In this document: positions 1 to 64,000 of the stretch, piece by piece
How positions within the stretch are numbered: position 1 is the first letter of the stretch
How the letters are laid out: every line of letters starts with the position of its first letter
DNA from: Pyrobaculum oguniense TE7
GTDB taxonomy: Archaea > Thermoproteota > Thermoprotei > Thermoproteales > Thermoproteaceae
Reading direction: 5' to 3'
Assembly (NCBI GenBank): GCA_000247545.1
Contig: CP003316.1
Coordinates: 1,831,233-1,895,232, forward strand
DNA: 64,000 nt
The notes under the pieces: model-generated
What the model saw: the letters and a program-made list of their open reading frames with translations, nothing else
Told to the model about the DNA's origin: nothing
Databases searched by the model: none
Translations under genes and position numbers: made by a program

Positions 1-130
1 TGAACAAAAACTTGAGGGGCAATGTTTCAAGCTCGGAAAGCCGCCGAAGAGATGCGGCGAAACTCCAACTTTGAATCAATGCGCCGTGGCGGCTCCAGTT
101 TTGAACGGCGTGCTTGGGGAGGCGCCGTTC
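1..130 (-). mobile_element. Remnant of tnpB-associated 3' module (third copy, cut by the window edge)
   Basis: Read on the minus strand, these bases match the conserved segment that follows both intact tnpB genes (26600-26863 minus, 39210-39430 plus). The two TCCRACTTTGAA-type motifs about 30 bases apart and the GAACAA end are shared. No tnpB coding sequence lies beside it, so this is a solo or decayed copy. The homology stops near base 128, where unrelated GC-rich sequence begins. The rest of the module, if present, lies left of the window. Confidence 0.7.
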
Positions 131-347
131 TTCGCTATGCGATCCGCTCGCGGCTCTAAGTACTCGTCGAGAGTGGAACCGACCCTCTCTTCGCTCCCTG
201 GGCTTCCCATGGGGCATTGCATCCATGCGGACGCTACGGCACGCATAGGCAGAACCGCGCCCAGAGGGTCGGACAAGGTTCGATGGAACCTCCCCCGGGG
301 CGCAGGGGGACTTCACGTGTTTGGCCAGCGGGGACCGTTCACTTTTT
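81..347. other. GC-rich non-coding stretch between two 12-base direct repeats
   Basis: I find no convincing gene here. The sequence is bracketed by AACTTTGAATCA at about 69-80 and again at 348-359. Inside are short perfect hairpins, for example AGGTTC-GATG-GAACCT near 275-292, and a GC-rich run near 292-312. It could be a structured RNA or inserted sequence. It matches no tRNA, SRP RNA or RNase P landmark that I can recognise. The right edge carries the TTTTTAAA promoter box of the next gene. Confidence 0.4.
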
Positions 348-370
348 AAACTTTGAATCAGTAATTTGGC

Positions 371-937
371 ATGATCGAGTTCGTCCTGCTGGCTGGGATG
401 GGGGCTATGCTCTACATGAACTACCGCCTGTACAAGGAGCTGAAGTCGGTGGAGGCGAAGTCCGAGGAAAAGCTGGGCGCGAGGGAGCAGAGGATCCTCA
501 AGGCGGTGAGGGAGCTGCACGAAGAGGCGCTGGGGAAGATGATGAAGGCGTTTAAGTCGGAGAGGCGGGTGTGGCAGGAGATGTTGGCGTATTGGAAGCG
601 GGAGCTCGCCGACGCCATCGCCGACTCCATAACAGCCGCTCTGAGCAAAGCGGCGCCAGCCTCCAGCGGAGGCGGTAGCAAGGCCTCTGCCGGCAGTAGC
701 GGCGAGAAGATGTTAGTGGAAAAGTTGCCCAACGCCATTAGGCTCCCGCCTATTGAGTACGTGAGGGGCGAGCTGGAGTTCGGCGCCAGGCCGCCCTTCA
801 AGCTGCGGGGCATCGCCGGGAGCCTCTACGTCGTTTATGAAGACGGCAACAAGCAGAAGCGCGTAGCCGTCGTGGAGGTGCTCAGCGTCAGCACAGACGG
901 CAATCGGGTAGTCATTGCTCCAACGAAGACCCAGTGA
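371..937 (+). CDS. Membrane-anchored coiled-coil protein of unknown function
   Basis: 188 residues. The first ~17 residues are hydrophobic (start MIEFVLLAGMGAMLY) and likely a membrane anchor. Residues ~20-95 are charged, heptad-rich helix (KELKSVEAKSEEK and onward), then comes a Ser/Gly/Ala-rich linker (~98-112). The C-terminal ~70 residues look like a small beta domain (LRGIAGSLYVVYEDGN, then a basic and valine-rich strand). A TTTTTAAA box at about 343-350 lies 24-26 bases before the ATG, which supports this start and a leaderless mRNA. The architecture suggests a cytoplasmic-facing or envelope tethered protein. I do not recognise a family. Confidence 0.7.
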   Translation: MIEFVLLAGMGAMLYMNYRLYKELKSVEAKSEEKLGAREQRILKAVRELHEEALGKMMKAFKSERRVWQEMLAYWKRELADAIADSITAALSKAAPASSGGGSKASAGSSGEKMLVEKLPNAIRLPPIEYVRGELEFGARPPFKLRGIAGSLYVVYEDGNKQKRVAVVEVLSVSTDGNRVVIAPTKTQ

Positions 938-950
938 GGAAAAAAACGGG

Positions 951-1178
951 TTAACGTGGAACGCAGCCAGCGGAAACAGTAAACATGACAACGATGACAG
1001 CAAGGGCTAATATGGCTATACTGACAAAGAGAGATATGGTCGACTCTATTTTTATCCTCCTTATTATTTTTTTCAGCTCTTCGTTCTCAATGGAGTCACA
1101 ATTTTCTCCGCTTATAAAACACGTCAATATTTTTTCTGACTGTCCACAGTTTTCGCTTTCTCCACTCATAAAATACAT
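951..1178 (-). CDS. Small single-pass membrane protein, unknown
   Basis: 75 residues. The N-terminal half is polar with four cysteines, followed by a basic patch (KKIIRRIKIE) and a hydrophobic helix of about 20 residues (FVSIAILALAVIVVMF). A TTTAAGCTTTAT stretch lies about 24 bases upstream of the ATG on the minus strand, which fits leaderless transcription. A TTG one codon earlier is possible. The region is AT-rich compared with its neighbours. No family is recognised. The opposite strand also has an open frame, but it lacks such a promoter. Confidence 0.5.
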   Translation of the reverse strand: MYFMSGESENCGQSEKILTCFISGENCDSIENEELKKIIRRIKIESTISLFVSIAILALAVIVVMFTVSAGCVPR

Positions 1179-1221
1179 CAATAGTTAAATTGGATAAAGC
1201 TTAAACAGCGATGCAAAAACC

Positions 1222-1352
1222 CGCCGACCTGACACGTCCGCCTGACGGTTAAAAACGTCAGTCAGGCAGATTCTCAGGATCCTGGGCCCAGGATCCTGAC
1301 AGACAATAAGACTGACGAAATTTAGTTGTCAGGCTAGTCGGTCAGGTCGACG
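1222..1352 (+). repeat. Cloverleaf palindromic repeat, copy 1
   Basis: A closing pair ACCTGAC...GTCAGGT encloses three inverted repeats: CCTGAC/GTCAGG, the perfect palindrome CAGGATCCTGGG with its mirror half, and GACTGAC...GTCAGGCTAGTC. Six further copies lie at 10411, 11714, 24245, 26094, 28455 and 37513. This copy is in the forward orientation and ends 13 bases before a PaREP2b gene. Confidence 0.9.
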
Positions 1353-1365
1353 CTCTAAAGCAGAA

Positions 1366-2583
1366 ATGACGGCGAGCTCTGTATGGGCGGCGCTGAAATC
1401 CACAAAAATTTGCAGAGGCGGCGGCCTCATGGTGATTGGGATCTGCTACGTGTTGCGGGGGGAGAAGCTCACGGTGTATTTCAAAGACGGGGAGGGGAAC
1501 GAGTTGGGCCGCATCAACATGGGGTGGGACGGCGAAAGTTTGCGGGCAGTTTTCGGCGGTGCCAGGGAGAAGGCCGAACGCCTCGCCTCAATACTGAATG
1601 CGTTAGGCGCAAAGGTCAAGGCGAGACAATATGGCAACAAGTGGCGTGTGGAGTTGTCCACTGACTCCATTACAGCTATACGCCGTCCGGAGTGGCTGGA
1701 GGCGGTTAAGGCCCTTGTGGAGGAGCTCTACAGGTGCAGTGTGATAGATAGCAGGAAGAGGGATTATTTGCTGAGAAAGCTGGCGTTTGGTCCCAACGTC
1801 ATTGAGATAGCCGGAGTGGAGATGAGCGTGGAGTGGGAAGAGAGGGCTGGCTCTGAGGGGCTGAAAATCATATGCCAGCCGGGGTCGGCTGAGGCCTTCG
1901 AAGCTGTCGTGAAGGCGCTTAAAGAGGCGGGGTTCGAGGAAGGAGTGCAGTTTACGGCCAAGGCGCCAAAAAAGAGCAAGTACGGAGTTGCAAAATCTGG
2001 TCTTATATACCTCAAAATCCCGGCAAGCCTCTGGAGGCTGGAGGAGCTGAGGCAGCAAGGCGTGGGGTGGGCCGAAGAGGCGGTGAGGCGGCTGGAGGAA
2101 ATGGCAAAGGCCAGAGAACTCTACCACCTCGTGGAGGGGTACCTAAAGCTGGCGAGAGAAGCCGAGAGCATTGACCCCAGGGGTATGATTGTGGAGGATC
2201 CGGAAAGGGGCGTCAAAGCGGTTATAAGAGACGTAAAGTTGGCGTGGGACGGGATAAGGCCGAGGGTGGTGGTAGAGTACGAGGCGGGCGGCGTCGTGAA
2301 GTCCTTCTCCTTCACTTGGAGCATGTACGGGAACAGAAGGATCATGGCCAATGTGAAGCTAAACAAGGAGAGAGCCGCCGTACTCGCGGCGCTGACTGGA
2401 GACAACGAGCTGAGGAGGAAGAAGCGCACCACGCTTCACGCCACGCACCTAATTGCCCTCGTCAAGATAAAAGGTGTTGGCTGGCCGCTGCTGAAGTGGT
2501 ACGCCGAAGTGAAAGGCAAGCCGGAGAGGTATAAGCTCCTTCTGGAATTCGCTAACATGCCGTCACAGACGGGCGGCTCTTAA
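1366..2583 (+). CDS. PaREP2b-type repeat-family protein (short form)
   Basis: 405 residues. It is clearly homologous to the protein at 24406-25548 and to the last ~380 residues of the large protein at 45033-48665. Shared blocks include the FKDxxGNEL...NxxWDGxSLRA, LASILNALGA, ITAIRRxEWLEAVKALVEEL, LWRLEEL and VKIKGVGWxLLxWYAEV segments. I recognise this as the PaREP2b family known from Pyrobaculum; its function is not established. The ATG at 1366 follows the palindromic repeat directly. The ATG at 1429 (MVIGICYVLRG) starts nearer the conserved domain and is a plausible alternative. The stop overlaps the stop of the convergent radical-SAM gene. Confidence 0.8.
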   Translation: MTASSVWAALKSTKICRGGGLMVIGICYVLRGEKLTVYFKDGEGNELGRINMGWDGESLRAVFGGAREKAERLASILNALGAKVKARQYGNKWRVELSTDSITAIRRPEWLEAVKALVEELYRCSVIDSRKRDYLLRKLAFGPNVIEIAGVEMSVEWEERAGSEGLKIICQPGSAEAFEAVVKALKEAGFEEGVQFTAKAPKKSKYGVAKSGLIYLKIPASLWRLEELRQQGVGWAEEAVRRLEEMAKARELYHLVEGYLKLAREAESIDPRGMIVEDPERGVKAVIRDVKLAWDGIRPRVVVEYEAGGVVKSFSFTWSMYGNRRIMANVKLNKERAAVLAALTGDNELRRKKRTTLHATHLIALVKIKGVGWPLLKWYAEVKGKPERYKLLLEFANMPSQTGGS

Positions 2584-3416
2584 GGCGCTTTTCGGCCGCG
2601 CCCTTCCCACTCATACCAATACTTTCCGTTCAAGCTGTGCTCGGCGAGGAGTAGCTCAAAGTAGGCGCCGATGGCCTTGTCCAGCTCTCGTGTGGGAGCC
2701 CAGAAGGGTATCCCCCTCTCCCGCATGGCGGCCAGGTTGCTTCCGCGCGGGTGTAGCATTTCGCCGAATACCACTTCAGGCTCCAGCTCCGCTATTGCCT
2801 TAAACAGCCTATCCAAATCCCGCCTCCAGCCCTCCCGCGGTATGATAGGCGCCACGACGACGCCTATGCGCGCCCCAGCCTCCTTTGCCTTTTTCAGCAT
2901 GGCGAGCCTCGCGGTGGGAGGAGGCGCCCTGGGCTCGGCCGCGCGGGCGAAGGCGTCGTCCAGGGTCGGTGTGGAGGACATAAGGCGGATTTGTTGCTTG
3001 TACTTCACGAAGAGGTCTAGATCCTGCAACGCCAACGTCGACCTGGTGAGCACGTTGAAGCGGACGCCGTGGGGCAGGGCCGCCTCCAATATCCGCCTCG
3101 GCCACTTTTTAGGGAAGTACAGCTCGGGGAGGTACGGGTCATGTGTTGCAGACATGAGCACAACTTCGCCGCTCCATCTGCGCCACGGAGTTTTCATGAT
3201 TTCTTCCTCCAAGTTTGGCTTTACGTAGAGATAGGAGCCCCATCCTCTAAGCGCGTCCCTCGGCAACCTCCACGGGTTAAGCTTTTCGACAATGCGTTGC
3301 GCGTAGCAGAAAAGACAGCCGTGCGTACAGCCAACAGCAAAATTCACAGCCCAACCTGTCGAAAGGGCCTTACCGGTTTCCTCTTCGGATAGGGCCGAAG
3401 GCGTGACAAGCGTCAT
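2580..3416 (-). CDS. Radical SAM protein, spore photoproduct lyase-like (SplB/Rv2578c type)
   Basis: 278 residues. The CTHGCLFCYA motif (about residues 30-39) is the CxxxCxxC site that holds the 4Fe-4S cluster of radical SAM enzymes. The following SATHDPYLPEL, NVLTRSTL and APIIPREG segments match the spore-photoproduct-lyase-like branch, where many members have unknown substrates. The ATG is preceded at 25 bases by CTTTAAGAG on the minus strand, so it is probably leaderless. Activity on DNA lesions cannot be assumed. A role in modifying another molecule is equally possible. Confidence 0.8.
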   Translation of the reverse strand: MTLVTPSALSEEETGKALSTGWAVNFAVGCTHGCLFCYAQRIVEKLNPWRLPRDALRGWGSYLYVKPNLEEEIMKTPWRRWSGEVVLMSATHDPYLPELYFPKKWPRRILEAALPHGVRFNVLTRSTLALQDLDLFVKYKQQIRLMSSTPTLDDAFARAAEPRAPPPTARLAMLKKAKEAGARIGVVVAPIIPREGWRRDLDRLFKAIAELEPEVVFGEMLHPRGSNLAAMRERGIPFWAPTRELDKAIGAYFELLLAEHSLNGKYWYEWEGRGRKAP

Positions 3417-3527
3417 GGATTGCCCAAACGCCTATCTCTTAAAGATTGGCTTTGCAACGGCACCTGCGGCCAAAGCCACGTGTGCCTTTGCATTGTAATT
3501 AACTTCTGCCCACCAACCGGAGGGGTC

Positions 3528-3980
3528 ATGAAGGGCGGGACAAACACAACACGGAGAATGCGGAAGAGTGTTGAAATGCGTTTGAATGCCGTTTTGCAAT
3601 ACGTACAAAAGGCGGGTACGGTGGAGCTCGTGGAGCTGGCAAAAGCGCTTGGTATGCACCGAATGCAGGTGTTCTATGTCGCAAAGCTGCTTGATGGACA
3701 GTTGTGCTACAAGGTGGTGGGAAGCCGCGCCCTGGTCGGCAGGACGTGCGCAGATGTGGAAGAGCGCTTGCGTAAAGACTACAACAATTTAGTTGAGGTT
3801 GTAAAGAGGCGTTGCAAGGGCTCTTGCTGTGTCAAGCTGAGGGATGTTGTTTCCGCCCTGATACACAGAGACCCCAACACGGCCGACGTTGAGTACTACA
3901 GAGCGTTGGTTGAGATTATGCAAGGCGATTTATCCCTGTTCAAATTCAGTGGGAAGACGCTGGTATGTGTACGCGGATGA
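3528..3980 (+). CDS. Helix-turn-helix regulator-like protein
   Basis: 150 residues from the ATG at 3528, which has a purine-rich GGAGG five bases upstream. An in-frame ATG at 3420 exists, but its extra N-terminus (with CNGTC and CLCIV stretches) looks non-coding. Residues ~15-50 (LQYVQKAGTVELVELAKALG and following) form a plausible HTH. The rest has several cysteines. It overlaps the next gene by ATGA, so the two are probably cotranscribed and may act together as a regulator pair. Confidence 0.6.
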   Translation: MKGGTNTTRRMRKSVEMRLNAVLQYVQKAGTVELVELAKALGMHRMQVFYVAKLLDGQLCYKVVGSRALVGRTCADVEERLRKDYNNLVEVVKRRCKGSCCVKLRDVVSALIHRDPNTADVEYYRALVEIMQGDLSLFKFSGKTLVCVRG

Positions 3981-4444
3981 CGCGGATTACGGTATACGTG
4001 TCAAACGAGTTGCTCCGCGACTTGGACAAGGCGGTAGAGCTTGGCATATTCGCGTGCAGGGCCGAGGCGGTGAGGATGGCTCTGAAGAGGTTGTTGCGGA
4101 GGTACGGCCTAGGCGAGGTAGCCGCTTCGCGTTGCTACACACCTTCAGCGGGCTGGAGCGTTGTTGCGTGCAACGGCCGGAGAATTAAGCTAGTAGAGCT
4201 GTGGCGCATCTTTCTCGCAAAGTATGTAGCCAAGCAAGTGGAAGGATCAAAGAGCCGAGTCGTAGGCATCACGCCCAGCGACTTCGCGGCTGAGTACTGC
4301 CCTGAGCAGAGGAGAGTTGTTGCTTGGTATCTGGCCGACATGTTGATGAAGACGGGGTGCGTCGTCCAAATAACTAGAAAGAGGCGCCGCAAAAAGCTCC
4401 TGTTAGACAAGGAGTGCCTCTTGGCGTCATTGAACAACGCCTAG
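3977..4444 (+). CDS. Ribbon-helix-helix DNA-binding protein with C-terminal extension
   Basis: 155 residues. The first ~40 residues (MTRITVYVSNELLRDLDKAV, then RAEAVRMALKRLL) have the beta-strand/two-helix pattern of the CopG/MetJ ribbon-helix-helix fold. The C-terminal part (DFAAEYCPEQRRVVAWYLAD) may be a second HTH-like domain and ends in a strongly basic stretch KRRRKK. The ATG at 3977 overlaps the previous stop as ATGA. An earlier ATG at 3965 would add four residues. It is likely an autoregulated DNA-binding protein whose target is unknown. Confidence 0.65.
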   Translation: MTRITVYVSNELLRDLDKAVELGIFACRAEAVRMALKRLLRRYGLGEVAASRCYTPSAGWSVVACNGRRIKLVELWRIFLAKYVAKQVEGSKSRVVGITPSDFAAEYCPEQRRVVAWYLADMLMKTGCVVQITRKRRRKKLLLDKECLLASLNNA

Positions 4445-4484
4445 TTTTTTCCCTTTCAGAGGCCTTGATGTGGAAAACCTCTTG

Positions 4485-5072
4485 CTACGATTTGTCCAAG
4501 AGCTCGTGTGCCCTCTTTATGTAGTAGCTGTACGGCGGCTCGGCGGCAATGCCCAAATCGTAGTACAGGTGGAAGGCCTCTACCGCCTCTGGATTGCTGA
4601 GCGCCTTTCTCAGCTCCTCGGCCTTCTCGGCCTCGAAGGCCAGAACCTTGTCCAGAGCGGCTTTCAGCCCGCCTCTGTGCCCGAGCTCTGCCAGCACCAA
4701 GGCCTTCACGAGCTCTGAATAAACGCTGGACGTCCTCATGCTCTTTATGTTCTCCACGGCGTCTTCCACATGCGATAGACCCAGCTTAGCCGCGGCGCCC
4801 TCGAGGACAATTGCCATTATCTCGCGCGCCTCCCCCGCGTGGGGGTATTTGGCGTATATCCCCGACAGGTATTCGTACAGGAGCAGGCCTACCTCGGAGT
4901 CGCCCTTGACGAAGGCCGTGTGGTATAAGGCCTCAACAAACGGCTCTACAGGCCCCCACGGCCTCCTCGCCTGCCTCACCTCCCGCCCCAGCCTCTCCAC
5001 GACGGCGGCCCTCGCCTCCTGCCTGCCTTCAATTATAAGTCGAGGAATGTCGTCAAACTTAACCGAAGCCAT
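4485..5072 (-). CDS. Helical protein of unknown function
   Basis: 195 residues, almost all predicted helix with TPR-like spacing (ALYHTAFVKGDSEVGLLLYE; ALVLAELGHRGGLKAALDK). The ATG at 5072 (MASVKFDDI) is preferred over the TTG at 5081. No catalytic motif is visible. It sits downstream of the three-domain fusion gene on the same strand with a 30-base gap, so cotranscription is possible. Confidence 0.6.
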   Translation of the reverse strand: MASVKFDDIPRLIIEGRQEARAAVVERLGREVRQARRPWGPVEPFVEALYHTAFVKGDSEVGLLLYEYLSGIYAKYPHAGEAREIMAIVLEGAAAKLGLSHVEDAVENIKSMRTSSVYSELVKALVLAELGHRGGLKAALDKVLAFEAEKAEELRKALSNPEAVEAFHLYYDLGIAAEPPYSYYIKRAHELLDKS

Positions 5073-5103
5073 GGCGCACAACTAGTTTGGAAAAAAATAA
5101 GGT

Positions 5104-6672
5104 TTAACGCGGAGCGCAGAGTTGCAAAGCAGACAAAACCTCCTCCCTCGACTTGGCCTTCTTCAGCCCGTCCAGCGCCTCCTCGGGGCGGCGGCAGACT
5201 CTCTGAAACAGCGGCCTATTGAGGCGCGAATCGGTGTCCTCCCTCCCTCCCTTTGTCGCCCCATACAAGTCGTCTTTTGCCTGGGCCGCCACGCCCTCCA
5301 CATACCCCAACTCTGGACTCACCCCGGCCAGGCCATACGCGAACTCCCTAAAGGCGGCCTCCCTTTCGGCTGCCTTCAGCCAGTCCTTTAAGGCGGGCTC
5401 CCTCCTCGCGACCTCCAGCTCTAGCTCTGCCTTGACCGCCTCCACCATCCTCTCAAAGGTTTTTACAAGGGCCGCTTCGGCCCCCAGCCTCCTGGCCGCC
5501 CCCCTCGCCTTGACCATCAGGGCGATGCTGTCCACCACAGCGAGGTATATGCCCCTCCTAACCCACCACGCCTCTTCCACTACCCCCTCCTCGCTGTAGA
5601 GCCTGACTGTGTGCTCGTCCAGGATGTCGTCTATTATCCTGGCGGCGGTGGCTGCAAGCGTAATGACCTCCGCGGCGTCTCCGCCCACGACAACGCCTTT
5701 CCTCCTCAGCCTCTCGACGTAGCCCCTGTGCATCTTGACGCCGAGCGAGCTTATCCACTTGTCCACCAGGGGGCTGTGGACGTTGCCCGCCTTCTTCCAA
5801 GCGCGGAACCAGCTCTCCAGCAAAACCTCCTTGGTTATGAAGGGATTGAAGTAGCCTCTTATTGTCGAGTCTACCCCAAGCGAGCGGAAGACGCGCTCCG
5901 CCGCGCCGTCTAAGCGCTTTGCGTCCAGCCTGACCACAACGCTCGCCTCTCTGAGCTCTTCCAGCTGGCCGGAGAACAGCGCCTTTCTGTCAGCGTCGTA
6001 CGGATCGTCGGGCATGTCCCTCACGCTCACTATGAGCTCCCTGACCTCTTGCGGCACCTCCACAAAGAGGGGCACGGCTGGCCTGAGAGTGGCGTAGGAC
6101 ACGTGCACCACCTGCCAGAGGGACTTGGCCCCGTCGACGACTATGAACTCCTTCTCCGTGTCGAAGACGCCGTCTAGTATCAACCTCTCGGAGGCGGCAA
6201 AGGGGTTCTCCGCCTCAAGCCTGGCGAGCTCCTCCCCGTATTTGCCGACGCTGAACCTGGCCGAAACCTCCTTTCCCCACCTCACGTAGTGTGCGCCGAG
6301 GGCTTGCGCCAGCCCGTAGGCGAATGCGCTCTTCCCGGCCCCCGGGAGCCCAGAGACAAAGACAGAGCCGCCCACAGGCTCCTGCCGGGGCAGCGGGATG
6401 TCCACCAGCGCCTTGGCGTGCTTAGTGGCGGGGTGCGCCGCCAGCTTCACGTTGCGGAAGCCCATGCCCTCAAGCCTGGCCTTCGCCTTGAGCAGAGTTA
6501 TCCCGGAGGCCGCCGTGCTGTCAACGATCACCACCTCCTCGTATTCGTCTTTCTTTTGGAGCACCCTCTCCGGGATCAGCCTCTGGGAGTCCAGATACGC
6601 GAACTCGTAGCCGCGCCTGAACTGTCCGAACTGCTTCAATCCGCTTTTCAGAACGAAGACCGCTAACTTCAT
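5104..6672 (-). CDS. Three-domain fusion: PRTase-like, P-loop kinase-like, prenyl-synthase-like
   Basis: 522 residues. Residues ~40-75 contain VVIVDSTAASGITLLKAKAR, which resembles the PRPP-binding loop of phosphoribosyltransferases. Around residues 103-115, FVSGLPGAGKSAFAYG is a Walker A loop followed by a nucleotide-kinase-like region (RLILDGVFD, FIVVDG). The C-terminal ~230 residues look like a polyprenyl synthase: ARIIDDILDEHTVR resembles the first aspartate-rich motif, and KDDLYGATKGG...DTDSRL resembles the second. The histidine usually found before the first DD is isoleucine here. A TTAAATA box lies 28-34 bases upstream of the ATG at 6672. The three assignments are by motif only. The fusion suggests substrate channelling between phosphoribosyl and isoprenoid chemistry, which is inference. 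Confidence 0.6.
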   Translation of the reverse strand: MKLAVFVLKSGLKQFGQFRRGYEFAYLDSQRLIPERVLQKKDEYEEVVIVDSTAASGITLLKAKARLEGMGFRNVKLAAHPATKHAKALVDIPLPRQEPVGGSVFVSGLPGAGKSAFAYGLAQALGAHYVRWGKEVSARFSVGKYGEELARLEAENPFAASERLILDGVFDTEKEFIVVDGAKSLWQVVHVSYATLRPAVPLFVEVPQEVRELIVSVRDMPDDPYDADRKALFSGQLEELREASVVVRLDAKRLDGAAERVFRSLGVDSTIRGYFNPFITKEVLLESWFRAWKKAGNVHSPLVDKWISSLGVKMHRGYVERLRRKGVVVGGDAAEVITLAATAARIIDDILDEHTVRLYSEEGVVEEAWWVRRGIYLAVVDSIALMVKARGAARRLGAEAALVKTFERMVEAVKAELELEVARREPALKDWLKAAEREAAFREFAYGLAGVSPELGYVEGVAAQAKDDLYGATKGGREDTDSRLNRPLFQRVCRRPEEALDGLKKAKSREEVLSALQLCAPR

Positions 6673-6701
6673 AGGCAAGGACGTAGGGCTGAGGAAAATA
6701 G

Positions 6702-7889
6702 TTATTTAAGCCTTTCCATTATGCTCCTCTTCGTCCTTTCCGGCATTCCGAAAAAGTCGTGCTTCAAATAGTGCTTTAAGGCCTCCCCGTCGGGGGACGG
6801 GAGGTAGTTAGACGCTATAACGGCCACCCCGGTGACCTCCCCCAGGTACATGGCGACGTCTTCAGTAATCGGCGTCTTGGTTCTGACATACGCCGTTTTG
6901 ACGCCCAGCTCATGCGACCACTCAATTTCGGCGTCCTCGTAGCCCAAGTGCTCCAGTTGGCGCCTCAGGTCTTTGCCGGGGTACTGCGCCTTTTTCGCAA
7001 AGTCCAGGACGTCCCGGCGCACTTTGTTCCTCCTCGTCAGTGCGATTGGTACGCCCCAATTCTCAGCGTAGAACTGCCCAGTATGTCTATACGCCTTCAG
7101 TCCTACTTCCTCGAACATGTTGAGCACGGCCCGCTCCAGAGCGGCGTCGAGGTTGTTCTTGACGCCGTAGAAGTACTCCGGCGAGCTGAGCGCTTCCTTG
7201 GCCTGCTCTGGCGTGAGGAAGCCCATTTTGAGCAATTTCTCCACGACGGTGCGCCTGTCGATGCCCCACGACCCCACGCTGACGCCTCTGTAGATGGCGC
7301 TCTCCCACCCCATGTCTTTCAGCGTTGTTAGCACGTCCCTTACAGCGGCGATGTTGTTGGGCGTGATGGGACCGACCTCTACGCTCACTCTGTCCGAGAA
7401 GTCGGCGGCGTGCCTGAGGCCCCTCAGCTGGAGCTCCTCCTGGACAGGGGTTCCGGTCTCAGCCGCCTTGGGGGTTATCGTTGTGCCGTAGTAGAGCTGA
7501 GTGTACGACGCCAAGTGCTCCCTAACCGTTTTGTCGTAAGCCGCCCTCCTCAGCGCCAAGAACTTCGCCTTAACGCCGAGCTTTTCTGCGGCGTCAAGCA
7601 CCTTGGGGATTTCGCTGGGGTACATCGAGGCGTCTCCCCTGGCCCCCATGATCACCAGAGACCTCTCCGAAACGAGCTTTGAGCCCGCCACAGACTCGGC
7701 GAACTCCTCCGGCGTGGCCAAGCGCCTGAGGCGGCCAGTGCCTATGTACGGCGCTGTAGAGTCAATCATCCGGTAGTAGCAGAACTGGCAACCTATGGTG
7801 CATCCCAGGACAACGTCCCCGTCGACGGCGTACCTCCTCTTGAACATCGGTGCCTCAGATAGGAGCAGGTACTCCCCGTACCCGATCAC
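6702..7889 (-). CDS. Radical SAM protein, unknown substrate
   Basis: 395 residues from a GTG at 7889. CTIGCQFCYYR near residue 30 is the CxxxCxxC cluster-binding motif. LVIMGARGDASMYP and the later TTITPKAAETGTP and VGPITPN segments fit a TIM-barrel radical SAM core. The start rests on the TTTATATA box at 7911-7918, 26 bases from the GTG. The longer frame from a TTG at 7979 would run through this promoter. It has a head-to-head arrangement with the gene at 8008. It is not close to a radical SAM family whose substrate I can name. Confidence 0.75.
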   Translation of the reverse strand: MIGYGEYLLLSEAPMFKRRYAVDGDVVLGCTIGCQFCYYRMIDSTAPYIGTGRLRRLATPEEFAESVAGSKLVSERSLVIMGARGDASMYPSEIPKVLDAAEKLGVKAKFLALRRAAYDKTVREHLASYTQLYYGTTITPKAAETGTPVQEELQLRGLRHAADFSDRVSVEVGPITPNNIAAVRDVLTTLKDMGWESAIYRGVSVGSWGIDRRTVVEKLLKMGFLTPEQAKEALSSPEYFYGVKNNLDAALERAVLNMFEEVGLKAYRHTGQFYAENWGVPIALTRRNKVRRDVLDFAKKAQYPGKDLRRQLEHLGYEDAEIEWSHELGVKTAYVRTKTPITEDVAMYLGEVTGVAVIASNYLPSPDGEALKHYLKHDFFGMPERTKRSIMERLK

Positions 7890-7910
7890 GGGAAAACCAG
7901 CAAACTGGTT

Positions 7911-7918
7911 TTTATATA
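7911..7918 (-). promoter_or_regulatory. Promoter box A that decides the radical SAM start
   Basis: TATATAAA on the minus strand, centred about 26 bases before the GTG at 7889. This is the standard archaeal TATA-box spacing for a leaderless transcript. Confidence 0.6.
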
Positions 7919-8007
7919 GATAGTAAAGACCTTTAGGACGGGGAGGAACCAGCACTCCTACGCTCCAGCACCATGTCAATCATAGACGGGCAGACGTAGG
8001 CGTTGAT

Positions 8008-8490
8008 ATGACGGGGTTCAAAATATGTGAAGAAGATACAATAGAAGAGCCTGAAGTGGAAGTAATAGAGGTGATAATCCTGGACGCAAAATACAGAGAG
8101 GTTAAACCTCAACAAGAAGAGTTGCTGACCAAACGTGTGTGCTATGATAAGAACATCATACCTGAATATTGCGACAGATACCCGACAGACTTTCATTGTT
8201 TAGCGGCAGAGGAAGAGGAATCTGAAATTGTATGTGAGGAAAAGAACGTCGGAAAGTGTTGGATTTTCCCTATAAGAAATGGGTGGCTCATAGAGGTGGT
8301 ATACTCGGAATATGAGGACGCCCGCTGGATTGAAGTATGGAAAATTAAGAACGGAGAATTAGATGACGATGCAATATTTACAGGGTACGTTGCCGATATA
8401 AAGTCCGGCAAAGCCGAGAAAGAACTTGAAAGACTTCCGAAAAAACTCCAAGAAATCGTAAAGGCTGTAGCCGCAAAATACCGATGGTAG
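8008..8490 (+). CDS. Acidic cysteine-containing protein, unknown
   Basis: 160 residues. It is acidic, with a Glu-rich N-terminus (EEDTIEEPEVEVIEV) and six cysteines in scattered CxE/YCD contexts. The last 25 residues are a basic helix. It is more AT-rich than its neighbours, which may point to recent acquisition. No promoter box is obvious and the ATG at 8008 is the first in frame. I do not recognise the family. Confidence 0.5.
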   Translation: MTGFKICEEDTIEEPEVEVIEVIILDAKYREVKPQQEELLTKRVCYDKNIIPEYCDRYPTDFHCLAAEEEESEIVCEEKNVGKCWIFPIRNGWLIEVVYSEYEDARWIEVWKIKNGELDDDAIFTGYVADIKSGKAEKELERLPKKLQEIVKAVAAKYRW

Positions 8491-8544
8491 TTCGCTTTTT
8501 TCCTGTTTTATCGTTGTCATAATTTGCAAACGCTTGATTGCCAG

Positions 8545-8862
8545 CTACCATTTCATGCTAGTGAGGAACTTCTTGACATAGCTTTCATCGACGACATATG
8601 GCTTTAACAGCTCCACCTCCAGCTTGGCCACTCGCCCGTCCTCCGCAGTCCACACGGCCACCTCTGCGAGTCCGGAGAGGACGGCGGCAGGCTCGTCTTC
8701 GCGGACAATTGCGAAGTAGCGCCTGGGTAAGTCCTTCACGAGGCGCTCTGTTGGCGTATTTATTGCTTCGGCATTTACCCCGCTTGTGTGGGTAACTTCC
8801 ACCTTCGGCGGCTCAGAGAACAACACGTTGTAGGAAAAACGGGTGATGTACACGTACAACAT
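8545..8862 (-). CDS. Small protein coupled to the DprA-like gene, unknown
   Basis: 105 residues. The start ATG overlaps the TAA of the upstream DprA-like gene (TAATG), which indicates translational coupling. A longer open frame upstream overlaps that gene in another frame and has an Arg/Gly-rich non-natural composition, so I reject it. The protein is mixed alpha/beta (LMLYVYITRF; RRYFAIVRED; AVWTAEDGRVAKLEVELL), with no motif I recognise. Confidence 0.6.
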   Translation of the reverse strand: MLYVYITRFSYNVLFSEPPKVEVTHTSGVNAEAINTPTERLVKDLPRRYFAIVREDEPAAVLSGLAEVAVWTAEDGRVAKLEVELLKPYVVDESYVKKFLTSMKW

Positions 8863-9554
8863 TAGGCCGAGTTTCCGCCTCTCCAGCGTTGCACCGCCTC
8901 CCTGCACGCCTCCTCGACGACCTTGTCGGCGTCCGGCACGGGGACGGCGCCCATTTTCACCAACTCTTTGAAGCCCTTGATGACGTCGCCGTCGTTTGCC
9001 TGCGGCTCGGCTATGAGAACTCTCCTCCCCATCTCGGCGGCGAATCTGACCGTATGCGCGGTTCCCCACCCTGCTGACCTGAACTTCGCCTCGGCCACCA
9101 CCACGGCCGCGCTTATTCCACTTATTATCCAGTTTCTCTCCATTAGCCATGTTTTGACGCGTTTATCCTCTTTGGCCAGGTGAAGGCTGAGAACTGTTAA
9201 GCTGTTGTAGCTCAGCCTCCACAAAGCCTTGTTTAGTAATGCCCCATTCTCATAGATGTACGGCAGAACAGCAATAACGTGGCCGCCGGCCTCTTTGGCG
9301 CCGAGGGCGGCCGCCTCGTCTATTCCCCGCGCGAGCCCTGTGGCCACGGCGCACCCGCGGCGCGCGAGCTCAGCGCCTATTTTGCGCGCCAGCTCTCTGC
9401 CCTTTTCCGTCGGATCCCGCGTCCCCACAACGGCAACAGCCGGCTTGTTAGGCACCGGTGCGCCGGCTCTGAAGAGGAAGAGGGGCCTCCGCGGCGCTTC
9501 TCGCAACAAGGCTGGGTACTCGGCGTCTTCTGGCGTGATTTTGACCGCCCTCAT
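8862..9554 (-). CDS. DprA/Smf-like Rossmann-fold protein
   Basis: 230 residues. AVVGTRDPTEKGRELARKIG (about 42-61), VATGLARGIDEAAALGAKEA and GGHVIAVLP correspond to the nucleotide-binding-like Rossmann core of the DprA/Smf and LOG-like superfamily. In bacteria DprA loads RecA on incoming single-stranded DNA. In archaea lacking competence genes its role is unclear. The start is the ATG at 9554, with an AAAGGA-type sequence just before it. It has tight coupling to the following small gene. The domain stops early compared with bacterial DprA, which usually has a winged-helix tail. Confidence 0.7.
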   Translation of the reverse strand: MRAVKITPEDAEYPALLREAPRRPLFLFRAGAPVPNKPAVAVVGTRDPTEKGRELARKIGAELARRGCAVATGLARGIDEAAALGAKEAGGHVIAVLPYIYENGALLNKALWRLSYNSLTVLSLHLAKEDKRVKTWLMERNWIISGISAAVVVAEAKFRSAGWGTAHTVRFAAEMGRRVLIAEPQANDGDVIKGFKELVKMGAVPVPDADKVVEEACREAVQRWRGGNSA

Positions 9555-9577
9555 GATCCTTTTGGAAAAAAAAGAGG

Positions 9578-9877
9578 TTAGATTTCAACGTCGACGATTT
9601 TGCCCACTTCAACCTTATAATTGCCGGCCACCAAGTACATCCTGTCCCCTTCTACCACCTTCCTTATACCCTCCTTTACCTCCCCTTCCGTGGGGAGATA
9701 AAATTGAACGTCTGGAAGGTCAGCTGGCCGCAGCTCAGCTACATAGGCCTTGTCGCCCTTGTAGACAATAATAGTGTCTGACAGCAACGACAACACTACG
9801 GCGCGGCCGTCGGACATTGTGACAGAGATAAAGTCATCGTCGCCAAACACCTTTCCGATAAGGATGCGGATTTTCAT
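9578..9877 (-). CDS. Small beta-rich protein, unknown
   Basis: 99 residues, strongly beta-patterned (MKIRILIGKVFGDDDFISVT; VVLSLLSDTIIVYKG; YKVEVGKIVDVEI). It overlaps the upstream gene stop as ATGA. It also has its own TTTTTAAAAA box about 26 bases upstream of the ATG, so it may be read both within an operon and alone. It has no recognised domain. Confidence 0.55.
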   Translation of the reverse strand: MKIRILIGKVFGDDDFISVTMSDGRAVVLSLLSDTIIVYKGDKAYVAELRPADLPDVQFYLPTEGEVKEGIRKVVEGDRMYLVAGNYKVEVGKIVDVEI

Positions 9878-10341
9878 AGTTCTATATTGTGTGGTTTTTT
9901 AAAAATTTTTGCCACATAACCGTCGAAGCCCCTTGGGTTATCACACCTCTCGTACTTAGCCCAATAGCCGTGTCGTAAAAACACCTCAACGATAATCGCC
10001 CGACCCCAATCGTGATTCGCCGCATGACCCACCGGCGTCGGTATGTCCACGTGAGCGTTGCCGAAAACGCCTTGCTCGGCCTCGATGAGCCAAAGCCTCA
10101 GGTGGTAGCGGGCCACCTCGCCAATTATCCTGTCAATTGGTCCAATAGATACGACTGGCTTTGCCAACACGAAGTCCGGCTTGCGCCCTCTTAAAGTGGC
10201 CGGGTTGTGGAACGTCGGTTCTGTGAAGCCCTCGGATCTCAGCACAGCCAAAATGTCGCTAACGCTGTCGAAAATATAGAGGTTAACAGGGTCGTAGACG
10301 CTACTACGCAAATCTTTTACTTCGATGTATTCGCACTCCAT
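9874..10341 (-). CDS. Protein of unknown function adjoining palindromic repeat copy 2
   Basis: 155 residues from the ATG at 10341 (MECEYIEVKDLRSS). The frame is open further up, to 10443, but that part is palindromic repeat plus a Cys/Phe-rich translation and is unlikely to be protein. The core contains IIGEVARYHLRLWLIEAEQG and HDWGRAIIVEVFLRHGYW, a mixed alpha/beta pattern. No family is recognised. It overlaps the following gene by four bases. Confidence 0.5.
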   Translation of the reverse strand: MECEYIEVKDLRSSVYDPVNLYIFDSVSDILAVLRSEGFTEPTFHNPATLRGRKPDFVLAKPVVSIGPIDRIIGEVARYHLRLWLIEAEQGVFGNAHVDIPTPVGHAANHDWGRAIIVEVFLRHGYWAKYERCDNPRGFDGYVAKIFKKPHNIEL

Positions 10342-10410
10342 AGCTACAACGCGCTCTGTTGTGGTTTTGAAACGGCCACGCTGTGAATAACAACAAAAGT
10401 AAAGAAGGGG

Positions 10411-10543
10411 TTCGCTTGTCTGACAGACGTTCCTGACAGCCAAAATTCGTGTGTCAGGCTGTCGCTCAGGATGCTGAATTCAGGATCCTGAAAATCCGCC
10501 TGACTGACGTAAAAATCCGTCAGGTGGACGTGTCAGGTCGGCG
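10411..10543 (-). repeat. Cloverleaf palindromic repeat, copy 2 (GAATTC-core subfamily)
   Basis: The layout is the same as copy 1 but in the reverse orientation. The central palindrome has changed from GGGCCC to GAATTC (CTGAATTCAG), and the first arm loop and third arm differ. Together with copy 3, in the same orientation, it brackets the RadA-family gene. Confidence 0.85.
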
Positions 10544-10746
10544 TACCGGAGGGGGGAAAAGAGGGAGGTCAGCGGCTTCCCGCACAATGTCCGCCTGTCT
10601 TCAAATGCTGTGCTGTTGACAAGCCACAAAACGCCGCATTGGGCGGCTCAAGCTGGAGCCGCCCAGCAAAAGACGTAGATGTCTTAACAACTCGGGAACA
10701 AAAGCTCGTTCCAACGGCGGTACAGCCACTGGAGCCCTGGAAAACA
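10544..10746. other. Intergenic region with a 9-bp hairpin upstream of the RadA-family gene
   Basis: No gene is supported. GGGCGGCTC (10641-10649) pairs with GAGCCGCCC (10656-10664). It could be a terminator-like or RNA structure, but I see no promoter in front of it. Confidence 0.35.
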
Positions 10747-10753
10747 TTATAAG
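10747..10753 (+). promoter_or_regulatory. Promoter box A of the RadA-family gene
   Basis: TTATAAG centred 24 bases before the GTG start at 10773. The spacing implies a leaderless mRNA. Confidence 0.6.
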
Positions 10754-10772
10754 AAAATACGGGACGCGTGTT

Positions 10773-11708
10773 GTGTCTAAGAGGCGGGACGACCTCTCAT
10801 CGCTAGAGGGGGTGGGGCCGAAGACTTTGGAAAAGCTCAAAGAGCTGGGGGTCGTTTCGGTGGAGCACCTAGCGGAATTTACCGTAGAGGAGTTGGTAGA
10901 GGCTGGCATTGAGTATGACAGGGCAGTTAAGCTCCTGCAGCAAGCCCTGGCGAAGGTCGGTACGGCGAGATCCCTAAATGTGATGGAAATGAAGCAGAGG
11001 CAGTACAAGACGTTTAAGACTGGCGTCGCCCAGTTTGACGAGAAGACGCCGTGGAAGGGCATTAGAGAGGCGTTTATCTACGAGTTCGCCGGGGAGTTCG
11101 GCGCGGGGAAGTCAATGCTGGCGCACCAGCTCTCAGTCGCCGCGCTTAAGGAGGGGTTCACGGGGAGGGTGGTGTACATAGACACGGAGGGGACCTTCAG
11201 CCACGAGCTGGTGGAGGCCGTGGCCAAGAGGTTTGAGGCCGACATCGACAAGGTGGGGGAGTCCATATACGTATACCAGCCGGCCAACGTGGTCCAGCTG
11301 GAGCAGATCGTGAAGTTTGAGATCCCGAAGCACGTCGCGGAGGGCTGCCGCCTCGTAGTTGTGGATACCATCACGGCTCTCTACAGGGCTGAATTCGTGG
11401 GCAGAGAGTACCTCGCCGCCAGGCAGCAGCGCATACACTACTTAGTGGACTGGCTGAGGAGGCACGCCAGAACCTTCGGCTTGACCGCTGTGCTTACTAA
11501 TCAAGTTATGGACGTCCCGGAGATATTCGCCGCGGGGGTGAAGAGGCCGGCTGGGGGCAACGTCCTCGCCCACGCGGTAAACGCCAGGTTTATGATGAGC
11601 CGGCCCAACAAGATGAGGCCGGAGGGGTATATATGGCCTCTGGACGTCCCCGGGATGGCGCCTGATACGCGCATTGAGTACAGAATTACGGGAGCTGGCC
11701 TAGAATAG
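10773..11708 (+). CDS. radA: RadA-family recombinase
   Basis: 311 residues from a GTG. The N-terminal helix-hairpin-helix domain (~8-60, LEGVGPKTLEKLKELGVV) is followed by a RecA-type ATPase core. Walker A is GEFGAGKS (107-114), Walker B is RLVVVDTIT, and the L2-proximal motif is VLTNQVMDVPEIFAAG. It catalyses strand exchange in homologous recombination, if canonical. Walker A has Ala and Ser where archaeal RadA usually has GEFGSGKT, and the core is clearly divergent, so an HhH-bearing RadA paralogue is possible. It is isolated from other repair genes and lies between two direct copies of the palindromic repeat. Confidence 0.85.
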   Translation: MSKRRDDLSSLEGVGPKTLEKLKELGVVSVEHLAEFTVEELVEAGIEYDRAVKLLQQALAKVGTARSLNVMEMKQRQYKTFKTGVAQFDEKTPWKGIREAFIYEFAGEFGAGKSMLAHQLSVAALKEGFTGRVVYIDTEGTFSHELVEAVAKRFEADIDKVGESIYVYQPANVVQLEQIVKFEIPKHVAEGCRLVVVDTITALYRAEFVGREYLAARQQRIHYLVDWLRRHARTFGLTAVLTNQVMDVPEIFAAGVKRPAGGNVLAHAVNARFMMSRPNKMRPEGYIWPLDVPGMAPDTRIEYRITGAGLE

Positions 11709-11713
11709 TATAG

Positions 11714-11845
11714 GCGCCGACCTGAGTGATTAACCTGACAACTTTTTCCCATCGGTCAGGTAGTGGGTCAGGATCCTGGGCCCAGGATCCTGAGAATCCG
11801 CCTGACTGACGTTTTTAACCGTCAGGCGGACGTGTCAGGTAAGCG
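11714..11845 (-). repeat. Cloverleaf palindromic repeat, copy 3
   Basis: Reverse orientation, with the GGGCCC core. The third arm is CCTGAC...GTCAGG with a loop (GATGGGAAAAAG on one strand) unlike copies 1, 4 and 7, yet the pairing is kept. It starts 6 bases after the RadA-family stop and ends 16 bases before the stop of the next gene. Confidence 0.85.
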
Positions 11846-11860
11846 TGTGTTTTGAAAAAA

Positions 11861-12604
11861 CTACTTGAGGGTTTCTAGAACCTCCCTGTACCTCGCCTCA
11901 TCGAACTCCCTCAGCCAGACGGCCTCGATTCTCATATACGCCCTCTTCTCCCCTTCGCGTATGTGCACCTCCCCGGCCAGCGGTATGCCGTTGTAGAAGC
12001 ACGCGGTCTCGTTGGCCGCTGCCTCCAAGTCGAGGAAGTCCCTGACGTGCGTCCTCTTCGAGAGGGCGCCCCTAAGCGTTGTGCCGTTTACCGCTGCTTC
12101 GCATGCACCCGCGGCCTCCTCCATCGCCATCTTCACGACCACTGGCTTAGAGGTCTCGTTGTAGCAGAGGTCGGCGATGCACATCTTCAACACGCCGTAG
12201 GACTCGTTGCCCTCCGTGGCGCCCCGCATCTCCCACACCACGTCCCCCAGGCCGGGCCACCTCCCGGACAAGACGCCGTAGGTGTAGTTCCCCGGCGGCC
12301 CCTCGCCGTATACCGCCCAGCCGCTCATCTGGAAGCACACAGCGCCAGAGCACAGCTCGAGGTACACGGTGTAGTTCACCTCGTAGTTCCCAGCGTGTAT
12401 GGCAAAGAATGTAGCGTTCACCCTGTTCTCTCCTCTGGGCGCCTCCGCGGCAGGCGTGGTTCCCTCAGCAGGGATTTGCGCTGGCTGTTGTGCCGCCGCC
12501 GCGTCCGGCTGTGCGGCGCTGGTAGATACCTCGGCGGGGCTTACCGGTTGCACTGGCGGCGCCGCCTCCACGCCCGGGCGCCACAGCGCTACTATCAGCG
12601 CCAC
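11861..12604 (-). CDS. Signal-anchored extracellular protein, unknown; start uncertain
   Basis: A hydrophobic helix at the N-terminus (AIALAAAIAVVALIVALW when read upstream of the GTG) is followed by a Pro/Ala-rich linker. Then comes a globular domain with six cysteines and NYT/NGT/NET sequons, typical of archaeal envelope proteins. The only in-frame canonical start after the upstream stop is the GTG at 12604, which lies inside the hydrophobic helix. The basic residues expected before it (RTTRCAIRK) are in frame but have no ATG, GTG or TTG. The real start may be non-canonical, or the sequence has a frameshift. Confidence 0.6.
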   Translation of the reverse strand: MALIVALWRPGVEAAPPVQPVSPAEVSTSAAQPDAAAAQQPAQIPAEGTTPAAEAPRGENRVNATFFAIHAGNYEVNYTVYLELCSGAVCFQMSGWAVYGEGPPGNYTYGVLSGRWPGLGDVVWEMRGATEGNESYGVLKMCIADLCYNETSKPVVVKMAMEEAAGACEAAVNGTTLRGALSKRTHVRDFLDLEAAANETACFYNGIPLAGEVHIREGEKRAYMRIEAVWLREFDEARYREVLETLK

Positions 12605-12731
12605 GACCGCTATCGCCGCGGCGAGCGCTATTGCCAGCGCCTTCCGAATGGCACAACGGGTGGTACGGCTGATATGCGTTCAATGCCCCCCTTTTCGCGG
12701 TTTCAAAATACGGTGGAGAAGCGGCAACGTT

Positions 12732-13265
12732 ATGAGGTTGGTCAAGCCGTGTCTTCTGCTATTCGCGTGTCCAGGGGACAAGGGGGATACTGTGGTCTAC
12801 TGGAGGGGGGAGGCGCGCGCCGCGAGGAAGGACGACCCAGTCGTTAAGCTCTACGGCGCTCTAGACACCGCCATTGCGGCGTCGCACAAGGCGGCGAACG
12901 TCCTCCCCAGGCCGCAGTCGCGGGTTATGAGGCTGATCGCCTTCTCGCTGATGGAGCTCGGCTTCTACCTAGCCACGGGGAGGGCGGAGTACCTTGACAC
13001 AGCCACTGCGCTGTACAAGAGGGCGTTGAAGAAGGCCTACTCCATAGCCCCGGAGGAGCCGCTGAGGAGCTGGATCGCCTGCGCCTCGCCGGAGTGCTCC
13101 GCCGTGGACGAGGCCAGGGTGTGGATCCGCTGGGTGGAGAGGAGGGCCACATCGCTGGAGGGGACCGAGGTGGTGGTAAAGCTGTTGAACCAGCTGTCCA
13201 ACCTCGCCTTTGAAGTCATGAGGACTCTCCCACACATAAAGTACAAACACAAGCCCATAAAGTAG
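12732..13265 (+). CDS. Conserved-looking helical protein, unknown
   Basis: 177 residues from the ATG at 12732. A TTTCAAAATA stretch 24-30 bases upstream could be a shared divergent promoter with the minus-strand gene. The protein is mostly helical (MRLIAFSLMELGFYLATGR; DEARVWIRWVERRATSLEG) with four cysteines, two of them in CASPEC. The longer frame upstream overlaps the divergent gene and is not needed. The function is unknown. Confidence 0.6.
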   Translation: MRLVKPCLLLFACPGDKGDTVVYWRGEARAARKDDPVVKLYGALDTAIAASHKAANVLPRPQSRVMRLIAFSLMELGFYLATGRAEYLDTATALYKRALKKAYSIAPEEPLRSWIACASPECSAVDEARVWIRWVERRATSLEGTEVVVKLLNQLSNLAFEVMRTLPHIKYKHKPIK

Positions 13266-13266
13266 C

Positions 13267-13280
13267 CCCCCTTTTTTTAA
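13267..13280 (+). terminator. Poly-T terminator
   Basis: A C-rich run followed by seven T residues directly after the stop of the plus-strand gene. This is the usual form of an archaeal terminator. Confidence 0.4.
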
Positions 13281-13301
13281 GACCAAAGGAAAAAAGAGGG
13301 A

Positions 13302-14537
13302 CTAGATCCGGATGACAACGTAGAACGGCAACTTAGGGGGATCACGGTGTGTAGTGACGGCTATCGTCTTTCGAGCTATTTGTCTGAGAAGAACTCTTGC
13401 CTCATCGACATCTCCAATCTCCCAGTCGCTCAAAATTACAAACATTGAGGCGTCCCTGTGTCTCTCGAAGACGTACTCCAACACTGGCCTTATCAAAGTT
13501 CCACCGCCTCCTTTAACCTTGAGCTTCCTAATGTCAGTATAGCGTCTAATCTCAAATTCCTGTTGCACAATTGTGTCCCAGATAACCGCAACGACGTGCT
13601 CTACCTCCTTCGCGGCGGCGTAGACCTCTGACATGAACTGGGAAAGCTCCTTCTCACCTATGGAGCCAGACGCGTCTACCATTATGACTATCTTGCCGTA
13701 GCGCCACAACTCTTTGCCGGGGTAAACCCCCGGTAGCTTTCTCGATGGACGCATCCACGTCCTCTTAACGCTATGGCCCAACCCCTTTACCAAGGTAGCG
13801 CGCAAAAGGCGCCGCCAATCCACCTTAGGCTTCAAGAGCTCAAGCAATCGCTCCCAACGGCCCGGATCCCTTCCGGCAGCTCTCAACGCCATCACTGCCT
13901 CAACTACCTTTTTGATAACGCGCTCTTCTACCTCAGCGGTGGATAGAGGTTTTCCAGCTGGCTCGTCTCCCTCTTGAATTACAACTCTCCCATCGGCGCC
14001 GTCGCCTGCCACTACTCCGCTCCCGCCATCACTCTTGGGCACCCCAATGTCATGTATAAACTGTTTTAGCGGCTTGTTCGGGTTGCGGTTGTGTATTTCT
14101 CTTATTATCTCCTCAACGCTCTTTTCCTCGACATTTTTCACACCGAAAGTTTCCTCCACGTCCACCGGCATTATAATCTCTAAAGTTAGCCCAGTAGCGT
14201 ACATTTCTAGTTCTTGATTCGCCTTTGCATCCATAACGAAGTTGTATACCCTCTCCTCTAGGGGGTACCGCGCACTCAGTTGTTTCCAGCGTGGGACATG
14301 GCGGAGGACTATGTGCATAAGCTCATGGAGAAGGACAAAGGTTCGATCCTTCTCAGGCAGACCCAGCCACTTTTCTGGGTTGAGGAAAATCCTAATGCCG
14401 TCTGTGTATGCCACGACGTCCCCGTCCACGGCAACAATAGTGGTTCGTCTCAGCAACAAGGCCAAAAATGGATCTTTCAGCATAAGGCCAGCCACTATGT
14501 TGTTAACGGCGCGCCTCGCCTCCTCAATATGTGTCAT
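13302..14537 (-). CDS. VWA-domain protein with metallopeptidase-like N-terminal domain (DUF2201 type)
   Basis: 411 residues. FVLLHELMHIVLRH (about 67-80) is an HExxH-type zinc site. The C-terminal domain carries a MIDAS-type motif, IVIMVDASGSIGEKEL, near residue 287, as in VWA folds. A Gly/Asp-rich linker lies between. Such proteins pair with MoxR ATPases, and here the start overlaps the upstream MoxR gene as ATGA, so the two form one unit. In other organisms MoxR/VWA pairs act in metal insertion or protein maturation. The client here is unknown. Confidence 0.8.
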   Translation of the reverse strand: MTHIEEARRAVNNIVAGLMLKDPFLALLLRRTTIVAVDGDVVAYTDGIRIFLNPEKWLGLPEKDRTFVLLHELMHIVLRHVPRWKQLSARYPLEERVYNFVMDAKANQELEMYATGLTLEIIMPVDVEETFGVKNVEEKSVEEIIREIHNRNPNKPLKQFIHDIGVPKSDGGSGVVAGDGADGRVVIQEGDEPAGKPLSTAEVEERVIKKVVEAVMALRAAGRDPGRWERLLELLKPKVDWRRLLRATLVKGLGHSVKRTWMRPSRKLPGVYPGKELWRYGKIVIMVDASGSIGEKELSQFMSEVYAAAKEVEHVVAVIWDTIVQQEFEIRRYTDIRKLKVKGGGGTLIRPVLEYVFERHRDASMFVILSDWEIGDVDEARVLLRQIARKTIAVTTHRDPPKLPFYVVIRI

Positions 14538-15640
14538 ACGTACCGCGATATCTCATTGGCTACTTTTATGAAAAGGTCTGGCATTTTCGTTATAACGGCA
14601 ATGCGCTTCTCTTTACTCATTATCACAACAAGAAGAACTAACATTTCTCTATGCGTTGTTGCAAGGTGGGCAAGGAAGCCCCTAAGCGGGCCTGTCAAGC
14701 GGTCAACAGGCTGGCGGGCGACGGCGTCTAGGAGAAGCAACCGCTGGTTTAAGTCTATCCGATCAAAATACTTTGGATCCTCCTCAAGTCTCCTCAATGC
14801 TTCGCTTATGTCAAGACGCGTCTTGAGTAAAGCGGCAAATTTTACCCCAACATCATCTCCTAAGTTGCCTACGATCAGAGACTCTTTCAACTCCCATGAT
14901 GCTTCATTGTATTTGTGTAGTAACAAAGCAACAGAAGTCCAAGAACGCGGTGTTGGGAAGGCGGAGAACTCATCCTCAGGAGGCTTTAAGATGTCTTCTG
15001 GATACATCGCAAGGTAAAGCGCGGCCAACCTCTCCCAATTGTCGCCGTATCTTCTCTGCATATACGCTGCCCATTCTTCTACACTTGGCGGTGATACATG
15101 AATGATTGTCATACGGTTGCGAAGTGGTTTTGGCAATGGACGTGATATTTCCGCCCACTCAGGTGGATTGCCAGCGGCGATTATCTTAACGTTGTCGTTT
15201 ATTTTTAATGTCCAACCAGCCTCCTTTTCAAGGATCAAAGAATAGTACATTGAAATTTGGTCTTCCCGCGGTACATTAGTAAGTTCATCAAGGAAGACGG
15301 TGCCTGCAATATCTTTAAGCGTAAACACCTTTAAGACCTTCGGCAGAAGAAACTCAACAAATTCACCTCTGTGCTGAGGAATGCCGAGGTCTTCGGGAAA
15401 GATGTGTGGCGCTACGATTCTGATAAAGACGTAGTATCTTTGTGGACTTTGGAAAAGGTCATTGGGGATATTATCATTGCGGAGGTCGACAAAGCGACGG
15501 CCTAAGGTCTCGGCCTCCCTCTCGGCCTTTTGCCTCACGACCTCTGTTTTCCCAACCCCTGGAGGTCCGAGAAGAAGGATTCGATCCTCCAGGGGGATTT
15601 GGGTTATTTTGATCGTTTGGAGTTTTAGTTCGGACTTCAT
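14534..15640 (-). CDS. MoxR-type AAA+ ATPase
   Basis: 368 residues. LLGPPGVGKTEVVRQ (about 27-41) is Walker A and TVFLDELTN is Walker B. AAGNPPEW marks sensor 1, and RNRMTIIHV is the arginine-containing element typical of MoxR/CbbQ ATPases. It probably remodels or activates the VWA partner encoded just downstream. The start ATG at 15640 has no strong box A. A possible system link with the ankyrin genes to the right is only positional. Confidence 0.8.
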   Translation of the reverse strand: MKSELKLQTIKITQIPLEDRILLLGPPGVGKTEVVRQKAEREAETLGRRFVDLRNDNIPNDLFQSPQRYYVFIRIVAPHIFPEDLGIPQHRGEFVEFLLPKVLKVFTLKDIAGTVFLDELTNVPREDQISMYYSLILEKEAGWTLKINDNVKIIAAGNPPEWAEISRPLPKPLRNRMTIIHVSPPSVEEWAAYMQRRYGDNWERLAALYLAMYPEDILKPPEDEFSAFPTPRSWTSVALLLHKYNEASWELKESLIVGNLGDDVGVKFAALLKTRLDISEALRRLEEDPKYFDRIDLNQRLLLLDAVARQPVDRLTGPLRGFLAHLATTHREMLVLLVVIMSKEKRIAVITKMPDLFIKVANEISRYV

Positions 15641-15740
15641 GTACGTCTGGTAGCTCCCAGTTGTTTTGAATCGCGGGACAGATAGGGGTTTCGGCTAAGG
15701 GACGGGATTAATCATAGGCTTGTGTGTCGACAGCACGCTC

Positions 15741-16007
15741 ATGAAGTCCGTGCGGACGTACTCGATTGCATACTATTCGCCTTATTTGTTTGTCAGTTGT
15801 GATATCGATTTGATCAATCGCTGGCATAATTGTCCCATAATCATAGACGTCGAGTTTCACAACGACTATGCCGTTGTTGTTGTACACGACTACGTGGCAA
15901 TACTGACGCCGTATGGCATACTGACGCCGTCGCGGCCGTTCAAATACAGAGAGAGCATCTTCGCAAGAAAGGGGGGCCGCCAGGTGCTCATCCACCCGTC
16001 CCGTTGA
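15741..16007 (+). CDS. Small beta-rich protein, unknown
   Basis: 88 residues from the ATG at 15741 (a TTG at 15720 is possible). It is beta-patterned: IAYYSPYLFVSCDIDL, CPIIIDVEFH, YAVVVVHDYVAILTPYG. No family is recognised. It lies 32 bases before the first ankyrin gene on the same strand and may share its transcript. Confidence 0.45.
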   Translation: MKSVRTYSIAYYSPYLFVSCDIDLINRWHNCPIIIDVEFHNDYAVVVVHDYVAILTPYGILTPSRPFKYRESIFARKGGRQVLIHPSR

Positions 16008-16039
16008 GATAACCTTTTTTTACACGCGTCGGCTTTTAC

Positions 16040-17407
16040 GTGACTGAAGTTGTTGAGCTGAAGAGGGCAGTTGTAAAAAACGACGTAGCAGCCCTTATCA
16101 AAAACCCTGACTTGATAAATTACGCCGGAGTTCCCTCCGGCGGCCTCACCCCCTTCCAGCTGGCGGTTGTGCTGGATCGCGTAGCGATAGTCAAGCTGAT
16201 CCTCGAGCACAGCCCAGAGCTTGCGAATTGGGCTGACTGGAGGAGGAGAGATGAGTTGGAGAAGCTCAAGGTCTTCGGCGTGGAGGCGCCAAACGGGACG
16301 CCGCTCCACGACGCCGCCTACTTCTGCCGGCCGGAAGTAGCCAAGCTTTTGTTGCAATACGGCGCCGACCCCGACGCCAGGGACAAACACGGCAATACGC
16401 CGCTCCACTACGCGGCGAGGAGGCGCTGTGTTGCAGTTGTGGAGTTGCTGCTCGACCGCGGCGCTGACCCCTACGCAGAGGGGGCGTTTGGCAGAGCGCC
16501 GTACGACGAGGCGTCTGACCCCCGCGTCGCCTACGCCTTCCTCCGCCGCGGAGTCAGCAGCTTGAAGCTGCGGAGGATTATCGCGGACTACGCCTGCCAC
16601 TCGGAGCCAGACGCCGAGTACATCGACGTCTTGTCCCCAGAGGACGCCGCCTTCTGTGCAAACCGCCAGCTGGCAGCAAAGGCGCTGGAGCGCGGCCGCT
16701 ATGACATCGCCGTCGCCGCCGCGGCGCAGGCTGGCGACGTCGCAATTGTGGAGAGGATACTGGCGGAGAGGCCGGAGCTGGCGCCCCTTGCGTTCAAATT
16801 CGCGGCGTCGCCGGCAGTGGTGGAGGCCGCGGAGAGGCGGTACAAGCCCTCCGCGGAAGAGCTGCAAGCCTTGCTCGAAGAGGCGGTGGAGCGCGGACAT
16901 GCGGAGCTCGTTGCGTACCTCTTGAACCGCGGCCTAAGCGCCGACTGCCGGCTGCTTGCGCTGGCTAAGGACGGCAAGATACTCGAGGCGGTTCTGAGCA
17001 GGGGGACTCCGCGGTGCGACAAGCCGTTCAGCCGCTTCGACAGCGCCGAGCTGCTGGAAGTTCTGGCGCGGTACTACGCCCCCACGCCGGAGGAGCTGTG
17101 CGAGGCCCTGGCGTCGGGCAAAGCCGCCAAGGCAGAGCTCTTGGCCAAGTACGTCAAGGCCGCCGACCCCAAATGCGTGTGCATGTACTTCCGCCCGCGC
17201 ATTGCGGCCATCCTCGTGGAGAGGGGCCTCCTCGACCCCAACGCGAGGTGCGGCAACTCTACAATCCTCCACTTGGCGGCCTCCAGCTGCGACCGCGGGC
17301 TCGCAGAGCTGCTGCTCAGCCGCGGCGCCGACGCGTCGACCGTCGACGCCCAGGGCAGAACCGCCCCCGAGGTCGCCTGCGGAGAGCTCTTAGACCTATT
17401 CATCTAG
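16040..17407 (+). CDS. Ankyrin-repeat protein 1
   Basis: 455 residues from a GTG. The N-terminal segment VELKRAVVKNDVAALIKNPD is shared by the whole array. Residues ~80-175 hold canonical ankyrin repeats (TPLHDAAYFC..EVAKLLLQYGADPDARD, then NTPLHYAARR). A central helical region carries YIDVLSPEDAAF and AAAAQAGDVAIVERILAERP. The C-terminus returns to ankyrin repeats ending PEVACGELLDLFI. It is probably a cytoplasmic protein-binding scaffold. No enzymatic domain is visible. It is the first of six tandem paralogues. Confidence 0.85.
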   Translation: MTEVVELKRAVVKNDVAALIKNPDLINYAGVPSGGLTPFQLAVVLDRVAIVKLILEHSPELANWADWRRRDELEKLKVFGVEAPNGTPLHDAAYFCRPEVAKLLLQYGADPDARDKHGNTPLHYAARRRCVAVVELLLDRGADPYAEGAFGRAPYDEASDPRVAYAFLRRGVSSLKLRRIIADYACHSEPDAEYIDVLSPEDAAFCANRQLAAKALERGRYDIAVAAAAQAGDVAIVERILAERPELAPLAFKFAASPAVVEAAERRYKPSAEELQALLEEAVERGHAELVAYLLNRGLSADCRLLALAKDGKILEAVLSRGTPRCDKPFSRFDSAELLEVLARYYAPTPEELCEALASGKAAKAELLAKYVKAADPKCVCMYFRPRIAAILVERGLLDPNARCGNSTILHLAASSCDRGLAELLLSRGADASTVDAQGRTAPEVACGELLDLFI

Positions 17408-17494
17408 CTGGCCTCCTTCCAGCCCTAAGGCGAGGGCTCCCTTAGCGGTTCACAGGTTTGTGTCATTCCTCGTTTCTTACACGTAACTCCGCAC

Positions 17495-18886
17495 ATGAGT
17501 TCCCCAGTTATCGAACTAAAAAAACTCGTCATCAAGAACGACGTCATAGCCCTCAAGATAAATCCCGGACTTTCTCAATATGCCGGAGTTTTGCTTGGAG
17601 ACCGTACTGCGCTTCAATTAGCAGTTATATTGGACAGGAGAGAAATTGTTGAACTGTTGCTTCAAAACAACAAAGAATTGCTCAATTGGGCGGACTGGAG
17701 AAAAAAAGAGGAGCTCAAAGCGCTCGAGGCTTTTGGGATTGATGTTCCATACGAGACGCCGCTTCATACGGCGTCGCGGTTCTGCCGGCCGGAAATCGCC
17801 GAGCTTCTGTTGCAATACGGCGCCGACCCCAATGCCAGGGACAGAGACGGCTTTACGCCGCTCCACATCGCGACAATTCATAAATGCGCTTCCGTCGTAG
17901 AGTTGTTGCTTAGACATGGAGCTGATCCTCATGCAGTAGACGGCAACAACAAGAGGCCGTATGACGCGGTTCAGACTCCTCAGCTTGCGTACTTGTATTT
18001 ACGCCATGGTATCTCTAGCGGCTATCTTCGGACGCTGGTGGCCAAGCATTTGTGTTACGAGTTTGTGCCCGAGTACCTTGACGTCCTGTCGCCTGACGAT
18101 CTTGATTTTTGCGTCAATCGAGAGTTTTTACAACGTGTTCTGCAATACAGGCGCTATGACATAGCAATCATCACTGCAACGCGGCTAGGCGACGTTGCCA
18201 CCGTAGAGAGGATATTGGCAGAGAGGCCTGAGCTCGCCTCTGTTGCGTTTAGGTACGTCGATACGCCGGAGATGTTAGAGGTTGTACTGAAGTTCTACAA
18301 ACCTTCTGACGAAGACTTGCAGTGGCTGTTTGAGATAGCCGTTGAGTATGACCGCCAAGAACTTGCCATATATCTTCTGTTGAACCTCAACATTAGAGTC
18401 GATTGCTACCATTTGAAAAATGCAAAGAGTGTTAGAGTTCTCGAGGAAATCTTGAAGAGATCTGGACGGCTGGAGTGCTATGGCTTGATATCTTCTCACA
18501 TTGCTGTGCCAGGGAAATTAGAAGTGCTAGCGCGCTATTATGAATTTACAGCTGACGACCTCTGTTATGCCCTTGAAATGGGCTACGCACAATCCGCGAG
18601 AATTATCGCGAAGCATGTTGTGTTTGTCACCCCTAAACACATTGACTGTATCTGCGAATACTTTGACGAAGAGGTTCTGAAGATTTTGCTGGAGCGCGGC
18701 CTCCTTGATCCCAATGCAAGGTGCGGCAAAACGCTGCTTCTCCACGAAGCAGCGTGGCACTGTGCCCGCGGGCTGGTTGATGTTTTGCTCCGCAACGGCG
18801 CCGATGTTACGGCCACTGACGCCTATGGCAGGTTCGCTCCCGAGGTCGCGTGCCGCGAGGTCGCGGATCTGTTTGCCCGTCTTTAA
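17495..18886 (+). CDS. Ankyrin-repeat protein 2
   Basis: 463 residues from the ATG at 17495 (MSSPVIELKKLVIKNDVIAL). It has the same three-part layout as its neighbours: N-terminal repeats (CRPEIAELLLQYGADPNARD), a helical middle (YLDVLSPDDLDFC; TATRLGDVATVERILAERP) and C-terminal repeats. The coding sequence is noticeably less GC-rich than copies 1 and 3, so the paralogues have different histories or drift. A block of about 45 bases encoding CRPEIAELLLQYGAD is nearly identical to that of its neighbours. Confidence 0.85.
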   Translation: MSSPVIELKKLVIKNDVIALKINPGLSQYAGVLLGDRTALQLAVILDRREIVELLLQNNKELLNWADWRKKEELKALEAFGIDVPYETPLHTASRFCRPEIAELLLQYGADPNARDRDGFTPLHIATIHKCASVVELLLRHGADPHAVDGNNKRPYDAVQTPQLAYLYLRHGISSGYLRTLVAKHLCYEFVPEYLDVLSPDDLDFCVNREFLQRVLQYRRYDIAIITATRLGDVATVERILAERPELASVAFRYVDTPEMLEVVLKFYKPSDEDLQWLFEIAVEYDRQELAIYLLLNLNIRVDCYHLKNAKSVRVLEEILKRSGRLECYGLISSHIAVPGKLEVLARYYEFTADDLCYALEMGYAQSARIIAKHVVFVTPKHIDCICEYFDEEVLKILLERGLLDPNARCGKTLLLHEAAWHCARGLVDVLLRNGADVTATDAYGRFAPEVACREVADLFARL

Positions 18887-18887
18887 T

Positions 18888-18908
18888 CCTCTTTTTTTAA
18901 GACGTCTG
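18888..18908 (+). promoter_or_regulatory. Array-type promoter (T-run plus AAGACGTCTG) before ankyrin gene 3
   Basis: The run TTTTTTTAAGACGTCTG is shared in position and sequence with the elements before ankyrin genes 4 and 5 and the seventh-gene remnant. Its AT box is about 22 bases before the ATG. The T-run may also terminate the preceding gene. Confidence 0.6.
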
Positions 18909-18917
18909 TTTTAATGC

Positions 18918-20327
18918 ATGAAATCCCCAGTTCTCGAATTGAAAAAGATCGTCGTGAAAAACGACGAGGCGGCCCTCGCTAAGAACCCAGAGCTGTTGAA
19001 CTACGCCGGGGTTCCGCTCAACCGCGTAACGCCTCTTGAGCTTGCGGTTAGAATGAGCCGCGTCCAAATCGTGAAGATGATCCTCGAGCAAAACCCGGCG
19101 CTGGTAAATTGGGCAGACTGGCGAAAGAGGGAGGAGCTTGAAAAGCTCAAAGCGCTTGGCGTGGAGGTGCCCTACGGCACGCCCCTCCACGAGACCGCTG
19201 AGTACTGCCGGCCGGAAGTCGCCGAGCTTCTGTTGCAATACGGCGCCGACCCAAACGCGCAAGACCGCTCTGGGAGCACGGCTCTCCACTACGCGGCGGA
19301 GAGCAGGTGCGCCCCCGTAGCGGAGCTTCTGCTCAAGCACGGCGCTGACCCGCGCGTAAAAGACGGCATATATGGGAAAAGGCCGTATGAGATGGTAAAA
19401 GACCCCCACACCGCATACGTGTTTTTGAAGCACGGCGTTTCTGACCCGAACCTCATGGAGCTCGTCGCCGGGCACCTCTGCCGCGGGGGGCTCGCGCCAG
19501 AGTACCTCGACGTGCTGACGCCGTACGTGTTTGGCTCATGCCCGTCGCCAGAGCTCGCGGAGCTGGCCATGGGGCGCGGCCGCCTGGACATCGCCGTCGC
19601 AGTCGCGGCCCAAGTGCCCAGGCTAGACGTGGTTGAGCGAGTTCTCGCAGAGAGGCCGGATCTCGCGCACTTGGCGGTGAGGTACGCCGCGGCGCCGGAA
19701 GTGCTGGAGCTGGCCGAGAGGTACTACACGCCTTCCGCCGAGGAGCTGCAGGCGTTGCTTGAAAAAGCCATAGCGTACGGCCACGCGAGGCTTGTTGAAC
19801 GCCTGCTGGACAGAGAGGGGCTTGACGTTGACTGTGCAATGCTCCTAAAGGCAAAGAGCCCAGAAACTGTCGCCGCGGTTTTGAAAAAGAGGCGGCTGCA
19901 GTGCAGCGGAATTTCGCGGCGCTTTCTCGACGACCCCGCATCGCTGAAAGCGCTGTTGCAATACTACCAGCCCACTGCCGACGACTTGTGCTACGCCTTA
20001 GAGGGTCACTACGGCGGCAAACATATCGAGCGCCGCAGTGAAGCGGTGAAGATGCTGGCCGAACGCGTCGCATCGGTAAATATCGACTGCATTTGCGAAT
20101 ACTTCAGAAAAGACATAGTAATGCTGTTAATCGAGAGGGGCGTTCTGAACCCCAACGCCCGGTGCGGGGACAGGTCGCTTTTGCACATAGCCGCATCGGA
20201 GTGCGACCGCGAGCTTGCAGAGTTTTTGCTCCGCCATGGCGCTGATACCGCCGCTACTAGCGACAGCGGAGAGCTTGCGGCAGAGTCGGCGTGTAGAGAA
20301 GTCTTGGACTTGTTCATCAGCCGTTAA
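18918..20327 (+). CDS. Ankyrin-repeat protein 3
   Basis: 469 residues from the ATG at 18918 (MKSPVLELKKIVVKND). Repeats are visible at about 90-170 (TPLHETAEYC; EVAELLLQYGADPNAQD; TALHYAAESRCAPVAELLLK) and at the C-terminus (LLHIAASECDRELAEFLLRH). The middle region follows the array pattern YLDVLTPYVFGSCPSPELAE. It has the shared promoter at 18888-18908. It ends with ACREVLDLFISR, the same tail motif as the other full-length members. Confidence 0.85.
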   Translation: MKSPVLELKKIVVKNDEAALAKNPELLNYAGVPLNRVTPLELAVRMSRVQIVKMILEQNPALVNWADWRKREELEKLKALGVEVPYGTPLHETAEYCRPEVAELLLQYGADPNAQDRSGSTALHYAAESRCAPVAELLLKHGADPRVKDGIYGKRPYEMVKDPHTAYVFLKHGVSDPNLMELVAGHLCRGGLAPEYLDVLTPYVFGSCPSPELAELAMGRGRLDIAVAVAAQVPRLDVVERVLAERPDLAHLAVRYAAAPEVLELAERYYTPSAEELQALLEKAIAYGHARLVERLLDREGLDVDCAMLLKAKSPETVAAVLKKRRLQCSGISRRFLDDPASLKALLQYYQPTADDLCYALEGHYGGKHIERRSEAVKMLAERVASVNIDCICEYFRKDIVMLLIERGVLNPNARCGDRSLLHIAASECDRELAEFLLRHGADTAATSDSGELAAESACREVLDLFISR

Positions 20328-20456
20328 GAGCCCTGGAGGCGTTTTGAAAGCGCCAAAGAGGGCAACCGCGCCCTACGCTTTTCTGCAACCGTTTTATACG
20401 GGGCGCCAGGCAGAGCGCGTTCTCAGCTACGCGTCCCGAGGCTACCCACTGCTAAT

Positions 20457-20472
20457 CTTTGTTTTTAAGACG
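20457..20472 (+). promoter_or_regulatory. Array-type promoter before ankyrin gene 4
   Basis: CTTTGTTTTTAAGACG, matching the elements at 18888, 21946 and 22698. It lies about 20 bases before the ATG at 20485. Confidence 0.55.
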
Positions 20473-20484
20473 GCTGTGTGGTAC

Positions 20485-21945
20485 ATGAATTCAGAAGTCC
20501 TCAAGTTAAAACAAGCAATTGCGAAAAACGATATTAGACTTCTTGAGGAAAACCCCGAACTGTTGGACTACGCATTTGTGGTAGATGGGATGCCCTCGAT
20601 CCACCTTGCAGTGGCGCTGAACAGAGTCCAAATCGTGAAGATGCTCCTTAAACGAAACCCAGAGCTCGTCAACTGGGGCGACCAGCGAGTTGCCAAGGAG
20701 CTGGCCAAGTTGAAGGTGTTCGGCGTAAAGGTTCCCGACGAGACAATGCTCCACGTGGCGGCTCGCTACTGCCGGCCGGAAGTAGCCGAGCTTTTGTTGC
20801 AACACGGAGCAGACCCAGACGTGCTGGACGACTACTGGCGCACGCCGCTTCACTACGCCGCATCTGTCGGCTGTGTTCCCGTAGCGGAGTTGCTGCTTAG
20901 ACATGGAGCTGACCCCAATGAACAAGATAGTTATTGGCATACGCCGCTCCACATAGCCGCTGAAGGCGGCCATGCGGCCATAGTTGAGTTGTTGCTTAAG
21001 CACGGCGCCGACCCAAACGCTGAGGGCCGCAACGGGATGAAGCCCTACGAGTTGGCACACGACCTGCGCACTGCGTATGCGTTCCTGCGCTTCGCAGGTC
21101 CCAACGCCAAATTAATGAGGTTTGTCGCCCGCGAGCTTTGCGAGAATCCAAGCGCATTTTCTCCTGAATACCTCGATGTCTTGACGCCTGACTCGTTTGA
21201 CCAATGCCAGTCGCCAGAGCTCGTGAAGCTGGCCTTGGACCGCCCGGACGTTGCAATTGCCATTGCGGCCCAGCTCGGCGACGTTGAAACAGTGGAAAAA
21301 ATACTGGTAGAGAGGCCGGAGCTGGCCTCAATTGTGGCCTCACACGCTTCAACGCCAGAAGTGCTGGAGCTAGCAGAGAAGCACTACACGCCTTCCGCCG
21401 AGGAGTTGCAGGAGTTACTCAAAAGAGCCGCAGCGCGCGGACACGCGCGGCTGGTGGCACACTTATTAGACCGCGGCCTTGTGGCCAGCTGCGACATGTT
21501 GACTGAAAATCCAGAGGTCGTCGACGTGGTTTTGAAGAGGGGGTTGCAGTGCGACGGAATATTGAGACGGTACATTGACAATCACGACGTGTTGAGGGTC
21601 GTGCTGAAGTACTACAGGCCGACTGCCAACGACTTGTGTGCCGCGTTGAAGGTCGGCGCAAAGACCGCTAGGCTAATCGCCGAACACGTCGAGTCTGTAG
21701 ACACCTATTGCCTTTGTGAGCACCTCGACTTAGACGTGGCATTTATCCTGGTAGAGCGCGGCCTCCTTGACCCAAACACCAGGTGCAAAGGCTGGCCGCT
21801 CCTCCACATAGCGGCGTCTGAGTGCCACCGCCCGCTCGCGGAGGCGCTGCTCCGCCGCGGAGCCGACGTCGCGGCGCTCAATCCCGCTGACAATCTGGCG
21901 GCAGAGGTGGCGTGCAAAGAGGTCTTAGACCTCTTTGCCCAATAA
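20485..21945 (+). CDS. Ankyrin-repeat protein 4
   Basis: 486 residues. The start at 20485 (MNSEVLKLKQAIAKND) is set by alignment to the other members and by the shared promoter. The in-frame upstream extension overlaps the previous gene's end and is ignored. It has one more N-terminal ankyrin unit than its neighbours: TPLHYAASVGCVPVAELLLR followed by TPLHIAAEGGHAAIVELLLK. This shows unit gain within the array. It ends VACKEVLDLFAQ. Confidence 0.85.
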   Translation: MNSEVLKLKQAIAKNDIRLLEENPELLDYAFVVDGMPSIHLAVALNRVQIVKMLLKRNPELVNWGDQRVAKELAKLKVFGVKVPDETMLHVAARYCRPEVAELLLQHGADPDVLDDYWRTPLHYAASVGCVPVAELLLRHGADPNEQDSYWHTPLHIAAEGGHAAIVELLLKHGADPNAEGRNGMKPYELAHDLRTAYAFLRFAGPNAKLMRFVARELCENPSAFSPEYLDVLTPDSFDQCQSPELVKLALDRPDVAIAIAAQLGDVETVEKILVERPELASIVASHASTPEVLELAEKHYTPSAEELQELLKRAAARGHARLVAHLLDRGLVASCDMLTENPEVVDVVLKRGLQCDGILRRYIDNHDVLRVVLKYYRPTANDLCAALKVGAKTARLIAEHVESVDTYCLCEHLDLDVAFILVERGLLDPNTRCKGWPLLHIAASECHRPLAEALLRRGADVAALNPADNLAAEVACKEVLDLFAQ

Positions 21946-21963
21946 TCCTTTTTTTTAAAGACG
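21946..21963 (+). promoter_or_regulatory. Array-type promoter before ankyrin gene 5
   Basis: TCCTTTTTTTTAAAGACG, the same element as before genes 3 and 4, about 22 bases before the ATG at 21977. Confidence 0.55.
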
Positions 21964-21976
21964 TTTGTAATGACAC

Positions 21977-22678
21977 ATGAATTCGGAAATCTTTAAGCTA
22001 AAAGAGGCTATCGAAAAAAACGATATTGAAACGCTAAAGAGGTCGCCCGGGTTGCTGGACTTCGCTGGCGTGGTGGTAGAGCGAGGAATGACGTCTATAC
22101 ATATAGCGGTTGAACGGGACAGGAGAGAGGTAGTGAAGATGTTCCTGGAACATAACCCAGAGCTTGCGAATTGGGCGGACTGGCGGAGGAGAGATGAGTT
22201 GGGGAAGCTCAAGGCCTTCGGCGTGGAGGCGCCCTACGGCACGCCCCTTCACACCGCTGCGGAATATTGCCGCGTTGAAATAGCCGAACTCTTGCTCCAG
22301 CGCGGGGCTGACCCTAATGCAAAGACTTGGTGGGGCTGGACGCCTCTCCACTACGCGGCGTGGAAACGATGTACTCCTGTGACCGAATTGCTACTCCGCC
22401 ACGGAGCTGATCCCTACGCGAAAGATGGAGTGGATCAAACGCCGTATGATTTAGTGTCTGATCCGCATGTTGCATTGTCATTCATACGTCGTGGCATTGG
22501 TGGTAAAAAGCTGTGGGAAATCGTCATAAACTACGCACGCTACCAGAGCTCGCGCCAGGATCTAAATTCCATCATCAGTTTTGAGCAATTGTTGCCCAGA
22601 TATGAGCTGCCAATTATAAGGTCAGAGCCGATTAACAGGAAGTGGTTGTCTATTTGCAATGATGATAGCTTTTGGTAA
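21977..22678 (+). CDS. Ankyrin-repeat protein 5 (truncated)
   Basis: 233 residues, half the usual length. The N-terminal half matches the family (MNSEIFKLKEAIEKND; CRVEIAELLLQRGADPNAKT; TPLHYAAWKRCTPVTELLLR; PYDLVSDPHVALSFIRRG). After about residue 190 it runs into unrelated sequence (FEQLLPRYELPII...). The central and C-terminal ankyrin parts are lost. It could still be made as a short binding protein or be a decaying gene. Confidence 0.75.
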   Translation: MNSEIFKLKEAIEKNDIETLKRSPGLLDFAGVVVERGMTSIHIAVERDRREVVKMFLEHNPELANWADWRRRDELGKLKAFGVEAPYGTPLHTAAEYCRVEIAELLLQRGADPNAKTWWGWTPLHYAAWKRCTPVTELLLRHGADPYAKDGVDQTPYDLVSDPHVALSFIRRGIGGKKLWEIVINYARYQSSRQDLNSIISFEQLLPRYELPIIRSEPINRKWLSICNDDSFW

Positions 22679-22697
22679 TTCTCGTTTTTTAACTAAT

Positions 22698-22717
22698 CCT
22701 TGTTTTTAGGACGTCTT
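22698..22717 (+). promoter_or_regulatory. Array-type promoter before the seventh-gene remnant
   Basis: TCCTTGTTTTTAGGACGTCT keeps the array element, although the gene behind it has decayed. Confidence 0.5.
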
Positions 22718-22725
22718 TCTAACGT

Positions 22726-22833
22726 ATAGAGTCGGTCTTAGAATTAAAAAAGGTTATTGCCCAAAACGACGTAGAGGTTCTTAAAAACCCCCGAATTTTT
22801 GGGGTCGACGTTCCCTTCGGAACGTCCTTCTGA
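22726..22833 (+). pseudogene. Remnant of a seventh ankyrin-array gene
   Basis: Reading from ATA at 22726 gives IESVLELKKVIAQNDVEVL, then KNPRIFGVDVPFGTSF and a stop. The first part matches the family N-terminus (xSPVLELKKIVVKND..LxKNP). FGVDVPFGT matches a motif about 60 residues further on in the full proteins (GVEVPYGTPLH). The start ATG has become ATA, the segment between the two motifs is deleted, and the frame ends at once. The promoter element is still in place. Confidence 0.7.
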
Positions 22834-22879
22834 AACATTGGGCAGAACAATCCTTGTTTTTCTTCTCCAAGTTGTTGCC

Positions 22880-24232
22880 ATGAATTCGGTTCTTAAACTG
22901 AAAAGGGCAATTATAAAGAACGATGTTGAGTATCTTGAAAAGAACCCCGACTTGATCGACTACGCAGGGGTTTTGGAGGGAAAGTACCCCCCTGTGCATT
23001 TGGCAGTTAGGCTAGGCAGAGGGCAAATTGTCGAAATGATCCTGAAGCGAAACCCGGCGCTTGTTAACTGGGGCAACTGGAAGCCCGAAGGAGATGGGGC
23101 GTTGGAGTACTTCGGCGTTAAGGTGCCAGACGAGACGCCCCTCCACGTGGCAGCTTTGTATTGCTTACCGCAGATGGCGGAGCTTCTGCTCAAGCACGGA
23201 GCCGACCCAAACGCCATGAATGTGCACGGAGATACGCCCCTCCACGTAGCCGCATTTTACGGCTGCACCTCCGTTGTTGAGCTGTTGCTTAGGCATGGCG
23301 CCGACCCAGACATTGACGGTTTTGAGGGCTGGAAGCCGTATGATAGGATAAAGGATCCTCATATCGCATATCTATTCCTGCGGTACGGCGTCCGCGACAA
23401 GCGGCTGTCAAGACTCGTCGGAGGCCACATATGCCGCCAGTTCAAGCCGGAGTATCTAGACGTAATTACGCCCGATGATGTCGTCTGCCCATCGCCGAAG
23501 CTTCTCAGAGGCGCGCTGGAGCGCAACCGCTATGACATCGCCGCCGTCGTTGCGGCGCAGTTAGGCGACGCTGCGACTGTCGAGAGAATATTGGCGGAGA
23601 GGCCGGAGCTCGCCCCTATTGCGTTTAGGCATGCCGCCGCGCCAGCAGTGGTGGAGGTTGTAGAGAAATACTACAAACCCACTGCCGAAGAGTTGCAAGC
23701 GCTGTTCGACGAAGCTGTAACACAGGGCCGAGCACAGCTTGTTGCGTATTTGTTAGAACGGGGCGTTGAGGTTAGTTGCAAACACTTAGAAATCACAAAT
23801 GCCCAAGTCGCCGAGGCCATTTTGAGCCGAAGGAAAATACAATGCGATGACCTCTTCCAAAAACACATTGAAAACTACGAGATGATCTACGTGTTATCCC
23901 GATACTATACCCCGTCTGCAAATGACCTCTGTCACGCACTGCATAAAAAGTCTAGTGCCGCTAAGGTGCTCGCAGAGTATGTTCAATCGGTTGACACTAA
24001 GTGCATTTGCAAACACCTCGACGAAGACGTTGCTATAATATTGTTGCGTAGAGGCCTCCTCGATCCAAACACGCGATGCGGCGACGGGACTCTCCTCCAT
24101 GAGGCCGCGTCTTGGTGCAAACGCGAGCTAGTGAAGGAATTGCTCAGCCGCGGAGCCGACGATATGGCTGTAGACGAATACAACAGATTGCCAGTAGAGG
24201 TGGCGTGCTCCTCCGTCTTGGACTTGTTCTAA
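22880..24232 (+). CDS. Ankyrin-repeat protein 6
   Basis: 450 residues from the ATG at 22880 (MNSVLKLKRAIIKNDVEYL). The in-frame stretch upstream lacks family similarity. N-terminal units are TPLHVAALYCLPQMAELLLK and TPLHVAAFYGCTSVVELLLR. The middle is YLDVITPDDVVCPSP and VAAQLGDAATVERILAERP, and the C-terminal unit is LLHEAASWCKRELVKELLSR. Its upstream sequence (AATCCTTGTTTTTCTTC) is a weaker version of the array promoter. It is the last member before the palindromic repeat. Confidence 0.85.
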   Translation: MNSVLKLKRAIIKNDVEYLEKNPDLIDYAGVLEGKYPPVHLAVRLGRGQIVEMILKRNPALVNWGNWKPEGDGALEYFGVKVPDETPLHVAALYCLPQMAELLLKHGADPNAMNVHGDTPLHVAAFYGCTSVVELLLRHGADPDIDGFEGWKPYDRIKDPHIAYLFLRYGVRDKRLSRLVGGHICRQFKPEYLDVITPDDVVCPSPKLLRGALERNRYDIAAVVAAQLGDAATVERILAERPELAPIAFRHAAAPAVVEVVEKYYKPTAEELQALFDEAVTQGRAQLVAYLLERGVEVSCKHLEITNAQVAEAILSRRKIQCDDLFQKHIENYEMIYVLSRYYTPSANDLCHALHKKSSAAKVLAEYVQSVDTKCICKHLDEDVAIILLRRGLLDPNTRCGDGTLLHEAASWCKRELVKELLSRGADDMAVDEYNRLPVEVACSSVLDLF

Positions 24233-24244
24233 CCTCCTTTTTTC

Positions 24245-24375
24245 CGCTTACCTGACCGACTAGCCTGACAACTAAATTTCGTCAGTCTTATCGTCGGTCA
24301 GGATCCTGGGCCCAGGATCCTGAGAATCCGCCTGACCGGTGAAAAAAAGAGTCAGGCGGACGTGTCAGGTCGGCG
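24245..24375 (-). repeat. Cloverleaf palindromic repeat, copy 4
   Basis: Reverse orientation, with the perfect GGGCCC core palindrome. The first arm loop is a T-run (CTTTTTTT with CACCGG), as in copies 6 and 7. The third arm matches copies 1 and 7. It ends about 30 bases before a PaREP2b gene, as copy 1 does before the other PaREP2b gene. Confidence 0.9.
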
Positions 24376-24405
24376 TAGCCCAGGATTATTAAAAAACTTG
24401 AAAAG

Positions 24406-25548
24406 ATGGAAAAGCGCATGAAGGGACACAACGAGCGGATTAGAATTGAGCACAAGCTAATTGGCGATGGGGCAATAGTCTGGTTTAAAGACAAAAAGGG
24501 GAGCGAGCTGGCTCACATCAACGTGAGGTGGGACGGCAAAAGCCTGCGCGCAATTTTTAGCGGCACTAGGGAGAAGGCGGAGAGGTTAGCCTCAATACTG
24601 AACGCATTGGGCGCCGCGGCCGAGGCGAGGCAGTACGGCAAAAAATGGCGCGTGGAGCTAACCACCGACTCGATTACGGCCATACGCCGCTCAGAGTGGC
24701 TGGAGGCTGTGAAGGCCCTCGTCGAGGCATTGTACAAAAACGGCGTGATAAGCAACGAGAAGAGAGAGGAGTTGATTAAGGAGTTGGAGGCCGGCCCCAA
24801 CGTCGTGAAGGTGGCCGGAGTAGAGATAAGCGTGGTGAAGAAGGAGGAGGCCGGCTCAAAGCAACTGGTAATCAGATACCAACCGACGTCGGCAGAGGCC
24901 TTTGAAGCCGCAGTGAAGGCGCTTAAAGAGGCCGGCCTCGAGGAGGGGGTGCACTTCACCGCCAAGAGGCCAGAGAAAGAAGGGAGAGGCTACATCTACC
25001 TCAAGATCCCTGCCAGCCTTTGGAGGCTTGAGGAGCTGAAGCGGCAGGGCGTGAAGTGGGCCGAAAAGGCGGTGAAGCGGCTAGAGGAGATAGCAAAGGC
25101 GAGGGGCTTCTACGACCTCGTAGAGAAGCACTTAAAACCGGCTAGAGAGGCCGAGACGGTAGACCCTAGGGGGATAGTCGCGGAGGATCCGGAGAGGGGC
25201 GTTAAAGCGGTGATAAAGGACGTAAAAGTGATGTGGGAAGACGGCCGGCCGAGAATTGTCGTGGAGTACGAGGCAGGCGGCGAGGTGAAGTCCTTCTACT
25301 TCACCTGGGGCGTGGAGAAGGACGGGAAGGTCAGAGCCAAGGTGAGGCTAAACTACGAGAAGGCCGCCGTGTTGGCGGCGCTGACGGGCGACGAGACGCT
25401 GAGGGGGAAGAAACAAGTGACGCTTACCGCCAGACACTTGTTCACCATGGCGAAGATAAAAGACGTAGGTTGGACATTGTTGAGGTGGTACGCCGGAGTG
25501 ATGGCTGAGGGGCTTAAGGATACAGACGCCGGCGCTTTGCCTATATGA
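24406..25548 (+). CDS. PaREP2b-type repeat-family protein (short form)
   Basis: 380 residues. From IRIEHKLIGDGAIVWFKD onward it aligns throughout with the C-terminal third of the large protein at 45033-48665 and with 1366-2583. The family normally ends LLRWYAEVMAE. Here the frame continues with GLKDTDAGALPI, flanking DNA read through after the repeat homology ends. An ATTATTAAAAAA stretch about 22-28 bases before the ATG at 24406 may be its promoter, lying just outside repeat copy 4. The function is unknown. Confidence 0.8.
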   Translation: MEKRMKGHNERIRIEHKLIGDGAIVWFKDKKGSELAHINVRWDGKSLRAIFSGTREKAERLASILNALGAAAEARQYGKKWRVELTTDSITAIRRSEWLEAVKALVEALYKNGVISNEKREELIKELEAGPNVVKVAGVEISVVKKEEAGSKQLVIRYQPTSAEAFEAAVKALKEAGLEEGVHFTAKRPEKEGRGYIYLKIPASLWRLEELKRQGVKWAEKAVKRLEEIAKARGFYDLVEKHLKPAREAETVDPRGIVAEDPERGVKAVIKDVKVMWEDGRPRIVVEYEAGGEVKSFYFTWGVEKDGKVRAKVRLNYEKAAVLAALTGDETLRGKKQVTLTARHLFTMAKIKDVGWTLLRWYAGVMAEGLKDTDAGALPI

Positions 25549-25554
25549 TTGTCG

Positions 25555-25830
25555 AAAACTGGCGGCTTTCCGAACTCACCCCCTCTTTTTCCTCTTTGGC
25601 CATTGCGTCAGCAACATTCTGACCAACCCCACAGCGCTTGTGCAAAGGCCGTATGGCAAGGAGTAGCAGGAAGCTCTGCCGCCTGCCTACGGCGCCTCCC
25701 ATGCGCGTTGTTCAAAAGTTGTATCGATGTGTTTATTCAAAATTGGAAGTCCGAACCTACGGGTTAAAGGCTTGCCGCTTTGTTTTTACTTCCTTTGTGT
25801 CTGAAAACTTTCAACTGCCGTATGGAGAGC
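25555..25830 (+). pseudogene. Decayed tnpB tail with its 3' module
   Basis: 25555-25622 encodes RLSELTPSFSSLAIASATF plus stop, which is the C-terminus of TnpB (RFSELTPSFSSLAIALAAF at the intact copy). The following bases keep weak similarity to the conserved 3' module (GCCGCCTGCCTACGGCGC and two TTCAAAA-type motifs) up to about 25830. The rest of the gene is gone. It is fused directly behind the PaREP2b gene. Confidence 0.7.
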
Positions 25831-25903
25831 CCTTCTAGTGGTGCCCCTATACGCTACGTATTCTACAATTTTTCAGAAGCGGCTGTCTTAGAAGGGTTGT
25901 GTA

Positions 25904-26104
25904 ATGCAGGTCTTCGCGCCGGAGCTTCCGCCTCGCGCCCTGCACCTGTGTGCCAGAGTCGCTGGATGCGGCTCTGGAAAAACACAACGATGGTTGTCTC
26001 AGTATATTCAAACGGTTAACCCCTTTCTTGGGCATGGCCGAGCGCCGTCTTCCGCCGTCAACTTCAAACCGTGGTCAATACCTCTAGCAACAACGCCGGC
26101 CTGA
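25904..26104 (+). pseudogene. Possible fragment of an ATPase or helicase-like gene
   Basis: A 66-residue frame contains VAGCGSGKTQRW, which resembles motif I of SF2 helicases (AxxGxGKT). Nothing else in it is recognisable, and the frame runs into palindromic repeat copy 5. It is at best a broken remnant. The motif could also be chance. Confidence 0.2.
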
Positions 26105-26224
26105 CTTCCGATCCTGACAGCCAAAATTCGTGTGTCAGGCTGTCTGTCAGGATGCTGAATTCAGGATGCTGACTGTCCGCCTGACCGACGTTTTCGGCCG
26201 TCAGGTGGACGTGTCAGGTCGGCG
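26094..26224 (-). repeat. Cloverleaf palindromic repeat, copy 5 (GAATTC-core subfamily)
   Basis: Reverse orientation. The core reads CAGGATGCTG, AATT, CAGGATGCTG, so the inner CTGAATTCAG palindrome is kept. The third arm (CAGCCAAAATTCGTGTGTC) is shared with copy 2 only, which defines a second subfamily. Confidence 0.8.
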
Positions 26225-26326
26225 TTTTGCTATGTATATTGCGGCGAGCTTGGCGAGGGCTGGCCTCCGGAGGCCTGTGTGGGCGGCGGCGTACCGGTCG
26301 CCGTCTTTAACCACGTCGTAGCCGTG
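26201..26326 (-). pseudogene. C-terminal fragment of an unknown gene
   Basis: The minus-strand frame reads HGYDVVKDGDRYAAAHTGLR, then RPALAKLAAIYIAK, before entering the repeat. Its upstream part has been replaced by the GC-rich RNA element at 26326. The codon pattern looks like real protein, but I do not recognise it. Confidence 0.3.
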
Positions 26327-26535
26327 CGCCCCCTTTCTACTCTCCGGGCGCCCCGGGGGGCACGGGGTCTGCGCGGGCGCTGTGGCCCGCGCAGAGGGGC
26401 CGCGCCCGGAGGGTTGCAAACCCCCTCGGCCGGGTGCTTCCGCCGACGGCGGATTTCCCCGGCCTTAGGCCCGTGCTGTAGGGCCGCCCCGCCCTGCCCG
26501 AGGCGGGGTGGGGGGCACAAAGAGACTTCATGTCT
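26326..26535 (-). ncRNA. GC-rich structured RNA candidate next to tnpB, copy 1
   Basis: About 200 bases homologous to 39612-39806. On the minus strand it starts with the hairpin AGAGAC-ATGAA-GTCTCT. It then has CCCCGCC/GGGCGGGG, CGGCCC/GGGCCT, TCCGCC-GTC-GGCGGA, GAGGG/CCCTC and a long TCTGCGCGGGC/GCCCGCGCAGA stem. The whole is closed by GCCCCC at one end and GGGGGC at the other. Two stems differ from the other copy but still pair. A TTAAATA box (26550-26557) lies about 24 bases before the first hairpin. It may be a tnpB guide (omega) RNA, an element end or a separate ncRNA. Confidence 0.55.
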
Positions 26536-26549
26536 CTACTTTGACCGGT

Positions 26550-26557
26550 ATTTAACA
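26550..26557 (-). promoter_or_regulatory. Promoter box A of GC-rich RNA copy 1
   Basis: GTTAAATA on the minus strand, within the block AATCAATGTTAAATAC that is identical in copy 2. Confidence 0.5.
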
Positions 26558-26567
26558 TTGATTAACG

Positions 26568-26657
26568 GTCGAGGAATTAAAGTGCATTAGCCTTATATTA
26601 CGCTATCGGCTAGAGCAACTCGAACAGAGTTGCCAAACAATTCGCCCAACGCTCTGA
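26568..26657 (+). pseudogene. Truncated copy of the small gene at 39419-39577
   Basis: Reads VEELKCISLILRYRLEQLEQ, then SCQTIRPTL and stop. This matches the last 29 residues of the small protein at 39419-39577 (VEELTYIVLRLRHKLEQIER). The N-terminal 23 residues and the start are missing, and the frame is closed upstream by TGA. Confidence 0.6.
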
Positions 26658-26863
26658 CCCTTTTTTCCGTCCTCGAACAAGAAACCCAAGAGGCAATGTT
26701 TCAAGCTCAGAAAAACGCCGAAGAGATGTGGCAAAACTCCAACTTTGAATCAACACGCTGTGACGGCTCCGACTTTGAACAACGCGCCTGGGGAAGCGCC
26801 GTAGGCAGGCGGCTGAGCTTGCCACACGGCGCCGCGGCTTTTACACAGGCGTTGCGAGGTTGA
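26600..26863 (-). mobile_element. tnpB 3' module (copy 1), candidate right end or omega-RNA source
   Basis: Directly follows the tnpB stop and is conserved with 39210-39430 and with 1-130. Hallmarks are CCTGCCTACGG, two TTCAAAGTYGGAG-type motifs and GACGGAAAAAAGGGTCAGAGCGTT. In IS200/IS605-type elements the guide RNA is made from this position. No HUH transposase gene (tnpA) is present, so this is a tnpB-only element. On the opposite strand the module is partly open (NSNFES...GSDFEQRAWG), so a small antisense protein cannot be excluded. Confidence 0.6.
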
Positions 26864-28000
26864 TCAGAACGCCGCTAACGCAATGGCCAAAGAGGAAAAA
26901 GAGGGGGTGAGCTCGGAAAACCTCTTCGCCGTCCACATCAGCGGCACCTCGTCTCTCGGCGCCTCGAAGCCGCACTTGGGGCACCTCACCCTCCTATTCG
27001 GCAACTCCTCCATCTTGGCCTCGCAACGGGGACAAATCGTGCTGTAGAGTCGCGCTTCGCGGTACGGCACGCCGTACCACTCCGCCAATTGTTTTATTCT
27101 CTTCTTGAGCCGCCCAACGTCGAGGTAGATCTTCTTTGAGGGGGCGTAGCGAGATTGCTTGATCTCCCTCAGCGATTCGTCCTTCGGCGCGTCCACTACA
27201 ATTAACGCTTTGTATTGCCTGGCTAACCTCACGATTTTCTTCGCCGCCTCGTCTGCAAATTCTCGTAACAGACGCCGTAATCTACTTTCAGCGGCCACCG
27301 CCTGCCGGCAATATTCGCCCTTTTTCGCGCATAACGAGTCCAACTTGCTAATCTCCTTCTGAAGCCTTCCGATTTTCGACAAGTGCGGCCTCTCTGTGCC
27401 AGAAGCTAAGATTTTGTCCTTCTCCACAACTCCCCACACAACGCCGTTGTGGAGGCCGTTTAAATCGACCGCGAGGACGCGTCTAACATCAATTGGTTCA
27501 ACATCTCTGGCAAAGGTAAGTGCCACGTTAAACGTTACAATGTTACTACGTTTCACACGACCGACCCACGCCATTGCCAACACCGGCTTGCCCCCTTCTT
27601 CAACTCGCTCTTTAATCCACTTGATGCTACTCTTCTTGAGCTTCAGCACGATGGTTCCGCCGCCCCACTTCCTAATCCTAACCTCTCCCTTTGACAAGTC
27701 TATAAAGACGCCGCAGCCCACATCCTTCTCGTTGTTGATGCGTAATTGTATGTTAAACGGCAACGGCACATTCCACTTGTCTTTCTTAAGACCGTTGGTG
27801 GGGATAAGCTTGAGAACATATTTGAGCTTCATGGCAAAGTACTTCAGCGGGTTTTGCTCTGGCATGGGCGCCTTGAAGCCCGATTTGTACCACTCCGTTG
27901 CCCATTCGCGGAATTGTTGTTGTATCTTGATGAACATCTCCAATTGCTCCGGCGGAATTTCCTCCGTTTTGCGTCTTATTAACAAAGTTCTGTACTTCAT
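26864..28000 (-). CDS. tnpB: TnpB-type RNA-guided nuclease homologue (IS605 OrfB family)
   Basis: 378 residues from the ATG at 28000. A TTG eight codons earlier is also conserved in the second copy. RuvC-I is VLAVDLNGLHNGV. The RuvC-II position reads LIVVDAPKDESLREI, with Asp where Glu is usual. A four-cysteine zinc ribbon, CPRC...CPKC, precedes the RuvC-III Asp in APRDEVPLMW, where the usual NAA is missing. It is about 80% identical by eye to the copy at 38067. TnpB proteins cut DNA guided by RNA from the element's right end and help the element persist. The changed motifs leave activity uncertain. Confidence 0.85.
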   Translation of the reverse strand: MKYRTLLIRRKTEEIPPEQLEMFIKIQQQFREWATEWYKSGFKAPMPEQNPLKYFAMKLKYVLKLIPTNGLKKDKWNVPLPFNIQLRINNEKDVGCGVFIDLSKGEVRIRKWGGGTIVLKLKKSSIKWIKERVEEGGKPVLAMAWVGRVKRSNIVTFNVALTFARDVEPIDVRRVLAVDLNGLHNGVVWGVVEKDKILASGTERPHLSKIGRLQKEISKLDSLCAKKGEYCRQAVAAESRLRRLLREFADEAAKKIVRLARQYKALIVVDAPKDESLREIKQSRYAPSKKIYLDVGRLKKRIKQLAEWYGVPYREARLYSTICPRCEAKMEELPNRRVRCPKCGFEAPRDEVPLMWTAKRFSELTPSFSSLAIALAAF

Positions 28001-28023
28001 GTCTCTGTTTGCGTAAATACACA

Positions 28024-28104
28024 ATTGAAAAATTGACGCCAGTTCTAACGACTAAGCTCGCATACGCCATCAAGGCGATACTCGAGCTCAACTCAATCCT
28101 CTAG
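28024..28104 (+). pseudogene. 3' end of a gene cut off at the tnpB element's left edge
   Basis: The plus-strand frame reads IEKLTPVLTTKLAYAIKAIL, then ELNSIL and stop. It begins exactly where tnpB-copy homology (CAATTGTGTATTT) ends. It looks like the natural C-terminus of a helical protein interrupted by the element. I do not recognise the parent gene. Confidence 0.4.
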
Positions 28105-28133
28105 TTCAACGTCAAAAAGAAGAAGAGAGAAAC

Positions 28134-28379
28134 ATGAAGTGGATAGAAACAACAAAAACAAAGGTAGAAACCATATTGAAGAAACTAGAAAAAGCATGGG
28201 GAAAAATAACGTGGCACATCGAGAGAACCAAGTATAAATTGTTTGGTTTGCCTATCACAGAAATACGGGCAAGTGTTTTGATAAACTGTCATTGGAAAAG
28301 AGCTCTTGTTGGTTATTGTGATCCTGACGAGGAGACTGCGCGAATTATTGAGTTTTTGCGCGAGTACTACCGTCTCTAA
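28134..28379 (+). CDS. Small basic protein, unknown
   Basis: 81 residues (MKWIETTKTKVETILKKLEK; LPITEIRASVLINCHWKRAL; DEETARIIEFLREYYRL). It has a basic helical N-terminus, a short central strand and a C-terminal helix. It is AT-rich relative to the surroundings. It could have been cotranscribed with the interrupted gene upstream. A C/T-rich terminator follows at 28380. No family is recognised. Confidence 0.5.
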   Translation: MKWIETTKTKVETILKKLEKAWGKITWHIERTKYKLFGLPITEIRASVLINCHWKRALVGYCDPDEETARIIEFLREYYRL

Positions 28380-28454
28380 CCCCCTTTTTTCCCCGCAGAG
28401 CCGCTTTTACGGTCGCACATCACAATTGTTTTGTATATGTGTAAAGGAGATGTT

Positions 28455-28585
28455 CGCTTACCTGACAGATTAGCCTGACAGTTCTTTTCCATCAGTCAGG
28501 CTGTCAGTCAGGATCCTGGGCCCAGGATCCTGACAATCCGCCTGACCGGTGAAAAAAAGAGTCAGGTGGACGTGTCAGGTCGGCG
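28455..28585 (-). repeat. Cloverleaf palindromic repeat, copy 6
   Basis: Reverse orientation, with the perfect GGGCCC core. The third arm is AGCCTGAC...GTCAGGCT, eight paired bases, with the loop TGATGGAAAAGAACT on one strand. Its right edge touches the stop codon of the surface-protein cluster at 28586. Confidence 0.9.
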
Positions 28586-28939
28586 TCAGTCTCGGCTGGG
28601 CTCGTAGAACATGAGCAACTGGGCGCCTAGCAACACCACATAAAAAGGCACGGCGTCTGGCCTGAGGCTTAGGGACAAGGCCCCGAGCATGGCGGCTCCC
28701 CCAGCCGCGGTGGAGACCAGGGATAGCGAGGAGCCGAGGGCGTATGCCAAGAGGGCCACGTCCTGGGGCGGCTCCACGGCCAGGAAGGCGAGCACTGCGG
28801 GGAGGCCCCTCGCGAGCTCCTTCAAGGGCTCCTCCTCAGACAGGGATGCAATTGCGATAATGGCGAGAGCATAAAAGGCGGAGTCGGGGAAGGCCAGGGA
28901 AAAAAGGACGGGCGCCGGGAGGAGCAAGAGGTGCCTCAC
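28586..28939 (-). CDS. Small polytopic membrane protein
   Basis: 117 residues with about four hydrophobic helices (LLLLPAPVLFSLAF; FYALAIIAIASL; VALLAYALGSSLSLV; VPFYVVLLGAQLLMFY). It overlaps the upstream 688-residue gene by four bases and ends exactly at repeat copy 6. It is the last gene of the surface cluster and perhaps a membrane partner of those proteins. Confidence 0.65.
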   Translation of the reverse strand: MRHLLLLPAPVLFSLAFPDSAFYALAIIAIASLSEEEPLKELARGLPAVLAFLAVEPPQDVALLAYALGSSLSLVSTAAGGAAMLGALSLSLRPDAVPFYVVLLGAQLLMFYEPSRD

Positions 28940-31002
28940 CGCCTCTTAAGCCAGAGGGCGGCCGCCGCGGCGACTACAGCCACCGAGGCCACCGCCGCAA
29001 CCGCCAAAGCGTCCAGCTGGTACACAGCCACGTAGACGCCCGGCGCCGCCACCACGTCGCTGGGAGACCACTGGGCGAACTTCCAGAAGAGGTTGTGCCT
29101 ATCGCGATCCGGCGGGGGCAAAACGTAGCCCTCCGGAAGCCACCTCTCCTCCCGCCCCCACGGGTACTGCAACACGGCGAGATACTCCCTGGACACCCTC
29201 GCCTTTATTTCAACAGGCCTCTCTACCTTGTCGGGGAGCTCCCACCCGTTGAAGTAAATCCTGGTCTGCCCGTCGTCGTAGAGCTTAGCCGGCGCCTTCG
29301 GCTCAGGGGGCTTGGCCCCTTCGTCGACCCACGCCGTATAGGTGAAGTTAGGAGCGGTGTAGTTCACCAAATACTGCCTCTTGTAAAGCGCGATGTAGAC
29401 CCCCGGCGCAACAACGCGCCTCGCCTCCCTAGACCCGTCGCCCCAGCGCAGAAACGCCAGCCTAGTCCCGTTGCCGAAGTCCACCGCCTCGTCCGCGTAT
29501 ATAACCACGGAGGCGCCCGGCCTCAGCCATAGCTCAGTCAAGTTGTGCTGGCCGCGGGTGTACGCCTCTGCGAGGAGGAGGCGGTGCTCCTCAAACGACA
29601 CTTCGACATACGCCGGGAGCCCGGCGTATGTAAAGCCCTCCACAGGCGCCATGGGGAGGCCGCGGCTGTCGAAAGCCGATACGCCCTTGACAACCCTCTT
29701 CACCCCGTTATCCGTAATCTCGAGCGGGATTTCGAGGCGGTAGAGCGGGATCACCCTCAAGGCGCCTTCCACGTCCACGGTGATTGTGGCTATTGGGGGC
29801 TGCCTCGCGCCGCCCACCAGCCACCCGGCGAGCACCGCCTTGATCCTGCCGACGTTGCTCCCCACCTCTGCTTCTGCCGGCGCGGCGTATGCGGTGGGGC
29901 CGGCGGCGAGGGCTGGGCCCCTGGCTGGGGGCACCACTTCGACCCGGTAGAGCCTTCTGTACTTGACGAGGCGGCCGTCGAACTGCTCAACAACGCAGGC
30001 GGAGTCCGTCAAGTTGTAGGGCATGGGGGCGGGCTCCTCCCCCCTCGGCACGTAGACCACGGCCCTCCCAGTCACGTTGTACTCCGCGGCGCCGGCCTTG
30101 ACAAGGCCGTAGGGACAACCAACTACTTCCACCTCCCGTTGCGTAAACGAGTAGACGGAGACGCCTGAGTCGTCTTGCACGGCGAGGGTGAAGCCCCGGA
30201 AGTCAAGGGCGAGCGACCTGGGCATGTTGGCCGGGATTGTGGCCACCAGTTGACCCCCGCGGTAGAGCTCCACCCTGTCTGCGAAGCCGATTGCCAGGAC
30301 GTCCCCGTCTCCCGAGACAGCAAGAGCGTATACTGGCTCTCTGACCGGGATTACGCGGGCGCCCCAGTACACCGCGCCCTCGGCCGCAAACGCGAGGACG
30401 CAGTTTTGCGAAACGGCGGCGGGCGGGCTCAGCCAGAGCATCTCGCCGATGCCCACATACTCCCTCCCGTCTACTATCAAGTACGGCTTATCCCGCTTAG
30501 CGACTGCCACTACGTGGTTGCAGCGGAGGGGGTGCTCTACGTAGCCCGGCCTCCAGACGCCGTACCTTAGCGCCCCGCCGTCGTAGACCAGCGATATTAC
30601 GGGCGCCCCCACATTCCTCTCGCTAACTACCCGCCCGCTCTGCACCTCTACGATGCGGCCGTCCATGGCGCCCACCGCCACCTTGTTGCAGTCGGTGGCG
30701 ATGGCGGAGGCGTTTATCTTCAAGACGGCAGACCAAAGCGCTACGCCCCTTACGTACAGGGACACGCGCGTTCCCGCCCATGTGCCGTTGGACAGCTGAT
30801 GTGCTACAGCCAGACAGGAGCCCATTGGATCCGTGGCTGTGAGGGCGCTATGCGCCTCCACGCTCCAAAGCCTCTGCCCGAGGCCGTTCATTGCGCCGAA
30901 CTCGTCCAGCGTGGAGTAGTACACCACGTCTCCGCCCTCGGAGACGTAGACGGCGGCGAGCGCCAGCGCCGCCAGCGCCAGTATGTATATTCCCCTACGC
31001 AT
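28936..31002 (-). CDS. Large membrane-anchored extracellular protein with beta-propeller-like repeats
   Basis: 688 residues. There is an N-terminal signal or anchor (YILALAALALAAVYV), a long extracellular part and a C-terminal helix followed by LKRR, so the C-terminus is cytoplasmic. Residues ~60-300 show repeated short beta units ending GDGDVLAIGFADRVELYRGG, like a propeller. The C-terminal ~250 residues contain DFGNGTRLAFLRWGDGSREA, a repeat also seen in the 806-residue neighbour. Many NxT/S sequons are present. It probably forms part of the cell envelope. The precise role is unknown. Confidence 0.7.
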   Translation of the reverse strand: MRRGIYILALAALALAAVYVSEGGDVVYYSTLDEFGAMNGLGQRLWSVEAHSALTATDPMGSCLAVAHQLSNGTWAGTRVSLYVRGVALWSAVLKINASAIATDCNKVAVGAMDGRIVEVQSGRVVSERNVGAPVISLVYDGGALRYGVWRPGYVEHPLRCNHVVAVAKRDKPYLIVDGREYVGIGEMLWLSPPAAVSQNCVLAFAAEGAVYWGARVIPVREPVYALAVSGDGDVLAIGFADRVELYRGGQLVATIPANMPRSLALDFRGFTLAVQDDSGVSVYSFTQREVEVVGCPYGLVKAGAAEYNVTGRAVVYVPRGEEPAPMPYNLTDSACVVEQFDGRLVKYRRLYRVEVVPPARGPALAAGPTAYAAPAEAEVGSNVGRIKAVLAGWLVGGARQPPIATITVDVEGALRVIPLYRLEIPLEITDNGVKRVVKGVSAFDSRGLPMAPVEGFTYAGLPAYVEVSFEEHRLLLAEAYTRGQHNLTELWLRPGASVVIYADEAVDFGNGTRLAFLRWGDGSREARRVVAPGVYIALYKRQYLVNYTAPNFTYTAWVDEGAKPPEPKAPAKLYDDGQTRIYFNGWELPDKVERPVEIKARVSREYLAVLQYPWGREERWLPEGYVLPPPDRDRHNLFWKFAQWSPSDVVAAPGVYVAVYQLDALAVAAVASVAVVAAAAALWLKRR

Positions 31003-31035
31003 GTACGGGAAAAAAGCTGGGGAGGATTTTGAAAG

Positions 31036-32433
31036 CTACGAAAACGCGTAGCGGGTAGAGTTTGTGACAACCTGCGGCGTCTCGGGCGGCGGGAGGACGG
31101 AGGTTGCCAGAGCCGCGCCGAGAGAGACCATGCTGGGGACGCCCACGACGAAGAACTTAGATCTGGCGTCAGAGCTGTATCTAACGTCTACATGAGACGG
31201 CACATACTTCGCGACGGCCACCATCGGGACGTTGTACGCCCAGTAGCCCGTCCTCCTGGTTTCATTACTTGTAAAGCTGAAAGACACAGCGCCGAGGGCT
31301 TCGGGATGCGTCTGGGCCACCGTTTTAATAGCCCTTGCCGCCATTGACCTTTCCTCCGGAGTGAGCTGGTCTAGCAGTATGGCCTCTATAAGGGTATTTC
31401 CGACAACTTCGACAATTTGGTTGTCCTTCATCTTGATCGCCCCAAATTTAGTATCTATGGGGTCGTCCGTCTCCGTGGCGAGGATTTCGTAGCCGGACGT
31501 GCCGTTCCGCTCGTAGTAAATTAACGTGGTCTTGTATCTGCCTATTATGTTGCCGCTTCCATCCTTCACTACGATGTACAGCTGGAAAACGCCGGAGGCG
31601 TTGGCTTTTACGTAGTCCGTCGCCACGCTGTACTGTACGGTACGGTGACGTTCACACGTGCCTAAATACACCGATTTGCCGTCTACCACAGCGCTGACTT
31701 CCAGCCACTCGCTGGAGTAGGGGTTTCCATAATACTCGACAACGACTCTGACGTCCACGTCCTTGGCGCCGAAGAAGTTCGTGACAGCCGCCGTGATTGG
31801 CCTAGCCACCGTGATAATAAAGGTTCCTGTAAATCCGCCGCTTGTCCTCACCAGCCTGAGCTCCCCGCCGCATGCAGTGCCCGTGCACAACAACGTGTCC
31901 GGCTCAAGGGCTTTGGCGTACACCTCGGCGGTTAAGCCACTGCATGCTAGGTAGAGGCCCAGCGGGACGCCGGCCACATCGGCGTACCCGTCCATGGCGT
32001 TGCGAACCTCCGCGAACTGCACCGCGGTGGGGTCGCGGAAGACCTTGAGCTCCCGCTCCGGCGCGTTCAGAGGCTCTGAGCACCTCACCTGGCCGGCGAA
32101 CTTCTTCTGGAAGCCGTCGTACTGGACAAGCACCTCCACGAAGTCGCCGCATTTGACGTATACGCCAGTCCAGCCCTCAACCACGTCCCCAACGCTGACG
32201 AAAGACGCCGCGGAGCCGGCGTACCTCCCGTTTACGTATATGTGAGCCGCCCTCGGCGCGTAGCCGGCGTAGTCGAACACCCCCACCTCAATCCCCCTAG
32301 ACGTGTTCTTAAACGTCAAGTACGGCAGAGGCTCCCCGTAGGGCTTAACAGGCTGGAACAAGCCGCCTGCATACGCCAGAATCAGCACAGCCACCGCCGC
32401 CGCTGCCGCAAACACTATTACTTCCCTAAACAT
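31036..32433 (-). CDS. Signal-anchored extracellular protein, unknown
   Basis: 465 residues from the ATG at 32433 (MFREVIVFAAAAAVAVLILA), which begins with a clear anchor helix. The in-frame extension further up overlaps the neighbouring gene and is rejected. The rest is beta-rich (IEVGVFDYAGYAPRAAHIYV; YSVATDYVKANASGVFQLYI) and Cys-containing. It is co-directional with the other surface genes and shares their envelope-protein character, but has no GNGTR repeat. The family is not recognised. Confidence 0.65.
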   Translation of the reverse strand: MFREVIVFAAAAAVAVLILAYAGGLFQPVKPYGEPLPYLTFKNTSRGIEVGVFDYAGYAPRAAHIYVNGRYAGSAASFVSVGDVVEGWTGVYVKCGDFVEVLVQYDGFQKKFAGQVRCSEPLNAPERELKVFRDPTAVQFAEVRNAMDGYADVAGVPLGLYLACSGLTAEVYAKALEPDTLLCTGTACGGELRLVRTSGGFTGTFIITVARPITAAVTNFFGAKDVDVRVVVEYYGNPYSSEWLEVSAVVDGKSVYLGTCERHRTVQYSVATDYVKANASGVFQLYIVVKDGSGNIIGRYKTTLIYYERNGTSGYEILATETDDPIDTKFGAIKMKDNQIVEVVGNTLIEAILLDQLTPEERSMAARAIKTVAQTHPEALGAVSFSFTSNETRRTGYWAYNVPMVAVAKYVPSHVDVRYSSDARSKFFVVGVPSMVSLGAALATSVLPPPETPQVVTNSTRYAFS

Positions 32434-32480
32434 GGGAGAGACGGAGGGAAAAGAAACATTGAAAAAATACTTGATTTCGG

Positions 32481-34901
32481 CTACTTCTTCCTCCTCTTCA
32501 AAAGGAGGGCCGCCGCGGCGGCTGCCACGGCTACCAGCGCCAGGGTGTATGGGGATACTGGCCAGGCCGTTGCATTTAGCTGGCACGTCTTGTCGGTTTC
32601 CGCCGCGGCGTATACTCTGCCCGCTGGGTCGGCTGGGAAAGCCTTGCCGCAGAGCTCCACGGTCGCAGTGGGGTTGGGGAGTCCCAGGAAGTCTCTGAAC
32701 TCGCCTGCATACGCCGCGAGGTATCCCACGGTTACTGCCTTGGGCCTGTCCGCCTCTACATACGGCAGAAGCGGCTTGTAGGCCACGCCGCCGACGGCTG
32801 TCTCGTTCAGCCAGATCTTAGACCCCTCGTAGGCCCAGCCCCGCCACTCCTCCACTCCCCTCACCTCCACCCAGTACTGCCGCCTGTAGGACACCACAAC
32901 GTTCACCGGCTTGTCCACAACGACGGTGGCCGGCTGCGGATCCACAAGCCTAGTCCCGTTGCCGAAGTCCACCGCGTCTGGCAGCCTTATCACCGAGCCC
33001 GGCGCGTACCACCCCTCCGTCTTGTTGAACGGAGTAGCGACGGAGGCCCAGTAGTACTTCTCGCGGTAGGTGAAGTACAGCGCAGTCGGTCTGTCCACGT
33101 AGTAGCCCCTTGGCGGAGTCCCGTTGACCAGCAGGCCGGCGAACTTCGTCCCGTTGCCCGGCAGCCACGGGTCTGGGGCGGCCGGCTTAAACACGGCGCC
33201 TTTCTGAACCCAGGTGTGGTTAGAGCCCCAGGGGTAGTGCAGAGACGCCAGGTAGTACACCGCGTAGCCCGGCCTCAAGACGGCCGGCCTCTCGACGGCA
33301 ACCTCCGCCGGGTAGACCACTACGCGCGTCCCGTTGCCCAAGTCGGCGTCGGCTCCTGGGTAGCGGTATAAGGAGCCGCGCTCTGCCCACGCCTCGCTTG
33401 CGCCTAGGGGCGTCTCCACGACGACTCTGTAGTACACGGAGTAGTTGGCGGCGTAGACCCTCCCAGGCCTGTCAAACGCCACCTCAAGCGGCACCCCCCT
33501 CAGCAGTGTGCCGTTGCCCAGCAACACGTCGTCCGGCCTGTAGACGAGGCGGCTGCCCCTATCGCCCACGAGCTCCGCCGTCTTGTTGAACTCCCTTACC
33601 AACACGGCGTATTTAGTGCAGTAAAGCTCCGCCGGCCCCTTCACGAGGTAGCCCCTCCCCACCCTCTCCACTTCGCCCCTAGCCACCGCCTCCCCCACCT
33701 CACACGTGAAGTACAGGCCCCTTTGTACAGTTTTCACCTCGCCGTGCATAGTCGCGTTCACAAAGCCCATGTCAAGCACCACGGTGCTAGAAGTGGCGCC
33801 CGGCCCCACAGAGGCGGAGAAGCCGTCAAAAGAGACGCCGGCCTCTATGCCGGTAGTCCTGCTGGCGAATCCCATTAGAAGGCCGCTACCCCACAACATG
33901 TTTGTCACGTATCTGGGCACGGCCAGGGTGTCGTTGCCTATGAGAAGCCTAAACGTGCCGAGGTACCTCATAGGCCTCCCAGGCAATCTGTCTACGTCAA
34001 CAGCCGCAACGGCGGTGGTGGGGTTGTCGAGTAGCTCATACGGCCCTGTGTAGAGCCACGGCTCTTCGTTGCTGAACCTTGTCGTGTTCAGCGTGTAGAA
34101 TAGTTCTCCGTCTACGTGGAAGTAGACGGCGTTTTTGCCGGCGGCGGCGGTTATGTTCTTGGGCGGGGCGTCGCGCCTCGTGCACGCGGAGTACTCCGTG
34201 GGTATCTTCCACGTAAAGGCGTAGCTCCCCCAGTCGTGCCACCACCTCTGCCAGAAGACCCACCAGTTCATGCAAATCCGCCGGGTGCCGTTGCGGAGCA
34301 CCTCCCACGTGACAGACGCTATGATGACCTTAGAGGCGTTGTCGCCGGGGCAGGCGACGTAGTACGCCTCTTTAGGCGGCCTCCTCTCCTCGAGCCAATC
34401 CGTTATCCTCCGCTCCAGCCTCTTCAGACAGGCCAAGACAGGCCCCTCGCCCAGCTTCACCGCCACCTGCAAGCCGTACACCACCTTCGTCTTGTTTAGG
34501 TAGCCGCCGTAGATGTCATCTTTCAGAGCTCTCCCCCACTCAGTGAGGCTCCTCCCCCAGAAAATCCACTCGTTCCACCTAAACCAGTCGGTAGAGACGT
34601 TTGCGGGGATCTCGAAGAGGCCAACCGCCTTCTTGTACACGTACTCCACCGGCGTCCCGTCCGGCCTCCACGCAGAGGCAACAACCCCCGGCGTAGATCT
34701 CAACTGCGGCTCCACGCAACCGTGGTAGGCAGGCTTGCAATAATAAGCAAAGGTTTCATCTTTGAACACCTCGACGTAGTGTATGTAGGTGCTCTCCCGG
34801 TAGTCCAATATCACGTAGAGCTTCTTGTACGGGTAGAAGTAGGCGTACTGAACCGCCAGTGCCAGAGCCGCCACTAACAAGAGTGCCAGAGCCACCCTCA
34901 C
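32481..34901 (-). CDS. Large surface protein with tandem ~70-residue repeats and C-terminal anchor
   Basis: 806 residues. The N-terminal signal helix is ALALLLVAALALAVQYAYF and the C-terminal helix is followed by LLLKRRKK. Residues ~480-740 contain at least four degenerate repeats of the form YYxxVxTPxGxSExW...GSxxxxP...DxGNGTRxV..P...V..P, for example VVVETPLGASEAWAERGSLY and VATPFNKTEGWYAPGSVI. The upstream half has several Cys and many sequons. It resembles archaeal S-layer-associated or adhesion proteins. The repeat is shared with the 688-residue neighbour. Confidence 0.7.
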   Translation of the reverse strand: MRVALALLLVAALALAVQYAYFYPYKKLYVILDYRESTYIHYVEVFKDETFAYYCKPAYHGCVEPQLRSTPGVVASAWRPDGTPVEYVYKKAVGLFEIPANVSTDWFRWNEWIFWGRSLTEWGRALKDDIYGGYLNKTKVVYGLQVAVKLGEGPVLACLKRLERRITDWLEERRPPKEAYYVACPGDNASKVIIASVTWEVLRNGTRRICMNWWVFWQRWWHDWGSYAFTWKIPTEYSACTRRDAPPKNITAAAGKNAVYFHVDGELFYTLNTTRFSNEEPWLYTGPYELLDNPTTAVAAVDVDRLPGRPMRYLGTFRLLIGNDTLAVPRYVTNMLWGSGLLMGFASRTTGIEAGVSFDGFSASVGPGATSSTVVLDMGFVNATMHGEVKTVQRGLYFTCEVGEAVARGEVERVGRGYLVKGPAELYCTKYAVLVREFNKTAELVGDRGSRLVYRPDDVLLGNGTLLRGVPLEVAFDRPGRVYAANYSVYYRVVVETPLGASEAWAERGSLYRYPGADADLGNGTRVVVYPAEVAVERPAVLRPGYAVYYLASLHYPWGSNHTWVQKGAVFKPAAPDPWLPGNGTKFAGLLVNGTPPRGYYVDRPTALYFTYREKYYWASVATPFNKTEGWYAPGSVIRLPDAVDFGNGTRLVDPQPATVVVDKPVNVVVSYRRQYWVEVRGVEEWRGWAYEGSKIWLNETAVGGVAYKPLLPYVEADRPKAVTVGYLAAYAGEFRDFLGLPNPTATVELCGKAFPADPAGRVYAAAETDKTCQLNATAWPVSPYTLALVAVAAAAAALLLKRRKK

Positions 34902-34935
34902 GGGGAAAAACGAGATTGAATAAAAAAAAGAATTG

Positions 34936-37449
34936 TTAGTTTTGGGAACTTACGCAACCTACCTTTCCTGTGTTTTTGTCAGTATCGATATTCCGCTGTT
35001 GCATTGTACATGTCTTGCCTTGGTCGCTTATTACGTATATATTGCCTTCTGCTTTTACCGTGGTCCAGTACTCTTTGTATGTGTAGGTTACGTCGCTGCC
35101 GCATCCGAATTCGCGGACTTCGTACGTTATGTATATGTCCACGGTGTAGCCGCCGGGCACCTCTTTCCAGTTTCTGTGCTCGTGGTTTTTCGGTTTCATA
35201 ATTTTCGTTGGGACGCAGGCCTCGTCTGGGGCAGAGTAGGAGCCGCTGCCTACGTATGCGGTTGTGTAGCCGACTCCGTCCACCGCGTCGTAGCCCACCA
35301 GCTTGTCCCAGAGGTAGAGCCAGAGGACTGACGACGCCTGCACCTTGTAGAGGTAGTTGCCGGTGATGTGGTCGTAGCCGAGTTGTTGCGCTGTATAGCC
35401 TGCCTTGACGCGGAGGGTGTACTTGTACGAGGCTATGTCGGTGACCTTGTAGAGGTAGGGGAGGCGGACGTAGGCGCCGGTGTTGGTCTGCTTAGGCCGG
35501 ATGTAGCCGACGACGGTCTCCCCGACGCCTCTCGGGAGACCCCACATCTTGACCTCTGAGCCGTTCCACCAGACGTAGACGGGGACGTAGCTGGGGAAGA
35601 TAGGCATCTCCCACCGGTACGCTTTGCTGTCCCAATACAACCTGCCGCTGACCTCTCTAACCAGCTGGCCGTCTACGTACACCTTGATGGAGTAGGACGG
35701 CGGCTGGATGCAGAGCAAGCCGCAGCTCCGGCTGCCGAGGTTTACCTCCAGCCTGTAGGTAGCGACTGGCTGGCCGCCGCGGCGGCACTGCAGAGTCCAG
35801 TAGTGAGACTTGCCGTCGAGGGGCCAGTCGAAGCCGTCTTGGTAGCCGCTGGTTTGGATGTGGCAGTCCACATCGCCGGGGCCCGTCACCGGCGGGTAGC
35901 CGAAGTTGTTGTGGTAGATATTGCGTATTTCAAACGATGTGCCGAACGCGATCCTCACATTCTTTCTCTGTGGATTTAATATGTCGAAGTCCGCCACGGC
36001 TATCCAGAACTTGTCGTCGGCGTATAGGAGGGCGGCGCCTTGGGCGCCGGCGGTTATGTTCACCACGTTGCCGCCCGGCCTCTTGAGGACGGCCTCTTTT
36101 ACGTCCAGCGGATTTGCTGGCTCAGACCAGAAGACCTTTAAGCCGTCTGGCCGCCTCACGGCCCCTACTTCGAACACCTGCAACGGGCCGACCAGCTGGT
36201 AGCCCACGAGGGCGGAGCCGCTTCCGGCCTCTCTCAGCGCGACCGTCCCGTTGCCCAGGTTCGTGGCGTTGACTACGGAGCCTGTCATGTTAAACACGGC
36301 GCCTGGGTAGACGTAGAGGGTGACGGCTCTGTCCAGCTGGCCGTAGGGGATTGGGTCGGCCTTAAACACGTAGCGCGTCCTGAAGAGCTCCCTCCACGTC
36401 TTAAAGTAGATGTTGTAGCCCTCCACCCACCCGCTCCAGGAGGCGCCGAGGGGCATCAAGTGCTCTCCTTGGACGTAGCACTCCCCGTTGAAGTAGAGGC
36501 CGCCGTTTTTCTTGCAATAGCAGAGGCCGTCAGAGCATATGGTTCCCTCGTTGCCCGGAGGCCCTGTGTTGACCCAGTAGGGGAGGCGTACTCCGTCCGG
36601 CTGCACGTACGCCCTCACGCCGATGGGGCTCAGCACCTCGGCGCCGGAGGCGGGGCCGCGGTAGGACGGCACCACGTTGAGCCAGAGCTCCACCGCGCTT
36701 CCGTTGACCAGCGGGATGCCGTATACCCAGCGCCTCCCCACCGGGTAGTAGGTGACGTAGTTGAAGTCCACGGGGGCGAGCGAGTTCATGGACACTATCT
36801 TGGCCTCTTGGCCGGGGAGGAGGACGAACATCCTAGCCGCAGAGGCGGCGGAGTAGAGGTCGCCATACGCCGCGCCTATGGGCGGATCCACGGCGATTGT
36901 CACCGGCCTGTCCCAGATGTTGCGGACGTAGACGCCGTCTCCCTTAAAATAGGCAGTGATAACCGCCGTCTCGTTGAAGGCCACGTAGTCAAGGACATAG
37001 CTACCGTAGGCCACCATCATGGGGAGGAGCCAGTCCCCGTGTTTCTCCGTCTTCAAGCTGGCCTCCCTCTCCGGGCACACCGCCTTGAACGCCAGCACGC
37101 GGCTCGCCGAGCCCCTGCGCACTTCGTACGCCACGGTGGAGTTGCACCTAACAAGGAGAGGTTGGCCGGAGTAGTTGAGCCAGGCCTGCTTCTCGCGCTG
37201 GAGCCTCGCGCTGACTAAGTACTCGGCGCCGTCCACCGCCACGCGGCCTACCACCACGTCGGCGAAGGCGGCCTGCGCCCCCAGCCAGAAGTGGGTGTCG
37301 TTGTAGGGCCTCGCCAAGGGGTAGACGTAGGCCTCCCCCCAGTCCGCAACCTTCTGCGCGTCTTGGAAATGCCAAACCACAAGCCCGCCCACCGCTACCA
37401 TCAACGCCGCAATCAGCACCATTAACGGCAAGCTTATGGCCTCTTGCAT
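34936..37449 (-). CDS. Large pilin-like-anchored extracellular protein
   Basis: 837 residues from the ATG at 37449. MQEAISLPLMVLIAALMVAV looks like an archaeal N-terminal pilin-like or signal-anchor segment. A longer open frame would include palindromic repeat copy 7 and is rejected. The bulk is beta-rich with paired cysteines, for example GLLCIQPPSYSIKVYVDGQL and several CxxC-like groups. It has no C-terminal membrane helix, unlike its neighbours. It is the first gene of the five-gene surface cluster and probably a secreted or filament-associated protein. Confidence 0.65.
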   Translation of the reverse strand: MQEAISLPLMVLIAALMVAVGGLVVWHFQDAQKVADWGEAYVYPLARPYNDTHFWLGAQAAFADVVVGRVAVDGAEYLVSARLQREKQAWLNYSGQPLLVRCNSTVAYEVRRGSASRVLAFKAVCPEREASLKTEKHGDWLLPMMVAYGSYVLDYVAFNETAVITAYFKGDGVYVRNIWDRPVTIAVDPPIGAAYGDLYSAASAARMFVLLPGQEAKIVSMNSLAPVDFNYVTYYPVGRRWVYGIPLVNGSAVELWLNVVPSYRGPASGAEVLSPIGVRAYVQPDGVRLPYWVNTGPPGNEGTICSDGLCYCKKNGGLYFNGECYVQGEHLMPLGASWSGWVEGYNIYFKTWRELFRTRYVFKADPIPYGQLDRAVTLYVYPGAVFNMTGSVVNATNLGNGTVALREAGSGSALVGYQLVGPLQVFEVGAVRRPDGLKVFWSEPANPLDVKEAVLKRPGGNVVNITAGAQGAALLYADDKFWIAVADFDILNPQRKNVRIAFGTSFEIRNIYHNNFGYPPVTGPGDVDCHIQTSGYQDGFDWPLDGKSHYWTLQCRRGGQPVATYRLEVNLGSRSCGLLCIQPPSYSIKVYVDGQLVREVSGRLYWDSKAYRWEMPIFPSYVPVYVWWNGSEVKMWGLPRGVGETVVGYIRPKQTNTGAYVRLPYLYKVTDIASYKYTLRVKAGYTAQQLGYDHITGNYLYKVQASSVLWLYLWDKLVGYDAVDGVGYTTAYVGSGSYSAPDEACVPTKIMKPKNHEHRNWKEVPGGYTVDIYITYEVREFGCGSDVTYTYKEYWTTVKAEGNIYVISDQGKTCTMQQRNIDTDKNTGKVGCVSSQN

Positions 37450-37512
37450 GTCCACACACCCGGAGCAAAAAGCGTTGAATAACCTGGAAAAACAACAAAA
37501 GTAAAGAAGAGG

Positions 37513-37645
37513 CGCGCCGACCTGACACGTCCGCCTGACTCTTTTTTTCACCAGTCAGGCGGATTTTCAGGATCCTGGGCCCAGGATCCTGACCGACAAT
37601 AAGACTGACGAAATTTAGTTGTCAGGCTAGTCAGTCAGGTAAGCG
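37513..37645 (+). repeat. Cloverleaf palindromic repeat, copy 7
   Basis: Forward orientation, with the perfect GGGCCC core and a T-run loop in the first arm. It is inverted relative to copy 6, so the pair brackets the surface cluster. AACAACAAAAGTAAAGAAG lies just to its left, as it does beside copy 2. Confidence 0.9.
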
Positions 37646-37715
37646 AACCCCTTCTTGACATATTTTAACCCGGGGCGCCGCAACAATCATAGCTTCTACA
37701 TGCGTAGGAGTGGCT

Positions 37716-38009
37716 ATGATGTATGTTCAACCAATACGCTTCAGTCCAATCGGCGAGTACCTGCGCCTAGTCATAATGCAAAGGCTGGCGAGGGGCCCAG
37801 CGCCGGTGGAGGAGATAAATCGGCTGGCCAAAGAGGCTGTGGAGAAGGTAGGGATTAAGTACGACTGGCGGGTGTGGCCAGAGCTACTGAAACGGGAGGT
37901 GGTAGTGAAAGACGGCGTGGCGGAGCTGACTAAAGAAGGCAGGTGGATCTACGAACAGACGAGGGAGGAGGTGGCGGAGTACCTAAAACGCTTCCGGATA
38001 GAGCTGTAA
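37716..38009 (+). CDS. Small winged-helix-like protein
   Basis: 97 residues from the ATG at 37716; a GTG at 37710 is also possible. The pattern is MQRLARGPAPVEEINRLAKE, then WPELLKREVVVKDGVAELTK and GRWIYEQTREEV: helices followed by a short wing. This is what a small winged-helix DNA-binding protein looks like. A GGAG lies eight bases before the ATG. It sits between repeat copy 7 and the second tnpB. Confidence 0.5.
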   Translation: MMYVQPIRFSPIGEYLRLVIMQRLARGPAPVEEINRLAKEAVEKVGIKYDWRVWPELLKREVVVKDGVAELTKEGRWIYEQTREEVAEYLKRFRIEL

Positions 38010-38066
38010 TCCCCTCTTTTTTCTCCTACAGCGGCAATTCAATTGTGTATTTGCGCAAGCAGAGAC

Positions 38067-39209
38067 ATGAGGTACAGAACCTTGTTAATAAGGAGGAAGA
38101 TTGAAGAGATCCCACCGGATCAGTTACAACGTTTCATAGAGGTGCAGGAGGCGTTTAGAAGATGGGCAACGGAGTGGTGTCAAAGCGGCTTCAAGACACC
38201 ACTTCCGCAGCAAAACCCGCTAAGACAACTCGCTAGGTACCTGAAATTTGGCATGGCGGTTGTGAAGCACCATTGTCCAAAAGAGGAAGGGAAGATTTGG
38301 AACGTTCCGTTGATCTTTGATGTCCAGTTACGCGTCGACGGCGAAAGGGACATGAGCCGCGGCGTCTTTATAGACCTGACAAGAGGGGAGGTTAGGATTA
38401 GAAGGTTGTGCGAAACCATCGTATTGAAGCTCAAGAAGAGTAGCATCAAGTGGATTAAAGAGCGAATTGAAGAAGGGGGCAAACCCGTGTTGGCGATGGC
38501 GTGGGTCGGCCGCCCGCGCCGCTCAAACCTCGTGACGTTCAACGTAGCGTTAGTATTTGCGAGGGAGGTGGCGCCAATTGAAATGCGTCGCGTTCTCGTC
38601 GTCGACTTAAACGCCCTTCACAACGGCGTTGCTATCGCCACCATAGAGGGCGAGAGGATACTTCAGAGAGGCACGTTGAGACCCGATCTAAGGTTAATCG
38701 AGATGCTCCAAAAGGAGATAAGCCGTTTGGAGAGCTTGTGCGCCAAGAGGGGCGAGCCCTATTGTACGCAATTTGTTGCGGCCCAGAGCCGCCTGTACCG
38801 CCTGTTGCGAAAGTTCGAAGACGAGGCGGCGAAGAAAATCGTCAGGCTGGCCAGGCAATACAAAGCGTTAATTGTAGTGGACGCGCCGAAGGACGAGTCG
38901 CTGAGGGAGATCAAGCAATCTCGCTACGACCCCTCAAAGAAAATTTACCTCAACGTCGGTAGACTGAAGAAGAGGATAGAGCGACTTGCCGAGTGGTACG
39001 GCGTGCCGTATAGCGAAACGCGACTCTACAGCACGATTTGTCCCAGGTGTGGGTTCAAAATGAAGGAGTTGCCCGGCAGAAAGATGAGGTGTCCCAAATG
39101 CGGCTTCGAAGCACATCGCGATGAGGTGCCCTCACTGTGGGCGGCGAAGAGGTTTTCCGAACTCATCTCCTCTTTTTCTTCTTCGGCCATCGCGTTAGCG
39201 GTGTTCTAA
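38067..39209 (+). CDS. tnpB: TnpB-type RNA-guided nuclease homologue, second copy
   Basis: 380 residues from the ATG at 38067. The left border CAATTGTGTATTTGCGCAA matches the first copy. RuvC-I is VLVVDLNALHNGV. RuvC-II is again Asp-containing, LIVVDAPKDESLREI. The zinc ribbon is CPRC...CPKC, followed by AHRDEVPSLW. The same deviations as in copy 1 argue that they are family features, not random decay. A C-rich/T-rich tract ends the preceding gene. It is followed by the conserved 3' module, a convergent small gene and the GC-rich RNA candidate. Confidence 0.85.
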   Translation: MRYRTLLIRRKIEEIPPDQLQRFIEVQEAFRRWATEWCQSGFKTPLPQQNPLRQLARYLKFGMAVVKHHCPKEEGKIWNVPLIFDVQLRVDGERDMSRGVFIDLTRGEVRIRRLCETIVLKLKKSSIKWIKERIEEGGKPVLAMAWVGRPRRSNLVTFNVALVFAREVAPIEMRRVLVVDLNALHNGVAIATIEGERILQRGTLRPDLRLIEMLQKEISRLESLCAKRGEPYCTQFVAAQSRLYRLLRKFEDEAAKKIVRLARQYKALIVVDAPKDESLREIKQSRYDPSKKIYLNVGRLKKRIERLAEWYGVPYSETRLYSTICPRCGFKMKELPGRKMRCPKCGFEAHRDEVPSLWAAKRFSELISSFSSSAIALAVF

Positions 39210-39430
39210 TCAGCCTCGCAATATCTGTATTTACACAAAAGTTGTGGGCAAGAAACAGAACCACTTGCCTGCCTACGGTGCCTCCCCAGGCTTGTCGTTC
39301 AAAGTCGGAGCCGCCACAACATGATTATTCAAAGTTACAACTACGCCGTGCCTCCTCGGCGTCTTTCCGAGTTTGAAACGCTACCCCTCGGGTTCTTGTT
39401 CAAAGACGGAAAAAAGGGTCAGAGCGTTAG
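39210..39430 (+). mobile_element. tnpB 3' module (copy 2), candidate right end or omega-RNA source
   Basis: Conserved with 26600-26863 (reverse) and 1-130. It has GCCTGCCTACGGTGCCTCC, two TTCAAAGT motifs and GACGGAAAAAAGGGTCAGAG. The end of homology is not sharp here, because the following small gene and GC-rich RNA are also conserved between the two copies. The mobile unit may therefore extend to about 39806. Confidence 0.6.
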
Positions 39431-39577
39431 GCGACTAGTTTGACATTCACGTTCAATTTGCTCAAGTTTGTGGCGCAATCTCAGAACGATGTATGTCAAC
39501 TCCTCGACCAGCGCCGATATCATTAGGTCGCTGATCTCGGAAAGCTGTGCTACAAAGTAGCTAACGCCGCGGGTCAA
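39419..39577 (-). CDS. Small helical protein convergent with tnpB
   Basis: 52 residues from a TTG immediately after an in-frame TAG: LTRGVSYFVAQLSEISDLMI, SALVEELTYIVLRLRHKLEQ, IERECQTSRLTL. It is one long amphipathic helix that could form a coiled coil. It is preserved as protein between copies (VEELxxIxLxLRxxLEQxExxCQT), with changes mostly conservative, although copy 1 is truncated. It could be an accessory factor of the tnpB element. Too little is known to assign a role. Confidence 0.45.
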   Translation of the reverse strand: MTRGVSYFVAQLSEISDLMISALVEELTYIVLRLRHKLEQIERECQTSRLTL

Positions 39578-39586
39578 CTAATCAAT

Positions 39587-39594
39587 GTTAAATA
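39587..39594 (+). promoter_or_regulatory. Promoter box A of GC-rich RNA copy 2
   Basis: GTTAAATA, about 26 bases before the AGAC-ATGAA-GTCT hairpin. It is conserved in copy 1. Confidence 0.5.
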
Positions 39595-39611
39595 CTGGCC
39601 AAAGTAGAGAC

Positions 39612-39806
39612 ATGAAGTCTTTATACGCCCCCCACCCCGCCTCGGGCCGGGCGGGGCGGCCCTTAAGAACGGGCCGAAGGCCGGGGGTCGGGGCTAAGCC
39701 CCGGCCGAGGGGGTTTGTAACCCTCCGGGCGGGCCCCCGCTCCGGGAGCCGAACGGCGACCCGGAGCCCCGTGCCCCCCGGGACGCCCGGAGAGCAGAAA
39801 GGGGGC
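39612..39806 (+). ncRNA. GC-rich structured RNA candidate next to tnpB, copy 2
   Basis: Homologous to 26326-26535. Stems are CCCCGCC/GGGCGGGG, CGGCCC/GGGCCG, CGGGGC-TAA-GCCCCG, GAGGG/CCCTC and GCTCCGGG/CCCGGAGC within CCGGGCG/CGCCCGG, closed by GCCCCC and GGGGGC. The third and fifth stems have quite different bases in copy 1, yet both pair, which is strong evidence for an RNA (or DNA) fold under selection. The end GAGAGCAGAAAGGGGGC is nearly the same in both copies and marks the homology border, here joined to vapC. Confidence 0.6.
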
Positions 39807-39884
39807 AAAGAGGTCATCTATCACGCCGCTGCCGGCCTCCTCCACGTAGCGTTTTACCAACGCGCTTGTGTCGAGGTAGATCAC
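39807..39884 (-). pseudogene. Truncated vapC-type PIN toxin
   Basis: Encodes MIYLDTSALVKRYVEEAGSG, then VIDDLF, the usual start of a VapC PIN domain with its first catalytic Asp (YLDTSAL). After 26 residues the frame runs into the GC-rich RNA element, so the remaining acidic residues are lost. It overlaps the antitoxin gene by ATGA. The open frame continues to 39663, but only as translated structured-element sequence. Confidence 0.75.
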
Positions 39885-40165
39885 AGACGGCTCTCCCTCG
39901 CCCTCCTAAGCTCCTTGACCAACTCTGACGTGGGCGCCCCCAGCGAGGCTGGACGCTTGGCCTTGACCTCTTCCGGCGTGGTGATTCGACCCCCGCAGTC
40001 CACCCCCAGCTCTCTACAGAGCTCCTCCGCGAGCCCCTCTCCGTCAAGCAATGCGATGTAGTCATTGAACAGCTCGCTTATTGACGTCTTCAAGCCCGAC
40101 CTGCCCAACACCGCCCTCACCCTCCTCAAAGCCTCCTCCCTCACGGAGAGAGTCAACTTCTTCAC
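39881..40165 (-). CDS. VapB-type antitoxin
   Basis: 94 residues from a GTG. The N-terminal segment KLTLSVREEALRRVRAVLGR and ISELFNDYIALL fit a ribbon-helix-helix or AbrB-like antitoxin DNA-binding domain. The acidic and then basic C-terminus would wrap the toxin. A TTTATAAA box lies 23 bases before the GTG. Its toxin partner is truncated, so the antitoxin has probably lost its original job. Confidence 0.65.
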   Translation of the reverse strand: MKKLTLSVREEALRRVRAVLGRSGLKTSISELFNDYIALLDGEGLAEELCRELGVDCGGRITTPEEVKAKRPASLGAPTSELVKELRRARESRL

Positions 40166-40199
40166 GTATTCACGTAGATACGTCTTTTATAAACTTTGC

Positions 40200-40880
40200 T
40201 TAAGCCAGCGCCTCTGGCGTCGAAGTGCCGAGCCTCACCCGCGCAGGGTCTTCGCCGAATCCGACGGCCTCGATAATTGCCCGGGCCTGCTCCTTTGTCC
40301 TTATGCCGCCGGCCATCTTCACCCCCAGCTTGTACCCCCTCTCCCTGATGTATTTTGCGATCGCGGCCGCCCTCTCCGGCGTGGAGTGCACGGGGTTGCC
40401 AAGCCTAGACGCGTAGGCCTCCTCGGCGAAGCCCGTGGAGCTTTTTATGAAGTGGGCCCCCGACTCCGCCACGATGTCGTAAAGCCTATACCTCTCCTCG
40501 TCGGTTAGGTACGGCTCCTCCACGATGATCTTGACTACCCTCCCGCCGGAAGCCCCCACCACGCTGATGAGATCCCTCCTAACATCGGCCCACCTCCGCG
40601 ACTTCACCAGCCCGATAGGCGCCACGACGTCCAGCTCCTCCGCGACCTCCGCAAGCTTAGAGGCGAGAGACGCCCTCGCCGCAGTCGGCAACGCCCCGAA
40701 GGGGAAATCAACCACTACGCACAGCTTAACCCTACCCAGCAGAGGCCTCACCACGGCGGCGTATACCGGGTTGACGCAGTAGGCCGCGACGCCTAGCCTC
40801 TCAGCCTTGCGGGCTCCTTCCACGATCTCCTCCACGGTGAGGTAAGGCTTGAGAAGGGCGAAGTCAACAAGATGCAACAC
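40200..40880 (-). CDS. deoC: Deoxyribose-phosphate aldolase
   Basis: 226 residues from the GTG at 40880 (MLHLVDFALLKPYLT). It is a class I aldolase that splits 2-deoxyribose-5-phosphate into glyceraldehyde-3-phosphate and acetaldehyde. KLCVVVDFPFGALP, ELDVVAPIGLVKSRRW, HFIKSSTGF (Schiff-base lysine) and LGVKMAGGIRTKEQA are the family motifs. A TTTAAA box lies 24 bases upstream, so the mRNA is leaderless and the upstream extension is not used. It is the first clear housekeeping gene to the right of the accessory zone. Confidence 0.92.
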   Translation of the reverse strand: MLHLVDFALLKPYLTVEEIVEGARKAERLGVAAYCVNPVYAAVVRPLLGRVKLCVVVDFPFGALPTAARASLASKLAEVAEELDVVAPIGLVKSRRWADVRRDLISVVGASGGRVVKIIVEEPYLTDEERYRLYDIVAESGAHFIKSSTGFAEEAYASRLGNPVHSTPERAAAIAKYIRERGYKLGVKMAGGIRTKEQARAIIEAVGFGEDPARVRLGTSTPEALA

Positions 40881-41162
40881 GCCAAAGATAACAAACAACT
40901 TTTAAAGCTAGCCGGTATCAGTCCATGTGCTTTAGATATTGTGATAATAGGCCCGCTTTTCACCTCTACATAACCTAGCACAGATTAGCACCACTAATGC
41001 GGCCGGTGCAAATCTCAGCAGTATTTGTCTTATATAGCTATATTGCTAGCTTACTGCTATTTCCTCCAAACACGTCGAGGAAAACATCGAGGTGAACTTG
41101 CCGTGGCCGGGGAAGCGCCGAAGCGCGCCTTAAATGTTTAAAACCGGTACGTCTTACGGCGT

Positions 41163-41450
41163 ATGGAAATGGCGCGCGCCCACTTGTTCATAAGGGGCAA
41201 GGTCCAGGGCGTGTTCTTCCGCCAGTCCATGAAGGAGGTGGCCACGAGAAACGGGGTGCGGGGCTGGGTCCGCAACAGAAGCGATGGGCGCACAGTGGAG
41301 GCCGTGCTGGAGGGGCCCCGCGACGCCGTACTGAAAGTGATTGAGTGGGCGAGGGCAGGGCCCCCGGGAGCCCGGGTGGAGGACGTGGAGGTGCGCTGGG
41401 AGGAGTACAAGGGGGAGTTTCAAGACTTCAGAATACTCCCGACTATATAA
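41163..41450 (+). CDS. acyP: Acylphosphatase
   Basis: 95 residues. [20 protein letters not shown] contains the catalytic Arg and the phosphate-binding loop [29 protein letters not shown] carries the conserved Asn. It hydrolyses acyl phosphates in the cytoplasm. A TTTAAAA box 26 bases before the ATG at 41163 supports this start. The length is typical for the family. Confidence 0.92.
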
Positions 41451-41485
41451 GGGAAAAGTTTATAAGTAATCAATTGATTGATCAT

Positions 41486-41806
41486 GTGATCAACGCCTCG
41501 GCTGTTAGGCAATTTGGCCGCGTCGTGAGGGCGTTGAGGAGGAGCCGCCTCAGAGCCCAGGTGTTTGAGTTCTTGTGCGAGGTGTACCCCGAGTGGGCCT
41601 ACCCCGGCCTCATAGCGGATGCTGTCGGCGCGAGTTATGAAAACGTTGTAGGCGCCTTGAGAGGGCTGGGAAAGAGATACCGCCCAGAGGACTCCCTTTT
41701 GGTTCTCGGCATTGTGGAGGAAAGGCGTGAGGGAAAGCTGAGGTTTTACAGGTTGCGGGACGAGTATGTAGAGCTGTGCAGAGCCTTGGGCCGTGGGCCG
41801 AGATAG
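41486..41806 (+). CDS. Winged-helix (ArsR-like) transcription regulator
   Basis: 106 residues from a GTG at 41486, with TTTATAAG 24 bases upstream (leaderless). RSRLRAQVFEFLCEVYPEWA, YPGLIADAVGASYENVVGAL and LGIVEERREGKLRFYRL form a winged helix with recognition helix and wing. It overlaps the following regulator gene by 14 bases. The pair may control the peptide gene and ABC exporter downstream. Confidence 0.75.
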   Translation: MINASAVRQFGRVVRALRRSRLRAQVFEFLCEVYPEWAYPGLIADAVGASYENVVGALRGLGKRYRPEDSLLVLGIVEERREGKLRFYRLRDEYVELCRALGRGPR

Positions 41807-42545
41807 CGTAGAAAAGAGAATAGTAGAACACCTATACTTCAAGTACCACGACTTTGACACAACCCTCCGCAACCTCTCACGGGAGCTCGGCATTCCCTAC
41901 AGCACAGTAAGGGAGGCTGTGCTGAGACTAGAAGCCGAGGGCGTAGTCTATGTTCTGAGACTGGAGCGAGAGCACATCGTTAGGCTGAAGAGCATAGAAA
42001 AGGCGCTGGAAAAAGGCTATCTCCCCCCCGAAATTCTCCTCAAGTGGTTCGGCTATATTATGCCAATTGCGGCTCGGAAAAACGGCCACTACATTGGCGA
42101 CGAGATATACTACACGTTGCCCTTTAGGATAAGGCGGCACGAAGCCTTCGCCCGGGTCACGTTTCTAGAACTCATGTCGCGGAGGTACATGGACCCCCAC
42201 CTAGCGCGCCTAGGCGAGCTACCCCGCTTCTCCCTACTGTTTTACAGAACTGTCCTTGTGCCAGAAGACAGCGTTAGGAAAAAAGTGTGTAAAGACCTCG
42301 GAATAGAGTGCTTGGGCTACTACGAACCTGCCTACGGCTTCTTCGCCTTCCTCGTCTACACCATCAAGAAAACTCTGGGCATCAGCTGGGCCGAGGCGTA
42401 TTGCAAGGCGCTAGAGCTAATCCAAGAATATATCAGAGAAACTAAGGCTGGCGAAAGCTTGGCGGAATCCCTCGTAGACGCTGTATTAGAAAACATGAAA
42501 AATAGTGCGTGTAAACTTAAAAATACATCAAATTTCAATTATTGA
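41793..42545 (+). CDS. Helix-turn-helix regulator with large C-terminal domain
   Basis: 250 residues from a GTG that overlaps the previous gene. The N-terminal ~65 residues (LRNLSRELGIPYSTVREAVL; LEAEGVVYVLRLEREHIVRL) are a winged HTH. The C-terminal ~180 residues are helical with aromatic residues (ILLKWFGYIMPIAARKNGHY; FFAFLVYTIKKTLGISWAEA) and may sense a ligand or the membrane. It ends in an AT-rich stretch before the exporter locus. Confidence 0.65.
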   Translation: MGRDSVEKRIVEHLYFKYHDFDTTLRNLSRELGIPYSTVREAVLRLEAEGVVYVLRLEREHIVRLKSIEKALEKGYLPPEILLKWFGYIMPIAARKNGHYIGDEIYYTLPFRIRRHEAFARVTFLELMSRRYMDPHLARLGELPRFSLLFYRTVLVPEDSVRKKVCKDLGIECLGYYEPAYGFFAFLVYTIKKTLGISWAEAYCKALELIQEYIRETKAGESLAESLVDAVLENMKNSACKLKNTSNFNY

Positions 42546-42721
42546 AACTAAAATATCCCCCACAACTAATACCTAGGCAACACCACAATATCTCTTTGTC
42601 ATACTCACGGCTTCAGTTACTAATTTTTACCTCATGAACTGCTTTATCGGACCCTAATTTTAAAGCATATTGTATGTATTATTGTAGGTATCGTCTTATG
42701 TAGGATTTTACATATAGAATG

Positions 42722-42731
42722 ATAAATAAAA
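42722..42731 (+). promoter_or_regulatory. Promoter of the peptide-exporter unit
   Basis: ATAAATAAAA, centred 26 bases before the ATG at 42753. The surrounding 42546-42752 is unusually AT-rich and holds no other gene. Confidence 0.6.
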
Positions 42732-42752
42732 CCTAGTAATTCCAGCCAACAC

Positions 42753-42935
42753 ATGATAACAAGAGCATTTTATCATGTCCTTGGGCCATCTCACATAGAA
42801 GGCAAAACATGGGTCGTGTATTACCCATTTTCGCAACCCGTGCTTGAAGTCTTTACTCATATATATGATATTATTAAAAACAAAAACTTGAAAAAACTAA
42901 ATTTTATCTTTGTAAAATTCCTCTATGACAAATAG
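42753..42935 (+). CDS. 60-residue peptide gene overlapping the ABC exporter
   Basis: 60 residues: MITRAFYHVLGPSHIEGKTW, VVYYPFSQPVLEVFTHIYDI, IKNKNLKKLNFIFVKFLYDK. A well-spaced box A and an 11-base overlap with the exporter start argue that it is translated. It is hydrophobic and aromatic with a basic C-terminal third. It could be a precursor peptide exported by the neighbouring ABC protein, or a small membrane subunit. No cleavage or modification signal is recognised. Confidence 0.55.
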   Translation: MITRAFYHVLGPSHIEGKTWVVYYPFSQPVLEVFTHIYDIIKNKNLKKLNFIFVKFLYDK

Positions 42936-44481
42936 TTTTTATTATATTAAGTTTTTTTATAAAAAATTTTATAAAGAAATTACTGTTAATCTTATTTTAT
43001 GGGGCTTGATTATCTGGCTTAGTGTCGTGTTGGCATATTTGATGAAAGATGTTGTGGACGGGGTCACTGTAAGTGGGATAGTTGATTTCTGGAAAATTGT
43101 GGCTATCGTCGTCGTGTCGGCGGCTATACCGCTTTTGAACTTCTTCTCCGAGTATAACGCCGGCGTGGTTATGGGGAAGATGATGCTTGAGATTTCGCAT
43201 AGGGCGGTCGCCACGTCTATTGCAACCGGCGGCAGGTGGGGTAGCGGTGAGGTTTTATCGAGACTGTCGGGGGATTTGCTTAACGGCATTCTCTACATAG
43301 CATTGCCCATCGACATCGGCCTCGTCGCGGCTAGGCTGGCTGTGCAACTCGTCGCGTCTTTCTACATTTCGCCTCTGCTCACGCTAGTGGCTCTGCCGTT
43401 TATCGCCCTATATGTCCTAGCGGTGAGGAAGATAGGGCCCGGCGTGATGCTACACACGCAGAGGGAGAGGGTGCTGTACGCAGAGTGGTTTAAGAGGGTT
43501 AAGGAGGCTGTCAACGGGGCTCACAGCCTCTTCAGGATTGGGGTCAGGGAGTTGCCCAAGCCGTTGCTCAGATCAGCTACCGAGTGGCTTGCCGGGTACA
43601 AGAAGCTCCAGCTGTACTCCAAAGGGCTGGACTTCGGCGCAGATGCCATCGCCCGGGGAGTCCCCAACATAGCCTTCGCGCTGGGAGTCTTTCTCACGCC
43701 GCTTGGCTTCTCCACACTCGGCGCCGCGGTGGCGGTGAGGCAACTGCTGGCGGGGGTATTTGAGCCCGCCGCCCAGCTAATGACGAGAATAAGCTCCGCA
43801 TATCAGCTAAAGGTCTCCTTCCAGCGCCTTGTCGAGGTTATGGAAGCTGAGGAGGAGGCCAGAGCCGGCGGCGGGAACTCGTGCGTGGTCGTAGAAGGCG
43901 CGGTGCTGGGCTACAACGGGGCTCCCGTCCTCCGCGTGGACCACCTCGTGCTAGAGCCAGGAGATTTCCTCTGGGTTAAGGGACCTACGGGCAGCGGCAA
44001 GTCGACGCTGGGAAAGGCCATCGCGGGATTAGTTAAGCCGCTCGCCGGCAGAGTTGAGGCGCCCAGCGGCGTCATCTACATAGGCAACGACGACTACATA
44101 TTCAACGCCTCTGTCTACGAAAACATCACGCTCTGGGAAGACCACCCCCGAGAGGAGGTGGAGAGGGCGGCGCGGCTGGCCCAAATAGACTTCCACCTGG
44201 ACAAGCCCTGCGGCGAGAGGGGCTCAGAGCTGTCGGAGGGCCAGAGACAGAGGATCCTCATCGCCCGGGCGCTACTCAGAAAGCCAAAGGTCTTAGTCAT
44301 GGACGAGGCGACCTCCGGCCTAGACATCAAGACGGAAGAAGAGGTCCTCAAGGCCGTGAAGAGGGAAGTACCGATTGTGGTTCTGATCTCCCACAGGCCC
44401 ACCGGAGGGAAATACGCCACCAAGATAGTGGAAGTGAGCGGCGGCGTGGTTTCAGCACAACGCAACATGATAGATTTTTAA
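42925..44481 (+). CDS. ABC exporter (fused membrane and ATPase half-transporter)
   Basis: 518 residues. The first ~300 residues contain about five or six membrane helices (LILWGLIIWLSVVLAYLM; IVAIVVVSAAIPLLNF; SFYISPLLTLVALPFIALYV). The ATPase follows: Walker A VKGPTGSGKSTLG near 352, signature LSEGQRQRILIARALL, Walker B VLVMDEATSGLD, and H-loop ISHR. It probably works as a homodimer exporting a lipid, drug or peptide. The upstream peptide gene is a candidate substrate. The N-terminus is AT-rich. The 3' end is echoed at 48667. Confidence 0.85.
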   Translation: MTNSFYYIKFFYKKFYKEITVNLILWGLIIWLSVVLAYLMKDVVDGVTVSGIVDFWKIVAIVVVSAAIPLLNFFSEYNAGVVMGKMMLEISHRAVATSIATGGRWGSGEVLSRLSGDLLNGILYIALPIDIGLVAARLAVQLVASFYISPLLTLVALPFIALYVLAVRKIGPGVMLHTQRERVLYAEWFKRVKEAVNGAHSLFRIGVRELPKPLLRSATEWLAGYKKLQLYSKGLDFGADAIARGVPNIAFALGVFLTPLGFSTLGAAVAVRQLLAGVFEPAAQLMTRISSAYQLKVSFQRLVEVMEAEEEARAGGGNSCVVVEGAVLGYNGAPVLRVDHLVLEPGDFLWVKGPTGSGKSTLGKAIAGLVKPLAGRVEAPSGVIYIGNDDYIFNASVYENITLWEDHPREEVERAARLAQIDFHLDKPCGERGSELSEGQRQRILIARALLRKPKVLVMDEATSGLDIKTEEEVLKAVKREVPIVVLISHRPTGGKYATKIVEVSGGVVSAQRNMIDF

Positions 44482-44642
44482 AGGTGTCTCTGAATAGATC
44501 TGGGCCGGACAGCCGTGGATCTGCGGCAGGAATGATAGGCCCGCCCGCGGCCGAGCTCTACAACTGCCTTTGCGACCTCTTGCACTCTCACCACGTCCAC
44601 CTCTACCCACTTGCCACACGCCGCCACGAATGCGCGGGTCAT
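44478..44642 (-). CDS. 54-residue protein, unknown
   Basis: Reads MTRAFVAACGKWVEVDVVRV, QEVAKAVVELGRGRAYHSCR, then RSTAVRPRSIQRHL. It starts by ATGA overlap with the upstream gene and its stop overlaps the ABC exporter stop by a few bases. The C-terminal part may be flanking DNA read through. It is probably the third gene of a small operon whose first gene is broken. Confidence 0.4.
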   Translation of the reverse strand: MTRAFVAACGKWVEVDVVRVQEVAKAVVELGRGRAYHSCRRSTAVRPRSIQRHL

Positions 44643-44953
44643 GGCCCGCCGCTATGAGGCATCTTTTCCGCCTCCTCCAAGGCCTTTGCCGGGTCTCCGT
44701 TGGTGAAAATCACGCGTGGTCTAAGCGTGGCGAATTTCGTCTTTGCCTCGTATTCCAGCACGGCCCAGTCCTTCGCCATTACGCCGCGTGCCAGCTCCAC
44801 CTCCTCCGCCTCTGCGTCTAGGCACTCCCTAACGGCGTTTTTCACCGCTCCGGTTATCAGCCCCCGGCGCGTTAAGTCCCTAAAGGTCAGGCCGATCTCC
44901 GCGAATTCGTCACAGACGTACACGTAGGCCTTCATGGCCGCCTCGCCGCTCAT
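44639..44953 (-). CDS. Small protein, unknown
   Basis: 104 residues (MSGEAAMKAYVYVCDEFAEI; LTRRGLITGAVKNAVRECLD; VLEYEAKTKFATLRPRVIFT). It has an alternating strand/helix pattern that could be a small alpha/beta domain. It is linked by ATGA to both neighbours. An internal ATG at 44935 (MKAYVYV) could also start it. The family is not recognised. Confidence 0.5.
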   Translation of the reverse strand: MSGEAAMKAYVYVCDEFAEIGLTFRDLTRRGLITGAVKNAVRECLDAEAEEVELARGVMAKDWAVLEYEAKTKFATLRPRVIFTNGDPAKALEEAEKMPHSGGP

Positions 44954-45018
44954 GGCCTCTTCACCACTTTCACCACCACGCGCTTGTCGCCGTATTTGGC
45001 CTCGTACACCTCAACCAC
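44950..45018 (-). pseudogene. 3' fragment of the first gene of a truncated operon
   Basis: Reads VVEVYEAKYGDKRVVVKVVK, then RP and a stop that overlaps the next start as ATGA. No proper start or upstream domain remains. The frame ends within a few bases of where the large PaREP2 gene begins on the other strand, so insertion of that gene probably removed the rest. Confidence 0.45.
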
Positions 45019-45032
45019 GCCGTGGGATCGGC

Positions 45033-48000
45033 GTGTTGCCCGCTAAGCTGGTTTTAAGCTTGACGAGGGGCGTGGGGGAGGCCGACACTCCGCCGATAAG
45101 CCGCGTGGAGGCGGAGCACGAGGCCCTCAAGGCGGTCGCTACAATCGAAAAGGCGCTTATCCCGGCGGCTGTGTCTGCAACGGGCGTTGTGGGGGCAATA
45201 GCGGCGCATGAAGTGGTTCTGTCGGCGACTACGCTGATTGCCGCCGCGTTGGCCGAGGCAGACCAGCTTAAGGAGGCCGCCGAGAAGGCGAAGGAGGCGG
45301 CGGAGAGGATATACGAGGCGGCGAGGGAGCTCTGGGAAGCCGCGAAGATAACGCTGGAGCGGATATACGAGATTGTTGTTGAGGCGGTTGCGAGGGCGTT
45401 GGACTACGTAAAGGCGCATTGGTTCATATTCGCGGCCGCGGCGGCCGGCCTCATAGCATATTCGCTGGCGCAGACGCTGGACTACCAGCTCTGGATGGAG
45501 CACGTCGCCAAGCTAGCGCCTATCATTGTCGGCGCGCCTAAGTTCAAGGAGTTTAAGCCGGCGCTGGAGGGGGAGGCGCCGGGCCTGCTAAACGCGGCAG
45601 AGAGGGCCCTGGCGTGGAGGGACGACGGCTCCACAAAGGCGCTTCTGGAGGAGGGCAGAGAGGCTCTAAACAAGGGCGGAGAGGCGGCGCCGAAGTTGCA
45701 GGGCTTGAAAAAGGTGGTGGAGGACGTGAACAAGCACGGCGCAGGGAAGGGGTTCAAGCCGGAGTACGTCGTCGATGTTTTGGCCTTGGTGGAGGCTGGC
45801 TTGAAGAGGCTGGGAAAGCCGCCGTCTCTGGAGGAGGCGGCTGAAAGGCTACGTAGAGGCGAGGAGGTGCCCATTAACGAGGTCGTGGAGTACATAAGGA
45901 GGACCCGCGACGTGGCGTACGAGCTGAGGCTCCTGTTTGAACACATAGCGGAAAACGCCGAGAGGTACGCGAGTAGTAAGCAAGAGGCCGAGGCCATTAG
46001 AAAGGCGTTTACCGTAACGGAGGCGGCAGAGGAGCTGGCCAAGGCGACGCGTAGGGAGTTTGACAAGCTCGGCGGGGCGACGCTGGCGGACAAGGCAGTG
46101 GCCTTCTTCGAGAGCTTGGCCCGCGGCACAGCGTGGAGCCGCGTGGTGATGAACGCAATGGAGAAAGAGAAGACGTACGAGGCGCTCGTGTGGGTGCCGA
46201 CAACAGCGGCTAGAAAATACGGCGCTGGCTGGAGGGCAAAGGGAGGGGCGGCTGAGGGGGGCGTTGAGAACGAGGCGGAAGACGCCGTGAAGAAGTGGTT
46301 AAAGCTCCTCGCCCGCATCGCCTACTGGCTTTCCGGGAGGGGGATGGGCAATGTGGTGCTGAGGCGTGGGGAGGAGGCCGTGGACCTTACGAGGTGGATG
46401 CCGGAGGCGCCTATCGGACAGGGGGAGAATCAGACGGTGGAGGTGATAAAGATATTCGCCAACGGCGAAGAGGTAGCCACAGTAGCGGCGGAGAGGATCA
46501 AGGGAGAGGAGGGCACCTACAGAGCTTGGGGGAGGTTGGTGGACGAGGGGGGCGAGCAAGCCCACTCGCGTGTCGAGAGGGTGGAGAGGGGCGACCCTGG
46601 GCGGTTTGTGGAAGACGACCCGCGCCTGCTCGCGCTGTTGGCAACAGACGGGGGCTATACGGCAGATGGCATGCTCTACGCCGGCACGACCTCTACCCTC
46701 CAAGCCGCCGTTTACCGGCGCTGGGGGCTTAACGTGAAATACACCGGATATGGTAGCTTGACTAAGGAGGGGCTGAAGCCGGCTATGAAAGGGTGGTTAC
46801 TACCAGAAGAGGGCGGCAACGCGGTGGTGGATAAGGTCAAGAGGTATCTGGAGAAAGACTCAAAGGCGTTGTATAACAACGGGGAGTTAAGAGAGGAGCT
46901 GAGGGGGAAGGCGTTGGAGCTACTCCGCCAGATACGCATCTCCGTCCGCGGCGTGAGGAGGAGCCCGAAGGAGGCGGAGAAGAAGGCGGAGGAGGCTAGG
47001 AGAGAGATCAAGAAACGGATTGAGAACTTCTTGTCCAACCTCAGGCTTGGTGCGGATGGCGCCGTGTGTCTGAGAGGCGGCGGGGGGTGTCAGTTGCTCA
47101 CTGTGGAGCATGAGCCTTGTGCCAGAGTGGTGGCTTCGCTTCTGCACTTCATCGCGTCTGATAATGTATCTAAACACGACGTGTTGCGCTTTTTCGCCAA
47201 TACGATACTATTCGACGGGACTGTTGCGCCGGATCAGGTATACCTCGCCGTGGGCGGTTTCGGCGTTAGAAGGGGGAAAAAGCTCCCTATGGATATATAC
47301 GACAAGGTGGCGCTGTACATAGTGCTGGCGGCAAAATACGGCGTAACGATAAGCGAAGTATACATCGGAAAAAGCGCAGCGAAGATATTCTTCGACCGCG
47401 GATACGCCGCGCGGATCTTCGCGGCGGAGTGGCCTTTCTTCTCGCAGATGCTCAGAGAGGGCAAGGCGCTGGGCATCAACACCGATCACATCATTAAAAA
47501 ATACGAGAGGATGGGAGGATACGTGGAGGAGCTCGCGGAGAAGATTAGGATTGAGCATAGGCTGGTCAGCGATGGAGTAGTTGTTTGGTTCAAAGACGAG
47601 GCCGGGAACGAGCTGGACCACATAAACGTGAGGTGGGACGGCGAAAGCCTACGCGCAGTTTTCAAAGGCGCTAGGGAGAATGCCGAGCGCCTCGCCACAA
47701 TACTAAGCGCATTGGGCGCGGAGGTAGAGGCGAAGAAGTACGACGACAAGTGGTACGTGGTGTTGGCCACCAACTCGATTACGGCCATCCGCCGCCGAGA
47801 GTGGCTGGAGGCGGTTAAGGTCTTCGTCGAGGAGCTACACAGAGGCGGCGTGATAGACGATAAGAAGAAAGACGAGTTAATTAAGGAGATAGAGGCCGGC
47901 CCTAACGTCGTGGAGGTGGCCGGAGTGAAGATGAGCGTAGTGGGGAAGGAGAGGGTCAGCTCTAAAAAGGAGGGGGCCCGCTGGAAGTGGTTGGAAATCA

Positions 48001-48665
48001 CCTATAAGCCGAGTTTGGCTGACGCCTTCGACGCCGCTATGGAGGCGCTGGAAGAGGCAGGATTCAAGCTGGGAGTACACTTCACCGCCAAGAGGCCGGA
48101 GAGAGTCATGCAGGGCGAACGCGAAATAGTAAAGCCGGGCTACATCCGCCTGAAGGTGCCGGCCGGCCTCTGGAGGCTTGTGGAGCTGGCGAGACAAGGC
48201 GTAAAGTGGGCCGAGGAGGCAGTAAGCCGGCTGGAGGAAATCGCCAAGGCAAGAGGCTTATACGACCTACTAGACGAATATCTAAAGCCGGCTAGGGAGG
48301 CGGATACCATTGACCCGAGGGGGATGGCCGTAGAGGATCCGGAGAGAGGCATTAAAGCGGTGATCAAAGATGTATGGGTGGAGTGGGATGGCAACAGGCC
48401 GAGGATCGTCGTGGAGTACGAGGCAAATGGGCAGACTGAAACCTTCTACTTCACATGGGGCGCGGCGACTGGAGAAGGGGTCAGAGCCAGCGTGAAACTC
48501 AACAGAGAGAGAGCCGCCGTCCTCGCGGCGTTGACGGGAGACGAGTCGCTGAAAGGGAAGAAGGGCGTAGCGGCATTTTTCCCTAAGCACCTATTCGCCC
48601 TCGCCAAGATAAAAGGTGTCGGCTGGGTACTTTTGAGGTGGTACGCCGAGGTGATGGCCGAGTAG
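45033..48665 (+). CDS. Large PaREP2-family protein
   Basis: 1210 residues from a GTG at 45033; the longer open frame to 44934 reads through minus-strand genes. Residues ~20-120 are Ala/Glu-rich helix (EAAEKAKEAAERIYEAAREL), then a membrane-like helix FIFAAAAAGLIAYSLA (~130-145) and more charged helices. Around 528-565, DPRLLALLATDGGYTADG and LYAGTTSTLQAAVYRRWG are followed by a basic helical region. From about residue 835 (IRIEHRLVSDGVVVWFKD) it is the PaREP2b domain shared with 1366-2583 and 24406-25548. The function is unknown. It appears mobile, because it sits inside a disrupted operon. Confidence 0.75.
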   Translation: MLPAKLVLSLTRGVGEADTPPISRVEAEHEALKAVATIEKALIPAAVSATGVVGAIAAHEVVLSATTLIAAALAEADQLKEAAEKAKEAAERIYEAARELWEAAKITLERIYEIVVEAVARALDYVKAHWFIFAAAAAGLIAYSLAQTLDYQLWMEHVAKLAPIIVGAPKFKEFKPALEGEAPGLLNAAERALAWRDDGSTKALLEEGREALNKGGEAAPKLQGLKKVVEDVNKHGAGKGFKPEYVVDVLALVEAGLKRLGKPPSLEEAAERLRRGEEVPINEVVEYIRRTRDVAYELRLLFEHIAENAERYASSKQEAEAIRKAFTVTEAAEELAKATRREFDKLGGATLADKAVAFFESLARGTAWSRVVMNAMEKEKTYEALVWVPTTAARKYGAGWRAKGGAAEGGVENEAEDAVKKWLKLLARIAYWLSGRGMGNVVLRRGEEAVDLTRWMPEAPIGQGENQTVEVIKIFANGEEVATVAAERIKGEEGTYRAWGRLVDEGGEQAHSRVERVERGDPGRFVEDDPRLLALLATDGGYTADGMLYAGTTSTLQAAVYRRWGLNVKYTGYGSLTKEGLKPAMKGWLLPEEGGNAVVDKVKRYLEKDSKALYNNGELREELRGKALELLRQIRISVRGVRRSPKEAEKKAEEARREIKKRIENFLSNLRLGADGAVCLRGGGGCQLLTVEHEPCARVVASLLHFIASDNVSKHDVLRFFANTILFDGTVAPDQVYLAVGGFGVRRGKKLPMDIYDKVALYIVLAAKYGVTISEVYIGKSAAKIFFDRGYAARIFAAEWPFFSQMLREGKALGINTDHIIKKYERMGGYVEELAEKIRIEHRLVSDGVVVWFKDEAGNELDHINVRWDGESLRAVFKGARENAERLATILSALGAEVEAKKYDDKWYVVLATNSITAIRRREWLEAVKVFVEELHRGGVIDDKKKDELIKEIEAGPNVVEVAGVKMSVVGKERVSSKKEGARWKWLEITYKPSLADAFDAAMEALEEAGFKLGVHFTAKRPERVMQGEREIVKPGYIRLKVPAGLWRLVELARQGVKWAEEAVSRLEEIAKARGLYDLLDEYLKPAREADTIDPRGMAVEDPERGIKAVIKDVWVEWDGNRPRIVVEYEANGQTETFYFTWGAATGEGVRASVKLNRERAAVLAALTGDESLKGKKGVAAFFPKHLFALAKIKGVGWVLLRWYAEVMAE

Positions 48666-48666
48666 G

Positions 48667-48726
48667 GATATACACCACTAAAATAGTGGAAGTAAGCAAC
48701 GGCGTAGTATCAGCTCAACGGAACTT
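48667..48726 (+). pseudogene. Echo of the ABC exporter 3' end
   Basis: The frame reads IYTTKIVEVSNGVVSAQRNL, matching the exporter's last residues (KYATKIVEVSGGVVSAQRNM) at 44410-44470. About 60 bases are alignable with scattered, mainly third-position differences. It lies directly after the PaREP2 stop. Confidence 0.65.
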
Positions 48727-49152
48727 AACCGCCTGGAGTTTCATACCTCCTTCGAGCCAGCCTTCTGGGTAGTACCAATCCCTAACTACCTTGAAGCCGC
48801 ACTGCTCCAGTAGTCTCCCAAGCCTAGTTTCGCCGGGGGCCGCGCCGCGCTGGAGGGCGGCGAAGGTTTCTCTGTCCTCTACGTACTCGGCGTAGAGGAC
48901 GTCCCCGGGCTCCATGTAGCGGCTCAATACGCAGTAGACGTGGCGCTCCCATTCCGTTTCAAGATAAGCCGGGTTGAAGTGGAAAACCTCGGCCCACGGC
49001 GTATAGTAAGGCGGCCGGCCTAGGAATAACTTGACACGGCAGAGTAGGTCGGAGCCTAGGAAGAGCTCCGCGTTGAGCTCCTCTTTGAACCTCCCCTTTT
49101 TGAAAACGGCGGTGAGAGGCGCGAACGAGTTGGGAGCGATGTCTCTAAGCAC
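48715..49152 (-). CDS. DUF1122-like conserved archaeal protein
   Basis: 145 residues: LNAELFLGSDLLCRVKLFLG, AEVFHFNPAYLETEWERHVY, TRLGRLLEQCGFKVVRDWYY, GGMKLQAVKFR. The pattern resembles the archaeal DUF1122 family, whose function is not known, though I hold this loosely. It overlaps the upstream small gene by eight bases, so the two are cotranscribed. Confidence 0.55.
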   Translation of the reverse strand: MLRDIAPNSFAPLTAVFKKGRFKEELNAELFLGSDLLCRVKLFLGRPPYYTPWAEVFHFNPAYLETEWERHVYCVLSRYMEPGDVLYAEYVEDRETFAALQRGAAPGETRLGRLLEQCGFKVVRDWYYPEGWLEGGMKLQAVKFR

Positions 49153-49363
49153 TGACTAGAGCCAAGAGCTTGCCCTTTTGTTTAGATTCCAGGTACATGG
49201 CGTAGAACACCTCCGCCACGTGGCCGCCGGCGACTTTGGCAATTACCCTCAACGCCTCTTCCTCCCTTAGGTTTTCCAGATCAGTCCCAGCCTTTCTCAA
49301 GGAGTATTGTAGATAAAACCGGAGAGGCCCATCGACGCTTTTCAGAAACTCCACGAAGCTCAT
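49145..49363 (-). CDS. Small helical protein, unknown
   Basis: 72 residues (MSFVEFLKSVDGPLRFYLQY; LREEEALRVIAKVAGGHVAE). An ATATATAAATAAG box lies about 27 bases before the ATG on the minus strand, supporting a leaderless start. It overlaps the following gene. No family is recognised. Confidence 0.6.
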   Translation of the reverse strand: MSFVEFLKSVDGPLRFYLQYSLRKAGTDLENLREEEALRVIAKVAGGHVAEVFYAMYLESKQKGKLLALVSA

Positions 49364-49401
49364 GGTCTGACTGTGAAAGGTCTTATTTATATATTACCTT
49401 T

Positions 49402-49452
49402 GAAATACGTCGAACAAGGAAATACGTCGAACAAGGAAATACGTCGAACAAG
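49402..49452. repeat. Three perfect tandem 17-base units
   Basis: GAAATACGTCGAACAAG occurs three times without mismatch, between two divergently spaced gene ends. It is too few and too short to be a CRISPR array, and there are no spacers. It may be replication slippage or an operator cluster. Confidence 0.9.
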
Positions 49453-49456
49453 ACGC

Positions 49457-49648
49457 CTATTCAGACCTGAACCTTCTAATCAGAATAGGAGCCACGACAC
49501 CCAGCACCACGGCAAGTATCGAAGTAACGAGGTCTCTTATAAATACAAACTGGTCAAACGAGGGGGAGGACAGCGTGCTTATTAGGTACAACAAGCCCAA
49601 GACTATGGCGACTGCGCTGAGGGCGTATACTAGTGGTCTCGTATCCAT
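49457..49648 (-). CDS. Two-helix small membrane protein (tandem paralogue A)
   Basis: 63 residues with helices LVYALSAVAIVLGLLYLI and LVTSILAVVLGVVAPILI, then RRFRSE. It shares its layout and several residues (STLSxPSxD; VAPxLxRxF) with the next gene, so the two are a tandem duplication. A TTAAATA box lies about 26 bases upstream. The function is unknown. Confidence 0.6.
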   Translation of the reverse strand: MDTRPLVYALSAVAIVLGLLYLISTLSSPSFDQFVFIRDLVTSILAVVLGVVAPILIRRFRSE

Positions 49649-49671
49649 GGGGGCTTGAGAAAATGGGCTAT

Positions 49672-49884
49672 TTAATTATTAGAATCCTTTTCCTCGGAGT
49701 CCTCAGTAAATTTTCTGTGGAGAAGAGGCGCAACGATGCCGGTGGCGACGGCTGTCGCCGATATAGCCAAGTCCCTGGCTAGTATAATAGAATCCAGAGA
49801 GGGCTTGCTGAGAGTTGACACTAGGGCTAGCCCCCCGAGCGCCACGGCGACGAGGCTCAGCACCATCAAGACAGCCCCTTTCAT
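49672..49884 (-). CDS. Two-helix small membrane protein (tandem paralogue B)
   Basis: 70 residues with helices MVLSLVAVALGGLALVSTLS and LAISATAVATGIVAPLL and an acidic tail EDSEEKDSNN. It is a paralogue of the neighbouring 63-residue protein. The two could associate in the membrane. It is divergent from the ATP-grasp gene. Confidence 0.6.
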   Translation of the reverse strand: MKGAVLMVLSLVAVALGGLALVSTLSKPSLDSIILARDLAISATAVATGIVAPLLHRKFTEDSEEKDSNN

Positions 49885-49894
49885 GTAAATTTCT

Positions 49895-50803
49895 ATGAGG
49901 CGTAATAAAAAGCTTAGGTTGACTATTCATGTATTAGCCCACAGATTTATAAATGCCACCTATTCGTCGGCACATGGGGAAATAGACTTCGTCTACGACA
50001 TCGCCCGACTCGATGAAAAGCTCCTCCTAAACGAGCTTAAGGCCAGGGGTCTGAGACCCAGGTTTGTCAACGTCGAGGAGATCTACATCCCCGACGGTGT
50101 GGGGGATGTGGGAGTTATCAGAGTAGCGGCGCGGTCTAGGGTAATCCCACTAGCATTTACCTACGAACACCGCGGGGGCATTTCTATAAACAGCGCATCT
50201 TCGCTAGTAATCTCGCACGACAAATACCTCACATACTTAAAGCTGAGAGAGGTAGGCGTCCCCACCCCCGAGACGTATCTAGTGTTCAGCAGAGAGGCGG
50301 CCAAGGCGGTGGCCGAGAAGCTCGCCTACCCCGTAATAGTTAAGCCCACCGATGGGTCTTGGGGAAGACTTGTAAACTTGGTGAAGTCCGAAGAGGACTT
50401 GTCCACCCTCTTAGCCCACAGACTGGCGATGGACAGCCATATGCACCTCTTCCTAGTCCAACAGTACATAAACAAGCCCGGCCGCGACATCAGAGTCACG
50501 GTAGTGGGCGACAGGGCTGTTGCCGCCATATACAGAATCAGCCAAGGCGACTGGCGCACCAACACAGCCCGAGGAGGCAGGGCGGAGCCCGTGAAGATAG
50601 ACCCCGAGCTAGAGGAAATAGCTGTTAAGGCCAGCAAGGCCGTGGGGGCGTTTTACTCCGGGGTAGACGTAGCGGAGTCCGAGCGGGGTTACTTAGTCAT
50701 CGAGGTAAACGGGGTGCCAGAGTTTAAAAACGTCCAGCGCGTCACCGGGGTCAACGTAGCGGCGGAGATCGCGGCGATGGTGGCGGAGCTCGTAAAGAGG
50801 TGA
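49895..50803 (+). CDS. ATP-grasp ligase, LysX/RimK-like; start disturbed by a G-run
   Basis: The homologous part begins near 49976 (GEIDFVYDIARLDEKLLLNE) and continues with the ATP-grasp signatures ISHDKYLTYLKLREVGVPTP, YPVIVKPTDGSWGRLV, QQYINKPGRDIRV and VDVAESERGYLVIEVNGVPE. LysX-type enzymes join an amino-acid precursor to the carrier LysW in lysine or arginine synthesis; RimK-type relatives ligate glutamate. The first ~27 residues of this frame look non-coding. An ATTTATAAAT box (49945) points to the ATG at 49974, which is out of frame by one base in a GGGG run. A fifth G would place MGEIDF in frame. Confidence 0.75.
   Translation: MRRNKKLRLTIHVLAHRFINATYSSAHGEIDFVYDIARLDEKLLLNELKARGLRPRFVNVEEIYIPDGVGDVGVIRVAARSRVIPLAFTYEHRGGISINSASSLVISHDKYLTYLKLREVGVPTPETYLVFSREAAKAVAEKLAYPVIVKPTDGSWGRLVNLVKSEEDLSTLLAHRLAMDSHMHLFLVQQYINKPGRDIRVTVVGDRAVAAIYRISQGDWRTNTARGGRAEPVKIDPELEEIAVKASKAVGAFYSGVDVAESERGYLVIEVNGVPEFKNVQRVTGVNVAAEIAAMVAELVKR
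49945..49954 (+). promoter_or_regulatory. Promoter box A of the ATP-grasp gene
   Basis: ATTTATAAAT, 24 bases before the ATG at 49974. It lies inside the open frame that starts at 49895, which argues against the upstream starts. Confidence 0.55.
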
Positions 50804-51139
50804 CTAGGCAAACAGCTCCGGCTTGATCCGGCGCCGCCCTCTAAACCCCTCCGGCCCATGGTAGAACATGACCTCCGGCTCATCTACCTTCCAGCAGAGA
50901 TAGACTAACTGACCGTCTTTGGTCAATGCTGGGAAGTCCACGATCCCGTTGCCCAAGTCCCTTATGATAAAGCCCTCGCTCTCCGCGGCGCGTAGGAGCC
51001 ACTGGATCTGGTTTTCAAGCTCCCTCAGCTCCGCCTCGCTGAGGCTGTCCCAACGCCTCACGGCCTCCACCACCGGCTTGAGGAGCGGCCTAAGCTCCTT
51101 CACCACCTCGTTGGCCTCCTTGAGGGTGAAGTAGCGCAT
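50804..51139 (-). CDS. DUF2203 family protein
   Basis: 111 residues. YFTLKEANEVVKELRPLLKP, LGNGIVDFPALTKDGQLVYL, CWKVDEPEVMFYHGPEGFRG and RRRIK follow the DUF2203 pattern (YFT..EA, G.VDFP, VYLCW...GF..R). The family is widespread, cytoplasmic and of unknown function. It shares one base with the upstream SWIM gene (TAATG) and is convergent with the ATP-grasp gene. Confidence 0.75.
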   Translation of the reverse strand: MRYFTLKEANEVVKELRPLLKPVVEAVRRWDSLSEAELRELENQIQWLLRAAESEGFIIRDLGNGIVDFPALTKDGQLVYLCWKVDEPEVMFYHGPEGFRGRRRIKPELFA

Positions 51140-51429
51140 TATTCAACCCGCTTTGCTATTTTTAAATATTCCCTCAGCGCCACCTTGGCCTTTACTATGT
51201 GCTTGCAAGGCCCACCCCTGTACTTGAAGTCGGGGCAGTCGCAGTGGCCGGTAAAATACCGCGTCCCAGGCCTCAGCTTGAGCACGACTTGGTAGCACTT
51301 GTCCCGGCTACTCTCCGACCTGACGTAGCACACAGCCACGAGCCACCCTCCCCGCCTCTCCACGCTGTGTATATACACTTCATTGCCGTGGCTGTATACA
51401 ACCCGCCTCGCCGCCTCTCTGCAGAGCAC
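51139..51429 (-). CDS. SWIM zinc-finger protein
   Basis: 96 residues. HCDCPDFKYRGGPCKHIVKA is a SWIM zinc-binding motif (CxCx..CxH), used for DNA or protein contacts. The N-terminal ~60 residues are beta strands (EVYIHSVERRGGWLVAVCYV). It is coupled to the DUF2203 gene. Its partner or target is unknown. In archaea, SWIM proteins sometimes assist RadA-type recombinases, but nothing here shows that. Confidence 0.75.
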   Translation of the reverse strand: MLCREAARRVVYSHGNEVYIHSVERRGGWLVAVCYVRSESSRDKCYQVVLKLRPGTRYFTGHCDCPDFKYRGGPCKHIVKAKVALREYLKIAKRVE

Positions 51430-51432
51430 ATT

Positions 51433-52224
51433 CTACTCTGGCCTTTTGTTTAAAATCTTTTCTAAAGCCTTGTGGAAGAGATCTGCCGGGTCTAAGGATC
51501 TGAAAATTCCGTAGTCTGTAATAAACTCGTCGAAGAGTCCGGGGGGAATCTTGTCGAAAATCGGAACCGCCGTGGTTCTTCCCCCCAGCTCTACGCTTAC
51601 CTCAAGAGGCTTTGGACTCGTCAAGGGGACGGCCTTGTAGCTTTCGAAAACCGCCACCGTCCTCGCCCCTCTGGCTCTTGCGGCGGCGAGAAGCGGGAGA
51701 GTCCCCACCTTGTTGAGGACGGCGTCTAGGTAGTACCCGTCGACCCCGACAACCGCCGCGTCGTATTCAAAAGCGCCTACCGCCGAGTCCGGGATAGGCA
51801 CCACATCTGTAAAAGCCGAGTACATCCTGAGAGCCTCGGCGAACTCGGCCCCCGGCCTGCTCTCGGCGAGGTACACAACCTCGACGCAGCTCCTTTTAAG
51901 CTCGAGGAACCTCGTCACCGCCCTGCTGAAGCTCACAGTCGCAACCCTCTTCGGACAACCGGCTTTTGTTATCGAGACGTCTAGCCTCCTCTTCGCATCG
52001 TCAAGATAGGTGGCCACGGAACGGGCAACCTCCCGCATATTAAGCCCCCTCACCGCCGCGGCGCGCACCACCAGGTAGAGGAAGTCCAGCGAGCCCATCC
52101 CGGGGCGCACCCGCCTCGCGGCGTCGGCGGCTGAGACGGGGTCAGGAGAATTGGCCACAATCTCCAGAGCCTTTTCAAGATACCACGACGCGCCCCGGAC
52201 CCACTCCTCGCTGAGAGAATCCAT
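51433..52224 (-). CDS. eIF2B-like / ribose-1,5-bisphosphate isomerase-like protein
   Basis: 263 residues. VVYLAESRPGAEFAEALRMY, AVVGVDGYYLDAVLNKVGTL and LLAAARARGARTVAVFESYK are the C-terminal Rossmann-like motifs of the eIF2B alpha/beta/delta superfamily. Archaeal members include ribose-1,5-bisphosphate isomerase of the AMP pathway and translation-factor-like proteins. The sequence alone does not decide between them. The helical N-terminal domain has the usual length. Confidence 0.7.
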   Translation of the reverse strand: MDSLSEEWVRGASWYLEKALEIVANSPDPVSAADAARRVRPGMGSLDFLYLVVRAAAVRGLNMREVARSVATYLDDAKRRLDVSITKAGCPKRVATVSFSRAVTRFLELKRSCVEVVYLAESRPGAEFAEALRMYSAFTDVVPIPDSAVGAFEYDAAVVGVDGYYLDAVLNKVGTLPLLAAARARGARTVAVFESYKAVPLTSPKPLEVSVELGGRTTAVPIFDKIPPGLFDEFITDYGIFRSLDPADLFHKALEKILNKRPE

Positions 52225-52323
52225 GTCACATAGTTGGTATTAAATATAATGCACGCCGACGTCTAAAACATGCCGATCTAAGCGCATCGCTGTGCATTTA
52301 TAAACCCATGGCTAAGACAAGAC

Positions 52324-53055
52324 GTGTCTCTATCGGTGAGGAGCCTAACAGTGATCAGAGATGGGACGTATGTCCTACAAGACGTATCCTTTGAGGCGCG
52401 CCGGGAGTTCGTCCTTGTGGCAGGGCCCAACGGCGCCGGTAAGACCACCCTCTTCCTCGCCGTGCTGGGCCTCGTCCCCTATAGAGGGGATATATGCGTA
52501 GACGGGGTGTGCGCAGAGGAGAGAGCGAGAAGGGTTGGGTACGTCCCCCAGATACTGGCACGCGGCTTCAACGCCACTGTGTGGGAGTACGTGCACCTCC
52601 CTGCCAAGTTCAGAAAGCTAAGCGATGCCGCTGCGAGGGCTGAGGAGGCTCTGAAAATAGTAGATTTATACGAGTTGCGGGAACGCCCCCTCTACTCGCT
52701 TTCCAGCGGCCAGCTACAGAGGGCCGCCATAGCCAGGGCGCTTGCCACCGGCGGCGACGTGCTCCTCCTCGACGAGCCTCTCGCCAACGTAGACCCACAA
52801 GGCCGCATTGAGCTACTACAGCTGCTCCGGGAGCTGAAGAAAAGCAGAACAGTACTGATGACCTCGCATGAGTTGAGCATGCCCTCGGACCTCGCCGACA
52901 AGATACTCCTCCTAAACCGCCGAGTGGTGGCCTACGGCACCCCAGACCAGGTATTCAGCGAAGAGGTGCTGAGAAAAGTCTACACATATGTCAGAATCGC
53001 AAAGACGCAGTACGGCTACGTCTGCGTCACGGAGGATTATGCCCACCCGCACTGA
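52324..53055 (+). CDS. ABC transporter ATPase, zinc/manganese type
   Basis: 243 residues from a GTG, with TTTATAAA about 26 bases upstream (leaderless). Walker A is AGPNGAGKTTLF, signature YSLSSGQLQRAAIARALA and Walker B DVLLLDEPLANVDP, with an SHE switch histidine. It matches the ZnuC/MntB group. It overlaps the permease gene by 17 bases. No binding-protein gene is adjacent. Confidence 0.82.
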   Translation: MSLSVRSLTVIRDGTYVLQDVSFEARREFVLVAGPNGAGKTTLFLAVLGLVPYRGDICVDGVCAEERARRVGYVPQILARGFNATVWEYVHLPAKFRKLSDAAARAEEALKIVDLYELRERPLYSLSSGQLQRAAIARALATGGDVLLLDEPLANVDPQGRIELLQLLRELKKSRTVLMTSHELSMPSDLADKILLLNRRVVAYGTPDQVFSEEVLRKVYTYVRIAKTQYGYVCVTEDYAHPH

Positions 53056-53962
53056 GTTGGCCGCAGCGGCGCTGGTGGCAACGGCCCTTGCACACGCCTT
53101 TTTTGCACAGCCGCTGCTGTTCTGGCCCCTTGTCTCCCTTATATTGTCGTCGGCGGTGCTGGCTATGCACAGCCCTCTTGCGCTGAGCAGGAGGATGACG
53201 TTTCTGGCCCACGCCCAGGCGCACAGCATATTGACAGCCGCCCTAGCCGCCGCCGTGTCCCTCGCCGCCGTCCGCGCGGGCATGTCCGTCGCTCAGTACT
53301 ACGCCCTGGTATTGACCTACGTCGTCCTCCTCAACCTCGCGGTCCTCGCCGTGGGGCGCCTCGGCCTAAGGGAGGACGCCGCCACCGGCGTGGTGATGTC
53401 CATGCAGATATCCGCCACGATAATACTCCTCTTCGCCCTGAGGAGTCTATACTCAACAACTATAGACCCACTCGCGCTGATAACGGGGGAGTACGTGCTC
53501 ATCACCCGGGACGATGTAATTATGCAGATTCCCTTCCTAGCCGCCGCTACTCTATACCCCATCGTCTTCGGCACTATGTACCTCTACACCGCTGTGGACG
53601 AGCACTATGCCCAAGCCACGGGCGTGAGACTAAGACTGTTAGACATCCTCTTCCTAGTCTCCATGTCTGTCGCAGTAGCGGCCAGCGTCTACACCCTCGG
53701 CTCACTCATGCCAGCGGTGCTCCTCGTCATGCCAGGCGCCGTCGCCATGCGGTACACACACAAGCTGACGAACCTAATCCCCACAGCGGTTTCAATAGCG
53801 CTGATCTCAGTTGCACTGGCCCACTTCCTCTATACCCTCATCCCAGCGCTGTGGCCCACAGCGGCGGTTGGGCTCGCCCTACTCGCCCTACTACTCGCTA
53901 AGCCAGAAAATGGACTACGCAAAAACAAGAGAAGCGACACATCTGTAACTATAAGCGAATAG
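53039..53962 (+). CDS. ABC transporter permease, zinc/manganese (ABC-3) type
   Basis: 307 residues from the ATG at 53039 inside the ATPase end. It has about eight membrane helices (LLFWPLVSLILSSAVLAM; YALVLTYVVLLNLAVLAV; LDILFLVSMSVAVAASVY; LMPAVLLVMPGAVAMR). The last pair of motifs, with LLDILFLVSMSVAVA and GSLMPAVLLVMPGA, is typical of ZnuB-like permeases. It ends in a basic tail. It presumably imports a divalent metal with the ATPase upstream. Confidence 0.8.
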   Translation: MPTRTELAAAALVATALAHAFFAQPLLFWPLVSLILSSAVLAMHSPLALSRRMTFLAHAQAHSILTAALAAAVSLAAVRAGMSVAQYYALVLTYVVLLNLAVLAVGRLGLREDAATGVVMSMQISATIILLFALRSLYSTTIDPLALITGEYVLITRDDVIMQIPFLAAATLYPIVFGTMYLYTAVDEHYAQATGVRLRLLDILFLVSMSVAVAASVYTLGSLMPAVLLVMPGAVAMRYTHKLTNLIPTAVSIALISVALAHFLYTLIPALWPTAAVGLALLALLLAKPENGLRKNKRSDTSVTISE

Positions 53963-54109
53963 ACCTACCTAGCTTTTTACTATACTTTATCAGACTATAA
54001 TTATAACAGATTTAATCTTCCCCGTCAAGGAATTTATTGTTATTTAACGCCGCCAACTTTTTAACGACCGTAGGGGAAACAAATATATTTACATCAGTTA
54101 TTTTAAAGC

Positions 54110-55315
54110 ATGAGGGGCTTGTTAGTGGCTGCTCTTGTGCTCGCCAGCTTGGCGCTGGCGGGCCCACTGACCGATCACTTCACGTCGCCCCCCATAGAGC
54201 TTCGGGTTATTAGGACCGACCAGTGGCTCTTCTGCCAAGACTACGGCATAACCATCCAGGTTAAGGCCATGCAACCCGTCACTGTAAGCAAGGTAAAAGT
54301 GACCGCCAAGTTCTTCACTGAGGGTACCTTCCTCTCAAACGTTCAGACTAAAGAGTTTCCAGGATTCTCCCTTGGGACTGGGGACATAAGACAACTAACC
54401 ATGAGCTTCAACTACTGCCCACGGCAGAGGATAGACCCGCTGATCCTTCTCGAAATATCGATATACCTCCCCAACTACACGCTGTCCTACAACTACTACA
54501 TCGGCAGAGTGCTCCCCTACACCTACGACGACTTATATAGATACGCCGCAAATCTGGAGCAGAAGGTGAAGGATCTCCAAGCCCAGGTGGATCAGCTGAA
54601 TAAGAGGATCGAAGAACTAAGAAGGCAACTATCAAACAAAGACGCCCAGATCGCCAACCTCTCCACGCTTCTAGCCATGGCTAGGCTGGACAACGACAGG
54701 CTTGCCCAGGCCCTTGCCCAGGTCCGGGCTGAGCGCGACGCTCTTAGGGCTCAGCTGGAGCAGACAAAGGCGCAGCTCGACGAAGTGAGCAGGGCGAAGG
54801 CCAGCTTGGAGACCCAGCTTGCCGAAACAAGAAGGCAACTGGACGACTTGAAAAAGGCCTACGGCGACTTGTCTGAGAAATATACCGATGCGCAGCGGAC
54901 TATTGCCGATTTGCAGGCTAGGCTGTCCGAATTGCAGAAGCGCTACGACGAGTTGAGCAGGTCCGAGCAACAGCTGAGGGAGCAGTACTACAGCTTATCG
55001 GCGAAGTACAGCGAGCTGAGCGGCAGGTATGATCAGCTCTCCAAGGCATACGACGCCGCCATGCAGGAAAAAGCCGCATTGCAGAGCCGCTACTTTGAGC
55101 TAAACACAGGCTTCACCTGGGCTGTGAACATGGCCACCGCTCTGGCAGTCGCTCTCCTGTTCACACTAGCCCTAATACTAACACGCAGGAGGAGCCAGCC
55201 AGCGCCTGCCCCTGCTCCCCCCGCCGCCCCGGCGGGCTCGGTAAAGGGAGCGACGGTGATGGAGGAGCAGAAGCCGACAGAGGTCTTAGTTCGGTGGCCA
55301 GCAACCGTCGAATAA
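54110..55315 (+). CDS. Membrane-anchored coiled-coil surface protein (S-layer stalk-like)
   Basis: 401 residues. There is a signal peptide (GLLVAALVLASLALAG), a beta domain with two cysteines (~20-140), then ~180 residues of continuous heptad coiled coil (LEQKVKDLQAQVDQLNKRIE onward). Next comes a membrane helix (MATALAVALLFTLALIL), RRR and a Pro/Ala-rich cytoplasmic tail. This order, beta domain then stalk then anchor, resembles crenarchaeal SlaB-type S-layer anchors. Sequence homology is not shown. An AAATATATTTA box lies 26 bases before the ATG. Confidence 0.65.
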   Translation: MRGLLVAALVLASLALAGPLTDHFTSPPIELRVIRTDQWLFCQDYGITIQVKAMQPVTVSKVKVTAKFFTEGTFLSNVQTKEFPGFSLGTGDIRQLTMSFNYCPRQRIDPLILLEISIYLPNYTLSYNYYIGRVLPYTYDDLYRYAANLEQKVKDLQAQVDQLNKRIEELRRQLSNKDAQIANLSTLLAMARLDNDRLAQALAQVRAERDALRAQLEQTKAQLDEVSRAKASLETQLAETRRQLDDLKKAYGDLSEKYTDAQRTIADLQARLSELQKRYDELSRSEQQLREQYYSLSAKYSELSGRYDQLSKAYDAAMQEKAALQSRYFELNTGFTWAVNMATALAVALLFTLALILTRRRSQPAPAPAPPAAPAGSVKGATVMEEQKPTEVLVRWPATVE

Positions 55316-55464
55316 TCCATTTTTTCCCAACCGTTTCTCCCCGCCTCTCCCACATCTCTTTCCTAGCAAGCGGCTGGGCTCGTCCTAGGCGAAGTCGTCT
55401 GGGTTTAATCTGGGGCCCGTAGCGCTGGGAGTCTCTTTTTAAAAATGGGTTTTCCTCCTCTCTC

Positions 55465-56334
55465 ATGAAAAAGGTGCCTGGCCCGATAGTGTTGGTTGAG
55501 CCTCTCAGCGGAAACACGTCGCTGTTGATAAAGGTAAACGAGGTTTTGGCTGTGAGAAGATCTAGGTACCAGGAGATTATGGTTATAGAGACAGAGGACT
55601 ACGGCAGGGCCCTGATTCTTGACGACTACATCCAGTCTGCCTACTACGACGAGGCTTTCTACCACGAGAGCCTTGTGCACCCCGCCATGGTGGCGCACCC
55701 AGCTCCGAGGGACGTGTTGATTCTGGGAGGCGGCGAGGGCGCCACCCTCCGGGAGGTGTTGAAACACCCCACCGTGGAGAAGGCGGTCATGGTAGACATA
55801 GACGAGGACGTGGTCGAACTGTCGAAGAGGTTTTTGCCGCAGATGCACCAGGGCGCCTTTGACAGCCCCCGTGCCGAGGTGGTCATTGAGGACGGGTTCG
55901 TCTACGTCAAACGGGCGCTGGAAGTAGGCCGCAAATTCGACGTAGTGATCATGGACCTCACCGATCCATACAGTTCGGAGATAGCCAAACAGCTCTACAC
56001 GGCAGAGTTCATAAACCAGATTAGGCAACTACTGCGCGACGACGGGATCATGGTGACGCAGGCAGGCAACAGCTTCTACTTCCCCGAGGCCTACGACATG
56101 GTCTTAAACGCTGTGAAGGCGAACTTCCCAATAGTGGCAGAGTACAACTTATGGATCCCCTCTTTTGGCTACGCCGTCAACTACATATTAGGCTCGGTAA
56201 GGTACGATCCCCGACCCTTGTCAGCAGAGGAGGTGGACAAGAGGCTGGCCAATAGGGGCGTCAAGACCAAATTCTACAGCGGCAGGGCCCACGTAGCCCT
56301 AATGAACATGCCTATATACAGAAAACTTAGTTAG
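55465..56334 (+). CDS. speE: Polyamine aminopropyltransferase (spermidine/thermospermine synthase)
   Basis: 289 residues. It transfers an aminopropyl group from decarboxylated S-adenosylmethionine to a polyamine. VLILGGGEGATLREVLKHPT, VMVDIDEDVVELSKRFLPQM and VVIMDLTDPYSSEIAKQLYT are the nucleoside-binding and catalytic motifs. QAGNSFYFPEAY and SFGYAVNYILGS follow the family pattern. The exact product (spermidine or thermospermine) cannot be read from the sequence by eye. A TTTTTAAAAA box lies 25 bases upstream. Confidence 0.9.
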   Translation: MKKVPGPIVLVEPLSGNTSLLIKVNEVLAVRRSRYQEIMVIETEDYGRALILDDYIQSAYYDEAFYHESLVHPAMVAHPAPRDVLILGGGEGATLREVLKHPTVEKAVMVDIDEDVVELSKRFLPQMHQGAFDSPRAEVVIEDGFVYVKRALEVGRKFDVVIMDLTDPYSSEIAKQLYTAEFINQIRQLLRDDGIMVTQAGNSFYFPEAYDMVLNAVKANFPIVAEYNLWIPSFGYAVNYILGSVRYDPRPLSAEEVDKRLANRGVKTKFYSGRAHVALMNMPIYRKLS

Positions 56335-56487
56335 GCGACTTCTATTCCTAAAGACGAGCGCCAGGAGGAACAAGGCAGCGAGGGTTAGAAACGCCTTTTT
56401 GAAGAAGGATACCCCCGCCGCCGGCGAGAGCAGCGCCACCACTAAGAGACCCAACATGGCCAGCTTCAGCGCAGAGAAGAATCCCAT
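56299..56487 (-). CDS. Small two-helix membrane protein
   Basis: 62 residues from the ATG at 56487; TATATATA at 56508-56515 lies 24 bases upstream, so this ATG fits better than the one at 56502. Its helices are LAMLGLLVVALLSPAAGV and AFLTLAALFLLALVF. The 3' end overlaps the end of speE on the other strand by 36 bases. The function is unknown. Confidence 0.55.
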   Translation of the reverse strand: MGFFSALKLAMLGLLVVALLSPAAGVSFFKKAFLTLAALFLLALVFRNRSRLTKFSVYRHVH

Positions 56488-56569
56488 ACTAAAAAACTCC
56501 ATAGGACTATATATAGCTTCTTCCTAAGATATCATCGCTGATATGGGGCACAAAGTTAAATACGGGGGC

Positions 56570-56640
56570 TGTGGAGAGGGTGATGATGTGTGGGCGACCT
56601 CGCCCGAACCGTGAGGATTTTGCCGAGTGCTGAACTCCAA
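56570..56640 (+). ncRNA. C/D box small RNA candidate
   Basis: Box C is GTGATGA (56580-56586), C' is GTGAGGA (56611-56617) and D is CTGA (56630-56633). The C'-to-D spacing of exactly 12 bases is typical of archaeal methylation guides. D' may be CCGA (56604-56607), three bases before C'. TGGAG and CTCCA flank the boxes as a terminal stem. A TTAAATA box at about 56556-56562 lies at promoter distance. The D guide region is TTTTGCCGAGTG and would methylate a matching rRNA or tRNA site. Confidence 0.65.
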
Positions 56641-56777
56641 GCAACGCTTTCTGCGGCCTCTGCGCCCCTCGCGAGCCCTACTGAACCGGCTGCTGAAATC
56701 CGCCATATACTTCGATAATTGGGAAATTTGTTTTCGCTTCTTAGCTTACGCAAAAAAAGTGGAAAAATTTTCGAGAC

Positions 56778-58457
56778 ATGAGCGTCGGTGGTGTGGGGAA
56801 CAGGGTCTTAAAAGCGGTTAAACACAAGATAATAACTGGTGCAGTGCTGGTGCTGGCCGCCGTCGTTGCTATTATGATGATTACGCCCGGCTCGGCATCG
56901 CCTTCTTCCTACTACGTGAGTAAGGACGGGAGAGTTGCGGTCTACTTAGCCGGCTCAAAGAGCGGCAACACGACGCTTGTGCTCGAGGTTGTAGACGAGA
57001 GGGGGGATCCGTTAAACTTCACCGCTTTTCTCAGCGGGCCCACGGCGGACAAGTTCGAGGACATAGCTGTGGTGAAGGGAAGAGGGAGGGGGAAAGTGGC
57101 GATTGGCAGATACGTCGCCGAGGCAGCTAAGCTAGCCAGGAAGCTTGGCTACAAGCCGGAAGAGGTGAGGTTCGGCGTAGTGGCCTTCGTCACCGCCGTT
57201 GAGCGGGCCGGCAACGAGACGTACCTCCTCACAGACATCGTGTCAATACCCATTGGGCCCGGCGAGGCGGTCGGCAAAGAGGTGGTGGCCAAAATAAAGT
57301 TCAAACCCAAGTTCAAGACCAAGCTAAACGCTACCCCGCCCAACGACACAGCCGCCACCGCGGCGTACCTGCCAATGGGCGAAGAAGCAACCCAGAACAT
57401 AAAGGCGCAGAGCAGTCCACCTGGTATCATAGACATGGGTTGTACGGCACCGATAGGCTACGTGACCTGTTACAGATACCGCGTCGCGGAGAGCTACTCA
57501 GCAACCGAAGGCACGCCGCTCCTAATAACCTATATAGACAGCCACGCTGGAAACTATATTGAAAATGTAGATCATGTACATTACATATATCTCAGCACTC
57601 AAACCGCTACCAGCATATCTTTTGAGATGTCGTTTGCAGTGTTTCAAAGAGGGGTGAACAGCGGCGACTACTCCATAGAGGCAATAGGGCCTGGCTTTGA
57701 CATACTGCTAGGCCAAGATAAACAAAAAACTATTCTAGATCTCAAGTGCGGATTCAAGCCTTACTATCCTGCTGCATGTTTTGCGGGTCCGTCAATCATT
57801 ACTCCGGTGTTTAATACTTTTTCCGGCGACGCGTTGTTGGCAACTGGGTTTGTTGGTGACGTGCGGGCTGTAAGGTATGTATTGGAGCAGAGGTGGTGCG
57901 TCATCTTCTTCCCGGGCGCTGTCTTCTGCGGCACGTGGCAACCGACATCGGTAGAGGCGTGGGGCGTGTGGCTGGCCGGCTTCTGGGGTGGGGATACATT
58001 CCTGCCCTATGCAGAGGTTGAGGACCACCCAAGGGACGGACAAGGTAAGCTTGAGTATATATACTCCACAACGCTTAACTTGTTTGCCCAGGGCCATGCA
58101 GATAGGATTTCGCTACCCTCTATCACCTACTGGAAATACGTGATAACTTGGAAAAATATGGTAGAGACTTCGCAATCTACGAATTATTTTGCCGTGGCAA
58201 TACCGGTGGGAGCAATAGCTAAGTATGTGTTCCGCCTTAATGTGCCGGGGATCGAGAGGCTGTCAGCTGGCGTGTCCGTTACGACGACTACGTTAGACGT
58301 ATATAACTACTATGCATTTGTCGACCTTCGCGCAAAGTACAATGTACCGTGGTCTCCCTACTACTATGAGTTGAAGAATTACTTCATAAGGGCGGCTGGC
58401 AAGAACTACGACGTGCCAGTGCCCGTTGTCGACGCGTATATTCCCCCTAGGTCGTAG
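56778..58457 (+). CDS. Signal-anchored secreted protein, unknown
   Basis: 559 residues. A basic N-terminus and helix (HKIITGAVLVLAAVVAIMMI) form a signal or anchor. The rest is beta-rich and extracellular, with NTT, NFT and NET sequons and six cysteines (GCTAPIGYVTCYRY; DLKCGFKPYYPAACFAG; WCVIFFPGAVFCGTW). It lacks a C-terminal anchor. It is an envelope or secreted protein of no recognised family. The composition of 57560-58460 is more AT-rich than the first half. Confidence 0.65.
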   Translation: MSVGGVGNRVLKAVKHKIITGAVLVLAAVVAIMMITPGSASPSSYYVSKDGRVAVYLAGSKSGNTTLVLEVVDERGDPLNFTAFLSGPTADKFEDIAVVKGRGRGKVAIGRYVAEAAKLARKLGYKPEEVRFGVVAFVTAVERAGNETYLLTDIVSIPIGPGEAVGKEVVAKIKFKPKFKTKLNATPPNDTAATAAYLPMGEEATQNIKAQSSPPGIIDMGCTAPIGYVTCYRYRVAESYSATEGTPLLITYIDSHAGNYIENVDHVHYIYLSTQTATSISFEMSFAVFQRGVNSGDYSIEAIGPGFDILLGQDKQKTILDLKCGFKPYYPAACFAGPSIITPVFNTFSGDALLATGFVGDVRAVRYVLEQRWCVIFFPGAVFCGTWQPTSVEAWGVWLAGFWGGDTFLPYAEVEDHPRDGQGKLEYIYSTTLNLFAQGHADRISLPSITYWKYVITWKNMVETSQSTNYFAVAIPVGAIAKYVFRLNVPGIERLSAGVSVTTTTLDVYNYYAFVDLRAKYNVPWSPYYYELKNYFIRAAGKNYDVPVPVVDAYIPPRS

Positions 58458-58774
58458 ACTTAACACCTCCTTTTTCTGGTTTAGTAGGGGGCTTGTCTGC
58501 AAATACTTTCTTGTGGGCGCGAGGCGGCGGGTTGGTGCGCGCCGGGTGCGCCGCTTATTCAGCCTCTCGGTATTCGGTATTGCACGTCTAGGGGCTGGCC
58601 CCGTATTTCCTCTACTGCTTACGCATACTCACAGCCCGCGTTGTGTTTGGCGGAGGATAATCTCGGCGTGTGGCCAGGCTCAGATGTGCGTCGTGACTGT
58701 GTAGCACCCCGTGGTAAGGCGGCGATGTGGTTAGTTATGGGTATCCGGCAGTTGGGACTTGGTGAGATATTTAT
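58458..58774. other. Intergenic stretch without a recognised gene
   Basis: A CCTCCTTTTTC tract follows the preceding stop and may terminate it. The remainder has short open frames of unnatural composition. The right end carries the AT box (58767-58776) of the permease gene. I see no RNA gene. Confidence 0.4.
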
Positions 58775-60181
58775 TTGTGGTGTGTATCTCGACGTTATGG
58801 GGTCGCGGAGGCTGTAGTTCTCTCTCTCCTCGCTCTTTTGGCCACGTTTGGGAGGATGGCTGTGGCTCTCTTATTGACTGTGGCTGTGGCATACGCCATA
58901 GGCTACGCCATGTTCCGATCGAGACGCGTCGAGGCCTTTATGCTCCCCCTTCTCGATGTTTTGCAGTCTGTGCCGATACTGGGCTTCTTCCCTCTTGCGC
59001 TTTACTTCTTTATAGCGCTCCTCCCCGCGGCGGGTGCGGAGCTTGCAGCCATCTTCCTCATCTTCACGTCGATGGCTTGGAACATAATCTTCAGCGTGTA
59101 CCAGAGCTTCAAGACGTTGCCAAGGGAGTTGCTCGACATGTCCCGGGTGTACCTCAACGAGCGGCTTGCGCTGGCCCATGTCTTCATACCGGCGGCTCTA
59201 CGGGGGGTGTACTACAACCTACCCATATCGTGGGCGAATGCCTTCTTTTTCATAACGGCGTCTGAGGTCATAACACTGGGCACAGAGATCAAGCTGTTCG
59301 GCATTGGGAGCCTAGTGGTGGAGTGGTTTGACGGAGGAGATGTATCATCCGCTCTTGTGGGTATAGCGGTGGGCATTGCGGCCAACGTCGCTCTCTACCT
59401 GACGCTGTGGAGGAGGCTCATGAGCCAAGTGCCGCAACCGCCGGACAAGCTGGCCGAGGCCACGGGCCTGTGGCTTAAATACGGCGGCTACCTGCTCGCG
59501 GCATTTGCCATAATCTTGCTCGGGTTCGTCCTATATACGGCGCTCGGGAGCACCAACGCTGTTTTGACAATTTCTAGGCTACCTGGGAGCTTCGTAGAGG
59601 CTTTGGCCGCGGCGCCTTTTACGCTTGTGAGGGTATTGGCGACGTTGGCCATAAGCGCGTTGGCGGCTCTTCTTACGTTACACGCCGTGGTTAGGGCCCC
59701 GCGTTTGGAGGCAGGGGTTCTCCTCGGCGTATCGCTGATCTCGTCGGTGCCCGCTGTGTTTTTATACCCGCTACTCGGCGCATTAGTGAGGGGGGAGACT
59801 CTGTCTGTGGCGTTGCTGTTGCCAGGCGCTGTGGTCTACACTGTGCTGAACGCCGTGGCTGCTTGGCGAGATGTGCCTCAAGACCTGGTCAGGGCCTATC
59901 AAATCCGCGGCAGGCTCTACTTAACCCAGGTGCTGATACCGGCATCGATGCCGTATCTGATAACAGGGCTACTCACCGCCTGGGGCGGCGCGTGGAACGC
60001 CTCAATTGTGGCCGAGCCTCTTGCCGACGTCCACGGTCTAGGGGGCTTAATGACACAAGCCGCCGACAGCGGCGACATTCCCCTCCTAGTGGCCACAGTA
60101 GCGACTATGACCCTAATCGTAGTGGCCGTGAACAGGGTGGTGTGGAGAAGGCTATACGAAGAGGCGGCAAAATGGCGCTGA
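58775..60181 (+). CDS. ABC permease, sulfonate/nitrate type, two permease domains fused
   Basis: 468 residues. Two similar halves each hold about five or six helices and an EAA-type loop (LPRELLDMSRVYLNERLALA near 130; VPQDLVRAYQIRGRLYLTQV near 365), so two SsuC/NrtB-like permeases are fused head to tail. The frame starts at a TTG (58775) that coincides with the promoter box. The ATG at 58797, at the expected leaderless distance, is out of frame by one base within GGGG. A fifth G would give an in-frame MGVAEAVVL. It overlaps the ATPase gene by ten bases. Confidence 0.8.
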   Translation: MWCVSRRYGVAEAVVLSLLALLATFGRMAVALLLTVAVAYAIGYAMFRSRRVEAFMLPLLDVLQSVPILGFFPLALYFFIALLPAAGAELAAIFLIFTSMAWNIIFSVYQSFKTLPRELLDMSRVYLNERLALAHVFIPAALRGVYYNLPISWANAFFFITASEVITLGTEIKLFGIGSLVVEWFDGGDVSSALVGIAVGIAANVALYLTLWRRLMSQVPQPPDKLAEATGLWLKYGGYLLAAFAIILLGFVLYTALGSTNAVLTISRLPGSFVEALAAAPFTLVRVLATLAISALAALLTLHAVVRAPRLEAGVLLGVSLISSVPAVFLYPLLGALVRGETLSVALLLPGAVVYTVLNAVAAWRDVPQDLVRAYQIRGRLYLTQVLIPASMPYLITGLLTAWGGAWNASIVAEPLADVHGLGGLMTQAADSGDIPLLVATVATMTLIVVAVNRVVWRRLYEEAAKWR

Positions 60182-60906
60182 TAGAGGTAATCAGGGTCAG
60201 GAAGGCGTATGGCAAAGTGGTAGTGTTCAACGACATAAGTATTGCAATAGAGACTGGGGAGTTCGTAGCGCTCCTAGGCCCCTCGGGTTGCGGGAAGTCC
60301 ACCCTTCTGCGAATGTTGGCGGGGCTTGAGCAACCCGACTCGGGCGAAGTCAAGTTTAAAGGACAGCCCGTGGCGGGGCCTAGGGGCGAAATTGCTCTGA
60401 TGTTCCAGACGCCCACCCTGCTCCCCTGGAAAACAGCCCTCGACAACGTGGCCTTGCCGCTGGTGGCAAGAGGAGCCACGTGGGCAGAGGCAAGAGAGGC
60501 GGCCATGCGCTACCTCTCCCTGGTAGGGCTTTCGGGGTTCGAAGAGGCATATCCGAAACAGCTCTCCGGCGGCATGCAACAGAGGGTGGCGCTGGCGAGG
60601 GCCCTGGCAGTGGAGCCCGAGGTGCTCCTCCTAGACGAGCCCTTCTCGTCGCTTGACCCCCTCACCGCAGAGAGCCTCCGCGCAGAGCTGCTGAGGATTT
60701 GGCACGAGAACCTCTCCTCTGTCCACACCATTGTGATGGTAACACACTCGGTAGACGAGGCCGTCTACATGGCCAACAGGGCCATAGTCCTGAGCCCGCG
60801 GCCGGCCAAGGTGGTGGCAGACGTGAGGATAGAGCTTCCCTACCCCCGTAACAGGAGGAGCCCAGAATTCCAGAAATACGTAGACCTGCTGTACAGCTAC
60901 ATCTAG
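60172..60906 (+). CDS. ABC ATPase, sulfonate/nitrate type
   Basis: 244 residues from the ATG at 60172 inside the permease end. Walker A is LLGPSGCGKSTLLRML, the Q-loop lies in LMFQTPTLLPW, the signature is LSGGMQQRVALARALA, Walker B is VLLLDEPFSSLDP and the switch is VTHSVDEA. It powers the fused permease. No periplasmic-type binding protein lies in the window, so the substrate (nitrate, sulfonate, taurine or similar) is open. Confidence 0.85.
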   Translation: MALIEVIRVRKAYGKVVVFNDISIAIETGEFVALLGPSGCGKSTLLRMLAGLEQPDSGEVKFKGQPVAGPRGEIALMFQTPTLLPWKTALDNVALPLVARGATWAEAREAAMRYLSLVGLSGFEEAYPKQLSGGMQQRVALARALAVEPEVLLLDEPFSSLDPLTAESLRAELLRIWHENLSSVHTIVMVTHSVDEAVYMANRAIVLSPRPAKVVADVRIELPYPRNRRSPEFQKYVDLLYSYI

Positions 60907-61349
60907 GCTGGGATTACCCACTCCCCGTCGTCTATTTCCACAAGCTGCGCGAAGACCGCCCAGTTGAGAATTCTCCGTGCGCCCCTCTCGTCGTAGCCGA
61001 GGCCCTGGAGGTAGCTCACCAGCTCCTCCAGCTCCACCCTCTCCTTGGAGGTAACCAGCTTGACCAGGCTGGAGAAGGGCTCCACCGAGGGGAGCTTCTT
61101 TTTTAAGTACTTCTGGAACTCCCTAAGCGGCATCTCCACGGCGGCCCGCCCCTCCTCTGTCAGCTCAACGTCGCCACCCCCCGCCTTCAACAAGCCAAGC
61201 ATCTCCGCCGCATCTATTACATGCGACAAGTCGCCAAGATCTACGTCCACAGCGTCGTTCACAAACATGGCGTCCACCCTGCCGCCCATGTTGTGAACCA
61301 CCTTCAACAAGCCCAAAACTTGGTCAACCCCCACCGGGGGAAATCTCAC
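60903..61349 (-). CDS. Stand-alone AAA-associated C-terminal domain protein
   Basis: 148 residues from a GTG with TTTAAAAA about 23 bases upstream. VDQVLGLLKVVHNMGGRVDA, LGDLSHVIDAAEMLGLLKAG, VELTEEGRAAVEMPLREFQK and ARRILNWAVFAQLVEIDDGE match the domain often fused behind nitrate/sulfonate-type ABC ATPases (AAA_assoc_C). Here it is a separate gene, convergent with the ATPase, and the ends overlap. It may regulate the transporter or bind the operon DNA. Confidence 0.7.
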   Translation of the reverse strand: MRFPPVGVDQVLGLLKVVHNMGGRVDAMFVNDAVDVDLGDLSHVIDAAEMLGLLKAGGGDVELTEEGRAAVEMPLREFQKYLKKKLPSVEPFSSLVKLVTSKERVELEELVSYLQGLGYDERGARRILNWAVFAQLVEIDDGEWVIPA

Positions 61350-61724
61350 AACTATGTCCCTACCTCACTTTTTAAACTTTACCCCCCACGCCGGGCGCCG
61401 CACCGACGCGGCCCGACACAGCAATGCAAGTCTAATAGGCGATCCGCATGCCGCTTCTCCTCACCTATCAGCACTCCGACCTCTTCTTCACGGACACAGA
61501 TACAATTATGATACACAATGCCAGCTTTAAAGCGTGTACCTCGCAGAAGTGGCGACGACTTACGATTGCGACCTTTCCTGGATCAAATAACTGCAACGCC
61601 GAGCGGGGTCTGGCGTGGTCGCTACCTGGCCACGTTGCAGTAGCCGTAGCTACGAGGCGTCAACAAGTATACGCCTCTTGGCCAAACGCGGCCTCTGGTA
61701 CGTGTGGCGCGGCCTCTCTCCGGC
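61350..61724. other. Intergenic stretch without a recognised gene
   Basis: It holds the promoter of the minus-strand gene (about 61366-61376) and then sequence with no convincing frame. It adjoins the decayed DUF973 copy and may itself be decayed coding sequence. Confidence 0.35.
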
Positions 61725-62337
61725 TTACCCCAAAGCGTAGTACATCAGTGAGTGGCCTACAAATTCATGAGGCTTAGAAACCCTTGCAATGTCAGCACCG
61801 AGTCCACGATGTATACCACACACGCTGCGCGGAGTAAGCCACCGTTGTACCTCGCGCCGAGTAGAAACGCTTCGGTGGCGTAGACTTACACGCCGCCTGC
61901 AGTCGTTGCGACGGGGCCTAGAAGAGCCACGATCTCTGGGGGTTCCGCAGGTTAATGGAAACCAAGTACAACCTAGACGAGAAGATGCAAGTCGGCGGCG
62001 CGTATAGCGGCGTGATATATGTATAGGAATGTAAAAGGTCGCAAATACAAAATACACCCCAACAACTTCCAGATCCAGGCCCACAATCATCATGAGCACT
62101 CCCCTTTTGCATATGGCAAAGTGACCAGCGTGAGAGGACAAAAGCCTTCGCCTATCTTACCAGCCGCTGCGTAGAGAGTCACGGCGAGACCCACAACAAA
62201 CACGCTGTTGGATGCGACGGCTGTGCCGTGCATGTAAGGTGCTGGGTCCAGACCGTCAAAAACTTAGCCAATACTAGAACTGCGCCGATTTTTAGGTGGA
62301 AGCCTTCACGAAGTTTCAACAACGCCTCCAGCTCCAT
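61725..62337 (-). pseudogene. Decayed DUF973-type membrane protein gene
   Basis: The 5' end reads MELEALLKLREGFHLKI, against MEFEALLKLRKGFLYLI in the intact neighbour. The 3' end reads FVGHSLMYYALG, against FVGHILMYVALG. Between them the frame is broken several times. It is a tandem duplicate of 62438-63115 that has lost function. Confidence 0.75.
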
Positions 62338-62437
62338 CAACAAAAAACGATGTGGGTGTTATGCCTGATATTGCATCTGACGCCGTCTAGGTTCTCCTTG
62401 GCCCCGGCCAACCACGGCGGCTTGCTGCTTTATCCGA

Positions 62438-63115
62438 CTAGACGTTCGTGGCCTGCGTCTTGACTCCCTCAGCGGCTCTGCCCAGTGCCACGTACATCAG
62501 TATATGGCCCACGAACTGCAAGACTGCTGGAAGGCCTACAAAGGTGAGCACCAAGTCTATGATGTACAATATCCCCGCGGCGAGGAACAAGCTGTCTTTA
62601 TACCTGTCATTAAGCTTAAACGCGCCAACGACGTAGGCCAATACACTGCCCAAAACCGCAAATATGAGGCCCAAGACTATTACGGCCAGCGGTAGGATAA
62701 ACATGGCGAATACACCGCCGTGGTGGCGCCCACCAGGCGGTAAGGTGGGTAAGGCTGTGGCCAAAAAGGCGATGAAGAGCAACGCCCCGACTATCCACAG
62801 AACTAGACCTACCAGCATCAACGTTGTTCCGGTGTAGCATATCCCGAAGCTTCTGTCCACCTGTGAGAGCTCCCGGAAGCCGCCTCTTATTTTGCTAAAC
62901 ACGGCGTAGAGGGACAGGGCAAGACCTACAAGGAGGGCTACCACCGCAACCGCGACTGAACTTAACGCAAGTGGGGGTTTGGGCGCCTCGCCAAACGGCG
63001 CAACTGCCAAGAATAAGGATGTCAACCCCGCTAAGAAGCCTGCGAAAACCATAATAGCAGCGACTATTAGGTAAAGAAATCCTTTACGAAGTTTTAATAG
63101 TGCCTCAAATTCCAT
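62438..63115 (-). CDS. DUF973-type polytopic membrane protein
   Basis: 225 residues with about five or six membrane helices (FLYLIVAAIMVFAGFLAGLT; VAVVALLVGLALSLYAVF; LVGLVLWIVGALLFIAFL; FILPLAVIVLGLIFAVLG). The start MEFEALLKLRKGF and the last helix resemble the crenarchaeal DUF973 family, of unknown function. TTAAAAC boxes lie about 24 bases before the ATG. A decayed paralogue follows. Confidence 0.65.
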   Translation of the reverse strand: MEFEALLKLRKGFLYLIVAAIMVFAGFLAGLTSLFLAVAPFGEAPKPPLALSSVAVAVVALLVGLALSLYAVFSKIRGGFRELSQVDRSFGICYTGTTLMLVGLVLWIVGALLFIAFLATALPTLPPGGRHHGGVFAMFILPLAVIVLGLIFAVLGSVLAYVVGAFKLNDRYKDSLFLAAGILYIIDLVLTFVGLPAVLQFVGHILMYVALGRAAEGVKTQATNV

Positions 63116-63182
63116 AGATCAAATCTTTCACTATGTTTTAAGTTTTAAACCTCTGAACAACGCCGCATGACTAGACTGCGGC

Positions 63183-63476
63183 CTATATGTAGGACTCTAG
63201 GCTCTCTATCGCCTCGGCAAAGCCCCGCCTCTTCAGCTCCTCTAAGTCACGCTTCTCGTATTTGTGGACGATGTCCCCCTTCTCCTTGTCGAAGTCCCAG
63301 AGGGCAACTATTACGTAATCCCCCGCCTTTAGCCATAGCCTCCTCCTCAGCCTGCCGGGAAGCCTCACCACTCTTATCTGGCCGTCAGCGCAGACGACCT
63401 TAAACCTGCCATCCCCCAGCATCTCCACCACCTTCCCTAGAATTTCACCCTCCCCCGGAACTCTGAACTCGGACAT
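63183..63476 (-). CDS. Translation initiation factor aIF1A
   Basis: 97 residues with an OB fold: EGEILGKVVEMLGDGRFKVV, CADGQIRVVRLPGRLRRRLW, LKAGDYVIVALWDFDKEKGD, IVHKYEKRDLEELKRRG. It binds the 30S A site and helps start-codon selection. The length is normal. A TTTTAAAG box lies at leaderless distance upstream. It is expected in every archaeon. Confidence 0.92.
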   Translation of the reverse strand: MSEFRVPGEGEILGKVVEMLGDGRFKVVCADGQIRVVRLPGRLRRRLWLKAGDYVIVALWDFDKEKGDIVHKYEKRDLEELKRRGFAEAIESLESYI

Positions 63477-63521
63477 GGCACCTCGTATACGTATCTTTAA
63501 AAGCTTACAAGCAACCGCAAC

Positions 63522-63986
63522 CTAGGGCCCTTTCCGCCGGTGCCGAGTAAGCTTTTTAAAAACCTCGTCGATCTCGAGAAACAACGCCCCAAGTTTCTTG
63601 CCCGGCGCAAGGCTTACTTCGGCGGCCCAAGGCGGCGCTTTCTCCCTGACTCCCACTCCAAGTCGGAAGTGAATAACTCCGAGGTGTATGCCCCACCTCT
63701 TCAAAAACGCCCCGTAGTTCACAGCGAAGTCGTCAAGCTGGCTGACAAGCTCGGCCGACTCAAAACGGTGGACCTTCACTTCCAGAATCAGCAGGTCGTC
63801 GCCTAACACCACAGCTAGGTCAGGATTCGTAGCGGTTGGATCGACAGGAATGCTTAGCTCTCTAAACCTTGGCTCCAGCACTACGCCGTGGCATCTCGTA
63901 GTGGCGTAGCACGCCACAAGTGCTGTGCCAAGGAGACCTAGGTGCCCCTTGTAGTTGGGGCCGAATCTTTCCCGCAACCACCCCAA
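63522..63986 (-). CDS. PD-(D/E)xK nuclease-like protein (5' end may lie outside the window)
   Basis: 154 residues as counted from a TTG at 63986. The frame stays open to the window edge, so the true start may be further right. NPDLAVVLGDDLLILEVKVH gives the Asp...Glu-x-Lys arrangement of PD-(D/E)xK nucleases. Such domains occur in repair and in restriction-like enzymes. The C-terminal helix is basic (FKKLTRHRRKGP). The function is not assigned. Confidence 0.55.
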   Translation of the reverse strand: MGWLRERFGPNYKGHLGLLGTALVACYATTRCHGVVLEPRFRELSIPVDPTATNPDLAVVLGDDLLILEVKVHRFESAELVSQLDDFAVNYGAFLKRWGIHLGVIHFRLGVGVREKAPPWAAEVSLAPGKKLGALFLEIDEVFKKLTRHRRKGP

Positions 63987-64000
63987 GCCCTCGCGGCTCC

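Follow-up and report, generated by a model that had tools for sequence, protein, structure and literature searches.

Our analysis of a 64,000-nucleotide stretch of the Pyrobaculum oguniense TE7 genome (the window; positions 1,831,233–1,895,232 of a 2,436,033-bp contig) revealed a gene for a predicted 522-amino-acid protein that joins a PRPP-motif-like N-terminus, a UPF0200-like P-loop kinase domain and a polyprenyl-synthase-like domain in one chain (window positions 5104–6672, minus strand; 1,836.3–1,837.9 kb on the chromosome). All of its recognizable parts fall within known superfamilies; the combination is new and was not found elsewhere in the collections searched. We tentatively propose that the gene is borne by a mobile element and that its product, in which a UPF0200-like kinase and a diphosphate domain derived from an isoprenyl synthase are fused to the PRPP-motif-like element, works with a radical-SAM protein encoded beside it. 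Judged from the residues that it keeps, the fusion is most likely an active, repurposed putative enzyme dependent on ATP and on a Mg-bound diphosphate. With a second contig the genome amounts to 2,452,920 bp, and it has been published as a chromosome and an extra-chromosomal element (PMC3558965).

The reading frame runs on the minus strand from an ATG at 6672 through 522 codons to a stop that ends at 5104; the opposite strand carries five in-frame stops across the same interval and was ruled out. GC content by codon position (0.63/0.42/0.81) is alike across the three thirds of the gene and resembles that of neighboring genes, so the fusion reads as a single coding gene. Along the chain lie, in order, VVIVDSTAASGITL (residues 47–60), SGLPGAGKSAF (107–117), IIDDILDE (346–353) and KDDLYG...DTDSR (466–483). 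An initial annotation of this DNA had described three ordered motifs in one 522-residue chain, and its coordinates proved exact, with the strand now fixed as minus; it also knew of no standard enzyme with such an architecture, and no family in the curated libraries spans the whole protein. A short AP2-domain match in Pfam (25 residues, E 0.0017) lay under the cut-off and was set aside, and a single-sequence AlphaFold model of the full chain was uninformative (pLDDT 40).

The middle of the protein (residues 101–265; 5878–6372, minus strand) is, from its sequence, a distant homolog of the archaeal UPF0200/AdkA-like P-loop kinases. Profile–profile comparison by hhalign with a UPF0200-type profile of 13 proteins gave a score of 102.7 over 134 columns (P 3.3e-16), compared with at most 25 for 150 shuffled controls and at most 43 for open reading frames of the window. 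In tblastn, residues ~103–250 matched small UPF0200-like kinases in dozens of Thermoproteota genomes, with E values down to 1.2e-6, and the best match among solved structures was the Sulfolobus UPF0200/AdkA-like kinase (PDB 3lw7, 3h0k; E 0.011); P-loop matches to this domain in curated libraries were all below threshold. The Walker A motif GLPGAGKS (residues 108–115; 6328–6351, minus strand) keeps the invariant positions of the family pattern GxPGxGK[ST], namely G108, P110, G111, G113 and K114. Within the Walker-B-like VVDGxxS segment, the DGxRS motif is represented by D180, G181, K183 (a conservative replacement of Arg) and S184, and the R..xDDP lid motif by R218, D222, D223 and P224. These features, over ~134 residues, are shared with the UPF0200/AdkA-like kinases (3lw7, 3h0k; SSO1041), which, unlike the fusion, are stand-alone proteins of ~180–200 amino acids that carry GDxxR and RDxRE motifs. 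In the fusion GK replaces GD and the Arg of GDxxR is gone, and RDxRE is absent; we therefore class the domain as a distant homolog and not as a UPF0200 member. With the P-loop, VVDG.(K)S and R..DDP retained and the two other motifs lost, the nucleotide-binding core is predicted to be intact and the acceptor site to be altered. None of the papers searched mentions UPF0200 by name.

The C-terminal domain (residues ~285–500; 5173–5820, minus strand) is likewise, from its conserved positions, a distant homolog of the all-trans polyprenyl synthases. It gave no match to Pfam PF00348 even at E 10, and profile–profile comparison was therefore needed. Against two sets of polyprenyl synthases, hhalign scored 51–54 over ~180 residues (P 1e-6 and 2e-7) with both aspartate motifs in register, compared with at most 29 for shuffled sequences and at most 26 for window open reading frames; this ~180-residue alignment extends over the host's GGPP-synthase-type enzymes and the L019 family of synthases from another Thermoproteota family. 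Direct searches were consistent with it: tblastn of the fusion matched one polyprenyl synthase (genome G113; 36% identity over 117 amino acids, E 1.3e-4), and phmmer gave 3.4e-6 in a small sequence set. The first aspartate-rich motif, DDILD (FARM; residues 348–352; 5617–5631, minus strand), is in register with the family DDxxD and has all three aspartates (D348, D349, D352). In the second (SARM; Q464-A-K-D467-D468; 5269–5283, minus strand), Q464, D467 and D468 of the family Q..DDxxD are retained and the third Asp is absent. K313, R316 and R357 are also kept at the catalytic center, with GGKRxR changed to GVKMHR, KT to R437-E438, and the second Arg of the FARM pair to Leu. The order and spacing of DDxxD, Q..DD and GxK..R are thus common to the fusion and the synthases (PF00348), whereas the fusion differs from them in its altered KT, RR and third SARM Asp, in its lack of a PF00348 match and in the position of the domain behind a kinase domain. 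Because neither the KT lysine nor the third Asp of the SARM is retained, catalysis by this domain may have been lost.

What can be said of the N-terminus? Its ~95 residues (6388–6672, minus strand) resemble a Type I phosphoribosyltransferase (PRTase) just over residues 43–80, around the PRPP-like motif VVIVDSTAASGITL (6493–6534, minus strand). Pfam PF00156 reached 19.5 bits (cut-off 26.3; E 6.4e-4) over positions 88–123 of its 158. Against Hpt and archaeal PRTases together, hhalign scored 31.8 over 38 residues (P≈1e-4; 200 shuffles at most 19.8); against archaeal PRTases alone it scored 26.1, barely over controls of up to 24.7. The PRPP motif calls for two adjacent acidic residues followed by [ST]G.[ST], whereas VVIVDSTAASGITL has D51-S52, with Ser in the place of the second acid. 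By eye MKLAVFVLKSGLK looks like the 'VLKG' loop of Hpt sequences; the hhalign alignment stops short of it. A 102-residue AlphaFold model of the region is alpha/beta (low confidence, pLDDT 57) and retrieves, at Z 5.2, the HGPRTs 3acc and 4lyy together with many folds of the generic Rossmann-like type. The label 'PRTase-like' is weak because the likeness spans 38 residues and one acidic residue is lost; the region may be described as a PRPP-motif-like beta-loop-alpha-beta element, which it has in common with Type I PRTases such as Hpt, while the remainder of their ~150-residue domain is not recognizable in it. Hence, of the three domains that the initial annotation saw joined, domain searches of each third bear out the kinase-like and prenyl-synthase-like ones, both well above controls, and the PRTase-like one weakly.

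Immediately upstream of the fusion gene, ending 29 bp before it, lies a gene for a 425-amino-acid radical-SAM protein (6702–7979, minus strand), and the two are probably co-transcribed. Its CX3CX2C motif occurs at CTIGCQFC; Pfam Radical_SAM gave 18.8 bits, below the cut-off. By hhalign it aligns over ~212 residues with the Rv2578c/COG1533-like radical-SAM family (score 69.6, P 3.8e-9, against a maximum of 24 in 60 shuffles). This stretch and the CX3CX2C motif are what it shares with Rv2578c, PA0069 and COG1533-like proteins, from which it differs in its length of 425 amino acids and in having additional sequence at the C-terminus. The collections searched yielded no close relatives of this partner. 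Its sole match beyond its own genome (G280, E 1e-3) has the appearance of a B12-binding-type radical-SAM protein and was taken as generic similarity. Downstream of the fusion gene, a 198-amino-acid orphan open reading frame (4485–5081, minus strand) follows a T-rich gap, and its membership in the same operon is uncertain.

The radical-SAM and fusion genes are probably cargo of a recently acquired mobile element or virus and not part of core metabolism. Several observations argue for this. The fusion architecture was absent at the protein level from 61 relatives, 398 Thermoproteota genomes and, for the C-terminal part, 81 genomes of the class, as well as from genome, viral (three fusion-derived queries), phage and plasmid collections. 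The searches returned only kinase-domain-type matches and one prenyl-synthase match. The gene is a singleton, and its lack of an ortholog or conserved neighborhood in the collections searched counts against the model proposed below. At the DNA level, no match to the gene pair beyond chance length was found in relatives. A published comparison lists the surrounding region, 1,825–1,870 kb, among those that P. oguniense has and P. arsenaticum lacks (PMC3558965, Table 5). GCAAAGAAGGCGCAGTACCCCGGCAAAGACCTGAGGCGCCAG, the first spacer of one of the genome's CRISPR arrays (13 repeats, at about C1:952,341–953,218), matches the radical-SAM partner gene at 6957–6998 (minus strand) in 39 of 42 nucleotides, 35 of them in an exact run at 6958–6992 (E 2.4e-15). 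It counts against the model that none of the other 38 spacers extracted matches the window significantly, and that this one of the 39 falls in the partner gene and not in the fusion. The mismatches fall at spacer nucleotides 3, 6 and 42; if the seed is the repeat-proximal start of the spacer, two of them lie within it, which would fit an escape from self-targeting. A second radical-SAM gene of the island (278 amino acids; 2580–3416, minus strand) is 47% identical to the radical-SAM protein ORF301 of Acidianus two-tailed virus (ATV) and has relatives of 63–64% in just two of 60 related genomes. Finally, PaRep2b and palindromic repeats surround the fusion gene. The initial annotation had suggested a pathway linking phosphoribosyl transfer, phosphorylation and polyprenyl diphosphate chemistry; a general pathway enzyme is not supported by the singleton status of the gene, its mobile island and the adjoining orphan radical-SAM gene matched by a host spacer. 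A prenyl-phosphosugar or lipid, which the annotation gave as an example, is a possible product.

In conjunction, these data lead us to propose the following model. The fusion would first have been carried by a virus- or plasmid-like element and now resides in the P. oguniense chromosome. A phosphoribosyl or phosphate group is a possible ligand of its N-terminal PRPP-motif-like element, and the kinase domain would perform ATP-dependent phosphorylation of a non-standard acceptor. The C-terminal domain, predicted to be all-alpha, would bind Mg2+ and an allylic or isoprenyl-type diphosphate and transfer or remove a group, and the radical-SAM partner would modify the product further, yielding an element-specific modified lipid or nucleotide. 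Repurposing appears to fit better than random decay, because the metal- and ATP-binding residues, among them the P-loop, DDxxD and the paired SARM Asp, are kept, while the changes fall at substrate-pocket positions and in GDxxR and RDxRE of the kinase domain and KT and the second Arg of the FARM pair in the C-terminal one.

The main rival to this model is that the protein is a partly decayed chimera of domains captured by an element, folded and non-catalytic, with a role in binding, as a decoy, or with none at all. We consider this rather unlikely, though well worth weighing: both domains have lost roughly half of their strongly conserved positions (19 of 40 retained in the kinase, 18 of 42 in the prenyl synthase), the PRTase-like N-terminus is truncated, and the gene is a singleton in an island rich in repeats and PaRep elements. 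An intact 522-codon frame and strong third-position GC speak against it, and the losses have spared the P-loop and most metal-binding aspartates.

Improbable, to a greater degree, is a second alternative, in which the C-terminal domain is an active isoprenyl diphosphate synthase variant fed by the kinase domain, for example through phosphorylation of an isoprenyl phosphate, and alters lipids for an enveloped archaeal virus or element. The retained DDILD, K313, R316, R357, Q464 and D467-D468, and the long alignment with host GGPP-synthase-type and L019-type enzymes, would suit such an activity; so would the enveloped filamentous viruses that infect Thermoproteales (PMC7189273, abstract). The KT lysine is replaced by Arg, however, the second FARM Arg by Leu, and the third SARM Asp is missing; moreover, the P. 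oguniense genome already holds two ordinary polyprenyl synthases elsewhere, and the kinase family resembles nucleotide kinases and is not one of the known isoprenyl phosphate kinases. A literature search for virus-encoded prenyl synthases in archaea found no paper.

It is conceivable, although we give it very little credence, that the pair serves nucleotide hypermodification: the kinase domain would convert a group such as hydroxymethyl, carried by a base or nucleotide, into an activated, allylic-like diphosphate, the prenyl-synthase-derived domain would displace the diphosphate at its Mg2+-DDxxD site, and the radical-SAM protein would finish the modification. If this were true, isoprenoid-synthase chemistry would have been recruited for DNA or nucleotide modification. 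Similarly remote is a viperin-like antiviral system, in which a radical-SAM enzyme and a nucleotide kinase yield a modified nucleotide. The kinase domain in the adjoining gene and faint matches of the partner to pVip (E 0.03) and to the NCBIfam viperin model (E 0.2) hint at it. Those scores lie far below threshold, however (10.8 bits against a viperin cut-off of 180), and the partner fits the Rv2578c/COG1533-like family much better (P 3.8e-9). The viperin cysteine motif takes the form CN..C.FC, which the partner lacks. That the motifs arose by chance in an unrelated orphan protein is hardly credible, for even though no part of the fusion reaches the cut-off of any curated family, the profile–profile scores of 102.7 and 51–54 exceed control maxima of 43 and 29, and conserved residues are in register across whole domains.

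What is the relevance of the repurposed fusion that we favor? If active, it would show that an archaeal mobile element brings along diphosphate chemistry of its own next to a radical-SAM enzyme, and the viruses of hyperthermophiles might then have custom lipids or modified nucleotides. If inactive, it would illustrate how domains are shuffled in the 'dark matter' islands of archaea. The spacer-matched radical-SAM gene, together with the fusion, may also serve as bait for finding the parent element.

The window has further features of note. No RNA families were detected at window positions 1–40000. A MITE-like, near-palindromic repeat of ~139 nucleotides, with ends CGCYKACCTGAC...GTCAGGTCGGCG, occurs at 1215–1353 (minus strand), 10413–10544, 11714–11852, 24245–24376, 26094–26225, 28455–28586 and 37515–37640 (minus strand), and further copies lie beyond the window, around C1:717 kb, 1826 kb and 1827 kb; the inverted copies at 1215–1353 and 11714–11852 bracket 10.4 kb containing the fusion gene. 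Also present are a DprA-like (SLOG) gene (8862–9554, minus strand; PF02481, E 1.3e-38) and, on the island, a RadA/Rad51-family gene (10773–11708, plus strand), to which a stretch at C1:681,567–682,442 is similar, with 86% DNA identity. Paralogous open reading frames, read as ankyrin-repeat proteins, form a tandem array at 16040–24232 (plus strand) with repeated DNA families. Two similar TnpB-like open reading frames (26864–28024, minus strand; 38043–39209, plus strand) are inverted relative to each other and 83% complementary over 430 nucleotides.

Follow-up and report, generated by a model that had tools for sequence, protein, structure and literature searches.

What does a row of tandem ankyrin-repeat genes do in a Pyrobaculum genome? 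The row lies in the window, a stretch of 64,000 nucleotides of the Pyrobaculum oguniense TE7 chromosome that was analysed here at its full length. The array very probably encodes a set of diversified binders carried by a strain-specific island. Its best reading is an orphan, homogeneous, polyimmunity-like row of cytoplasmic inhibitors, for which immunity to toxins would be the tentative role.

The gene array and its promoter element

In total, seven ankyrin gene copies were identified, comprising five full-length paralogues (450-486 aa), one truncated gene and one remnant, all arranged head to tail on one strand (1,847.3-1,855.5 kb of the contig; Table 1). The intergenic gaps from g1 to g6 are, in order, 87, 31, 157, 31 and 201 nt. 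Pfam ankyrin models match all six frames (g1-g6) above the curated cut-off, and pairwise identities are 48-57% in the aligned parts of g1-g6 (approximately 50% among the full-length paralogues). Six tandem ankyrin paralogues, one of them truncated, had been described in the first-pass annotation; the six open frames are as described there, but the seventh copy had been overlooked. This remnant corresponds to the N-terminal part of its paralogues, reading IESVLELKKVIAQNDVEVLKNP, next FGVDVPFGT and then TGA, and it retains the promoter element.

The promoter element, TTTTTAAGACGTCTG, begins 23-24 nt ahead of g3, g4, g5 and the remnant, in good agreement with the earlier placement about 22 bases before the ATG of several copies, and is lacking in g1, g2 and g6. 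This distance is consistent with the promoters of leaderless genes in archaea, and the genes of the array appear to be transcribed each from a promoter of its own. When up to three mismatches were allowed, the window contained seven matches versus 1.23 expected (0 of 100 shuffles reached seven), and four of them, with 0, 1, 2 and 2 mismatches, are located in the array. Genome-wide, 12 matches with up to two mismatches were found, compared with 4 for the reversed control. The top two lie in the array, and the matches beyond them are near the control level, on which ground a genome-wide regulon was rejected.

Table 1. Positions in the window of the array genes, their promoter elements and neighbouring features
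Feature	Position	Strand	Remarks
Cruciform repeat (~130 nt)	11715..11846	+	Island-specific family; upstream of the array
MoxR-type ATPase and vWA (DUF2201) pair	13302-15640		Transcribed away from the array
g1	16040..17407	+	Ankyrin-repeat protein, 455 aa; GTG start
g2	17495..18886	+	Ankyrin-repeat protein, 463 aa
Promoter element of g3	18894..18908	+	Exact; 24 nt before ATG
g3	18918..20327	+	Ankyrin-repeat protein, 469 aa
Promoter element of g4	20462..20476	+	1 mismatch; 23 nt before ATG
g4	20485..21945	+	Ankyrin-repeat protein, 486 aa; 1 additional 33-residue repeat; program-made ORF begins farther upstream, at TTG
Promoter element of g5	21953..21967	+	2 mismatches
g5	21977..22678	+	Truncated copy, 233 aa; homology up to about residue 185
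Promoter element of remnant	22703..22717	+	2 mismatches
Seventh copy, pseudogene remnant	22726..22833	+	ATA replaces the ATG of the paralogues; internal deletion; TGA stop
g6	22880..24232	+	Ankyrin-repeat protein, 450 aa; program-made ORF begins upstream, at TTG
Cruciform repeat (~130 nt)	24245..24376	+	Directly downstream of g6

The island and its distribution

The genome of P. oguniense TE7 consists of a chromosome of 2,436,033 bp and an element of 16,887 bp (PMC3558965). According to Table 5 of the same study, the segment at 1,825-1,870 kb (paREP2) is one of the largest that P. arsenaticum lacks. The absence of the array from P. arsenaticum rests on that report because this species did not seem to be among the genomes searched here: a long stretch flanking the array found no match of ~96% identity in any of them. 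Full-length homologues of the array proteins were found neither in the rest of the genus nor in the genomes of the family, nor in 398 genomes of the phylum when the middle part was used as the query. Genome contigs and viral contigs (two scans each), phages and plasmids likewise contained none, yielding generic ankyrin matches only. A further degraded ankyrin locus is present at 834 kb in the P. oguniense genome.

Besides the two cruciform repeats listed in Table 1, further copies of approximately 130 nt were found in the window at 1222-1347, 10413-10544, 26094-26225, 28455-28586 and 37515-37645. Five copies contain a perfect 26-bp palindrome; the copy after g6 is one of them and has a strong predicted fold (z -5.3). 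Nine of the approximately 10 copies in the genome are located at 1,826-1,869 kb, which corresponds to the published island, and the repeat is absent from every other Pyrobaculum genome searched. Under random placement, nine of ten repeats would fall within 45 kb with a chance of ~2e-15; local copying would suffice to explain this clustering, without mobility. No tyrosine recombinase able to act on the repeat was found above the cut-off in the genome.

Other genes of the window include three PaRep2b genes (1366-2583, 24406-25548 and 44934-48665), one of which has a long N-terminal extension (1243 aa), and two TnpB-like genes with a Cas12f1-like TNB domain (26864-28024 and 38043-39209), which are in opposite orientation and 83% complementary over 430 nt. 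Four large minus-strand frames at 28936-37551 match no family; several of them have hydrophobic starts or ends and possibly encode envelope proteins. A Pyrobaculum H/ACA-type sRNA 210 (RF02808) is located at 44501-44562.

Fold, variable face and history of the copies

The AlphaFold models of g1 and g6 (pLDDT 92.3 and 93.7; pTM 0.73 and 0.76) are helical from end to end, with a single dip in g6 (pLDDT 68, around residues 71-80), and the predicted solenoid extends over the entire chain. A Foldseek search matched the g1 model along its length with structures of ankyrins and DARPins (E 4e-12), with a best TM-score of 0.45; the modest TM-scores were attributed to differences in curvature between long solenoids. 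Canonical repeats are found at about residues 87-150 and near the C-terminus. At about residues 166-390 the repeats have diverged so far that Pfam misses them at its usual cut-off, and profile searches with this middle part gave weak ankyrin matches only (best E 0.0025; designed ankyrin, E 0.0046). As modelled, the whole chain is a single ankyrin-like solenoid with diverged central repeats. The structure prediction and the weak profile matches led to the rejection of a new domain family for the middle part, and the three-part layout with a separate helical middle, as first described, gives way to a continuous predicted solenoid. The array proteins resemble the ankyrin superfamily (Pfam Ank and Ank_2) in their canonical repeats and in the helical-repeat solenoid predicted throughout, whereas the central repeats below the usual cut-off and the invariant cysteines set them apart. 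Each full-length paralogue contains exactly 12 cysteines, and 12 of 12 occupy the same alignment columns despite the identity of ~50%. Two invariant cysteines fall in adjacent repeats, at position 15 of one and 16 of the other, and the invariant cysteines are likely to serve as disulfide staples.

DARPins are randomised at repeat positions 2, 3, 5, 13, 14 and 33, and these positions were taken to define the face in three canonical repeats of the array proteins. The pairwise difference between paralogues is 71% at the six face positions versus 32% at the other positions (0 of 20000 permutations), and versus 50% at back-face positions (P 0.03; three canonical repeats). In the repeat at residue 120, where the pairwise difference reaches 0.87-1.00 at the face positions, the face letters of the six copies are KRRDWV, HDSYWH, NFSRWD, RIESWF, RHSVKY and EVKEKD, and LLL, GADP and LH are invariant. 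The comparison shows that the diversity of the putative face is real, but over three repeats positive selection and loss of constraint are indistinguishable. The array proteins are similar to DARPins in having a constant framework with variability at the same six positions, whereas they are natural and longer and possess few repeats of canonical sequence.

Gene conversion among the copies was detected in two short tracts that remain significant after correction for 15 pairs, one between g1 and g2 (columns 97-127; 29 of 31 third positions identical; P 2e-4) and the other between g1 and g5 (columns 50-85; 31 of 36 third positions identical; P 2e-4). A g2-g6 tract was also found (P 0.0024), and the nearest paralogue switches along the gene length. 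The diversifying binding proteins envisaged in the first-pass annotation agree well with variability on the canonical ligand face, exchange of short tracts and the reported absence of the region from P. arsenaticum. It is possible, although rather doubtful, that the array represents a naturally diversified, antibody-like set of ankyrin binders, in which a disulfide-stapled scaffold would present a hypervariable face, each copy would be expressed from an individual promoter and specificity would spread through gene conversion inside the strain-specific island.

Synonymous sites are saturated or nearly so (dS of at least 1.3 in all pairs), and dN/dS ranges from 0.14 to 0.31 across the ten full-length pairs. 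These values point to purifying selection on the full-length paralogues overall; because synonymous sites are near saturation, they are no test of positive selection. The copies are therefore old, and recent duplication was rejected on this basis. The duplications thus long predate the split from the ~96%-identical sister, and the array has therefore been either lost in relatives or acquired ready-formed. With two of the seven copies broken and PaRep2b and TnpB-like genes present in the island, the array might be viewed as a non-adaptive relic, a duplicated gene family that no longer serves a function and sits in an island undergoing decay. This is quite improbable, however, given that five copies remain open under the above dN/dS range and retain all 12 cysteines.

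Candidate functions of the array proteins

Diversification of the face, local exchange among the copies and the strain specificity of the island (PMC3558965) would also suit proteins that recognise or inhibit virus or plasmid proteins, and PADLOC defence models include ankyrin domains. Such a role appears unlikely. The PADLOC matches are confined to the ankyrin repeats, with no full-length match to an anti-phage defence protein, no nuclease or other effector domain fused to the repeats was detected by the Pfam search, and viral contigs and phages contain no homologue beyond generic ankyrin repeats. The conflict with viruses that had been suggested at first is left without support by these searches, and the nearest functional lead for the array is toxin immunity.

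The MoxR-type ATPase and vWA protein encoded ~400 bp upstream of the array offer another potential partner, for which the array proteins would act as adaptors choosing substrates, and conflict systems that combine a MoxR-vWA pair with a third component have been described (PMC7159879). Ankyrin is, however, unmentioned in that study. Among the other genomes of the genus, a DNA search detected a related pair in G001 alone (57-67% protein identity to the pair of the window); there it is located at 48-50 kb, unlinked to the ankyrin gene, which lies at 1,101 kb. The partnership was rejected because the genes are far apart in G001, and this function is considered improbable. Secreted or host-modifying effectors, such as those of ankyrin-rich symbionts, are very improbable: ankyrin effectors occur among the NCBIfam matches, but these matches cover the repeats only and are all far under the curated cut-offs, no signal peptide was apparent when the array sequences were inspected by eye, and P. 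oguniense is a free-living archaeon.

Toxin immunity is a serious possibility that still falls short of probable. Other Pyrobaculum genomes contain polymorphic-toxin-like loci (L058 5180-8230; L051 9129-12038 and 1724-4773; L071 5754-14179; L072 2880-8188; and L073 3473-6691), and their organization resembles that of polymorphic toxin systems, in which cassettes are accompanied by immunity genes (PMC3482391). The long proteins encoded there have a hydrophobic start, a common N-terminal region and a variable C-terminus with a stretch such as DILGILDDGRLLIGEVK, which may correspond to a PD-(D/E)XK nuclease motif. One of them gave a weak NucS_C match (E 0.005), sequence searches revealed no PDB relative, and a literature search on Pyrobaculum with polymorphic toxins returned nothing apparently relevant; we only infer that this family consists of toxins. 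In G009, members of a DGLY...WPL family and standalone C-terminal pieces occur in alternation, and the layout in G003 is similar. The DGLY...WPL family occupies the immunity position at Pyrobaculum toxin-like loci.

Ankyrin genes were found at toxin-like loci in two genomes. In G006, the start of a 1011-aa ankyrin gene (L051 4773-7808) coincides with the stop codon of a toxin-like gene, whose recorded sequence appears to be interrupted by a change of frame. In G001, an ankyrin gene of 256 aa was found inside a toxin-like locus, on the other strand. Together, these two adjacencies would arise by chance with a probability of ~2e-4. Otherwise, the gene beside the toxin-like gene or cassette in G001 and G009 belongs to a separate immunity-like family. 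Neither of these two ankyrin genes is homologous to the array family over its full length; what they have in common with it are ankyrin repeats. The G006 protein also contains three occurrences of the cysteine spacing of the array (position 15 and then 16 in neighbouring repeats) and shares 39% identity with the array family over 173 aligned columns, whereas it is the product of a single gene, has many more repeats and is encoded directly behind a toxin-like gene. No intact toxin-like gene of this family was found in P. oguniense, which has only a C-terminal fragment, distant from the array at 1,447.7 kb, and no protein of the window matches the toxin-like proteins of other genomes.

Both homogeneous polyimmunity loci and immunity proteins of the ankyrin type (Imm-ank) have been reported from bacteria (Zhang et al. 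2012, PMC3482391). Like these loci, the array is a tandem, uninterrupted, same-strand row of diverged paralogues that is located in a variable region and has no toxin gene between its members, and ankyrin proteins are among the immunity types described. The known loci are composed mainly of SUKH, Imm6, Imm11, Imm28, Imm33, Imm36 and Imm41 genes, whereas the array is of the ankyrin type and archaeal, and its genome has no intact gene for a toxin of the candidate family. We infer that the variable face binds a protein, that this partner is a toxin and that specificity differs among the copies. The array would then encode cytoplasmic ankyrin-solenoid binders with a common scaffold and differing binding faces, each copy binding and blocking one variant of a protein toxin that competing Pyrobaculum cells deliver, and the row as a whole would act like a homogeneous polyimmunity locus. 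Duplication, point changes in the binding face and gene conversion over short tracts would generate new specificities, and worn copies, such as g5 and the remnant, would decay. Little is known about toxin-immunity competition in crenarchaea. If the array is an immunity set, it would be an example from an archaeon, based on ankyrin repeats, where the scaffold can be told from the binding face by sequence, and the specificities of the paralogues could be tested singly against the candidate toxin loci of other Pyrobaculum genomes.

Further ankyrin genes were observed elsewhere. A phage-like contig (L049 7296-11207) carries three tandem ankyrin genes with an N-terminal domain in common, which are linked to the array by generic repeats only, and at L056 6933-8406, from a genome belonging to the same family, a protein-kinase-like frame comes after an ankyrin frame.

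Follow-up and report, generated by a model that had tools for sequence, protein, structure and literature searches.

In ISDra2, the right element end gives rise to the reRNA or omega RNA, whose guide is taken from the flank, and the TAM is the motif targeted for insertion (PMC8612924). A structured RNA (sotRNA or omega RNA) is also present at the 3' side of IS200/IS605-type tnpB genes in haloarchaea (PMC12558985), and the RAGATH-18 reRNA is a structured RNA downstream of a ~390-amino-acid TnpB of IS607 (PMC11061315).

The locus that we studied resembles all three systems. The window (the whole 64,000-nucleotide stretch of Pyrobaculum oguniense TE7 that was analysed) contains two tnpB genes with a structured RNA beside each (Table 1). 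As with ISDra2 TnpB (IS200/IS605), the RNA is at the right end, the predicted guide is in the flank, and the candidate TAM is the insertion target motif. As with the haloarchaeal sotRNAs (RF02656 and RF02657), it is 3' of an archaeal tnpB, and as with RAGATH-18, which accompanies an IS607 TnpB, it is downstream of the gene. However, described omega RNAs, including the sotRNAs, overlap tnpB, whereas the RNA in the lineage of the window lies 200–400 nt behind the gene and does not overlap it. Also, unlike ISDra2, this system has a separate TATA-like box and a 200–400-nt spacer, a scaffold without kinship in Rfam, no match to Y1 TnpA in 18 genomes, a far end that varies and is accompanied by target duplications (in the genomes G002 and G004), and aspartate instead of the catalytic glutamate. 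None of the omega-like families in Rfam, including RF02656 and RF02657, matched the RNA; the best was sot2652, with 14 bits against a gathering score of 61. Similarly, no match to RAGATH-18 was reported. Among the papers listed in literature searches, no title or abstract describes the RNA or the element. This is apparently a new omega-RNA family of hyperthermophilic archaea, which would have its own promoter and is often freed from tnpB.

Table 1. Features of the two tnpB/RNA units, in window coordinates. Both RNA copies are in the seed of the covariance model (CM R1) that scores them.
Feature	Position	Strand	Evidence
Structured RNA copy 1, omega-RNA-like	26328..26537	minus	3' end 26328; CM R1 (seed member) 204.4 bits, E 9e-64; fold z -5.53; homologous to copy 2
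TATA-like box TTAAATA, RNA copy 1	26549..26555	minus	Sequence; precedes conserved ATG 26529-26531
Predicted guide-equivalent flank, copy 1	26307..26326	minus	Host DNA; homology between copies stops at border; length presumed by analogy with known TnpB guides (16-20 nt)
tnpB copy 1, RuvC/TNB, Asp at catalytic Glu position	26864..28000	minus	Open frame; Pfam Cas12f1-like_TNB E 1.4e-8, above cut-off
tnpB copy 2	38067..39209	plus	Pfam TNB E 5.4e-10; phmmer to ISDra2 TnpB E 1.5e-5; structure model
Spacer separating RNA copy 2 from its tnpB	39210..39578	plus	BLASTN 73% identity from tnpB into spacer; homology to copy-1 spacer up to 39509
TATA-like box TTAAATA, RNA copy 2	39588..39594	plus	Sequence; 24 nt ahead of ATG 39612-39614
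Structured RNA copy 2, omega-RNA-like	39606..39806	plus	3' end 39806; CM R1 (seed member) 175.6 bits, E 1.4e-54; fold z -4.18
Interrupted vapC-like (PIN) gene, 5' part	39807..39893	minus	Translation, named by eye; meets RNA copy 2 at the element border and, read on the plus strand, gives that copy its guide-equivalent flank

The first-pass annotation had recognized two homologous segments of ~200 nt, each with a TTAAATA box. Both the segments, which belong to one RNA family, and the boxes are in the sequence. The two stem replacements that it described between the copies are there too, as is their common right border (GGAGAGyAGAAAGGGGGC). By sequence comparison, all five full copies of the RNA in the same genome have TTAAATA or TTAAGTA at the position of the box.

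Because the RNA has a conserved fold, its own promoter-like box, and an end exactly at the junction of element and host, it most likely guides TnpB. Four marks of an omega RNA are found here: a place behind tnpB on the strand of that gene, a scaffold that ends at the element border, a TAM-like motif 5' of the guide match in the empty sites of sister species, and a covarying fold. Together with the unique host flank and the recurring TATA-like box, these fit the proposal of the first-pass annotation, which was a separately promoted omega RNA with its guide in the flank. Judging from sequence, we think that this RNA is very probably the omega RNA (the guide-RNA scaffold) of this clade of TnpB, transcribed from its own promoter.

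The structure, covariation, position, borders, and target motif can be read from the DNA itself, and from them we infer transcription, binding by TnpB, and cleavage. Transcription would begin at, or close to, the conserved ATG that follows the TATA-like box and continue through the ~200-nt GC-rich scaffold, which would fold back so that the 5' GCCCCCC pairs with the 3' GGGGG. The transcript would then cross the element border and end in host DNA, and the first ~16–20 host nucleotides would be the guide. RNA-bound TnpB would recognize an empty site if a TAM-like motif (CGGCG in the sister species) precedes the guide match, and cutting of the empty site would favor the retention or spread of the element.

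Both window copies fold better than all 200 of their dinucleotide shuffles (z in Table 1). When 18 type-A copies were aligned with the covariance model, both sides changed in 24/60 pairs, which exceeds every shuffle (12.9 ± 2.2) and every slid structure (8–12); in the variable hairpin, this was true of 11/11 pairs. Adding the type-B copies (34 rows) raised the count to 42/60 pairs; both of these alignments were fitted to the structure and so lean towards it. With RNAalifold on the five full copies from the same genome, aligned plainly with MAFFT, just 6 of 68 pairs changed on both sides, and the covariation term was unfavorable (+4.56). A set of 25 mixed 3' halves yielded just 4 pairs with RNAalifold, and no pair changed on both sides; because the variable hairpin looked misaligned in that run, we adopted the covariance-model alignments. 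The earlier claim that pairing is kept while sequence changes is borne out against all shuffles, but weakly on the plain five-copy alignment. The start hairpin, which was excluded from the covariance model, is kept in part: 33 of 44 lettered cells pair in an 11-row alignment and the rest do not. One mark of omega RNAs is a pseudoknot that joins a loop to the guide-proximal strand; in the pseudoknot-free model used here, the 3' GGGGG has two possible partners among the C runs.

The conserved ATG could instead start a short leaderless protein. It follows a TATA-like box, open frames of 96–158 amino acids overlap the RNA segments, and by eye, the frame opens with M-K-S-L-x-A-P-H-P-A-S-G-R-A-G in both window copies. 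However, in L090 of G004 the frame runs straight into a stop (ATG GGC CTG TAG), in L020 it ends after ~32 codons (by eye), L022 has no ATG, and the covariation of the stems explains the conservation. This idea can hardly be right, and we rejected it, as the frame is not kept among the copies.

A covariance search across the Thermoproteales, which the first-pass annotation had called for, found 47 matches to the RNA in 7 of the 45 genomes of the order. Behind 7 of the 10 full tnpB genes (at least 50% identity; from G000, G002, G004, and G006, without counting a partial, broken tnpB at 2116048 of G006), the RNA is on the same strand, 222–399 nt past the end of the protein match. At another of the ten (L092), a different gene occupies the position of the RNA. 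The annotated association with both tnpB genes of the window stands, but the family is not confined to tnpB: in 38 of the 47 copies, the nearby upstream sequence has no tnpB match on the strand of the RNA, and G015, G017, and G013 contain the RNA without any TnpB match at E 1e-10. The first-pass annotation had also said that it would be refuted by homologues in other genomes that have neither a link to tnpB nor conserved stems. Most copies do lack a link to tnpB, but the stems of these solo copies are kept. As the RNA would have its own promoter, such copies could provide additional guides for TnpB that is produced at another place in the genome.

Other genomes of the order encode tnpB but gave no match to R1 at E 0.001: G005 and G018, whose tnpB genes are at 52–53% identity, and G003, G009, G012, and G016, whose tnpB genes are more distant. 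With filters off, R1 found two places directly behind tnpB, one in G003 (L065, E 2.2e-4) and one in G016 (L083, E 1.4e-3), and also a match of similar score on the other strand, upstream of the tnpB of L063. In the genome contig collection and in the viral contig collection, there were no matches to the exact 3'-end pattern, and 28 pattern matches to the TnpB alignment in the genome contig collection included no confirmed relative. These zeros say little about distribution because records near the window may be absent from the collections.

The insertion border lies exactly at the 3' end of the RNA, and the host sequence beyond it is unique: after the identical 3' end, the flanks differ among the copies of the same genome. 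The G006 homologue of the vapC-like gene aligns in its DNA exactly up to 39806, and its remainder has no counterpart in the window. An insertion exactly at the RNA end is also found in a gene that is conserved in 7 relatives. For the solo copy L003, beside a conserved gene (map-like by eye), the relatives align only to the gene, so there is no empty site.

We searched 20 right flanks (13 + 7) for other sites and took 13 further, leaving out L093, L097, L099, L100, L101, the first copy of L211, and L215. Ten gave unambiguous empty sites with the border exactly at the RNA end. The empty sites in sister species have a TAM-like CGGCG|T beside the guide-matching sequence: over the 10 sites, which are from G002, G004, and G006 only and are also the source of the consensus, 39/50 letters agree and T is at +1 in 10/10, compared to at most 28 letters in 20,000 random draws. 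L090, L211, and L216 were excluded from this count because their borders were aligned by eye, partly to fit; with them, T is at +1 in 13/13 sites. The T at +1 is absent from the copy of the window that lies in the vapC-like gene. The predicted TAM (CGGCG) and the guides are directly testable.

The two TnpB proteins of the window are 72% identical. They score 47 bits (copy 1) and 43.7 bits with the guided_TnpB model of NCBIfam, below its cut-off of 100, and a structure model of copy 2 (pLDDT 71.4) matches structures of Cas12f and of TnpB-RNA complexes. The catalytic glutamate is an aspartate in 29 of 31 aligned relatives (L013, L072, and L084, which have no residue there, and the duplicates L077–L079 are left out); the other two catalytic aspartates are intact in nearly all. 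In ISDra2 TnpB, E278A is inactivating (PMC8612924). Because of the aspartate, TnpB of this clade may bind without cutting, and the RNA might guide a TldR-like repressor or a DNA-binding RNP. We consider this unlikely: the aspartate is kept rather than drifting, the two others are intact in nearly all relatives, and the copies are mobile and multi-copy instead of domesticated at a single locus. A RuvC domain with aspartate for glutamate offers a natural experiment on catalysis within the superfamily.

At the insertions in G002 and G004, only the RNA end is constant and the far end varies. Among eight clean cases, element length ranges from 443 to 4065 bp, distal host DNA is captured, and four have exact target duplications (7, 8, 10, and 11 bp); L091 has none, and L086 is missing 8 target bases. 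Elements of the IS200/IS605 type have two fixed ends and no target duplication, which is not what we see in G002 and G004. Non-LTR retrotransposons, which move by target-primed reverse transcription, have a constant 3' end, variable 5' truncations and target duplications, and captured host DNA, much like these elements. The RNA might be a retrotransposition template: a reverse transcriptase would prime at a nick in CGGCG|T and copy from the 3' end of the RNA, yielding 5'-truncated copies with variable target duplications. This is very unlikely. No reverse transcriptase (PF00078, RVT_1) was found in 18 genomes at E 0.001, while 3/14 controls were positive; the insertions include sequence upstream of the RNA's promoter, and either element end may be their starting point; L091 and L086 do not fit; and the RNA is a gene linked to TnpB.

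Nor did we find a Y1 (HUH) TnpA (PF01797) in any of the 18 genomes at E 0.001 (5/14 controls were positive), or a serine recombinase among the seven element ORFs that were scanned with Pfam. Six tnpB elements of G002 and G004 do have a GIY-YIG-like ORF, for which a PDB sequence search with an alignment gave nothing meaningful. We tentatively suggest, as a possibility that is still rather doubtful, that a transposon of TnpB and omega RNA needs neither TnpA nor reverse transcriptase to integrate. The DNA that encodes the 3' end of the omega RNA would join a CGGCG|T target, and the far end would be wherever copying had reached, giving shortened copies, captured host DNA, and duplications of ~7–11 bp. 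The transposon would rely on its own TnpB and on a GIY-YIG enzyme as nucleases, and therefore guide RNA and integration end would be one module. If true, one-ended integration without TnpA would change views on how TnpB elements move, and would bear on how RNA-guided nucleases left transposases behind.

The constant RNA end also raises the question of whether the segment is mainly a DNA end, that is, a terminal repeat for an integrase, with DNA cruciforms as hairpins and the RNA incidental. The unit can be at either end of an element in G002 and G004, and inverted: L086 has a whole RNA unit at one end and an inverted, shortened one at the other, and in L087 and L088 the unit is at the end far from the 3' side of tnpB. 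A palindromic mini-element of ~96 bp (L023:2033-2128) has the RNA end on both sides. (We rejected a MITE-only reading of this mini-element, as most copies have a single RNA end.) However, a DNA end needs no recurring TATA-like box with an ATG, no multibranch fold that shows compensatory changes along ~200 nt, and no one-sided position behind tnpB, as in G003. We consider a DNA end alone to be quite unlikely. Omega RNAs normally are both the RNA and the right end of the element, so this explanation is not exclusive of an omega RNA.

In G003 and G009, whose tnpB genes are more distant, we took 20 loci of the 37 tnpB matches. TTTTAACCTCGTAA (with at most 2 changes) is near the end of tnpB in 19/20 loci, and 16 of these 19 end on the stop codon; because the box overlaps codons, its conservation in G003 may be coding. 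CATG follows this box in 17/20 loci, 12–13 nt past the stop in 14 of them. A GC-rich counterpart of the RNA lies behind the TATA-like box at the end of tnpB, and a scripted search found a G-run 3' end with a unique flank in 11 of the 20 loci.

Both tnpB genes in the window, which are 72% identical to each other, are followed on their 3' side by a GC-rich segment of ~200 nt on the same strand. The first-pass annotation had placed these segments beside the two genes. The alignment of the two segments spans ATCAATGTTAAATA to GGAGAGyAGAAAGGGGGC and stops there in both, which agrees with the homology border that it had claimed. The segments fold with z scores of -4.18 and -5.53, and both beat 200 of 200 dinucleotide shuffles. 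Both of the proposed stem replacements exist in the sequence. The proposed start hairpin is kept only in part (33/44 cells pair across 11 rows), and we built the structure model without it.

Coordinates of features in the window and at related loci (G-numbers, genomes of Thermoproteales, with G000 the window's own, in which the window is C1:1831233-1895232; L-numbers, loci from these genomes)
Feature	Position	Strand	Remark
tnpB copy 1	26864-28000	minus	
RNA copy 1	26328-26537	minus	
tnpB copy 2	38067-39209	plus	
RNA copy 2	39606-39806	plus	
Weak third model match	182-322	minus	30.1 bits; probably a decayed RNA copy
tnpB 3'-end and spacer remnant	25564-25747	plus	orientation opposite to copy 1
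PaRep2b gene	24406-25548		adjoins the tnpB remnant
CCTGAC/GTCAGG palindromic repeats (by eye)	26080-26230, 28440-28500, 37500-37640		near both tnpB genes
Pyrobaculum sRNA (Rfam)	44501-44562		
Palindromic mini-element, ~96 bp	L023:2033-2128 (~G000:C1:1363632-1363727)		RNA 3' end at both ends
PaREP-like gene (by eye)	L090 5242-5595		
PaREP-like gene (by eye)	L255 4974-5576		

BLASTN found 5 full and 5 partial copies of the RNA in G000. The covariance search of the order that had been suggested as a check, with a model seeded by 11 copies, gave 47 matches, spread over 7 of the 45 genomes (G000 12, G002 13, G004 7, G006 7, G017 4, G015 3, and G013 1). The window copies score 204 and 176 bits, and both belong to the seed. 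There are two subtypes of the RNA, A and B, with a common 3' half and different 5' halves. The covariance-model alignment of 18 copies of type A has changes on both sides in 24 of its 60 pairs (shuffles, 12.9 ± 2.2; slid partners, 8–12), and adding type B (34 rows) raised this to 42 of 60, with both alignments fitted to the structure and hence biased in its favour. In the type-A set, the variable hairpin has such changes in all 11 of its pairs, and the closing helix (5' GCCCCCC with 3' GGGGG) has them in 5 of 6. With a plain alignment of five copies, RNAalifold gave just 6 of 68 pairs changed on both sides and an unfavourable covariation term. At Rfam gathering scores, the sole match in the window is a Pyrobaculum sRNA away from the RNA segments, and eight related loci gave Pyrobac-1 alone, also away from the RNA. 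Rfam's sot2652 scores 14 bits against the RNA (cut-off 61). No title or abstract among the literature listed describes this RNA; subscription journals are mostly outside that coverage, and novelty is not proven.

We examined linkage for the 10 full tnpB genes in G000, G002, G004, and G006 that are at least 50% identical. In seven, the RNA lies on the same strand, 222–399 nt 3' of the protein match. In L087 and L088, it sits at the opposite end of the element and points outward, and in L092 (G006), a different gene, PaREP1-like by eye, replaces the RNA and has a similar leader. Most RNA matches (38/47) lack a nearby tnpB match upstream on the same strand; of the nine that have one, two follow only a tnpB remnant (remnants were sought in G000 alone, at a lenient threshold). 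G015, G017, and G013 have the RNA and no TnpB match at E = 1e-10; G003, G005, G009, G012, G016, and G018 have TnpB relatives and no model match in the scan of the order. In the window's lineage, the tnpB leader AGAGACATGARGT is copied by the RNA leader AGAGACATGAAGT, and the elements of G006 (L093) and G002/G004 have similar leader pairs of their own. This resemblance suggests a duplicated promoter. TCAGG repeats related to the window's palindromes flank tnpB in G002, G004, and G006.

For the more distant TnpB relatives, we inspected the 3' side of 20 tnpB genes (19 from G003 and 1 from G009; ~43% identical) directly. Nineteen have TTTTAACCTCGTAA with at most two changes, which ends on the tnpB stop in 16. 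CATG follows this box at 17 of 20 loci, 12–13 nt after the stop in 14 of the 17. At 11 of 20 loci, a scripted search detected a terminal G-run (for example AAGGGGGC or TAGGGGGAC) with unique flank after it, and the alignment has a GC-rich segment with a common 3' part behind tnpB. By eye, the layout in G005 and G018 is similar. Because of these layouts, an ATG-like start preceded by a TATA-like box is a recurring feature in the genus; in G003, the box overlaps codons. With filters off, the model matches directly 3' of tnpB at L065 (G003, E = 2.2e-4) and L083 (G016, E = 1.4e-3); a third match of comparable score, at L063, is upstream of a tnpB, on the other strand. G003 has 32 tnpB matches of this more distant type, an expansion in one related species.

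The 3' end of the RNA is also where the inserted DNA ends. At copy 2, the insertion splits a vapC-like gene, whose homologue in G006 aligns up to 39806 and no further; the other half of this homologue has no counterpart within the window. The solo copy L004 adjoins the end of a gene that is conserved in seven relatives. We searched 20 right flanks and followed up 13 loci, mostly by comparing G002 with G004 (~91–97% identical in matched flanks); for two insertions in G006, the comparison was with other species. The flanks are adjacent in the empty site at eight loci and 0.2–1.1 kb apart at four, and one locus has the right flank alone. At the 10 unambiguous borders, the RNA ends with a G-run, in most cases followed by two letters, CA or TA as a rule, that are absent from the target. 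The target motif (10 sites) is CGGCG (C 9, G 7, G 8, C 7, G 8), then T at 10/10. CGGCG matches 39 of 50 letters (20,000 random draws: mean 14, maximum 28), with the consensus drawn from the same sites. At window copy 2, the +1 position is not T. In these G002, G004, and G006 insertions, CGGCG stands directly before the putative guide-matching sequence, as a TnpB TAM would.

The window's TnpB is similar to ISDra2 TnpB (E = 1.5e-5) and to Cas12f/TnpB structures (best E = 2e-12), and it is under the NCBIfam guided_TnpB cut-off. The catalytic Glu278 of ISDra2 TnpB aligns with Asp271; among 31 aligned relatives, this position is Asp in 29, Ser in 1, and Glu in 1. The other two Asp residues are retained in nearly all relatives.

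In the features that can be tested, the RNA agrees with an omega RNA, which had been one of the proposed readings, and it most likely works like one. Its structure, its linkage to tnpB, the border, and the motif are observed parts of this mechanism. The RNA would be transcribed from its own promoter across the border into host DNA; TnpB would bind it, and the host-derived tail would guide cutting of the element-free allele next to a TAM. Solo copies could provide more guides, in trans, for TnpB made elsewhere.

How the elements insert is another question. Among insertions with empty sites, the RNA end alone is constant: of the elements in the eight clean cases, the shortest is 443 bp (L254) and the longest 4065 bp (L255). 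Target duplications are exact at L105 (10 bp), L088 (7 bp), L087 (8 bp), and L254 (11 bp), imperfect at L255 (13 bp; 10/13 by eye), ambiguous at L090, and absent at L091; at L086, 8 bases of the target are missing. Either outward RNA unit seems able to form the start of the inserted DNA, whose other end seems to fall anywhere. Retrotransposition would need a reverse transcriptase, and RVT_1 was found in 0 of 18 genomes; IS605 transposition is opposed by the lack of fixed ends and of TnpA (Y1_Tnp, 0/18), and controls gave matches for both families. Unlike IS200/IS605, the G002/G004 elements have neither a Y1 TnpA nor two fixed ends without target duplication. On the boldest reading left, the element's own nucleases insert it by one-ended joining. 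In all six G002/G004 tnpB elements examined (L086–L091), an ORF with GIY-YIG-like motifs lies upstream of tnpB; this ORF was not found in the G000 or G006 loci examined. Its structure model is poor (pLDDT 50.5); the best eight Foldseek matches are UvrC GIY-YIG domains (E = 0.03–0.5, none reaching 0.001), and Pfam gave E = 0.06 at best, for one of four sequences.

In the L091 insert, Pfam detects a fragment of TldD (E = 8e-40). At L092, L090, and L255, genes that look PaREP-like by eye are inside or beside the elements, and the elements may spread PaREP families. RNA copies without tnpB occupy the same site with common flanks in different species (L102 in G015 and L104 in G004; L214 in G002 and L217 in G004), and one of these pairs spans genera at 88% DNA identity, which suggests inherited or transferred insertions.
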